DNA of 36,549 bases, from positions 1 to 36,549 of the forward strand of contig WJLY01000224.1 of NCBI GenBank assembly GCA_014728245.1, read 5' to 3'. Position numbers and translations under genes: made by a program. Under the pieces are notes generated by a model. The model was not told the origin of the DNA. It ran no database searches and was given only the letters and a program-made list of their open reading frames with translations. Positions 1 through 36,549 of the stretch are shown here, piece by piece. This stretch comes from Candidatus Effluviviaceae Genus IV sp. (lineage in GTDB: Bacteria; Joyebacterota; Joyebacteria; Joyebacterales; Joyebacteraceae). How positions within the stretch are numbered: position 1 is the stretch's first letter; every line of letters starts with the position of its first letter.

Positions 1-208
1 AGACCAGCACCGTTCCCACGGCGCCGGGAGCGGCGGGCGCGGCCGACGCGTCGGCCGCGAACCGGATGCCCCCGAAGCTCCCCGGAGCGCCGAGATCGGC
101 CATCTGCGGGAATGCCTCGCCGGGGAAGAGCGCCAGCAGCGCGGCGAGCGCGAGCGCCGGCAGCGCTGTGAGCCTCAGGGTGAGAGAGAAGCCGCGATGG
201 AAAGTCAT
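1..208 (-). CDS. Exported protein, N-terminal part only (runs off window start)
   Basis: Reading the minus strand from ATG at 208 gives MTFHRGFSLTLRLTALPALALAALLALFPGEAFPQMADLGAPGSFGG..., a signal-peptide-like N-terminus open to the window edge. Not in the ORF track because it is truncated. Confidence 0.55.
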   Translation of the reverse strand, partial: MTFHRGFSLTLRLTALPALALAALLALFPGEAFPQMADLGAPGSFGGIRFAADASAAPAAPGAVGTVLV

Positions 209-257
209 GGTCACCTCGGGAAGCGGGCGGGCCGCGCCGGCCGGAGTCGGCCGCCGG

Positions 258-1547
258 TCACTCGTATCTGAGGGCGACGATCGGATCGAGCTTCGCCGCC
301 TTGGTCGCCGGAAAGAACCCGAAGAAGACGCCGACGCCTATCGAGACACCCAGGGCGAGGAGTATCGACCAGGGCTGAGGCGTGGCCGGAAGGGGCGTCG
401 CCTTCTCTATGGCAGCGCCTATGCCGAGCGCGGCGAGAAGCCCCAGGAGCCCGCCGATGCCCGACAGCACTCCCGCCTCGACGAGGAACTGCGCGGCCAC
501 GTCCCGCGATCTCGCTCCGACGGCCTTTCTTATGCCTATCTCCTTCGTGCGCTCGGTCACCGAGACCAGCATGATGTTCATGATCCCGACGCCACCGACG
601 ACGAGAGCTATCGCCGATATACCTATCATGACTATCCACGTCACCCTCGTCAAGTTCTCGTACATCTCGACGAGCTGCGATTGAGAGATGATCTCGAAGT
701 TGTTCGGATCGCCGGCCCTGAGCCCGCGGCGTCCCCTCATCACCCTCTCGACCTCCTCCATCGCCGGTTCGATCCTCTCGCCGCTCACGGTCTTGACCGA
801 CAGGCTCGAGCTCAGCCTGGAGCCGAACAGCTTGTTCAGGGTCCTGAAGGGAACCATTACGTAGTTGTCGAGACTCTGCCCGAACATCTCACCCTGCGGC
901 TCCATCACGCCCACCACGCGGAACCGGTGTCCTCCGATCAGCACGTTCTCGCCCACGGGATCATCGCCGGGAAAGAGCCGCTCCTCTACGGGCGCGCCCA
1001 GAACGACGACCTGCCTCCTCCTGTCCGCCTCGGGCCAGGCGAAGAAGCGGCCCCTCTCCACCGCGCTGTCGCTGACGTACTGGTATTCGGGCGACACGCC
1101 GACGATCCTTATCTCGGCTGTCGACTCCGACCCGCGTCGAACCCGTCTCGCCACCACACTCTGCGGCGACACGGCGAGGACCGACGGACACAGCTCCTCG
1201 ACAGCTTCCGCGTCGCGGAACGTGAAGTCGGGCCTCCTCAGATACTCCAGGTACTGCATGTAGTCCACGTTGGCGGCCGGCATCTTGGATACGACGAACG
1301 TGTTGGTGCCCATCTGCCTGAATACGTCCATCACGCTCTCGTTGACGCCCGAGATGAGCGACACCATCGCCACGACGTTCATAACGCCGATCATGATGCC
1401 GAGCGACGTGAGCAGTGAACGGACCTTGTTGGCGCGGATGGCCGCGAACGCCGCCAGGACGCTCTCGACCAGCCGGTTCGATGGAACGCCTCCAGGCTTC
1501 TGCGAGGTCCACTCCAGTGAGCCGGTTCTTCCGGAAGTCCCTGTCAT
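258..1547 (-). CDS. ABC transporter permease, MacB/FtsX type
   Basis: N-terminal TM 'NKVRSLLTSLGIMIGVMNVVAMVSL', MacB-like periplasmic region, C-terminal 'GGVGIMNIMLVSVTERTKEIGIRKAVGAR' FtsX motif and 'FFGFFPATKAAKLDPIVALRYE' ending. Confidence 0.93.
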   Translation of the reverse strand: MTGTSGRTGSLEWTSQKPGGVPSNRLVESVLAAFAAIRANKVRSLLTSLGIMIGVMNVVAMVSLISGVNESVMDVFRQMGTNTFVVSKMPAANVDYMQYLEYLRRPDFTFRDAEAVEELCPSVLAVSPQSVVARRVRRGSESTAEIRIVGVSPEYQYVSDSAVERGRFFAWPEADRRRQVVVLGAPVEERLFPGDDPVGENVLIGGHRFRVVGVMEPQGEMFGQSLDNYVMVPFRTLNKLFGSRLSSSLSVKTVSGERIEPAMEEVERVMRGRRGLRAGDPNNFEIISQSQLVEMYENLTRVTWIVMIGISAIALVVGGVGIMNIMLVSVTERTKEIGIRKAVGARSRDVAAQFLVEAGVLSGIGGLLGLLAALGIGAAIEKATPLPATPQPWSILLALGVSIGVGVFFGFFPATKAAKLDPIVALRYE

Positions 1548-2755
1548 TCGTATCTCAGAGCCTCTATCGGGTTGAGCCTGCCCGCGCGGGAAGCCGGGTA
1601 GACGCCGAAGAGAAGGCCGGTCACGAGCGCGAAGGCGACCGCGAGAGCCACGGCGACCGGCGTCACGGCCGCGGGGAGCGGAGTCAGCCTCCGGACGAGG
1701 AGCCCGATGCCGGATCCCCCCAGAATGCCGATAATCCCACCAAGACAGGTCAGGAAGATCGACTCGACCAGGAACTGCGACGTGATGTCGAAGCGTCTCG
1801 CGCCGATCGCCTTGCGCACGCCTATCTCCCTGGTCCTCTCGGCGACGGAGACGAGCATCACGTTCATGACGCCGATACCGCCGACAAGGAGCGATAGCGC
1901 GACGATGCCGAGCATGGCCATGTAGAGCGCACCGGTGATCTGCCTGTAGAAGGACGCCAGATCGTCCTGAGTGTTCACAGCGAAGTCGTCCGGCTCGCCC
2001 CTCGGCACCTTCCTGCGGATGCGCATGATCTGCCGGATGTCCTCGACCGTCCTGTCCATCGGCATCCCCGGCGCGGGCTGACAGTCGATCACGACCGAGC
2101 GCCTGTGGCCGAACAGCTTCTCGAACGTGGAGAACGGCACGATCACGAGGTCGTCCAGACTGCTACCGAGTATGTCGCCCTTCTCCTCCAGCAGGCCCAC
2201 GACCGTGAAGCTGTGGCCCCCTATGCGCACCTTCTTCTCGAGGGGATCGGTGAACTCGAAGAGCTCGCGGGCCACGTCGGTCCCCAACACCGCCGCGCTC
2301 CTGCGGCGTTCCACGTCGAACTCCGTGATGAACCGCCCCTCCCGCACGGAGAAGTTGTCTATCGTCTCGTACTCGGGGGTCGTGCCCGTTATGAGCGTGC
2401 CGCGCACGTTGCTCCCCTCGTGCGTCACGTTGCGCCTTGTGTGGATGTTGGGAGCGACCAGTCCGACGGAATCCAGAAGCTCGACGGCCTCCGCGTCCTC
2501 CTCCGTGATGTCGGCCCGGTTCCGGTACTCCTCGGTGTCCCCCATCTGCACCCAGGGGTACTTGCTCACGGATACGATGTCCGTCCCGACGGACTGGAAC
2601 TGAGCCGCGACGGCGGCGTTCAGCCCCGCCACGAGCGACATCACGGCCACCAGCGCGCCCGTCCCGATGACGATGCCGAGCATCGTGAGCGCCGAGCGCA
2701 GCTTGTGCGACCAGAGGGTACGAAAGGAAGACTTGAGGGTCTCTCCGAACTCCAT
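1544..2755 (-). CDS. ABC transporter permease, MacB/FtsX type (paralog of the next gene)
   Basis: 'HKLRSALTMLGIVIGTGALVAVMSL', 'GGIGVMNVMLVSVAERTREIGVRKAIGAR', 'YPASRAGRLNPIEALRYE'. 4-bp overlap with the downstream permease. Confidence 0.93.
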   Translation of the reverse strand: MEFGETLKSSFRTLWSHKLRSALTMLGIVIGTGALVAVMSLVAGLNAAVAAQFQSVGTDIVSVSKYPWVQMGDTEEYRNRADITEEDAEAVELLDSVGLVAPNIHTRRNVTHEGSNVRGTLITGTTPEYETIDNFSVREGRFITEFDVERRRSAAVLGTDVARELFEFTDPLEKKVRIGGHSFTVVGLLEEKGDILGSSLDDLVIVPFSTFEKLFGHRRSVVIDCQPAPGMPMDRTVEDIRQIMRIRRKVPRGEPDDFAVNTQDDLASFYRQITGALYMAMLGIVALSLLVGGIGVMNVMLVSVAERTREIGVRKAIGARRFDITSQFLVESIFLTCLGGIIGILGGSGIGLLVRRLTPLPAAVTPVAVALAVAFALVTGLLFGVYPASRAGRLNPIEALRYE

Positions 2756-2789
2756 GGGACGTTTCTCCCGGGCGGGGAAGCGTCCGGAA

Positions 2790-3467
2790 TCAGGACGCGC
2801 TGTCGCTGGCGACCATGCCGTCGCGGAGTTTGACGATGCGTTTCGCGTGTTCGGCTATGTACTGCTCATGCGTGACGAGGATGATCGTGTTGCCCGCCCT
2901 GTTCAGCTTTCCGAAGACCTGCATGATCTCCTCGCCCGTGTTGGAGTCCAGGTTCCCGGTGGGCTCGTCGGCCAGTATGATGGAGGGCCCGTTGATCAGA
3001 GCGCGCGCGATCGCCACGCGCTGCCTCTGCCCTCCGGAAAGCTCGTTCGGCCTGTGATTGGCCCGTTCCCGCAGCCCCACGGCGTCCAGCACCTGCCAGA
3101 CCCGATCGGCGCGCTCCGCTCTCGGGGCGTGTCCGTAGATGAGCGGGAGCTCGACATTCTGGAACGTCGTCATCCGCGGCAGAAGATTGAACGTCTGGAA
3201 CACGAACCCTATCTCGGAGCTCCTTATCTCCGCCAGCTCGTCGTCGTCGAGCCTGGACACCTCGCGCTCCTTCAACACATAGGACCCCGAACTCGGCGTG
3301 TCGAGGCACCCGATGATGTTCATGAGAGTCGACTTGCCGGACCCCGAGGGGCCCATGATCGCGAGGTACTCGCGCTCGGGCACCGAAAGGCTGATACTGC
3401 GAACAGCGGGGACCTCCTCAGCCCCCACGGTGTAGATCTTCGAGATCTCGTGCAGCTTGATGAGCAA
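2790..3467 (-). CDS. ABC transporter ATP-binding protein, LolD/MacB type
   Basis: Walker A 'GPSGSGKST', signature '[15 protein letters not shown]', Walker B '[13 protein letters not shown]'. TTG start. Confidence 0.96.
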
Positions 3468-3559
3468 GCTCTTATCCCCGTCTGAGCGGTCCGATGTGGC
3501 CGGCGGCGGCGCTTCCGCCGGTCGCCCGCGTCGCGCGGCGTCCCTCGTGCGAAAGGCGG

Positions 3560-4816
3560 CTACTCGTCGGCTTCTCCCGATTCCGCTCCCGACTCCGCCG
3601 CGGCGTTGTCCTCCACCTCGAGGGCCTGCCCGTTCTTGAGCGTCCTCAGCACCCTGTAGGGACCCGACATCACCCGCTGCCCTTCGGTCAGCTCTCCCTC
3701 AACCTCGATCGAGAGCTCGTCCGCGATCCCCGCGACGACCGGCACGAACAGGGCCTCGTCGTCCTCGGTGACGACGAAGACCCCCTCGATCTCTTCTTCC
3801 TCCTCGCGCTCGCTCCGACCGCCCCTGGGCTCCTCGGCCGCCTCCGTTTCCTCCTCCGATTCCTCGCTGAGCTCAGACGGCTTCCTTGAGACCACCGACT
3901 GGATGGGCACGTTGAGCGCGTCCTCGTGCGTTGCGGTTATGATGTCGACGGTCGCCGTCATGCCCGGCTTGAGACCGGGATGCACGTCCCTGAGCAGCAC
4001 GACCACGAGGAAGTTCGTGATCTCCTGCTCCGTTCCCGCCATGGCCGTTATCCCGGAGTTCCCCACCTCGGTTACTCGTCCCGTGAGGAGCGTGTCGGCG
4101 AGCGCCTCGACGTCGACCTCGGCCCTCTGCCCGACCTCGACGTCGACGATGTCGGTCTCGTCGATCTCGGTCGCGACCTCCATGTCGGACATGTCGGAGA
4201 TGGTCATGATGACGGTTCCGGGCTGGTTCATTGTGCCGGTAACGACGTTCTCGCCCTCTTCGACGTTCAGCCGCGTGATCACTCCGTCTATCGGAGCGTG
4301 AAAGACCGTCTTCTCCAGCTGGTCCTCCGCCGCGCGGAGCGACGCCCGCGCCTCCTCGACCGCCTGGCGGTAAGTAGATGCGCGCGTGACGACGTCCTCG
4401 TACTCGGCTTCGGAGATGTGGTTCTGCGGGTACTGCTCCTCGGCGATCGCCAGGTCCCGCTCCGCCGTCCGAAGCTCCGCCCTGGCGCGCTCCAGCCTGG
4501 CGCCCGCCTGCTCGACCTGGGAGCGGTACCAGACGTCCTCGAGCCTGAGCAGGAGATCGCCGCGCCGGACGTGGTCGCCCTCGTCGACCGCCAGCTCGAC
4601 GATCCGTCCCATGAGGCTGGAGCTGATCTGGACCTTCGTCTCGGCCCTTACACGTCCGGGGCCGGAGACCCTGGCTACGATGGTCCCCCGCTCGACCTCG
4701 TCGACCGTGACGTCTATCGTGTCCCTGCGCTCGATCCCCTGGCTGACGATCAGAGAGATCGCGACTATCACCGCCAGCCCCAGGAGTATTAGAGCGTTCC
4801 TCCGCTTCTTGACCAT
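3560..4816 (-). CDS. Efflux periplasmic adaptor (MacA/HlyD family)
   Basis: Start trimmed to '[27 protein letters not shown]' (ATG at 4816). Membrane-fusion barrel '[39 protein letters not shown]', coiled coil, '[21 protein letters not shown]'. Confidence 0.92.
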
Positions 4817-4862
4817 GGACGGCTCCCCCGAATGTCTGCTCCCGCCTGCCGCGAGCACCCTT

Positions 4863-6143
4863 TCACAGGCCGAGCGCGAGTTTGAGCTCCGCCTTCGCGA
4901 CCTCGTGATCGTACCTGGCCTCCACGAGGTCGGCCCTCGCACGCGAGTAGGCGACGCGAGCGTCGATGAGCTCGAGCATGCTGGCCGCCCGCAGTCTGAA
5001 GCGCTCCTCCGAGACCCTGAGGTCCTCCTCGGCCTGCGCCACGGCCTGTTGCGTTACGGCCACTCGTTCCTTCTGCTCGCGCACAAAGAGGCGCGCCGTC
5101 TCTATCTCGTACTCCGCCTGCTGCCTCAGGTCCAGAAGCGAGAGTTCGTAAGTCCTGAGGGTCGCCTCCCACCGGTCGACCGACGCCTTGGTGGACATGC
5201 CGTTGAAGATCGGGACCGAGAGCGACAGGCTCATCGTCCGAGTGTAGTCGTCCCGAACGTCTTCGAAGAGCTCCCCGAAGTCGTCGCGGCTCCTCGAATA
5301 CGACATCGAGAACCCGAGCGACGGCAGACGGTCGGAGCGCGCGGAGAAGAGCGAGCGACGCGCGGCCGTAAGCTGCTCCTCGGCCGAACGGATGTCCGGC
5401 CTGCGCGCAAGCGCCTCCTCCAGATCGTACGCCTCTAGATCCTCCGCGGCCGCCTGTTCGGGCGGATCGGCCGCCTCGAGGTCGGTGGTCACGTCTATGC
5501 CCATGGAAAGACAGAGCGCGGCGCGGCTCGTCTCGGCCGTCCGCTCCGCGGTAATGAGCTGCAGCTCGGCCTGGCCCACCTGAACCTGCGCCTTCAGGAG
5601 ATCGGATCTGGAGGCCGAACCCAGCTCGAAGAGGCTCTCCGTCTTCCGGAGCTGCTCCTTCGCGAGTTCGACCGCCTCCATCTGAACGTCGCGCAGCGCC
5701 TCGGCCTTCAGAAGCCCGTAGTAGGCCTCCCTGACCCCGAACACTACCTGGCGCAACGTCGACTCGAGCGAGTTGCGCTCCGCGTCCCGGCCGTGCAGAG
5801 CCGCCGAGATGGACGCGAACGTCGACGCGTCGAAGACCGTCTGCGAGACGGTGATCCCGCCGGAGGCGCTCTCCGCCGTAGTGCTTGCGCCGCCTGCGAC
5901 CGACATCGTGCTGCCGGTAGAGAGCGACCCCGAGACTCTGGGGAGCACGCCCGACCAGCTCGACAACACGTCGGCGTCCGCTCCGGCGACGCCCTGTCTC
6001 GCCTGGGCGAGCGCTATGTTCTCTGCGAGAGCGATCTCAATGCATTCGTCGAGCTCATAGACCCGGGCCCGAGCCGGCGCGGCGGCCGTCGCGGCCGCGA
6101 GAAGCGCCGCGAGAAGAGAAACAAACACTGCGCTCCGAAGCAA
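4863..6143 (-). CDS. TolC-family outer membrane efflux protein
   Basis: Signal peptide, two long heptad-rich helical repeats, 'LDECIEIALAENIALAQARQGVAGADADVLSSWSGVLPRVSGS'. TTG start. Confidence 0.9.
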   Translation of the reverse strand: MLRSAVFVSLLAALLAAATAAAPARARVYELDECIEIALAENIALAQARQGVAGADADVLSSWSGVLPRVSGSLSTGSTMSVAGGASTTAESASGGITVSQTVFDASTFASISAALHGRDAERNSLESTLRQVVFGVREAYYGLLKAEALRDVQMEAVELAKEQLRKTESLFELGSASRSDLLKAQVQVGQAELQLITAERTAETSRAALCLSMGIDVTTDLEAADPPEQAAAEDLEAYDLEEALARRPDIRSAEEQLTAARRSLFSARSDRLPSLGFSMSYSRSRDDFGELFEDVRDDYTRTMSLSLSVPIFNGMSTKASVDRWEATLRTYELSLLDLRQQAEYEIETARLFVREQKERVAVTQQAVAQAEEDLRVSEERFRLRAASMLELIDARVAYSRARADLVEARYDHEVAKAELKLALGL

Positions 6144-6144
6144 G

Positions 6145-6918
6145 CTAGCCTCCTCCCTGCTGGAACATGCCTACGAGGGAATACAGGAGCCAGATGATGA
6201 CCGCCGCCGTGAAGCCCTTCGCCTTCGACGTCCGGTAGACGACGGCGGCGCCTATGCCCAGAACCGCCAGCCACCAGAGGGTGAAGACGTCGAACCCCGT
6301 GAAGAGGAAGCCGTAGAGCCGGTCGGACGGCTCCAGGTTCTGGAAGAAGATCACCGGCCCGGTCTCGACGAAGAGCGACTCCTTTGCCATCATGAAGGGG
6401 ACCTTGATGGCGCTCCCCAGCGCCGTGATGAGCATGCTGTAGGCCGTGACCGCCCTCGCGCCTCGGAACGAGGCCTTGCCGCCCATTAGCTTCATGAGAA
6501 GGTGCAGTATGCCGGCCACGATGAACAACATGGCGACGGACTGGAGCACGCCGCCGAGTATCGAGAAGGGCATTATGAACGGCGCGCTCTGTTCGACGAG
6601 CCGCTGCACGTCCGCCTCGGTACCGCCGCCCTCCATGATCGACTGCCGGATACCCTCCTCCGCGGCCGGGCCGGCCACGTAGGGCACGACGACCAGCGCG
6701 ACCGTCACGACGGACACGACGATCAGGATCAGGAGCGGAATCCACCACATTGTGTTGTCGCGGGTCTTCGACGGGTCGGTCGGGTGCGGGACCGACGTCC
6801 TCGCCGCGACAGACTCGAACGTCGCTTTCGGATCGACGAACACCCCGCCCAACAACGAGGTGACGCCCCCCGAAGGCTCCGGCTCCCTCTGTGCGGTACC
6901 GGTTCTCATCTCTTCCAT
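6145..6918 (-). CDS. Yip1-family-like polytopic membrane protein
   Basis: N-terminal 'GGVFVDPKATFESVAAR', then about five hydrophobic helices including 'FRGARAVTAYSMLITALGSAIKVPFM', typical of YIP1 domain proteins. Confidence 0.7.
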   Translation of the reverse strand: MEEMRTGTAQREPEPSGGVTSLLGGVFVDPKATFESVAARTSVPHPTDPSKTRDNTMWWIPLLILIVVSVVTVALVVVPYVAGPAAEEGIRQSIMEGGGTEADVQRLVEQSAPFIMPFSILGGVLQSVAMLFIVAGILHLLMKLMGGKASFRGARAVTAYSMLITALGSAIKVPFMMAKESLFVETGPVIFFQNLEPSDRLYGFLFTGFDVFTLWWLAVLGIGAAVVYRTSKAKGFTAAVIIWLLYSLVGMFQQGGG

Positions 6919-6988
6919 TTCATCCTCCCGCTACCTGCGGCGCCACGCGCGCGGCGCCCGGCCGACCGGTTACACGGGCTCACAAGAG

Positions 6989-7022
6989 CAAAGGGCAGCG
7001 TCAAGGCCCGCGCTGCCCTTTG
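6989..7022 (-). terminator. Rho-independent-type hairpin downstream of tonB
   Basis: Perfect 12-bp inverted repeat CAAAGGGCAGCG (6989-7000) / CGCTGCCCTTTG (7011-7022), 10-nt loop, in the gap between the tonB stop and the yip1-like start. Confidence 0.7.
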
Positions 7023-7114
7023 TGACACATCTATTCACTGATCTGTTGAGGCGCATTCCGCACTCGCGGCGACCGGGGCCCAACGCCCACGCCAAACGCC
7101 GTCCTAATCGGCTC

Positions 7115-7747
7115 CTAGCCGCGGAGCGTGAACCTGATCGGTATCACGATCTGCGCCTTGACCGGCACGTCGCGCTGCTTCGCGGGCGTGAACCTCCACT
7201 GAAGCGCGGCGTCGATCGCCGCCTGGTTCAGGCCCGGAACGCCCTTCACCACGGTCGCCTCGACCACGTCGCCGAACTCGTTGATCCGCACCCGCACCAA
7301 CACCACGCCCTCGAGCTCGGACTGCCTGGCCATCTCGGGGTACTCGGGCAGAACCTGCTGAACGACCTGCGGCGCTTCGTCGAACGCGGTGAAGAACTCG
7401 GGCCGCGCCGGCGCCGGAGGAAGCTCAGGGGGAGCGTCTACGTCGAATACCGTCGACTCGATCGTCTCCTCGACGTCCGCCTCCTCGCTGGGAGCGATGT
7501 CGACCGGGACCTGGGGCTTCGCCTCTTCCTTCGGAGGAGGCGGCACCTTGATCTGATCCGGAATCTCGATCGCCTCTACCTGCCGTTCCTCGCGGAGCTG
7601 GTAGGGTTGTACCTCGATTTCCGGGATCAGAAGGAACATGAGCGCGTGGAGGACTATGGCTCCCAGGAAAGCCAGCCGGAAGAACCTGGGGTAGTTGTTC
7701 TTGAGCTCCTGCTCCGCGGTCATGTGCATCGTCAGGTAAGGACTCAT
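7115..7747 (-). CDS. tonB: TonB family energy transducer
   Basis: One N-terminal TM, Pro/acidic linker, C-terminal 'PEYPEMARQSELEGVVLVRVRINEFGDVVEATVVKGVPGLNQAAIDAALQWRFTPAKQRDVPVKAQIVIPIRF' TonB_C signature. Confidence 0.95.
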   Translation of the reverse strand: MSPYLTMHMTAEQELKNNYPRFFRLAFLGAIVLHALMFLLIPEIEVQPYQLREERQVEAIEIPDQIKVPPPPKEEAKPQVPVDIAPSEEADVEETIESTVFDVDAPPELPPAPARPEFFTAFDEAPQVVQQVLPEYPEMARQSELEGVVLVRVRINEFGDVVEATVVKGVPGLNQAAIDAALQWRFTPAKQRDVPVKAQIVIPIRFTLRG

Positions 7748-7802
7748 CGAACCTGCCTCTTGTTGCCGTGCCGCCGCGGCGTCCGCCGCGGGGCGTTCGC
7801 CG

Positions 7803-8210
7803 CTATTGGCCCTCCGGCATCGTCGTGAAGGAGACGCGGAGAGCGTTCGCTCGTTTCAGCCGATCCATCGCCTGGTTGACCACCCTGTATCTGGCGGCGT
7901 CGTCCGTGTTGAACGCGATGATGAGCGCCGGGTTCTCGCGGATCTTCGCGGTGACCATCGGCTCGATGTCGTCGAGGCCGACGACCAGGTCGTCGATCAG
8001 GATCGTGCTGCGCTCGTCTATCCAGACGTGCGCGATCCGCTCCCTGGGTATCTTCTCGCCCGCCTCGGAGCGCGGCAGCGTTATCGCCAGTCCCTGCTCG
8101 AGCTTGAAGATCGTGGTGACCATGAAGAAGACGATGAGCAGGAACGCGATGTCCGCCATGGACGACATCGGTATCTTGGCTCCGGTCCTGGCTTTCCTTC
8201 TAAGCTCCAA
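7803..8210 (-). CDS. exbD: ExbD/TolR biopolymer transport protein
   Basis: 'PMSSMADIAFLLIVFFMVTTIF' TM with conserved Asp, ExbD periplasmic domain. Confidence 0.93.
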   Translation of the reverse strand: MELRRKARTGAKIPMSSMADIAFLLIVFFMVTTIFKLEQGLAITLPRSEAGEKIPRERIAHVWIDERSTILIDDLVVGLDDIEPMVTAKIRENPALIIAFNTDDAARYRVVNQAMDRLKRANALRVSFTTMPEGQ

Positions 8211-8230
8211 TTCGTATACCTCCGCCCCTG

Positions 8231-8677
8231 CTACTCGACGTCAAGCATCTTCAGTGAGATTCGTCGATCGCGGCTCACGCCTTCCTGCTGGAGCTCACTG
8301 TAACTCAGCATGACCTCGTCCAGAGCGTCGATCATCCGTCCGTAGGGTGCGTCGGGGTGAGACTCGAGCGAGATGATCAGCCTCTCGTTCTCGGTGAGCC
8401 TCTCCTTCACCCTCCCCTTGATCTGCCGGATGGAAGTGGGAGTCTCTTCCGTGCCGACGAAGTAGGCGCCCGTCCGCGCGGTGATGATCTGCATCACGTT
8501 CTGGCGGGCGACCTCCTTGACCTCACCGGCCTTGCTCGGAAGGATCAGGGTCAGACCGATCTCCGGAAACGTCGTGCTTACGATGAAGAATATGAGCAGC
8601 AGGAAGGCCACGTCCGACATCGACGACTCCCCGACTATCCCGGGGTTTATCTTCGTCCTTTGTCCGAATCTGGCCAT
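8231..8677 (-). CDS. exbD: ExbD/TolR biopolymer transport protein (second copy)
   Basis: 'GESSMSDVAFLLLIFFIVSTTF' TM with conserved Asp. Confidence 0.93.
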   Translation of the reverse strand: MARFGQRTKINPGIVGESSMSDVAFLLLIFFIVSTTFPEIGLTLILPSKAGEVKEVARQNVMQIITARTGAYFVGTEETPTSIRQIKGRVKERLTENERLIISLESHPDAPYGRMIDALDEVMLSYSELQQEGVSRDRRISLKMLDVE

Positions 8678-8743
8678 CTTCGTGCCTTCCCCGGCCGGAG
8701 CGGCCGTGCCGCCCGCGGCCTGCTAGTACCAGAAGCCCGTCGT

Positions 8744-9580
8744 CTACTGCTCAAGCGAAGCCAGCGTGTCTATCAGCTCGGCGGCGCTGTCCTCCATCTC
8801 GACAACGAACCTGTCGATCCGCTGGACGAACAGGTTGTGAGCCACCTGCGTGGGGATCGCGATCATAAGACCGGACATGGTCGTGATCAGGGCCTCCGAG
8901 ATACCGCTCGCCACGAGCTTGGCGCTGACCTGCTCAGCCTGCGCGATCGCCTCGAACGCCGAGACCATTCCGGAGACCGTGCCCAGGAACCCGAGGAGCG
9001 GCGCCACGTTCGCCACCGTCGCCAGGATGATGAGGCCCCTCTCCAGGAACGACATCTCGATGATGCCGGCCGTCTCGATCGCCTTCTCGACGGCGGCCGT
9101 ACCCTTCTTCGCCTGCCTCAGGCCGGCGTGCAGGATCTGAGGAATGGGACCGCGCGTCTCCGCGCAGATGTCGAGAGCCTCGTCCATCTTGCCCTTCTTA
9201 AGGGCGCCGACGACCCTCTCCATGAGGCTCCGCACGTCGGCTCTCGCCTTCTGCAACGTGATCGCCCGCTCGATTATCACTGCCACGCCTATGATGGACA
9301 GGGCCAGAAGACCCCACATGAAGTTTCCGCCCTTGTTGAAGAACTCGACGAGGCCGCTCTGGGCGAACCCACCGCCCGGGGCTTCAGGCTCCGCCGGTTC
9401 TTCTTCCGCCATCGCGGCGAGCGTATCTACGGCCGCCGTATCCACGGCCGCCGTGTCGATCATGCCGGTCTCGGGCATCGCAGGCTCGGTCTCCTCCATC
9501 TGACTCATGACGGGACTCACCGCCCCGGCAACCATGAGCACTGCGAGCACGATCGGGGCTGCAAACAGGACACGTCTCAT
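8744..9580 (-). CDS. exbB: ExbB/TolQ/MotA proton channel family protein
   Basis: Signal-like N-terminus then 'FFNKGGNFMWGLLALSIIGVAVIIERAITL', 'ERGLIILATVANVAPLLGFLGTVSGMVSAFEAIA', 'SEALITTMSGLMIAIPTQVAHNLF'. Start trimmed to ATG at 9580. Confidence 0.93.
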   Translation of the reverse strand: MRRVLFAAPIVLAVLMVAGAVSPVMSQMEETEPAMPETGMIDTAAVDTAAVDTLAAMAEEEPAEPEAPGGGFAQSGLVEFFNKGGNFMWGLLALSIIGVAVIIERAITLQKARADVRSLMERVVGALKKGKMDEALDICAETRGPIPQILHAGLRQAKKGTAAVEKAIETAGIIEMSFLERGLIILATVANVAPLLGFLGTVSGMVSAFEAIAQAEQVSAKLVASGISEALITTMSGLMIAIPTQVAHNLFVQRIDRFVVEMEDSAAELIDTLASLEQ

Positions 9581-9832
9581 TACTCTGGTTCTCCTCCCGT
9601 GCAACGTCCGGACGCCTCTCTCCGCGCTCCGGACATGCCTACGGCCACGTCTGCCGAATACACGTCTGAAACACTAGGGCCAAAGGTTCGCTCGCGCCTA
9701 CCTCCTGAGTTTCGTTCTTCCTTGAACAGCTTTACGGGGGGATGAGATCACGCAAGGCGCCCCGCGTGCCTGGCCGACCGGGACGTGAGACGTCCGGGGG
9801 TCGCCCTGCAATCCAACCTGTTCAGAGGAGGG

Positions 9833-9861
9833 AGTCTACACACACCAGTCTACACTGTCAA
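9833..9861 (-). promoter_or_regulatory. Sigma70-type promoter, exbB-exbD-exbD-tonB
   Basis: Minus strand TTGACA (9861-9856), 17-nt spacer, TAGACT (9838-9833). Confidence 0.65.
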
Positions 9862-9936
9862 CCGCTTTTCGTGCAAGCTCAAGCTAGCACGCCGGTTGCG
9901 CACGCGCAAGTACCCATTTCACAGGGCCTTTTTGTG

Positions 9937-9964
9937 TTGACAGTCTGTGGCCCCGGGGTATAAT
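9937..9964 (+). promoter_or_regulatory. Consensus sigma70-type promoter for the lipoprotein pair
   Basis: TTGACA (9937-9942), 16-nt spacer, TATAAT (9959-9964). Confidence 0.8.
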
Positions 9965-9972
9965 GAGAGGTG

Positions 9973-10021
9973 GACCCCCTTGAGAGGATCGCACGAGGAT
10001 CGCTCTCAGTACACGGGGGTC
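9973..10021 (+). promoter_or_regulatory. Structured 5' leader (long stem-loop near the predicted transcript start)
   Basis: Nested inverted repeats GACCCCC...GGGGGTC, TGAGAG...CTCTCA, GATC...GATC, beginning about 9 nt after the -10 element. Confidence 0.5.
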
Positions 10022-10118
10022 TTGGAACATCCGGTCCCGGCAGAAGCTCGATGCCTCGTGCACCCCCCACCGGCGAATGGTGCAGTATATCTCTTGTGAA
10101 CCTGGAGGAAACACCGAA

Positions 10119-11579
10119 ATGATGTCGCTCAGGAGATTTGCAGCCACCGCGCTGGCCCTGGTCCTGGCCGGCCTCGCGCTCGCAGCGCTCTTGTTCACCT
10201 CGGGCTGCAGGAAGGAAGAGACCCTGTTCCTGGACACCAATCTCTCCCCCGAAACCGAGCTGACCAGCGCTCCCGGCCCCAAGGAGCAGGCCAACTACAG
10301 GGTGCACCTCTACTGGAACGGCAGCGACCCCGACGGCTACATCAGCGGCTACTTCTTCGCGTGGGACGACACGGCCGACGCCGACTGGGTATTCACGACG
10401 AAGAGCGACAGTCTCTTCAAGGTCAGCATCGACGGAGTCGGCGGCACTCAGAACCACACCTTCTTCGTGCGGTCGGTCGACAACGAGGGCAAGGTCGACC
10501 CGTCTCCGGCGGAGATTCGCTTCGAGGCCGAGACCGACGTCCCGCTCATCAACACGCTGTTCAGAGTCGACGGCCCCAACGACCCCGACAGCCCGATCTA
10601 CGACCCGGACTACGATTCCGACAGCCAGCAGTACGTCTACGGCACGGGCGAGGACACCGTGCTCATGGGAACGCCCTGCGCGTTCGTGTGGGACGGCGAA
10701 GACCCGGACGGGATGGGCGCGCCGGTCTACTACGCCTACTCCATCGGTTCGAACCCGTATTCCGCGTTCGAACCGGACACCACGGTCACGGTCAATGACA
10801 TCGACAGTTCGCCGGCGACCAAGCTCAACGTGCTGGCCAAGGACGAGACCGGCGCGGTCAGCCCGGACTACGAGTACCCCTTCGTAATGAACTACGAGCC
10901 CGACAGCCAGATAGTGGAACCTGAGGAGGAGACGGGCACGCTGACCGTTCCCGACAAGACGCGGCTTATCTTCCACTGGGACGTCAGGGACAAGGAGGAG
11001 CTTGAAGGGCTGCCCGGCGGCATCCAGGACGTATGGATCGAGATGGACGGAGAGGTCCTCGAGACCTTCACGGTCGGCGAGGAAGGCTACCAGGAGCACT
11101 GGATGCTCACCTCAGACACGTTCGACGTGAACAGCACGCACTACGTTCCAAGCAGGAACTACCCGACGGGCGGCAACAAGTCCCACCTGTTCACGATCTA
11201 CGCCCGCGACGTGGAGGGCAAGTTCGAGGTACCGAAGCAGAGACCCGAGGACCGCGAGATCTACGAGTTCTCGTACAATATCCCCCCCACAACCGCGATA
11301 ACCGAACCGGCGGACGGCGACACGCTCTGTCCCGAGTTCACCATCTGCTGGGAGGGAACCGACGTCGACGGCTCGATCGAGGCGTACCAGTACGTGCTCG
11401 ATCCGACCGAGAGCAGTTGGAAGACGTCGGAAGACACATGTTTCGAGGCGTCACTCATCGACACGGCCGGCGTGGTCGACACCGGCTGGCACGAATTCCG
11501 CGTGAGGGCGCGCGACAACTCCGGCTGCTGGGAGACGAGCTACAAGTCGATACTCGTATACGTCGAGGAGTGTGAGTAG
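10119..11579 (+). CDS. Secreted lipoprotein with FN3/Ig-like repeats
   Basis: Start at 10119 after GGAGG. Lipobox 'LLFTSGC'. Repeated 'YRVHLYWNGSDPDGYISGYFFAWDDT', 'GSIEAYQYVLDPTESSWKTSED' beta-sandwich-like segments. Confidence 0.82.
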   Translation: MMSLRRFAATALALVLAGLALAALLFTSGCRKEETLFLDTNLSPETELTSAPGPKEQANYRVHLYWNGSDPDGYISGYFFAWDDTADADWVFTTKSDSLFKVSIDGVGGTQNHTFFVRSVDNEGKVDPSPAEIRFEAETDVPLINTLFRVDGPNDPDSPIYDPDYDSDSQQYVYGTGEDTVLMGTPCAFVWDGEDPDGMGAPVYYAYSIGSNPYSAFEPDTTVTVNDIDSSPATKLNVLAKDETGAVSPDYEYPFVMNYEPDSQIVEPEEETGTLTVPDKTRLIFHWDVRDKEELEGLPGGIQDVWIEMDGEVLETFTVGEEGYQEHWMLTSDTFDVNSTHYVPSRNYPTGGNKSHLFTIYARDVEGKFEVPKQRPEDREIYEFSYNIPPTTAITEPADGDTLCPEFTICWEGTDVDGSIEAYQYVLDPTESSWKTSEDTCFEASLIDTAGVVDTGWHEFRVRARDNSGCWETSYKSILVYVEECE

Positions 11580-11639
11580 CGGGATCACCGCCGCTCCGCA
11601 CGCTCGAAGAGACCCGTATCACTGGAGGAACGACTGGCT

Positions 11640-13613
11640 ATGCTTTGGACTAGACGGCTGATTGGTGCAACGGTTGTGACCCTCGCTCTTCTCGCCCTCG
11701 TTCTGGTCGGGTGCGAGAAGGACATGGGGGAGCTGAAGCCCAATCTCGCGCCTGAGACGACGCTCTCCTTCTCTCCCGAACAGGGGGACACGTCCAATTA
11801 CCGGGTGAGGATGAACTGGTTCGGGTGGGATCCTGACGGCGACGTGGAGTACTTCCTCACCAAGTGGGACACGATGGACTGGAGGAAGGTGATCAGCACG
11901 GACAGCGTCTTCTTCGTCTCCGCCGCGGCAGGCGGGATCACCGATCAGTTCGGCTACGAGTATCACTCGTTCAGGGTGAAGGCGGTCGACAACGAGGGTC
12001 TCGAGGACGCGACGCCGGAGAGCGTGGCGTTCACGGCCTTCACATTCGTGCCGGAGACCGCGTTCCTCCAGGTGGGAGGCGGCCCGACCGGCGTCACGGG
12101 TCCGAAAGTCACGTTCAGGTGGCAGGCGACCGACCAGGACGGCGTGATCGAGTACTACGATTACCATCTGGAGGAATGGAACTCGACGGCGGAGGAATGG
12201 GAGCAGGTCATCCCGCCGCAGGCTGAAGGCGAGTGGGTGCGCGTCGGGAGCGACACGACGACGTGGAGCAACGAGGTTCCGCTCGACGGGAGGCACCGTT
12301 TCCAGGTGCGCGCGATCGATGACGCTGGCGCCATAGACCAGACTCCGGCCTCGAGGGTGTTCACGTCGGTGTTCGGGCTGGCCGGTCCCAGGCTCTACAT
12401 AAGGTGCAACGTCTTCGACATTGAGAATTCCCCGTTCCGCGGTCCGGTCTGGCCGGATGACGCGAACGACGCGATCCCGATCTTCGCCGGGGAGCGACTG
12501 CGGTTCGACTGGGTGGCCGACGCGCAGGACTACGGCGGCCAGGTCGTCGGCTACCGGCACGCCTGGGACGACACCTCGACGTGGCCGCAGTGGTCGGTCT
12601 TCGACACCAGGTTCGAGGTGGCACCCACACCGGGCGGACACAATCTCTATGTCAGCGCGCTCGACAACTCGAACGTGCAGACCAGAGCCAGGATCCGGCT
12701 GGATGTGGTCGAAGCGTCGCTCGATGAGTACATTCTGGTCGTCGACGACTGGGACTGGCGGGAGAACTTCCCGGAGCAGGCGGGCTGGGGCACCGACGAG
12801 CAGAGGACCGGCTTCTACGACGAGCTTCTGGCAGGTTATGTGCGCGACAGGGTGGAGTGGGACGCGGCCCTCGAAGACTACCAGCCGCCCGACGTGACCA
12901 CCCTCAGGGGCGCTTCGACCGTCGTGTGGTACTGCGACGGGCAGGCAGGCTGGCAGGGTGATCCTATGCTCAAGGCGCTCTTCCAGGTCGGGGGCGGAGC
13001 TCAGTACAACACCCTGGCCGGATACGTCAGAGTCGGAGGTAATCTGCTTCTCTGCGGCAGAGGCAACATGGCGATCATTCTGGACGACACGACCTACCCG
13101 CTGACCGTCAGTGCGACCGACAGCACGCAGTCGCAGGAGTTCGTTAGAGAGTTTCTCCACATCGGCTATACCGACAACTCCGGCTCCAACCAGAACGCCA
13201 GCGCGCCGTGGAACTACGGGCTGGTTTTCCACGGAGCCAACCCGTCGCCCGCGTGGGAGGACGAGTTCTCACCGGTCTATCTGGACAGCGTCGGGCCCGA
13301 GGGCTATCCCGATGAGGGCAAGTGGCCGCTCTACGTGAGCCCCGCCAACCCCAATCTCGACAGGTGCGGGATAGACGGGGTCGAATCCGTCTACTCGTTC
13401 CAGGCGACCGGTGAGGAGTTCCTGCTCATGGACTCGCACTTGAACCCCAACTTCGAGGGCGAGTCGTGCGGCGTCCTCTACCTGTCCGGAGACAACCACG
13501 GCAACAGCTGCTACCTCGGCTTCCCGCTGTACTACTGCCAGTACGAGCACGTGCAGCTCTTCATGGACAAGCTGATGGAGCTCTTCGGAGAGGAGAAGAT
13601 CCAGACTCCCTGA
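11640..13613 (+). CDS. Secreted lipoprotein, paralog of the preceding gene with an extra C-terminal domain
   Basis: Lipobox 'LVLVGC'. 'NLAPETTLSFSPEQGDTSNYRVRMNWFGWDPDGDVEYFLTKWDT' aligns with the upstream 'NLSPETELTSAPGPKEQANYRVHLYWNGSDPDGYISGYFFAWDDT'. About 300-aa C-terminal extension. Confidence 0.85.
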   Translation: MLWTRRLIGATVVTLALLALVLVGCEKDMGELKPNLAPETTLSFSPEQGDTSNYRVRMNWFGWDPDGDVEYFLTKWDTMDWRKVISTDSVFFVSAAAGGITDQFGYEYHSFRVKAVDNEGLEDATPESVAFTAFTFVPETAFLQVGGGPTGVTGPKVTFRWQATDQDGVIEYYDYHLEEWNSTAEEWEQVIPPQAEGEWVRVGSDTTTWSNEVPLDGRHRFQVRAIDDAGAIDQTPASRVFTSVFGLAGPRLYIRCNVFDIENSPFRGPVWPDDANDAIPIFAGERLRFDWVADAQDYGGQVVGYRHAWDDTSTWPQWSVFDTRFEVAPTPGGHNLYVSALDNSNVQTRARIRLDVVEASLDEYILVVDDWDWRENFPEQAGWGTDEQRTGFYDELLAGYVRDRVEWDAALEDYQPPDVTTLRGASTVVWYCDGQAGWQGDPMLKALFQVGGGAQYNTLAGYVRVGGNLLLCGRGNMAIILDDTTYPLTVSATDSTQSQEFVREFLHIGYTDNSGSNQNASAPWNYGLVFHGANPSPAWEDEFSPVYLDSVGPEGYPDEGKWPLYVSPANPNLDRCGIDGVESVYSFQATGEEFLLMDSHLNPNFEGESCGVLYLSGDNHGNSCYLGFPLYYCQYEHVQLFMDKLMELFGEEKIQTP

Positions 13614-13649
13614 TCCGGGGAGAAGCCAGGCGGCAACGAGAGAAGAAAG

Positions 13650-13684
13650 AACGCCCGGAGCAGGTCTCCCCCGCTCCGGGCGTT
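13650..13684 (+). terminator. Rho-independent terminator between convergent genes
   Basis: Perfect 12-bp stem AACGCCCGGAGC (13650-13661) / GCTCCGGGCGTT (13673-13684), 11-nt loop, followed by TGTGTTTCTCC. Confidence 0.88.
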
Positions 13685-13725
13685 TGTGTTTCTCCGGCTT
13701 CTCGCGCCGGTCTGCGCTCTACTTC

Positions 13726-14709
13726 CTAGAAGAACAGGGCCACCGACACGCGCTGGATGTAGTCGAGCGTGCCCATGTCGACGTAGGCGTAGTCGATGCG
13801 GATGTCCGACTCTTTGCTACTGGGGAACTGGACCCCGCCGCCCAGCGTCAGACCTTCCTCGTCGTACCCCAGCCTGTATCCCGCTCTCCCGTAGACGAAC
13901 AGGGGACCACGGTTGAAGGTATACTCGGTACCCAGGCTCGCGCGATTGGCGCCGAACGACGTGCGCTTGAACTCACCGGCCAGCACGACCCGGTGGGTGA
14001 CGACGTCGAACACCCGCACGGAGGCCCCGGCCCTGTAGGTCGTCGGCATCGAGTAGCTCTCGCCGAAACCGGTCTCGCTTCCCACACCCGACCACCGGTT
14101 GGAGGGACCGACGTTGTTCACCGAGGCGCCCAGCCTGAGGTTACGGAAGGGCGTATCGTAGAGAACGCCCACGTCGCCGCAGACGCCCTCGGCGAAGGCG
14201 TCGGCCATGTTGAGGTGATACCACCTGATCGTGGCGCCGACGGACAGGTAGTCCGTGAATGCCCAGGCGTACGAACCGCCCCAGGCCATGTCACCGGCGT
14301 CCACGTTCTCCAGCGTACCGACGTCAAACTCGCTGTCCGGGTCGTAGTACTCCGTCTTCTCCCTGAAAGGCGGCATCTGCATGATCGTCCAGCTGATCCC
14401 GAAGTAGCCCGGGATCGAGCTGTGGGTGAAGCCGTAGCTCAGGTGCTGGTAGGAGATGTCGGCGATCCAGTCGGAAGCCGACATGTGCACCTCGCTGCCC
14501 TCGAGGAACCTGAGGCCCGCAGGATTGTAGAAGACGCACATCGCATCGTCCGACACGCCGGTGAAAGCGCCGCCCATCCCGATCTGCCTCACTCCGCCGT
14601 CCACCTCGAGAAAGGCCGCGAGCCCGGTTCCCGGCGTCCCCGCCGCCGCAGGTCCGGCCGCCGCCAGAAGAAGCACAAACGCACCCAGGATAAGAACGTA
14701 ACCGCGCAA
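13726..14709 (-). CDS. PorV/PorQ (UPF0164)-like outer-membrane beta-barrel protein
   Basis: 'GLAAFLEVDGGVRQIGMGGAFTGVSDDAMCVFYNPAGLRFLEGSEVHMS' signature. Start trimmed to TTG at 14709 preceded by AAGGAGAG, giving a clean signal peptide. Confidence 0.85.
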   Translation of the reverse strand: MRGYVLILGAFVLLLAAAGPAAAGTPGTGLAAFLEVDGGVRQIGMGGAFTGVSDDAMCVFYNPAGLRFLEGSEVHMSASDWIADISYQHLSYGFTHSSIPGYFGISWTIMQMPPFREKTEYYDPDSEFDVGTLENVDAGDMAWGGSYAWAFTDYLSVGATIRWYHLNMADAFAEGVCGDVGVLYDTPFRNLRLGASVNNVGPSNRWSGVGSETGFGESYSMPTTYRAGASVRVFDVVTHRVVLAGEFKRTSFGANRASLGTEYTFNRGPLFVYGRAGYRLGYDEEGLTLGGGVQFPSSKESDIRIDYAYVDMGTLDYIQRVSVALFF

Positions 14710-14793
14710 GTAAGCTCTCCTTTCGCCCCTCTCCCCGAGCGCGTCCAAGAGCCGCTCCCAGGGTCCATCAGAAGCCTGGTCGTGATCGACCTG

Positions 14794-15765
14794 CTAGAAC
14801 TGGAGACTCAGGCCGACCCTGTGGACGGCGCCAAGGTAACCGAAGTCCGAGTAGCTGTAGTCGACGCCAAGTCTGCCCAGCGCGCCGACCGTGACCCTGG
14901 CTCCGCCGCCGGCGGTGAAGGTCTCCTCGTCGTAGTTCAGCTTGTAACCGGCGCGGAGGAAGTACGTCCTGTTCAGACTGTACTCCGCTCCGACGTTTAT
15001 CTTCTCCGACGTGTCGGACGGGTGCTTGAACTCCGTCGCGACCTTCACGGTCTGGCCGGGCGTCTCGAAAACGTTCATCGAAACACCGAACTTGAACGTG
15101 GCCGGGACCGGAACCGACTCGTCTATGTAGGCCGCCTCCGCACCCATGTTCTGAATGCACAGTCCTATCCTGAGCGAACGGAAGCCCGTATTGTAGAGTG
15201 TGCCGAAGTCGCCGACGACCGTGTCAACGGAGTAGTCCGCCAGCCCGTACTCACCGAGCGTGGACAGGTCGCCCAGACTCGAGTGCACCCAACGGAGCGT
15301 GCCGCCGGCGGAGAATCTGTCGGTGAAAACCCGCGTGTAACTGACACCGACGGCGATGTCGCCGGGCTCGAACTCAACGCCCACTCCGTTCGGGTTCGTG
15401 GCGGTCCTGACAAGCATGGGATCCATGGACAGCGTCGTTACGCTCACCCCGACGATCCCCGGAATGAACCCGGGCTCCATAGCAACACCCACGAACTGGT
15501 GTGTTATGTCGGCCGGCCAGGTCCCGTAGCTGAACAGAGCTGTCGGGCCCGACAGATGCCTCAGGCCCGCCGGATTCCAGTAGAGCGACTCTATGCCCTC
15601 CGACGCCGCCACCATCGCCTCACCCATCGCAACACCACGAGGGCCCGCGCCGATCTCGAGGAACTGAAACCCCACCGTCCCCACCTTCTCGAATATCTCG
15701 GTAGACGACGCCTGCGGCGCCGAGAGAGCGAGGATCAGGAGCAGTAGCGGGAGCTTCTTCAGCAA
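14794..15765 (-). CDS. PorV/UPF0164-like outer-membrane protein (second copy)
   Basis: 'FLEIGAGPRGVAMGEAMVAASEGIESLYWNPAGLRHL' signature. TTG start at 15765 preceded by AAGGAGG. Confidence 0.88.
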   Translation of the reverse strand: MLKKLPLLLLILALSAPQASSTEIFEKVGTVGFQFLEIGAGPRGVAMGEAMVAASEGIESLYWNPAGLRHLSGPTALFSYGTWPADITHQFVGVAMEPGFIPGIVGVSVTTLSMDPMLVRTATNPNGVGVEFEPGDIAVGVSYTRVFTDRFSAGGTLRWVHSSLGDLSTLGEYGLADYSVDTVVGDFGTLYNTGFRSLRIGLCIQNMGAEAAYIDESVPVPATFKFGVSMNVFETPGQTVKVATEFKHPSDTSEKINVGAEYSLNRTYFLRAGYKLNYDEETFTAGGGARVTVGALGRLGVDYSYSDFGYLGAVHRVGLSLQF

Positions 15766-15822
15766 GTGCGGTCCTCCTTCCACCTTCCGGTCGCGATACG
15801 GCCGGACCGTACGGCAACACGA

Positions 15823-18144
15823 CTACTTGATGATGACGAACTTGCCCACCTTCTCTCCGACGGGCGAGTCCACGTGGTAGAGATAGACTCCGCTTGTGAC
15901 GATCTGGTTGTTCCGCGAGATGAGGTTCCAGCACGCGTCTCCGCCGGTCTCCTCGGCCTCGGGGTAGAGCGTCTCGACCAGCTCCCCGCCCAGTGAGTAG
16001 ACCCTGACCACCGCGTCTCTCGGCAGGTTCATGAAACAGATCTTCTCGCCGGTCGGGTCTGCCTCGTCGGGCTCAAGGTTCCAGGCAGCGATGTACTCGT
16101 TGTCGACGTAGGGATTGGGCACGACCATCACGTCGTCGACGTCGGCCTGCACCGCGGAGTGCGGGACCACCCTGGTCATGTTCTGCGAATACTTGCCGAA
16201 GTGCTTCCCCTCCGCCGTGCTGTCGTAGGCTGTCACGGAGTAGAAGTAGGGAAACCCGTTCCTCACGAGCGAGTCCACGATGCTGTACTTGCCGACCCCT
16301 TCCAGGCCGGTGTCCCACTCGTCTATCTCCGCGTAGTTGTCGCTCCTGTCGATGTCGAGGATCAGCTCCCAATCCTGGTCCTTCGGCTCTGTGGAGGTCC
16401 TGTCCCAGCCGACCGCCTTCCAGACCTGGTAGCCGTACCAGTCGCGCACGCGCGTCAGCGGGTCCTCGATCTCCTCCGGGCTGTCGTCCCAGTCGATTCG
16501 TACGAAGTGGTCGCCGGCAGTGACCTCCTGCCTCGGCGGAGGAGGCGGGGTGTCGGCGACCCAGTGGATCAGCGTGCTCTCCGGGTCTCCCGTGCAGGTC
16601 GTCACCGGCTGGATGATCCCGTCGAAGATCTGCTGCGCCTTGGCCGCGTTCTCCAGCATGCCCGCGAGGCCCTGGCCGCAGACGAACGCGTACTGGAACT
16701 CGAGCGTGTCGCCCGGCGCCACCTCCTGGAAAGGCCCGGCTGAGAGCATGAAACGGTAGTCCTGCGGCGTCTGCGCGTTGCGGTCGATGTTGATACGCCA
16801 CTCGTCGTCGTCCTCGAGGTCTACAAGGCCGTCGAGATCGTTGTCCTGACCGTCGTACTCCGGGAAGTCCGGGCTCTCCGGACCGCCAGGACCATCCGGG
16901 TCCATGCCGCGCAGATAGCGGTAGCGGTCCCGGTCGTCGTCGGGGTCCTCCGTGCCGCTCGACCAGATCTCGAAGGCGTGCACGCGCACCTGGGTCGGAG
17001 CGTTGGGCAGGCCGTCGTCGCCGTAGTACTTCTGCACGAGCGACTCTGGCCAGTCCGGCTGGAGGACAGGAACGGTCGGATGACCCAGGAACATGCAACC
17101 GAAGTACCCCTTGGCTACGTTGCCGTCGGGGCCGAAGGGATCGTCATACATGTACGCGATGCTCATATTGAGCGTGTCCGACAGGTTCGGGTTGTTCGGG
17201 TTCACGCTCACGATCGTCGTGTCTACGAAGCCGCCGGCGTCGTCCGTGTACCACGGAACGTCGTCGGACTCCGGCCCCGCGTCCGCGTCGACCATGAAGC
17301 CGACGTAGACCATCTTCAGGACGTCCTCGCTGATGTTCACGACCTTGTAGTTTATACCCACGAAGTCATCGGTCAGCTCGCTCGTCCACTGGTAGCTCTC
17401 CTGGATGACCTTGAGTCCGAGCGCCGTGTGCTCGTCTCCGGGCTGCGCGTTCTCATTGACTTCCTCTTCGTAGATGTCGTAGTACTCCATCCGGAACATC
17501 TGCTGAGAGATCGCGGCGAAGTCCTCATCGACCAACCCGTCGCCGTCGTTGTCGATGCCGTCCAGCGGATCCTCGTCGACCCACAGGAAGGGATCGAAGC
17601 CCGGCAGGTCGGGATCGCAGTTGTGGTCCGCCCAATCGCCGTCATCGTCAAAGAGACGGCCGCTGTTGGCCGCGCCCTCCCACGTCTCGTAGATCCTCGC
17701 ATCGAGATCGTCCGGATCGGGATAGAACTCGATCTGGTAAACCGCGGCCGACACCAGCGTATCGGGATCGGCGGAGCTTCCGGTTATGGCTCCCACCCAG
17801 AGCCCGCCGGCGTACAGGTACTGGTTGTTGCTGCCCGCGGGCCACTCGGCCGACGGCGCGGTGAGGTCGGCGTCGAAGTCCCCGAAGAAGCCGTAGTTGG
17901 ATACGTGAAGAAGCAGCTGCCCCACGCTGTGATACCAGCCCGTGAACTGGATGATCCGCGAGGAGAGGTCCTCCTGCACGGCTTCATACCGTTCCCGGTC
18001 GGTAGTGCTCATCCTCGCGTCGGCCACGCTTGCGAGGGTCGCGACGACCAGCGCAACGCAGGCCGCGAGCACGAGACCTGCTAGAAGGCGCTCCGCTCGC
18101 CCGGGAGCGCCGCCGACTCTGCCACCGACGTTGCCAAGAATCAT
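15823..18144 (-). CDS. Secreted protein with T9SS type A-like C-terminal sorting domain and Ca-binding-like Asp-rich loops
   Basis: Signal peptide/TM; 'DGIDNDGDGLVDEDF' and 'DGQDNDLDGLVDLEDDDEW' loops; C-terminus 'DAVVRVYSLGGELVETLYPEAEETGGDACWNLISRNNQIVTSGVYLYHVDSPVGEKVGKFVIIK'. Confidence 0.83.
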   Translation of the reverse strand: MILGNVGGRVGGAPGRAERLLAGLVLAACVALVVATLASVADARMSTTDRERYEAVQEDLSSRIIQFTGWYHSVGQLLLHVSNYGFFGDFDADLTAPSAEWPAGSNNQYLYAGGLWVGAITGSSADPDTLVSAAVYQIEFYPDPDDLDARIYETWEGAANSGRLFDDDGDWADHNCDPDLPGFDPFLWVDEDPLDGIDNDGDGLVDEDFAAISQQMFRMEYYDIYEEEVNENAQPGDEHTALGLKVIQESYQWTSELTDDFVGINYKVVNISEDVLKMVYVGFMVDADAGPESDDVPWYTDDAGGFVDTTIVSVNPNNPNLSDTLNMSIAYMYDDPFGPDGNVAKGYFGCMFLGHPTVPVLQPDWPESLVQKYYGDDGLPNAPTQVRVHAFEIWSSGTEDPDDDRDRYRYLRGMDPDGPGGPESPDFPEYDGQDNDLDGLVDLEDDDEWRINIDRNAQTPQDYRFMLSAGPFQEVAPGDTLEFQYAFVCGQGLAGMLENAAKAQQIFDGIIQPVTTCTGDPESTLIHWVADTPPPPPRQEVTAGDHFVRIDWDDSPEEIEDPLTRVRDWYGYQVWKAVGWDRTSTEPKDQDWELILDIDRSDNYAEIDEWDTGLEGVGKYSIVDSLVRNGFPYFYSVTAYDSTAEGKHFGKYSQNMTRVVPHSAVQADVDDVMVVPNPYVDNEYIAAWNLEPDEADPTGEKICFMNLPRDAVVRVYSLGGELVETLYPEAEETGGDACWNLISRNNQIVTSGVYLYHVDSPVGEKVGKFVIIK

Positions 18145-18225
18145 CCACTACCTCCGTGGAGTGCTGCCATTGCACGTATCCTCCTGCCCCGGACACCGAA
18201 GAAGCGGCGTCCAAGGCGATTCCCG

Positions 18226-20985
18226 TTACCAGTCTATCGCTATACCCACTTTGATGAGACGACCCTCTCCGAAGACGGAAGGGTCTTGCAGAGGCTCGAG
18301 AACCTGGTTCTCACCCTGGGTCTCCAGATAGGCGCCGCCGAGGTTGCCCGTCTCGGTGTAGTACTCCGCGCCGTAGTAGCCGAGACGCCGGACGTTCTTC
18401 TTGTCGAACACGTTGAGCGCCTCGAAGAAGAGACGGAACTCCTGGCCGTACAGCTTGTACTTCTTCGTCCCCCTCAGGTTCAGGAGCTGGTGAGAGGGAA
18501 GCCTGCCCGAGTTGATCGTCTCCGGGGGAATGTCCTTCTGGCCGACGAATGTCGGAGTGTAGGGAGTACCGCTCCCGTAGTTGTAGTCGAAGGTCACCTC
18601 CCAGTTACCGGGATCGCTCACGAAGAGGAAACCGGTCACAGTATGGCGCTCATCCCAGTCGAGAGGGATCTCCTGCAGCGGCTGCTGCCAGCCCTCCGCC
18701 GCCGCCTGCGCGCCCTGGTTCGGGTCCGAGGACACCCCCGTGGCCTGCAGCCACGTGTAGGTCATGTTGCCCGAGAAGAAGTTCGAGAACCGCTTGGTCA
18801 GCTTGAACTCTATGCCCCGAACCGTGGCGTAGTCCTTGTTGACGTACAGGTACCACTCCGCCGTCGGGTCCTCCTCGGACGTATATGACTCGGTCGCAAG
18901 CAGGCCGAAGATGTCCTTGTAGAAACCGGTGACATCCATCGCCAGGTTCTGTGAGAACTGGTGCTCCGCGCCGAACTGGTACGAGACCGTCACCTCGGGC
19001 TCGAGCTCAGAGGACCCGATGATCCGTCCGACGGTGGCGCCCGTAAGCTCCTCGTTGGCCTCGTAGTACGCCGTCAGGTGAGGCATCTGATAGAAACGGC
19101 CGTAGTGGAAGTGCAGCGCGTCCCTGTCGGAGATCGGATGCGCGATGCCCAGCCTGGGAGAAAGAACCGCGCTGATCCGCTCCCTCCAGATCTGACGCTC
19201 TCCCACGCCGGACTTGGACCCCGGATCGGACCAGTCCAGCCTGAGCCCGGCGCGCACGATCATGCCCTCGTACCTCATCTTGTCCTGGAGGTACATTGCG
19301 CCGTGCGTCGGGAAGGCCTCGTAGATGTTGTGCTCGAACCTCTGATCGGTGTAGAGAGCCTCGTCCCAGTCGAAGAACTGGAACCCCTCCTCCTCGGCCT
19401 CGCCCTCGCTGGGAATGATGCTGCCGAGCGAGAGCTCGGTAACGTCGAGATGGTTGTAGACGAACTCGAGACCCGACTTGAGCTGGTGCGTGTCGTTGGG
19501 CTGATTGGTGACGTCCGCCTTGAAGGTGGTCGTCCTGGTGGTGCTCTCCGACCAGCCCAGATTGTCTCCCCACGTACGGTAGTAGCCGGGTTCCTGGTTC
19601 AGGTCGTTGTCGGAGTCGTGGTCGAGCGTGTTCTCGCGCCAGCCGCCCATGTACGGCTCCCACCAGTAGTCGTTCGGGTCTTCGTAGAGCCACCACTTCT
19701 CTTCCGACTCGAATTGCGCGAGCTTCAGCGTGTAGAACGTCGTCGGGCTGACGTTGTCTCTCCAGACGATCTTCTGCTGGGTGAAGCTGGTCCTCTGCGT
19801 CGGCGTGTGCTCCGCCGCGTTGTAGTACTGGTAGGTCGAGTCGAGACGGACGTGCGACCAGTCCTTGTACTCCGGCGACCAGTACCCCTCGCGCGAATAC
19901 GAGTGACTGTAGTTGTCCCTCACCGTCCGGGAATGCAGGAACTCGCCCGTGAGCTTCTGAGTCGGCGAAACGAAGTACGAGAGCTTCACCTGGCCCGAAC
20001 CCAGCATCGACTGGCGCTCCCGCGCATCGATGCTCAGAAGCTCGGTGTCGCCCACGGAGAGATCCCACGAGTGAATCGGCCTGTTCTCGTTGGTCCTCAG
20101 GTACGTGTCGCTGAAACGCCCCTCTCCCGACACGTAGTAACGCAGCTTGTCGGTGAAGAGCGGACCGCCCATGCCGAACGAGAGGTTGTCGTAGTTGTTA
20201 TAGGTCCGCTCGGGCGCGCCGTAGTCGTCGGTCATGTACTTCACTTCGCCCGAAAACTCGCGGCCTCCCTCCCTCGTCTGCAGGTTGATGACGCCCGACT
20301 GGACGTTCCCGTACTCGGCGTCGAACCCGCCTGACAGAAGCTCGAACTCGGAGAGCGATGAGAGGCTTACCTCGAGGTTCGACGTTCCGGTGGCCGCGTT
20401 GGTGACCGCCATGCCGTCGACGTACATCTTCACCTCGGAGGAACGACCGCCTCGGACGTGGATCTCGCCCTCGTGCAGAACGACGCCCGGCTGGGTCGCC
20501 ACCGCCTCCTGAACCGTGTTGATCGGGCGGACCTTCACCTCCTCCTCATCCATCCCTCGGCGGGTCGTCGTGTCCTCGGTCTCGATCATCGGCCTCTCGG
20601 CCTCGACGACGACCTCCTCGGCCACGATCGCCTCTTCCCTCAGGGCGAAGTCGACCTCTACGGTGCGGTCGGCCTCCACCACGACGTCCGTTATCTGTTG
20701 CTCGGCGTAGCTGATGAACGTCGCCTTCACAACGTATGTGCCGACCGGTACGAAGTCGATGGAGTAGTAACCCTGGGCGTTGGCCATCGCCCCGTAGGGA
20801 GTTCCCATCACAGTCACGTTGGTGTATCCGAGAGGCTCCCCGGTCGAAGCGTCGGTCACGCGACCCGCGATAGTCCCTGTGGCCTGGCCCATTGCGGGCG
20901 CGGCCGTCAGGAGAACCGCCAGAACGAGAAGCGAACCGAGTGCCACTGGGGCGCACTTCCGGGACTTCAGTCTCGGCGCATTCAT
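18226..20985 (-). CDS. TonB-dependent receptor with N-terminal carboxypeptidase-regulatory-like domain and plug
   Basis: 'GTIAGRVTDASTGEPLGYTNVTVMGTPYGAMANAQGYYSIDFVPVGTYVVKATFISY', plug 'VQEAVATQPGVVLHEGEIHVRGGRSSEVKMYVDGMAV', long Tyr/Trp-rich barrel. Confidence 0.93.
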   Translation of the reverse strand: MNAPRLKSRKCAPVALGSLLVLAVLLTAAPAMGQATGTIAGRVTDASTGEPLGYTNVTVMGTPYGAMANAQGYYSIDFVPVGTYVVKATFISYAEQQITDVVVEADRTVEVDFALREEAIVAEEVVVEAERPMIETEDTTTRRGMDEEEVKVRPINTVQEAVATQPGVVLHEGEIHVRGGRSSEVKMYVDGMAVTNAATGTSNLEVSLSSLSEFELLSGGFDAEYGNVQSGVINLQTREGGREFSGEVKYMTDDYGAPERTYNNYDNLSFGMGGPLFTDKLRYYVSGEGRFSDTYLRTNENRPIHSWDLSVGDTELLSIDARERQSMLGSGQVKLSYFVSPTQKLTGEFLHSRTVRDNYSHSYSREGYWSPEYKDWSHVRLDSTYQYYNAAEHTPTQRTSFTQQKIVWRDNVSPTTFYTLKLAQFESEEKWWLYEDPNDYWWEPYMGGWRENTLDHDSDNDLNQEPGYYRTWGDNLGWSESTTRTTTFKADVTNQPNDTHQLKSGLEFVYNHLDVTELSLGSIIPSEGEAEEEGFQFFDWDEALYTDQRFEHNIYEAFPTHGAMYLQDKMRYEGMIVRAGLRLDWSDPGSKSGVGERQIWRERISAVLSPRLGIAHPISDRDALHFHYGRFYQMPHLTAYYEANEELTGATVGRIIGSSELEPEVTVSYQFGAEHQFSQNLAMDVTGFYKDIFGLLATESYTSEEDPTAEWYLYVNKDYATVRGIEFKLTKRFSNFFSGNMTYTWLQATGVSSDPNQGAQAAAEGWQQPLQEIPLDWDERHTVTGFLFVSDPGNWEVTFDYNYGSGTPYTPTFVGQKDIPPETINSGRLPSHQLLNLRGTKKYKLYGQEFRLFFEALNVFDKKNVRRLGYYGAEYYTETGNLGGAYLETQGENQVLEPLQDPSVFGEGRLIKVGIAIDW

Positions 20986-21079
20986 AGTCTAAGTCTCCTC
21001 GGGGGTTGTCCGACGCAGAAATACATACAACATCGCCCGGGGGTCCGGACGAAGGACGATTCGTTCTCCTCTACTCTGC

Positions 21080-21108
21080 ATCCTACATCCCGACACATAG
21101 GCTGTCAA
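21080..21108 (-). promoter_or_regulatory. Sigma70-type promoter for the TonB receptor operon
   Basis: Minus strand TTGACA (21108-21103), 17-nt spacer, TAGGAT (21085-21080). Confidence 0.6.
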
Positions 21109-21130
21109 CTGGTTTTTACACACCGTAAGA

Positions 21131-21928
21131 TCAGACACAATAGTCACTTGCGATGCTCCGAGCGGCCTCTTCCTCTCCATCGCCCAGTTCGTCATGAACA
21201 AAAGCGATCCTCCACTCTCGTTCGAATCCCCGAGTCATGGCCTCCGCCACCTCGTCGAAACGCGGCCTGCGTCCAAGGAGGGTCTCGACGTCGGTCGTCG
21301 CCCTCTCCAGTGTCTCGCGAACACGCGCCCTCCGATCGTCCGGAATGCGCAGGAACTCGACGATCCGCGCGTGGGTTCCGTCCAGCAGCACCGAGCCGTG
21401 CTGGAGCACCGCGCCGGCAAGCCGCCGCTGGGCGCTGCCGACGAGCTTCCTGCCCCCGGCCAGGATCTCGTACCTGCCCGCGCTCGCGAAGCAGGGCGGG
21501 GCGGCCGCCTCGGGCCTCGGCCCGGACACCCCCCCGACCTTCTGAAGCTCCGCACGCACGCCGAGGGACTCCAGACCGGAGAGCAGGGCGCGGGAGACGG
21601 CCAGGTAGGTCTCCATGATCGTGCGGCCCAACGTCGCATCAGTTACTGAGCCGACAATCGAGTATGTCAGCTCGCCGGCGTGAAGCACGGCCCTCCCGCC
21701 GGTCGGCCGGCGCACGACGCCTATCCCGGCCCGCCTGCAGGCTTCAAGGTCCAGCTCGCGCTCCGGATCCTGGGAATGCCCGATCGATACGGTCGGGGGC
21801 CGCCAGCCGAAGACGCGAACCGTCGGCGGAGAGCCCTGGGACGCCACGCCTCTCAGGAGCACCTCGTCTATCGCCATGTTCAAGGGTCCCGCGCGGTGTC
21901 CGGTGTTGATTGCGCGCCAGGCACGCAT
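21131..21928 (-). CDS. Lipoate-protein ligase A / octanoyltransferase (LplA/LipM) family
   Basis: Start trimmed from the 447-aa ORF to ATG at 21928: 'MRAWRAINTGHRAGPLNMAIDEVLLRG...PTVRVFGWRPPTVSIGHSQD...RRAGIGVVRRPTGGRAVLHAGELTYSIV'. Confidence 0.9.
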   Translation of the reverse strand: MRAWRAINTGHRAGPLNMAIDEVLLRGVASQGSPPTVRVFGWRPPTVSIGHSQDPERELDLEACRRAGIGVVRRPTGGRAVLHAGELTYSIVGSVTDATLGRTIMETYLAVSRALLSGLESLGVRAELQKVGGVSGPRPEAAAPPCFASAGRYEILAGGRKLVGSAQRRLAGAVLQHGSVLLDGTHARIVEFLRIPDDRRARVRETLERATTDVETLLGRRPRFDEVAEAMTRGFEREWRIAFVHDELGDGEEEAARSIASDYCV

Positions 21929-22044
21929 CGTCCGTGTTCCTGCTTTCCGAGGGGGGAGATCGCGGCACGGGCGCCGGGAGAGCTGCGGCAGGGACCCGGT
22001 CCAGCCCGCCGCCGGAGAGCCGCGCCGTCCGTGCGAGCCGACGG

Positions 22045-22725
22045 CTACGGGATGATGTGCAGCCAGTCTGAAAGCAGGAACTGCATCCTGCCGATCAGGA
22101 GCGACACCCTTCCCATCACCGTGTAGCCGAACGACGCTCCGAAGGCCACCATCAGGAACCAGATGCCTAGCCTCGCGAACCCACCCAGCGCGCCCTTGTG
22201 CTCCTTCGAGAAGAAGAAGTAGGTCAACACGGCGAAGACGCCGATGATCGCGGACAGGTTCAGGATGATCGCTAACGGCCCTCCCTCGTTCAGGGGGGTC
22301 GTCATGGTCGCGTGGATCTGCCGCACGAAGTCGCCCTGCCCGAAGCCGGTGATGTTGATCGCGGAGTACATTCCGACGATGAACCCGAGCGACCAGCGGG
22401 AGAGCCAGGAGAGCTTCGGGAAGAACCGGAACAGCATGAAGATCGCGAGTATCCCGGGGAAGATCCTCAGCCACTGGACCGGGTCCTCTCCAGACATGAA
22501 GAGCGGCTCAATGAGCTTGGGGACGAGGGTCTCATGGTACAGGAGGCACAGCCAGTAGGCAGCGCCCAGGCCGACGAAGAGGCTCTCGCCGAACTTGTAG
22601 AGCGGGTTGTCCTTGTACAGGAAGCTGTAGATCGAGAGCGTGAGGATAGCCGCTACCCAGTAGCCCCATACGACCGATGCGGGCGTCCCGGGCGGACCAC
22701 TGAAGACGAGTTCCAACCAGCTCAT
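22045..22725 (-). CDS. Module 2 gene D': polytopic membrane protein of unknown function
   Basis: 'AILTLSIYSFLYKDNPLYKF' and 'RLGIWFLMVAFGASFGYTVMGRVSLLIGRMQFLLSDWLHIIP' shared with 25557..26402. Confidence 0.85.
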   Translation of the reverse strand: MSWLELVFSGPPGTPASVVWGYWVAAILTLSIYSFLYKDNPLYKFGESLFVGLGAAYWLCLLYHETLVPKLIEPLFMSGEDPVQWLRIFPGILAIFMLFRFFPKLSWLSRWSLGFIVGMYSAINITGFGQGDFVRQIHATMTTPLNEGGPLAIILNLSAIIGVFAVLTYFFFSKEHKGALGGFARLGIWFLMVAFGASFGYTVMGRVSLLIGRMQFLLSDWLHIIP

Positions 22726-22735
22726 GCCACTCTCC

Positions 22736-23581
22736 CTACGCCGCTCTCTCCGAAGCCCTGCGCCGTCCGGAGATGAAGTACGCCAGGTTGCCGAGGAGTA
22801 TGAAGACGACGATCATGGCGTGCACGATCGACTGCGCGTCCATCCCGCTCGTGGCGTCGCCCGGCGCCCCGATCAGCGTCTCGTACTCCGCCGCTCCCTT
22901 GAGCCCGCCCAGCAGCCCCACGAGCTGCTTGCTCTGCACGTAGGGATAGAAGTTCGGCGCGCCCACCGCGGTCGTTCCCGAGCCAAGCGTCACCTGGAAG
23001 CGACTCTGCACCTGCTGGACCCACTCCCGCGTGCCGGGCGTCCCGGCGGAGACCTCCATCACCATCGCTATGTCGTCGAAGTTCCGCACATCCCGCATGA
23101 TCGGGAGTTCGCGCACCGGCGTGCCGCCGTAATCGGACGGGAACGTGTTGGGAATGCTCGCGCCCATACCCAGAAGCGTCACCGTACCGCCGGCCATGTA
23201 CCCGAGGTTGACGTAATCGACTCCGTAGTCCTTGCCGTACTCCTCTGCCAGCGGATTGAGCGCCGCCTCGACGAGCGGCGGCGATGCCGGCCACAGACAG
23301 GCGACGACCAGGCGGAGGTCCTTCTCGAAGGCGTGCCTGATGAACGTCTCCACCATCGGCTGCAGCTCCGGCATCGTGTCGGGGCTGTAGTCCCCGGCGA
23401 GCATCACGATCGAGCCCTCGGGAACCGCCTCCACGGCGTCGTAGATGCCCTGCACGGGCGGGGAAACGTCGATCGGCAGCCTCATCGGTTGTATGAGAGG
23501 CCACGCCACGGCCAGGAAGATCAGCGCGAAGATGATCCTGCGGTCGATCCTGCCGATGGCGGCGGTCTTCGACTTGGCCAT
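22736..23581 (-). CDS. Module 2 gene C': bitopic membrane protein with extracytoplasmic domain, unknown function
   Basis: N- and C-terminal TMs flanking a soluble domain. 'GMDAQSIVHAMIVVFILLGNLAYF' aligns with C 'GMDSQSIIHMLIILLIVIGNVAYF'. Confidence 0.85.
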   Translation of the reverse strand: MAKSKTAAIGRIDRRIIFALIFLAVAWPLIQPMRLPIDVSPPVQGIYDAVEAVPEGSIVMLAGDYSPDTMPELQPMVETFIRHAFEKDLRLVVACLWPASPPLVEAALNPLAEEYGKDYGVDYVNLGYMAGGTVTLLGMGASIPNTFPSDYGGTPVRELPIMRDVRNFDDIAMVMEVSAGTPGTREWVQQVQSRFQVTLGSGTTAVGAPNFYPYVQSKQLVGLLGGLKGAAEYETLIGAPGDATSGMDAQSIVHAMIVVFILLGNLAYFISGRRRASERAA

Positions 23582-23595
23582 TGACCGGACTCCCC

Positions 23596-24240
23596 CTACT
23601 TCTCACCGCCGAGATACGAGCGCTCGATTCCGAGTATGATGCGGAGGCCCATTGCCATGACGCCCAGGGCTGCTCCCATGAGAATGCCGCGGAAGGCCGC
23701 CATATTCGGATAGCCCATGATCGTCTCCGTCAGCCACGGAAGTGTCGCCTTCTCCGGAAGGGTCCTCGTCATCCACTGGCCGATGGGGACACGCCCCAGC
23801 ATCACGATGATCGCCGCCACCAGCAGCAAGCCCGCCTCCGCCGACCGCAGCCTGAACGCCCTGTAGGCGGCCGACGCGATGAAGAAGGCCAGAAGCGAGA
23901 ACATCGTGGCCTGGAGCGGCACCTGCATGTTCATGAACATCCAGTTGAAGGGCGAGCCCTCCTCGATCGTACCCCACGGCCCACCGAAGCCGAACATCAC
24001 GGCCATCGCGATGAGGGTGACGATGCTGTATCCCCAACCCTCGCTCTTTCTGCGGATCTTATGGTAGTGGACACGCAGGAGATTGCCCCAGCCGAGCAGG
24101 ATCGACGCAGCAATGACGATCGTGCCCCACTGCTTCATCTCCTCGGCGAGGCCGGAGACCCTGTGATAGGGCACGAAGAAGTCGACCAGCATGAAGATGC
24201 CGATCAGGAAGGTGATTGCCAGCGGTATCTCTCGTCTCAT
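23596..24240 (-). CDS. Module 2 gene B': six-TM-like membrane protein, unknown function
   Basis: 'HYHKIR', 'QATMFSLLAFFIASAAYRAFRLRSAEAGLLLVAAIIVMLGRVPIG' shared with 27340..27969. Confidence 0.85.
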   Translation of the reverse strand: MRREIPLAITFLIGIFMLVDFFVPYHRVSGLAEEMKQWGTIVIAASILLGWGNLLRVHYHKIRRKSEGWGYSIVTLIAMAVMFGFGGPWGTIEEGSPFNWMFMNMQVPLQATMFSLLAFFIASAAYRAFRLRSAEAGLLLVAAIIVMLGRVPIGQWMTRTLPEKATLPWLTETIMGYPNMAAFRGILMGAALGVMAMGLRIILGIERSYLGGEK

Positions 24241-24253
24241 CTCCGGTCCTCAG

Positions 24254-25468
24254 CTACAGCGTTTCGAACCAACTCACAAACGCGTCCCAGCCCACCAGGT
24301 TGGCGACGACACCTGCGCCCATCAGCGCGATCGAAAGCGCCTTCATCCAGTCGGAGCCCTTGAGGCTGCCGAGGAGCTTCGGCTCCCTCGACAGGTAGGC
24401 GCTCGCCGCGTACAGCTCCTCGCCCATCAGAGTGAAGTCGCACGCAGTCACGAAAAACGGAAGCTGCGACACCATCGCCGTGCCGGCCACCTGTATGGCG
24501 CCGGCCTCGAAGCCGGTCTCGGCCAAAAGCAGCGACTCCGCCCAGAAGGCGCCCAAGTACAGGTTCGCCGCGGGCTTCTCCCTGAGCATGATGCCGTTCA
24601 CCGCCGCCGCGAAGGCGAACTGCGCGTCCGACAGGTAGCGGATGTTGTCCCGGTTGTACGCGTCCGGGTGGCCCGCCTCGGCGTAGGCCTCCTTGACGAC
24701 CTCCTCCGCCGCCGACATCACGACCGCCCTCGCGGTCGGGACGATGAGCGGCGTCTCGTAGCGGGCCGTGATCTTCGCCACGTGCGAGAGGATCGTCAGG
24801 CTCGCGATCGTCATGATGTTCTCTATCTCGCCGATGCCGGGAACGTACAGCACCGGCCTACCCATTTCGGTCGCCCTCCCCACCGCCTCCTCGATCGCGT
24901 TCAGTCCGGGTATGCGCCGCACGAAGAGCGACACGCCCTTCCGCGCGAGCCGGGTGAAGATGAGGACGAGAGCGAAGAACGTGGTCATGAGCACGAAGAC
25001 CGAGGTTCGCCTCGGTTGCCAGAAGCTCGCCCTCCCCCGGACGGGACCGGCCGTGGCCGGCTCAGACACATTGCCGGAGTCTATGGCGTACACCGAGTAG
25101 AAGTACGGTTCGCCGGGCTCCGCATCCCTGTCGACGTAGTAGTCCGTTCCGGCGGGGACGACGCCCACCGTATCGCCCGGGGCGCCGGCCGACTTCGATC
25201 TCATTATGACGTAGCTCAGCACGTCGGCTTCCCCCGCGCCGTCGTCCGCGGAGGGCGTCCATGAGAGCTGGATCTTGTTCCCGGAGTCATTGTCGCCTAT
25301 GTGGTCGCTTGCGGACGCCCGGGTGGGCGGCGCCGGCGGAACCGTATCAGCAGCGGCATCGGCGATCTCGAGAAGCTCCTCGACGTCGATGCCCGCGTCC
25401 TGCGCCGCCGCCATGCAGGTCGCCGCCGGAATAAGAAGCGTGGTGCAGAATGTAGTGAGGAGGTTCAT
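24254..25468 (-). CDS. Module 2 gene A': FN3-like extracytoplasmic domain + TM + conserved cytoplasmic domain (DUF6754-like from memory)
   Basis: Signal peptide, FN3-like segment, TM, 'LFVRRIPGLNAIEEAVGRATEMGRPVLY...LPFFVTACDFTLMGEELYAASAYLSREPKLLGSLKG', C-terminal TM. Confidence 0.82.
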   Translation of the reverse strand: MNLLTTFCTTLLIPAATCMAAAQDAGIDVEELLEIADAAADTVPPAPPTRASASDHIGDNDSGNKIQLSWTPSADDGAGEADVLSYVIMRSKSAGAPGDTVGVVPAGTDYYVDRDAEPGEPYFYSVYAIDSGNVSEPATAGPVRGRASFWQPRRTSVFVLMTTFFALVLIFTRLARKGVSLFVRRIPGLNAIEEAVGRATEMGRPVLYVPGIGEIENIMTIASLTILSHVAKITARYETPLIVPTARAVVMSAAEEVVKEAYAEAGHPDAYNRDNIRYLSDAQFAFAAAVNGIMLREKPAANLYLGAFWAESLLLAETGFEAGAIQVAGTAMVSQLPFFVTACDFTLMGEELYAASAYLSREPKLLGSLKGSDWMKALSIALMGAGVVANLVGWDAFVSWFETL

Positions 25469-25556
25469 TGCCCGTCCGCGCTCCGGACTAGTTCATCGAA
25501 CCGGGGCCGACTCGCGCCTCGCGAGGTCGCAGAGCAGGCTCTGCCGCCCCGCCCCG

Positions 25557-26402
25557 TCAGTCCACGAGATGCAGCCAGTCGTGAAGAAGGAAGCCTACTC
25601 TGCCGATCAAGAGCGAAACGCGGGACATCACCGTGTATCCGAACGACGCCCCGAAACCAACCATCAGGAAGACGATGCCCACGCGGGCCAGCCCGCCCAG
25701 AAGTCCACGGTGCCGCATCGAGAAGAAGAAGTACGACAGAGTGCCCAGAAGACCGATCACGAGCAGCACGTTGGTCATCGTCACGACGCCCGCGCTGGTC
25801 AGAAGCGACAGCACGACGTAGCCGGCGTACGCTATCACCGCCGCGAGAACGACGGCGACGACGCGCAGGATCTTGTTCCCCGCTCCGATGCTGCGCTTCA
25901 CGACGAAGAGATAGGTCATGACGGCGAATATCACCACGCCGAGCGCCACGTTCGACATGTTCGCCATCGCCGCCGACTCATCCACGCCCGCCAGAGGAAG
26001 CCCGTTCGCGCCGAGCTGCCTGATCACGCGGGCCTGCATGACGGGCGATATCCCGAGTCCCGCGTATCCGCCGACGTATATTCCGAGCGGCCAGCGTCCC
26101 ACCCATGCGACCTTGGGGAAGAACCGCATGTAGAGAAGGAGCCCCAGGAGCCCCGGGACGAACGCCATCCACCACGCGCCGCTCAAAAAACCGATCGACT
26201 CGTCGCCGACTCTGAGAAGGAACACGGGAGCGACGACGTTCGGACTGATATAGTTCCAGTAGTAGATGACCAGATAGTAACCCGCGGAGACCCCGACGAC
26301 GAGATGCTCGGCGAACTTGTAGAACGGATTGTCCTTGTAGAGGAAGCTGTAGATGGACAGCGTCAGGATCGCCCCGATCGTTGTCCAGAAGAGCTCCGCC
26401 AT
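25557..26402 (-). CDS. Module 1 gene D: polytopic membrane protein of unknown function
   Basis: 'AILTLSIYSFLYKDNPFYKF' and 'RVGIVFLMVGFGASFGYTVMSRVSLLIGRVGFLLHDWLHLVD'. Paralog of 22045..22725. Confidence 0.85.
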   Translation of the reverse strand: MAELFWTTIGAILTLSIYSFLYKDNPFYKFAEHLVVGVSAGYYLVIYYWNYISPNVVAPVFLLRVGDESIGFLSGAWWMAFVPGLLGLLLYMRFFPKVAWVGRWPLGIYVGGYAGLGISPVMQARVIRQLGANGLPLAGVDESAAMANMSNVALGVVIFAVMTYLFVVKRSIGAGNKILRVVAVVLAAVIAYAGYVVLSLLTSAGVVTMTNVLLVIGLLGTLSYFFFSMRHRGLLGGLARVGIVFLMVGFGASFGYTVMSRVSLLIGRVGFLLHDWLHLVD

Positions 26403-26454
26403 CGATTCCTCCGCTCGATCTGCCTGAACTGCGGCCCGGCCGTCATCACCGGTC

Positions 26455-27297
26455 TCACGCAGTCTTCTTCTCGGATTTCCGCGTAGCGAAGTACGCCACG
26501 TTGCCGATCACGATGAGCAGGATGATCAGCATGTGGATGATCGACTGCGAGTCCATACCCCGCGTTCCCTGGTCCGGCTGCTCTATGAGCGCCTCGTATT
26601 CGGCCGCTCCACGCATACCGCCAAGGAGCCCCTCCAGCTGATCGGCGCCCAGATACGGATAGTAGTCCGTGGCCATGACGGCGGTCACGCCCGCGGCGAC
26701 CATCTGCCCGTAGGGCTCGTGGGCGTAGTAGATCCACGACTCGGCGTAGGCGGAGCCCGCCAAGGTTATCACAAGCGGGATGTCGTCGTAGTTGCGAACG
26801 CCGTCCATGACCGGAAGTCGGGTCAAGGCCGTTCCGTATGCGTCCTCGGGGAACGCGTTCCTTATGTTCACGCCCATGCTCAGGATGACCGCGGAGATCC
26901 CGGGCTGGAAGCCCAGGAAGACGTAGTCCTCGCCGTAGACGCGGTCGTACTCCTCGGCGGCCTGCAGGAGGGCCCGCTCGGCCAGCCCGTAGCCGGCCGG
27001 GTGAAGCGTGATGACGACGACATTGACGTCGTTCTCGAACGCGTGGCGCAGAAGCGCCAGCGTCATCGGTTCCAGTTCCGGAAGCGTCGCCGGCGCGTAG
27101 TCTACCGACAGCAGCAGCGGCTGCGAGTTTGCTGGCAGGCTGTCCATCTTCTCGTAGAGCCTCTGCACGGGAGAGGTCACCGTCACGGGCAGCCCCAGAG
27201 GCAAGATGAAAGGCACGACCACTGCGATGGCCACGAGCAGGAAGATCCACCTGCGGTCGACCCTGAGGATCTTGTCGAATATGGTGTTGCCTTCCAT
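26455..27297 (-). CDS. Module 1 gene C: bitopic membrane protein with extracytoplasmic domain
   Basis: N-terminal 'RRWIFLLVAIAVVVPFILPLGLPVTVTSPVQRLYEKMDSLP', C-terminal TM. Paralog of 22736..23581. ATG at 27297 preferred over TTG at 27300. Confidence 0.84.
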   Translation of the reverse strand: MEGNTIFDKILRVDRRWIFLLVAIAVVVPFILPLGLPVTVTSPVQRLYEKMDSLPANSQPLLLSVDYAPATLPELEPMTLALLRHAFENDVNVVVITLHPAGYGLAERALLQAAEEYDRVYGEDYVFLGFQPGISAVILSMGVNIRNAFPEDAYGTALTRLPVMDGVRNYDDIPLVITLAGSAYAESWIYYAHEPYGQMVAAGVTAVMATDYYPYLGADQLEGLLGGMRGAAEYEALIEQPDQGTRGMDSQSIIHMLIILLIVIGNVAYFATRKSEKKTA

Positions 27298-27339
27298 CAA
27301 ACTCTCCCGAAGAGCGGGCCTGAGCGCCGCGCGGTCGAC

Positions 27340-27969
27340 CTAGTCGCGTCCGCCCATCCACGCCCGCTCGATACCGAGCACGATCTTGAGCGCCGTCGCC
27401 ATCATCCCTAATCCCACACCGATGAGTATCCCGCGCTTCGACGCCATGTTGGGCACCTCCAGGATCCACCGCGTCGCCACGGGTATCTGATCATGTATGA
27501 GTTCCCCAAGCGGCACGCGGCCCAGCATGACCACCGTCGCCGCCACGAGAAGCAGCGTGGCCTCGAGCGTCCTGGCCTTGAACGCGCGGAAGGCCGCGGA
27601 CGCGACGTAGAACGCCAGGAGCGAGAACATCGTCGCCTCGATCGGTACCTGAACGTTCTGGAACATCGCATCGAAGGGCGAGCCCGGGGAGTGGTGCGCC
27701 GGGTGGAAGAAACCCAGCCCGATCATTGCCGCAAGCCCGATGAGCGCGACGAAACTGTAGCCGCGGTCGTCCGCCCTGTTCCTGATCTTGTGATAGTGGA
27801 GCTTTATCAGACTGACAGTCCCCAGCAGGAACGCGAACGCCAGCAGAGTCATGAGCCACGAGAGCAACCGTTCCTGGAAGTCCTGCACGGCAGAGTGTGG
27901 GATGAAGTACTGGACCGCCGTGAAGACGCCGGCTATGAAGCAGAGCATGAGAGGGACCTGTCGGCGCAT
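27340..27969 (-). CDS. Module 1 gene B: six-TM-like membrane protein
   Basis: 'KLHYHKIRNRADDRGYSF', 'EATMFSLLAFYVASAAFRAFKARTLEATLLLVAATVVMLGRVPLG', 'RGILIGVGLGMMATALKIVLGIER'. Confidence 0.85.
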   Translation of the reverse strand: MRRQVPLMLCFIAGVFTAVQYFIPHSAVQDFQERLLSWLMTLLAFAFLLGTVSLIKLHYHKIRNRADDRGYSFVALIGLAAMIGLGFFHPAHHSPGSPFDAMFQNVQVPIEATMFSLLAFYVASAAFRAFKARTLEATLLLVAATVVMLGRVPLGELIHDQIPVATRWILEVPNMASKRGILIGVGLGMMATALKIVLGIERAWMGGRD

Positions 27970-27992
27970 CTGCTCAATCCTCTATGCGAGAG

Positions 27993-29246
27993 CTAGCCCG
28001 TCATATAGAGAGGGGCCATGAAGTCTGAAGCTATGACGTCGGTCGCCGCGAGCGTGGCCACGATGAAGCCTATGATCAGGAGGACGCCCACGATGAACTT
28101 GGCCGTGTCCTGTCCCTTGAGCCCGCCGAGGAGCACCGGCTCCCTCGACAGGTAGGCGCTCGCCGCGTACAGCTCCTCGCCGATGATCGTGTAGTCGCAA
28201 GACGTGATGAAGAAAGGAAGCTGCGTCACCGCGTCCGTGCCCGCGATCTGAATCGAACCTACGGACGCGCCGGTCTCGGCCAGCACCAGCGACTCGGCGA
28301 AGAACATGCCCATGTAGAGAATCGTGGCCGGGCGCTGTCGGACCATGATGCCGTTCACGCCGGCCACGTATGCGAACTGGCTTCTCGTCAGGTAGAAGAC
28401 GTCGTCCTCGCTGTAGGCCTCGGGTCGTCCCACCTCCGCGTAGGCCTCACGCACGACCTCCTGCTCGACCGCCATGACGATCGGGTCGGCGCAGGGGACG
28501 ATCAGCCTCGTGTTGTACTCGGCCGTCTTCTTGGCAACCTCGCCAAGAATATTGATGGCCGCGATCGTGGCCACATCCGAGATCGACGACAGCCCGCTGA
28601 TGTAGAGGATCGGCTTCCCCATCTCTGTGGCGCGGCCCACCGCGTTCTCGAGCTCGTCGAGGCCTGCAAGGCGCCGGATGAAGAGCTCCTTGCCCGCGCG
28701 GGCCGAGTTCACGAAGTAGACGATCGCCGTCACGAAGATGATGACGCCGATCAGGACGTTAACCCGGTCGGTGTTAAACCACTGGGGGAACGACGAGGTC
28801 GGACCCGCGATCTCCGAGAACGCGTAGCTCTCCCCGTCTGTGGCGGCGACCCTGTGGTAGTACTCGAGATCGTTGTCGAGACCGGTGTCCCTGTACTCCG
28901 TGATACCGGGAGGCACTCTCCCCGCGAACGCGAACCCCGTGTCAGGATCGGTCGTCCGGTAGATCTCGTACGAGACGATCTCGCCCTCCGGCTCGTCTAC
29001 GGATGGCTCCCATGAGACCACCACGGCGCCGCCGCGGTCGTTCTCCGCGTCGACCGACACCAGGCCGGTCGGCGGAGCGAACGTCGGAGCCGCTACGGTG
29101 TCCGCCTTGACGTCCTCCACGTCGGCCTCGTCCTGGGCGAACACGCCCGCCGGACACAGAAAGAGGGCCGCGAGCGCCAGGAACAAGGCGAATACGGCCC
29201 AACCGGCGGATCTTGCAGGGGTCGAGCGCTCCCCGTCTGCGAACAT
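27993..29246 (-). CDS. Module 1 gene A: signal peptide + FN3-like domain + TM + conserved cytoplasmic domain
   Basis: 'PTGLVSVDAENDRGGAVVVSWEPSVDEPEGEIVSYEIYRTTDPD...YYHRVAATDG' FN3 pattern, then 'LFIRRLAGLDELENAVGRATEMGKPILY...LPFFITSCDYTIIGEELYAASAYLSREPVLLGGLKG'. ATG at 29246 with AAGGA upstream. Confidence 0.84.
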   Translation of the reverse strand: MFADGERSTPARSAGWAVFALFLALAALFLCPAGVFAQDEADVEDVKADTVAAPTFAPPTGLVSVDAENDRGGAVVVSWEPSVDEPEGEIVSYEIYRTTDPDTGFAFAGRVPPGITEYRDTGLDNDLEYYHRVAATDGESYAFSEIAGPTSSFPQWFNTDRVNVLIGVIIFVTAIVYFVNSARAGKELFIRRLAGLDELENAVGRATEMGKPILYISGLSSISDVATIAAINILGEVAKKTAEYNTRLIVPCADPIVMAVEQEVVREAYAEVGRPEAYSEDDVFYLTRSQFAYVAGVNGIMVRQRPATILYMGMFFAESLVLAETGASVGSIQIAGTDAVTQLPFFITSCDYTIIGEELYAASAYLSREPVLLGGLKGQDTAKFIVGVLLIIGFIVATLAATDVIASDFMAPLYMTG

Positions 29247-29269
29247 CAACCATTCCTTTCGCTAGTCAC

Positions 29270-29290
29270 GAACGGCGGGGGGCGCCGTTC
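29270..29290. repeat. Perfect 8-bp inverted repeat in the leader of the membrane-module operon
   Basis: GAACGGCG (29270-29277), GGGGG loop, CGCCGTTC (29283-29290). Confidence 0.6.
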
Positions 29291-29322
29291 CGCGGCTCGC
29301 GCGTTCCAGCAAGTGAAATCGG

Positions 29323-29351
29323 AAAGTAGCAGACTCCTTACCGACTGTCAA
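29323..29351 (-). promoter_or_regulatory. Sigma70-type promoter upstream of the tandem membrane modules
   Basis: Minus strand TTGACA (29351-29346), 17-nt spacer ending TGC, -10 TACTTT (29328-29323), so extended -10 like. Confidence 0.55.
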
Positions 29352-29421
29352 GCCATTTGTCGCCGTCCCGCCCGCCGAAACGCCCTCCGGGGGGCGACTC
29401 ATCCGCCGGCGGTCGCAACCG

Positions 29422-30549
29422 TCACCGCTCGATCATCTCCACGTTGGCGCGCGGCAGCAGCACCTCCTGTCCGTCGTCCAGCTTCACGGAGAGAACGCGC
29501 ACCATCGTCTCGGACTCCATCTTCCGGAGCTCGTTCGGCAGATCGACGACCTCGCCCAGGCTCCCGAAGTTCGGCTCGCGGATCACCCTGATCCTGCTCC
29601 CGACGTCGAGCCCCATCGAGGCGACGTGACCCTTCTCGACCTCCTCCTTCCGAACGCCCTCCAGTGGAACCACTATCTCGGGCCTGATGACTCCGGCTCT
29701 TATCTGGGTCGCGCCGTTGATCGACGCCTTGCGCCCCTCGCGCGACCTGAGAAGGTCGAACGTGGCCGGGGCCATGGACATCTCGCCGAAACCCTCTGTG
29801 AGGATCAGCGTTGAGCGAAGGTCCTCCTGCCCGGTTATGGCCACGCCGATGTCTTTCCCGAGAAGCTCCCGGAGATCGGGATCGTCGAATCCGCCGACCA
29901 CGACGCCCGACGCGCCGACCTCCATCGCTCTCTGCAGCGCATCCCACGTCACGTGAGATCCGCCGACGAGCACCTTGTCCTCGCACGAACCGTCGATTCG
30001 CGAGGCGTCGAGCGGATCGGCCGGCCCGTCAACGAGGACCTTGATCTCCCCGGTCCGCTCTCCGCCGACGCCGAAGATCCCCTGGATGAATGAGCCGACC
30101 GTCTCGACCACGACTCCCTCTTCCTCGATGATGTCCACCACCTTGCCGTCGATGTAGGCGTCAATCTCGATGGGGGTCGGAGGCTCGCGGAAGATCGCCT
30201 GCCCGGTGATCTTCGAGACGCTCTCGAGCGTACCATCGCACGGCGCCGGCACTCTCGACTTGAACAGCCCGAAGAATCCCTGCGTCTCCGCGACCGCCTC
30301 TCCCTTCCCCACCTTCTCCCCGTCCTCCTTCTTCATCACGGTCGGGAGATCCTCCGCGGGAATGCCGAGCTTGCTCGCAATATTGAGAAGCTGCACGTTG
30401 CCCGGAAGGTGCGTGCGGGCGACGACCGTGTCCGACCTGACATCGTCGCCCTTGTTGACTAGGACTTCTCCCTTGATGGGCAGCCTCCGGTCCTTCCTGA
30501 AGACCGTGAGCTCGGCCACCTTGAGTCCCGGTGTGTACGCGTGTGCCAT
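29422..30549 (-). CDS. Barrel-sandwich-like + KOW-like domain protein, unknown function
   Basis: 'RLPIKGEVLVNKGDDVRSDTVVART', 'SRVPAPCDGTLESVS', 'IDAYIDGKVVDIIEEEGVVVETVG' repeats. C-terminal 'GSRIRVIREPNFGSLGEVVDLP...VRVLSVKLDDGQEVLLPRANVEMIE' KOW-like. Confidence 0.82.
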   Translation of the reverse strand: MAHAYTPGLKVAELTVFRKDRRLPIKGEVLVNKGDDVRSDTVVARTHLPGNVQLLNIASKLGIPAEDLPTVMKKEDGEKVGKGEAVAETQGFFGLFKSRVPAPCDGTLESVSKITGQAIFREPPTPIEIDAYIDGKVVDIIEEEGVVVETVGSFIQGIFGVGGERTGEIKVLVDGPADPLDASRIDGSCEDKVLVGGSHVTWDALQRAMEVGASGVVVGGFDDPDLRELLGKDIGVAITGQEDLRSTLILTEGFGEMSMAPATFDLLRSREGRKASINGATQIRAGVIRPEIVVPLEGVRKEEVEKGHVASMGLDVGSRIRVIREPNFGSLGEVVDLPNELRKMESETMVRVLSVKLDDGQEVLLPRANVEMIER

Positions 30550-30621
30550 CTTCTACTCCTCGGTTCTTCCTCAGTCGGCGCCGCTCCACAGAGCCATGGT
30601 TTCTGCGTCCGGGAGGCCGCG

Positions 30622-32424
30622 CTACTCGGTCGGGTAAGCGTCGAACGCCTTCGCCCAGCGCTCCAGCCTGGCGATGCGCTCCTTCTCGTCGGTCGGGAGC
30701 TCGAACGGCCTGCCCCTCGTGTCGACCATGAGGCCCACGACTCCGCCCGACACGGTGCGTTCGACCGGCTTCGCCGGCCCGTCTCCCAGATCGAAGCCGC
30801 GCGCCGGCGAGAGCTTGATCTTCGCCTTCTCGTCGATACCCAGCGGGTAGGCCCGCATCTCGCCGTACGGGATCTCCTCACTGACGCTCGATCCGTCGGG
30901 CATCGTCGCCTCGATCTTGACACACGGCTTGCCCTCCTGTGACGTCCCCACCGGGGCGATCAGCGGTCCCAGATGTATCAGGCAGTCCTTCTCGAAGACC
31001 TCGGTGGCCGCCTTCTGGTGGACCTCGGCGAGCACGCCGAGCTGCGGCATCATGAAGATCGAGTCGACCGCCAGCCTGGTTATGCCCTCAGGCAGGAAAC
31101 CGTCGATCAGCATCATGGCCGCCTGCTGCCTCCTGGGCGCGTGCGAGAGGACCCCGCCGGACCCCACCAGGATGTCCAGGTCCATCATGTCGACGAGCGT
31201 AGCGCCGGACGACGACTGGTCGAAGGCCTCCGAGATCGTCCTCTCCTGCTGCACACCCTTCAGGCTCACCGCGAACGACTTGTGCTGCTCGAAAGCGAGC
31301 CTCAAGGCCTCCCTGGCAATCGCCTGCTCGAGCTTGAGGTCGCCGAGCGCCTGAGGAACGGTCGTCGGCCGGATCATCTTGTTCTTGATCCGGTTCCGGA
31401 CCTCCAGCTCGCCCAGACCGAACGGGACCCACCTCATCACGTTCTCGATCCCCGCCTCGGCCAGCACGTTCGAGACCGAGTAGCTCATGCCGAGGTTGGC
31501 GGAGACCGTCCTGTTGAACGTATCCTTGAAAACGGAGAATACGTCGGTCGTGGCGCCGCCGATGTCGACTCCGACCGCCTCGATCCCCTGCTGCTTGGCG
31601 ATCGTCTCTATGAGCGAGCCGACCGCGCCCGGAGTGGGCATGATGGGAGCGTCGGTCCAGCCCATCAGCTTGTCGTACCCCGGCGCCTGGGCCATCACGT
31701 GCTCCATGAAGAGATCGTGTATCTTGTCCCGCGCCGGCCCCAGGTTTTCGCGCTCGAGGACCGGCCGGAGGTTCTCCACGTTGTAGAGCACGGTCTTTTC
31801 CTCGAGGAGCTTCCCGACCTCCTCACCGGCGTCGACGTTGCCCGCGTAGATGACGGGCAGGTCGTAGCCCGTGCCGAGCCGCGGCTTCGGATCGGCGGCC
31901 GATATGATCTGCGCAAGCTCGACCACGTGGGTGATGGTGCCACCGTCGATGCCCCCGGAGAGGAGGATCATGTCGGGCCGGAGGTGGCGGATGCGCTCGA
32001 TCTGCTCGTGCGCCAGCCTCCCGTCGTTCGAGGCGAGCACGTCCATCACGATCGCACCTGCGCCGAGCGCCGCGCGCTGCGCGCTCTCGGCCGTCATGCT
32101 CATCACGACGCCCGCCACCATCATCTGCAGGCCGCCTCCCGCGCTCGAGGTCGAGACGTAGAGATCGACGCCCCGCTCTCCGTCGTTCGGGTGTATGATC
32201 TTCTCTCCCTCGAGGACCTCGTGTCCCGAGAGCTCCTCCACCTCCCGGATCGCGTTCAACACTCCTCGGGTCACGTCCTCGAAGGGCGCCTCCACCGTGG
32301 TGGGGGCCTCTCCCCTAACGATCAACCTGTACTCGCCGTCAACGAGCTTGATCAGGATCGCCTTCGTCGTTGTGCTGCCGCAGTCAGTGGCGACGATCGC
32401 TCTGACCTTGCCGTTCTCACTCAT
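30622..32424 (-). CDS. GlmL/MutL (glutamate mutase L) family ASKHA protein
   Basis: 'ATDCGSTTTKAILI' (phosphate 1), 'GVDIGGATTDVFSVF' (phosphate 2), 'VGSGGVLSHAPRR' (adenosine-type motif). ATG at 32424 with GGAAGG upstream. Confidence 0.9.
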   Translation of the reverse strand: MSENGKVRAIVATDCGSTTTKAILIKLVDGEYRLIVRGEAPTTVEAPFEDVTRGVLNAIREVEELSGHEVLEGEKIIHPNDGERGVDLYVSTSSAGGGLQMMVAGVVMSMTAESAQRAALGAGAIVMDVLASNDGRLAHEQIERIRHLRPDMILLSGGIDGGTITHVVELAQIISAADPKPRLGTGYDLPVIYAGNVDAGEEVGKLLEEKTVLYNVENLRPVLERENLGPARDKIHDLFMEHVMAQAPGYDKLMGWTDAPIMPTPGAVGSLIETIAKQQGIEAVGVDIGGATTDVFSVFKDTFNRTVSANLGMSYSVSNVLAEAGIENVMRWVPFGLGELEVRNRIKNKMIRPTTVPQALGDLKLEQAIAREALRLAFEQHKSFAVSLKGVQQERTISEAFDQSSSGATLVDMMDLDILVGSGGVLSHAPRRQQAAMMLIDGFLPEGITRLAVDSIFMMPQLGVLAEVHQKAATEVFEKDCLIHLGPLIAPVGTSQEGKPCVKIEATMPDGSSVSEEIPYGEMRAYPLGIDEKAKIKLSPARGFDLGDGPAKPVERTVSGGVVGLMVDTRGRPFELPTDEKERIARLERWAKAFDAYPTE

Positions 32425-32800
32425 CCGCACCTTCCTTAAGCGCTTTCGCGGCGCGACGCTCCTCGCGCCTTCGTTTACGCTCCTCGCGCTCCTTCTTGCG
32501 GCGCTCGGACTCCACTTCCTCTATCTTCAGAAGGAGATACTCGATGTTCTCCCTTTCCTCAAGTATCTCGATGAACTCGTCGTAGGTCTTGAAGTTGAAG
32601 ATCGACTGCACGATCGGCTGGAAGAATATGAGCGCCTGGTTCCCGAGAAACGAGAGCGGCTTGGCCGACTCCAGGAACAGTATCGCGGGCGCCGTCATCC
32701 TCCATTCCACTATCCTGGCGGCGAAACGATCCATGATCTCCCGGTGCTCCGGGCGGGGGCGCTCCTCATTGCTCCTGTCCTTCATCGCCCACATCGGCAT
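32417..32800 (-). CDS. Small protein with hydrophobic segments and a highly charged coiled-coil-like C-terminus
   Basis: 'TAPAILFLESAKPLSFLGNQALIFFQPIVQSIFNFKTYDEFIEILEERENIEYLLLKIEEVESERRKKEREERKRRREERRAAK'. Overlaps the glmL start; start codon among 32800/32794/32785 is uncertain. Confidence 0.72.
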   Translation of the reverse strand: MPMWAMKDRSNEERPRPEHREIMDRFAARIVEWRMTAPAILFLESAKPLSFLGNQALIFFQPIVQSIFNFKTYDEFIEILEERENIEYLLLKIEEVESERRKKEREERKRRREERRAAKALKEGADE

Positions 32801-33212
32801 CGGTCTCTCTCCGCCTCTCCACCATCTTCCTCACGAACTCGATCACTTCTTCGCGGTTGTCGTGGAACTGCAGCGACAACCCTCTGAACCTGGCCAGCCT
32901 CGACGGCTCCTCGAACGGGGAGAGCAGCACTCCGTCCTCGTCGACCGAGTAGCTCCTGAAGTCGCTCCAGCGCTTCTCCCTCTTCGACACCACTCCCTTG
33001 ACCGACACCGTCTCCTCGGTCAGCTCATACCGGGTGGGGAGGAAGAACCCCGCCACCTGCCCCCAGACCAGAGCCACCGCGACGATCGTGAAATAGCCGG
33101 CGTTGAGCCAGGTCTGGAGGAACCACGCCGTCAGTACGACGAAACCTATCGCGACCGCCGCCCTGAGCGGGTGAAGCACCATCGGCCATGAGCGCCAGGA
33201 GAGCGGCTCCAC
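32766..33212 (-). CDS. Two-TM membrane protein with PH-like domain, unknown function
   Basis: 'LRAAVAIGFVVLTAWFLQTWLNAGYFTIVAVALVWGQVAGFF' hairpin then 'TRYELTEETVSVKGVVSKREKRWSDFRSYSVDEDGVLLSPF'. GTG start 3 bp after the gcvPB stop. Confidence 0.72.
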   Translation of the reverse strand: MEPLSWRSWPMVLHPLRAAVAIGFVVLTAWFLQTWLNAGYFTIVAVALVWGQVAGFFLPTRYELTEETVSVKGVVSKREKRWSDFRSYSVDEDGVLLSPFEEPSRLARFRGLSLQFHDNREEVIEFVRKMVERRRETDADVGDEGQEQ

Positions 33213-33215
33213 CGG

Positions 33216-34706
33216 CTACTCGTCCTCCCACACGACGTCCAGCTCCCTCGCCGCGCGGGCCTCGTCGAGACGGCCGACGGGCGTTTCGACGGGCGCTCCG
33301 GTCACCGCTTCGGGGTCCTCTCGTACCTCGTCGGCGATCCGTCGCATCGCCGCGATGAACCCGTCGAGCGACCGCCTGCTCTCCGTCTCCGTCGGCTCGA
33401 TCATGAGCGCCTCTTTCACGATCAGAGGGAAGTAGATCGTCGGCGCGTGCAGGCCCATGTCGAGCAGGCGCTTCGCCACGTCCAGGGCCCTGACGCCCTC
33501 TTCCTTCTGGCGCGAGACCGACAACACGAACTCATGCTGGCATCTGCCGCCGTACGGAAGCTCGTAGACGTCTCTCAGACTCTCCTGCAGATAGTTCGCG
33601 TTCAGAACGGCGTTCTCCGCAACGCGCCGGAGCCCCGAAGGACCGAGAGAGAGTATGTAGGCGTAGGCCTTGACCATCACCAGGAAGTTCCCGTACCACG
33701 AGTGCACCTTCCCGATCGATCTGGGCCTGTCGTAGTCCATGTAGTACTCGACGCCGCCCGTCCGTCGCTCGTCCCTCGCGGGAAGCGGTCCCGGCAGGTA
33801 GCCGGCGAGCGGGGACTTCACCCCGATCGGGCCTGAGCCGGGGCCGCCGCCCCCGTGCGGAGCCGAGAACGTCTTGTGCAGATTGAAGTGCATCACGTCG
33901 AAACCCAGGTCTCCGGGACGCACGACGCCCAGCGACGCGTTCAGGTTGGCGCCGTCGAGATATGCGAGGCCGCCCGCATCGTGGACGATCCCGGTCAGCT
34001 CGTCGACGCGTCGCTCGAACACGCCGAGCGTGTTGGGATTCGTGATCATCACGCCGGCCGTGTCCTCGTCCATGAGCTCGCGCAGGCGTTCGATGTCGAC
34101 CCTGCCGTCGGGCCCCGACGCCAGCTCGACGGGACTGAATCCCGAGAGCGCGAGGCTGGCGGGGTTGGTGCCGTGGGCCGAATCGGGCACGATCACCTTG
34201 GTCCGCCTCTCCCCTCTGTCGCGCATCACGGCGCGGAAGATGAGCATGCCCGCCAGCTCTCCCGAAGCGCCGGCGGGCGGTTGCAGGCTCACCGCGTCCA
34301 TGCCTGAGATCTCGCACAGATGCCGGGAGAGATCGTACATGAGGGCGATCGCCCCCTGGCACTCCGAGGGCTCCGTCTCGGGATGCAGCCGCGTGAAGCC
34401 TCGGAGCCCGGCCACCTCCTCGTTGATCTTGGGGTTGTACTTCATCGTGCACGACCCCAGCGGATAGATCGCCTTCTCGATGTGGTGGTTCATCTCGGCG
34501 AGCCTCATGAAGTGCCGGGCCACCTCGGGCTCGGTAAGTTCGGGGAGAGCGGGCGGGGCCCCTCGCAGGTTCTCCTCGCCGAACGCCTCGGCCGGATCGA
34601 TCGGCTCGACGTCCGGCTCGGGTAGTCGCCACTTCCCTCGCCCGGGCGAGCTGAGCTCGAAGACCGTGGGCTCCGGCGCCCGCTTCTCTCGCAAGAGAAC
34701 TGTCAC
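33216..34706 (-). CDS. gcvPB: Glycine dehydrogenase (decarboxylating) subunit 2
   Basis: 'NHHIEKAIYPLGSCTMKYNPKINEE', PLP motif 'NLHKTFSAPHGGGGPGSGPIGVK'. Confidence 0.97.
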   Translation of the reverse strand: MTVLLREKRAPEPTVFELSSPGRGKWRLPEPDVEPIDPAEAFGEENLRGAPPALPELTEPEVARHFMRLAEMNHHIEKAIYPLGSCTMKYNPKINEEVAGLRGFTRLHPETEPSECQGAIALMYDLSRHLCEISGMDAVSLQPPAGASGELAGMLIFRAVMRDRGERRTKVIVPDSAHGTNPASLALSGFSPVELASGPDGRVDIERLRELMDEDTAGVMITNPNTLGVFERRVDELTGIVHDAGGLAYLDGANLNASLGVVRPGDLGFDVMHFNLHKTFSAPHGGGGPGSGPIGVKSPLAGYLPGPLPARDERRTGGVEYYMDYDRPRSIGKVHSWYGNFLVMVKAYAYILSLGPSGLRRVAENAVLNANYLQESLRDVYELPYGGRCQHEFVLSVSRQKEEGVRALDVAKRLLDMGLHAPTIYFPLIVKEALMIEPTETESRRSLDGFIAAMRRIADEVREDPEAVTGAPVETPVGRLDEARAARELDVVWEDE

Positions 34707-36058
34707 CTGCCGTCCCCCTGTTCCACGACCGCCCTTATCGCCGAGGTAAGCGTGTCAACGTCGTGTTTCCCGTGCGTCTCGGATACCGACACCAGGAGGC
34801 AGTCGTCGAGCCCCTCATAGTAACACCCGCAGGAGAGGCCCGGCCAGATCCCCGCCTCTGCGAGCTCAGCCTTCACGCGACGCGCGTCGAAGGGCAGCCT
34901 CACGGCGAACTCGCGGAAGAACGGCCGGGGGAACCTGAGCGAGACGCCGTCTATCCGCGACAGGGCCGCCGCCGCGTAATGCGCCGTCGACGATACGCGA
35001 AGCGCCAGCTCGCGGAGCCCGCGCGCCCCGAGGAGCGACATGTACACGGTCGCTCCCAGGGCGACGAGCGCCTGGTTCGTGCAGATGTTGGATGTCGCCT
35101 TCTCCCGTCTGATGTGCTGCTCGCGTGTCTGTAGCGTCATCACGTAGCCACGTCGGCCGTCGGCGTCCTCCGTCGCGCCGATTATCCTTCCGGGCATCTT
35201 CCTGAGGTACTTCCGGCGTGTCGCCATGAAGCCCAGGAGCGGACCGCCGTAGCCCATCGGCGCGCCGAGCGACTGCCCCTCGCCGACAGCGATGTCGGCG
35301 CCGTATTCGCCCGGCGGAGAGAGCAGAAGAAGCGATAGCGGATCGACCACGGCCACGAGCAGCGCGCCCGCGGAATCCGCCTGCCGCCCGAGCTCCTTCA
35401 TGGGCTCGAGCGACCCGAAGAAGTTCGGATGCTGAACGATCAGCGCCGCCGCCCCGCTCAGGGCCTCTGCCGCCGAGGCGGGATCGGTCGCTCCTTCTCC
35501 GACGGGAAGCTCCTCGATCTCGACGTCGAGCGAGGACACGTACGTCCTCAGCACGTCGCGGAACATCGGAGACAACGTGCCCGCAACCGCCAGCTTCCGC
35601 CTCTTCCTGACGTCGACCGCCATGAGCGCCGCCTCCGCCGTCGCAGTGGCGCCGTCGTAGAGCGACGCGTTGGCCACCTCCATGGCCGTGAGGCGCGCGA
35701 CCATCGTCTGGAACTCGTAGATCGCCTGGAGCGTGCCCTGGCTCGCCTCCGCCTGGTACGGAGTGTAGGCCGTGTAGAACTGGGGCATGCCGGTGATTCG
35801 GGAGACCGCGGCCGGGACGTACGTGTCGTAGACCCCACCTCCGAGGAAGGACAAGACGTCGTCGGCGGTCCGGTTCATGCTCGCGAGCTTCATCATGTGG
35901 CGATGAAGCTCCTGCTCCGAAAGAGGGCCCGGAACGTCGAGCGGGCGCCCGAGCCGTAGGTCTTCGGGAATGTCCTCGAAGAGCTCGCCCGGGTCCTTCG
36001 CCCCGATCCGACGGAGCATGTGCTCGCGGTCGCTGTCGGTGTTGGGAACGTACGGCAA
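34703..36058 (-). CDS. gcvPA: Glycine dehydrogenase (decarboxylating) subunit 1
   Basis: 'MPYVPNTDSDREHMLRRIGAKDPGELFEDIP', 'ITGMPQFYTAYTPYQAEASQGTLQAIYEFQTMVARLTAMEVANASLYDGATA', 'TSNICTNQAL'. Confidence 0.97.
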   Translation of the reverse strand: MPYVPNTDSDREHMLRRIGAKDPGELFEDIPEDLRLGRPLDVPGPLSEQELHRHMMKLASMNRTADDVLSFLGGGVYDTYVPAAVSRITGMPQFYTAYTPYQAEASQGTLQAIYEFQTMVARLTAMEVANASLYDGATATAEAALMAVDVRKRRKLAVAGTLSPMFRDVLRTYVSSLDVEIEELPVGEGATDPASAAEALSGAAALIVQHPNFFGSLEPMKELGRQADSAGALLVAVVDPLSLLLLSPPGEYGADIAVGEGQSLGAPMGYGGPLLGFMATRRKYLRKMPGRIIGATEDADGRRGYVMTLQTREQHIRREKATSNICTNQALVALGATVYMSLLGARGLRELALRVSSTAHYAAAALSRIDGVSLRFPRPFFREFAVRLPFDARRVKAELAEAGIWPGLSCGCYYEGLDDCLLVSVSETHGKHDVDTLTSAIRAVVEQGDGR

Positions 36059-36065
36059 GAGCGGC

Positions 36066-36437
36066 TTATCCCTTCGTGTATTCCTCGTACTCCGAGGCGG
36101 TCATCAGGCCGTCGAGCTCGCCTGGGTTCTCGAATTCGATTCGGAGGATCCAGCCGGCCCCCTGGGGGTCGCTGTTTATCGCGCCCGGCTCCTCCTCGAG
36201 GTTCTCGTTGACGGCCGAAACCTTCCCCGAGAGCGGCGCGTAGATCTCACTCACGCTCTTGACCGACTCGACCGTCGTCAGGCTCTCGCCCTGTGACACG
36301 TCGGTCCCGACCTCGGGCAGCTCGACGAACACGATGTCGCCCAACTCGCCCTGGGCGTAGTCGGAGAGCCCTACAGTCGCCTGATCGCCTTCGACCCTGA
36401 CCCACTCGTGCGTCTTAGCGAACTTGAGATCGTCCAT
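36066..36437 (-). CDS. gcvH: Glycine cleavage system H protein
   Basis: 'KFAKTHEWVRVEGDQATVGLSDYAQGELGDIVFVELPEVGTDV', lipoyl-lysine site 'VESVKSVSEIYAPLSGKV'. Confidence 0.97.
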   Translation of the reverse strand: MDDLKFAKTHEWVRVEGDQATVGLSDYAQGELGDIVFVELPEVGTDVSQGESLTTVESVKSVSEIYAPLSGKVSAVNENLEEEPGAINSDPQGAGWILRIEFENPGELDGLMTASEYEEYTKG

Positions 36438-36513
36438 GGAACCCCCGTCTTGTGGATCCGCGGCCGTCCCGTCGCCCGTCCCGCTGGAGCCGCGGGCAGG
36501 GCCCGGCCGTCGG

Positions 36514-36549
36514 TCACTTCCTGCGCCTGACGCTGCCTTCCCGGTAGAA
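36514..36549 (-). CDS. gcvT: C-terminal tail of an upstream gene, probably gcvT (runs off window end)
   Basis: Minus strand from the window edge reads FYREGSVRRRK-stop, resembling a GcvT C-terminus, in the expected position before gcvH. Confidence 0.45.
   Translation of the reverse strand, partial: FYREGSVRRRK

Follow-up and report, generated by a model that had tools for sequence, protein, structure and literature searches.

Gene Organization of the Locus

We analyzed a window of 36,549 nucleotides (the whole stretch of DNA), whose minus strand carries, in order, gcvH, gcvPA, gcvPB, a 148-aa membrane protein, a 127-aa protein, a long MutL ATPase, P0001, two cassettes of membrane proteins, and an lplA-like gene (table 1). 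The first-pass annotation had placed a protein of 375 aa at the position of P0001. The open reading frame proved to be real, and its strand was set as minus, the plus strand of 29422–30549 being interrupted by stops. The gene begins with an ATG at 30549, closely preceded by a Shine–Dalgarno-like GAGGAG, and ends with a stop codon at 29422; its orthologs in the window's own small phylum are 66–78% identical. The MutL stop codon lies 72 nt upstream of this ATG, and the gene 3' of P0001 encodes a DUF6754/fn3 membrane protein. Between P0001 and this first DUF6754 copy, a TTGACA-N17-TACTTT sequence was noticed on the minus strand (29351–29323); its −10 element is poor and the promoter scan made no call there. 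As a candidate promoter, it may make the DUF6754 cassette a transcription unit of its own.

Table 1. Features of the P0001 gene cluster in the window (residue numbers refer to P0001)
Feature	Positions	Strand	Basis
P0001 ("BSH"; MutL-partner, 375 aa)	29422–30549	minus	ORF, orthologs, relatives, AlphaFold model
P0001 barrel-sandwich unit, residues 10–124	30178–30522	minus	AlphaFold model, Pfam matches, hhalign
P0001 beta segment, residues 125–175	30025–30177	minus	Model; weak similarity to barrel half 2
P0001 alpha/beta domain, residues 185–298 (approx.)	29656–29997	minus	Model, family alignment
P0001 KOW-like barrel, residues 313–374 (LPRANVEMIE end)	29428–29613	minus	Model, Pfam, Foldseek
Long MutL (602 aa; PF13941 plus C-terminal extension of ~120 residues)	30622–32430	minus	Pfam, motifs
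127-aa protein, charged C-terminus	32417–32800	minus	Conserved neighbor in 24–29 loci
148-aa membrane protein, two hydrophobic segments	32766–33212	minus	Conserved neighbor
DUF6754 copy a: signal-like helix, outside fn3, TM, cytoplasmic alpha/beta domain, TM	27993–29249	minus	Pfam, model, topology scan
209-aa polytopic membrane protein (TM209), cassette copy a	27340–27969	minus	Neighborhood, topology scan
P281 (281 aa), two TMs flanking a domain predicted outside, copy a	26455–27300	minus	Topology scan
Q281, 281-aa polytopic membrane protein, copy a	25557–26402	minus	Neighborhood, topology scan
DUF6754 copy b	24254–25468	minus	Pfam
214-aa polytopic membrane protein, cassette copy b	23596–24240	minus	Neighborhood
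P281 paralog, 281 aa, cassette copy b	22736–23581	minus	Neighborhood, profile
Q281 paralog, 226 aa, cassette copy b	22045–22725	minus	Neighborhood

Domain Architecture of P0001

The AlphaFold model of P0001, built on an alignment of 59 sequences (pLDDT 86.7, pTM 0.75), opens with a barrel-sandwich unit composed of two hairpin halves and a helical insert, with a hydrophobic hairpin tip, GFFGLFKS, at residues 91–98. The two halves resemble each other (hhalign probability 83%, E = 8.5e-6), and residues 125–171 resemble the second half weakly (E = 0.006, probability 6%). Three barrel-sandwich segments had been read from the sequence; the fold stood, but the first two form one bipartite unit and the third is a separate beta segment. 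The alpha/beta segment that had been placed after the barrel is present in the model and terminates in the family signature NGATQIRAGVxRPE. The KOW-like end was likewise borne out, superposing on SPT5 KOW5 (7okx_Z) in Foldseek with a TMt of 0.85 and an rmsd of 1.3 Å.

When P0001 was searched alone, Pfam gave subthreshold matches to RnfC_N (0.007), Biotin_lipoyl (0.05), and FeoA (0.07), and NCBIfam gave none. Across the 59 family members, Biotin_lipoyl was matched by 43 (best 8.8e-7), RnfC_N by 39 (7.3e-8), NQRA_N by 22 (2.7e-6), and KOW by 7, which together with the model supports a barrel-sandwich N-terminus; P0001 itself scored under the curated cut-offs of the first three families (RnfC/NqrA barrel, 16.8 bits vs. 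a cut-off of 25.6). A full-length match to a characterized family had been named as the result that would overturn the proposed architecture. None was found in Pfam, NCBIfam, or the PDB, by sequence or by fold, so the proposal was not refuted; the KOW end was the only part to superpose well on PDB structures. The architecture had also been called unfamiliar, but the family is widely conserved and not rare, and its significance lies in its close linkage to the MutL-type ATPase upstream and the DUF6754 membrane module downstream. Sequence and profile searches of the PDB gave no convincing match for P0001, its family profile, MutL, P281, or the alpha/beta domain, the last having no significant relative by profile. 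A fold search of the viral database BFVD with P0001 returned KOW-type matches only.

Considering that KOW domains and barrel-sandwich hybrids both occur in the transcription apparatus, P0001 might be thought a transcription or translation factor that binds polymerase or RNA as NusG does. Its top fold match was indeed Thermotoga maritima NusG (E = 3e-5), which likewise combines a KOW domain with a beta-rich domain, and the KOW domain common to NusG/SPT5 and P0001 occupies the C-terminal 60 residues of the latter. One family member matched RPOC_hybrid (5.3e-5), and the barrel profile, whose top PDB matches were designed repeat proteins and were regarded as chance, had RNA polymerase β' as its sole sensible, though weak, match (E = 0.1). 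However, the superposition on NusG (2xhc) was not global (TM 0.13, rmsd 18.5 Å), and Pfam gave no match to an NGN domain. KOW domains are known in many proteins outside transcription, fused paralogs of P0001 have no KOW end, and in the genomes P0001 is linked with MutL and a membrane module. We regard a role in transcription or translation as quite improbable.

RnfC and NqrA offer another comparison, as their N-terminal domains (PF13375, PF05896) are barrel-sandwiches without a modified lysine, as in the P0001 family. Unlike them, P0001 shows no Fe–S, flavin, or quinone features, has additional alpha/beta and KOW domains, and is partnered by MutL and DUF6754 instead of Rnf or Nqr subunits; no rnf or nqr genes were seen among the neighbors examined. 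P0001 has two cysteines only, neither conserved, and no 4Fe–4S ligand cysteines. A part in electron transfer, as the likeness to RnfC or to BadF-type activators might suggest, was rejected because no cysteines are conserved.

No Lysine at the Modification Site of the Barrel

The first-pass annotation had taken the barrel to be likely unmodified, and our alignment agreed. P0001 was aligned with lipoyl/biotinyl domains on the V-x-A/S-P motif, the register being set by hand; the Biotin_lipoyl carriers (PF00364), including GcvH, share its barrel class and the hairpin register around the A/S-P-x-D-G turn. In this register, the position of the modified lysine (−5 from V-x-A-P) is Leu or Phe in P0001 orthologs and sits inside the conserved hydrophobic tip, and P0001 differs from the carriers in its extra domains as well. 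With gcvH, gcvPA, and gcvPB upstream and an lplA-like gene downstream, P0001 could be suspected of being an unrecognized carrier of the lipoyl/biotinyl type or a lipoylation helper tied to these genes, and a lysine near the hairpin tip, Lys97, two positions off the modified site, is conserved in 51 of 52 orthologs. Yet the remaining ortholog has Arg at this position, the fused paralogs have Pro there, and gcv genes are absent beside P0001 in the WOR-3, Poribacteria, and Bacillota loci. We regard a carrier or helper role as very unlikely.

Distribution of the Family

A P0001 match was found in 18 of 20 genomes examined from the window's own phylum, including all 13 with a completeness of 90% or more and a contamination of 5% or less. 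A scan of GTDB representatives yielded at least 570 confirmed relatives in prokaryote genomes; none were found in the viral contigs searched. The best 80 of these relatives aligned over essentially residues 1–374 with 54–73% identity and were labeled Eisenbacteria, WOR-3/Stahlbacteria, Hydrothermota, Fermentibacteria/Aegiribacteria, Edwardsbacteria, TA06, Latescibacterota, Neomarinimicrobiota, Poribacteria, UBP2, Cloacimonadota, and some Bacillota (about ten candidate phyla), some of which labels may be binning or naming errors. Around one WOR-3 genome, 55 of 60 sampled genomes had a match, mostly as a single full-length copy. Single-copy and near-universal in whole candidate phyla, P0001 is plainly core to those bacteria, yet neither Pfam nor NCBIfam provides a model for its family. 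The same may be said of its MutL partner as a core protein, since copies from different phyla are 56–83% identical to that of the window.

Association of P0001 with a Long MutL ATPase

The neighbor of P0001 matched PF13941 at 4.4e-127. It shares with the MutL/GlmL family the ASKHA ATPase core, and its motifs are intact: GVDIGGATTD was kept in 25 of 25 sequences and DCGSTTTK in all 21 rows reaching that far, so that the adenosine and phosphate motifs of ASKHA-type ATP binding are present across phyla. It differs from GlmL and OraL in its length (~600 aa), in its C-terminal extension, and in its obligate partner, P0001. The automatic name "glutamate mutase L" would make the pair part of a B12-dependent glutamate mutase system, for which the PF13941 match is the argument. 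This is contradicted by the NCBIfam equivalogs, to which the long MutL scored 229.6 bits against a cut-off of 475 (GlmL) and 220.4 against 600 (OraL), and by the mutase itself: the glutamate mutase E subunit (Met_asp_mut_E) was above its cut-off in 0 of 48 carrier genomes, yet was the immediate neighbor of MutL in four of the six genomes tested that carry the short form. In genomes without P0001, PF13941 matches were mostly of 443–490 aa, the size of GlmL and OraL. We regard a glutamate mutase function as extremely improbable, and the automatic name is misleading for the long form.

The partnership of P0001 with MutL is well supported in the genomes by adjacency, co-duplication, and fusion. 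MutL lay directly upstream of P0001 in 28 of 70 loci from several phyla and was found in 40 of 41 carrier genomes, including those where the genes are scattered. In seven Bacillota carrier genomes, 22 of the 23 long MutL genes shared their contig with a P0001 homolog, and in one of the Bacillota genomes (G051) a P0001 homolog comes after each of the four long MutL genes. In some relatives MutL is fused in one chain to a P0001 paralog that has an extra barrel and no KOW end; it is only in paralogs that a real extra barrel copy occurs. The fused type was also seen as adjacent separate genes at two loci (L130, L132), and the neighbors of the fused genes, compared between genera, were not conserved. 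At L101 and L102 (L133), two MutL–P0001 pairs stand back to back, the first P0001 paralog being longer (open frame of 479–483 aa) with an extra barrel.

The long MutL also matched Hydantoinase_A (4.4e-5) and Hydant_A_N (7e-4) in Pfam. These matches, with the glycine cleavage genes among the neighbors, could point to a soluble ATP-dependent enzyme of the hydantoinase/oxoprolinase type, in which P0001 would be the substrate-handling subunit. We consider this unlikely: the loci showed no HyuB-like partner, the gcv adjacency is confined to some phyla, and the pair co-occurs with membrane proteins, not with a pathway.

Membrane Module and Its Co-occurrence with P0001

The cassette order DUF6754–TM209–P281–Q281 was kept in nearly all complete copies, and genomes contain several copies. 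In the window the four-gene cassette stands twice in tandem (22045–29249); elsewhere up to ten DUF6754 copies were counted (genome G220). The charge distribution around TMs predicted by a simple hydropathy scan places the alpha/beta domain of DUF6754 inside and the P281 domain outside. The DUF6754 model was of moderate quality (pLDDT 78.5, pTM 0.58), and the matches in its fold search were dominated by its fn3 domain. Homology between DUF6754 and P281 was rejected, as the profile comparison aligned a TM segment only. Nothing relevant to DUF6754 or to the gene set described here was found in the open-licence papers searched.

DUF6754 lay directly downstream of P0001 in 22 of 70 loci and was present in 40 of 41 carrier genomes, again including those with scattered genes. 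In one Bacillota phylum in which P0001 is patchy, seven of eight carriers had DUF6754 versus 1 of 48 noncarriers (Fisher p = 2.7e-7); over all carriers tested, P281 was found in 47 of 48 versus 1 of 11 noncarriers (p = 1.9e-9), both p-values treating as independent genomes that are related, with phylogeny ignored. The one P281-positive noncarrier, G129 (C93), is also DUF6754-positive; it is the only genome seen with both and with no P0001 or MutL match, and its assembly is possibly incomplete. As P0001 almost always occurs with an ATPase and four membrane proteins, it is probably, judging from gene content, one part of a membrane machine, and not a carrier of lipoyl or biotin groups. P0001 is separated from both MutL and DUF6754 in many genomes of WOR-3 and Poribacteria, so that the link in those groups rests on co-occurrence among related, non-independent lineages. 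One genome (G119) speaks against a model joining the three proteins, as it keeps P0001 and has no DUF6754, its MutL match being in pieces beside the P0001 homolog (C18, 122881–125366); apparently the MutL–P0001 system is decaying there.

A Shared ATP-Hydrolyzing Module?

Based on these associations, we put forward, as an even call, that P0001 is the dedicated partner subunit of the long MutL ATPase and that the two form a soluble cytoplasmic ATP-hydrolyzing module serving the four-protein membrane module. MutL would bind and hydrolyze ATP, and P0001 would dock on MutL and, with its barrel-sandwich/swivel and KOW surfaces, pass the conformational change on to the cytoplasmic domain of DUF6754. 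The module served would consist of DUF6754 with its cytoplasmic alpha/beta domain, the two polytopic proteins, and P281 with its outside domain, and one or a few MutL–P0001 pairs would act as a shared energizer for several such modules. We infer the physical binding of the pair, the hydrolysis of ATP by MutL, and the action on DUF6754.

The pair may instead act on the membrane complex, or on another enzyme, as an ATP-dependent chaperone, a reactivase, or an assembly factor, which we hold to be possible though rather unlikely. MutL proteins of the GlmL/OraL type adjoin B12-dependent mutases and are called accessory proteins, an established status that favors such a role, and the pairs being fewer than the membrane modules per genome would fit a housekeeping factor too. 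However, the long MutL has no B12 mutase partner, as the absence of the E subunit from the carriers indicates, and where a genome has several modules the pair itself has duplicated and diverged, as would fit dedicated subunits.

If the pair is an energizer, a bolder proposal, which we offer tentatively and think doubtful, is that the long MutL and P0001 are the engine shared by membrane machines of a new class, perhaps transporters, whose four-subunit DUF6754 module is driven by an ATPase of the ASKHA fold and not by one of the ABC, P-type, or rotary kinds. Such a class would extend across many candidate phyla and some Bacillota. In ECF-type transporters, one ATP-hydrolyzing module is shared among several membrane components, which likewise occur in several copies per genome. 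The likeness to MutL–P0001 is one of analogy only: the present system has no ABC ATPase and has different membrane proteins, and a transport role is speculative. No counterpart of the P0001 architecture or of the gene system was found in Pfam, NCBIfam, the PDB, BFVD, or the open-licence papers searched; the folds of the parts are known, and the novelty is that of the system. The data unite scattered hypothetical proteins in a single system that can be tested, made up of a named ATPase, its partner, and four membrane components.

Speculatively, the module might be a transporter for amino acids or peptides. Leads in this direction are the gcv genes upstream in several phyla and the peptidase genes beside the Bacillota cassettes, which were not above control. 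These cassettes are often flanked by peptide or amide hydrolases (TldD/PmbA, C26, M3, M20, S9, GGT, DUF885, and amidase; loci L152, L154, L155, L157, L160, L163, L165, L168, L169, and L138). A peptide-utilization hypothesis drawn from these neighbors was suggestive and was set aside, hydrolases being found in 10 of 33 cases versus 4 of 20 in the in-locus control (p = 0.53).

Elsewhere in the window, as read from translations, two MacB-like permeases, an ABC ATPase, and HlyD/MacA-like and TolC-like genes stand in a row at 258–6143, apparently a tripartite efflux set. At 7115–9604 and 13726–20985 there are TonB-like and ExbB-like genes, two paralogous outer-membrane PorV-like proteins, and a TonB-dependent-receptor-like protein.
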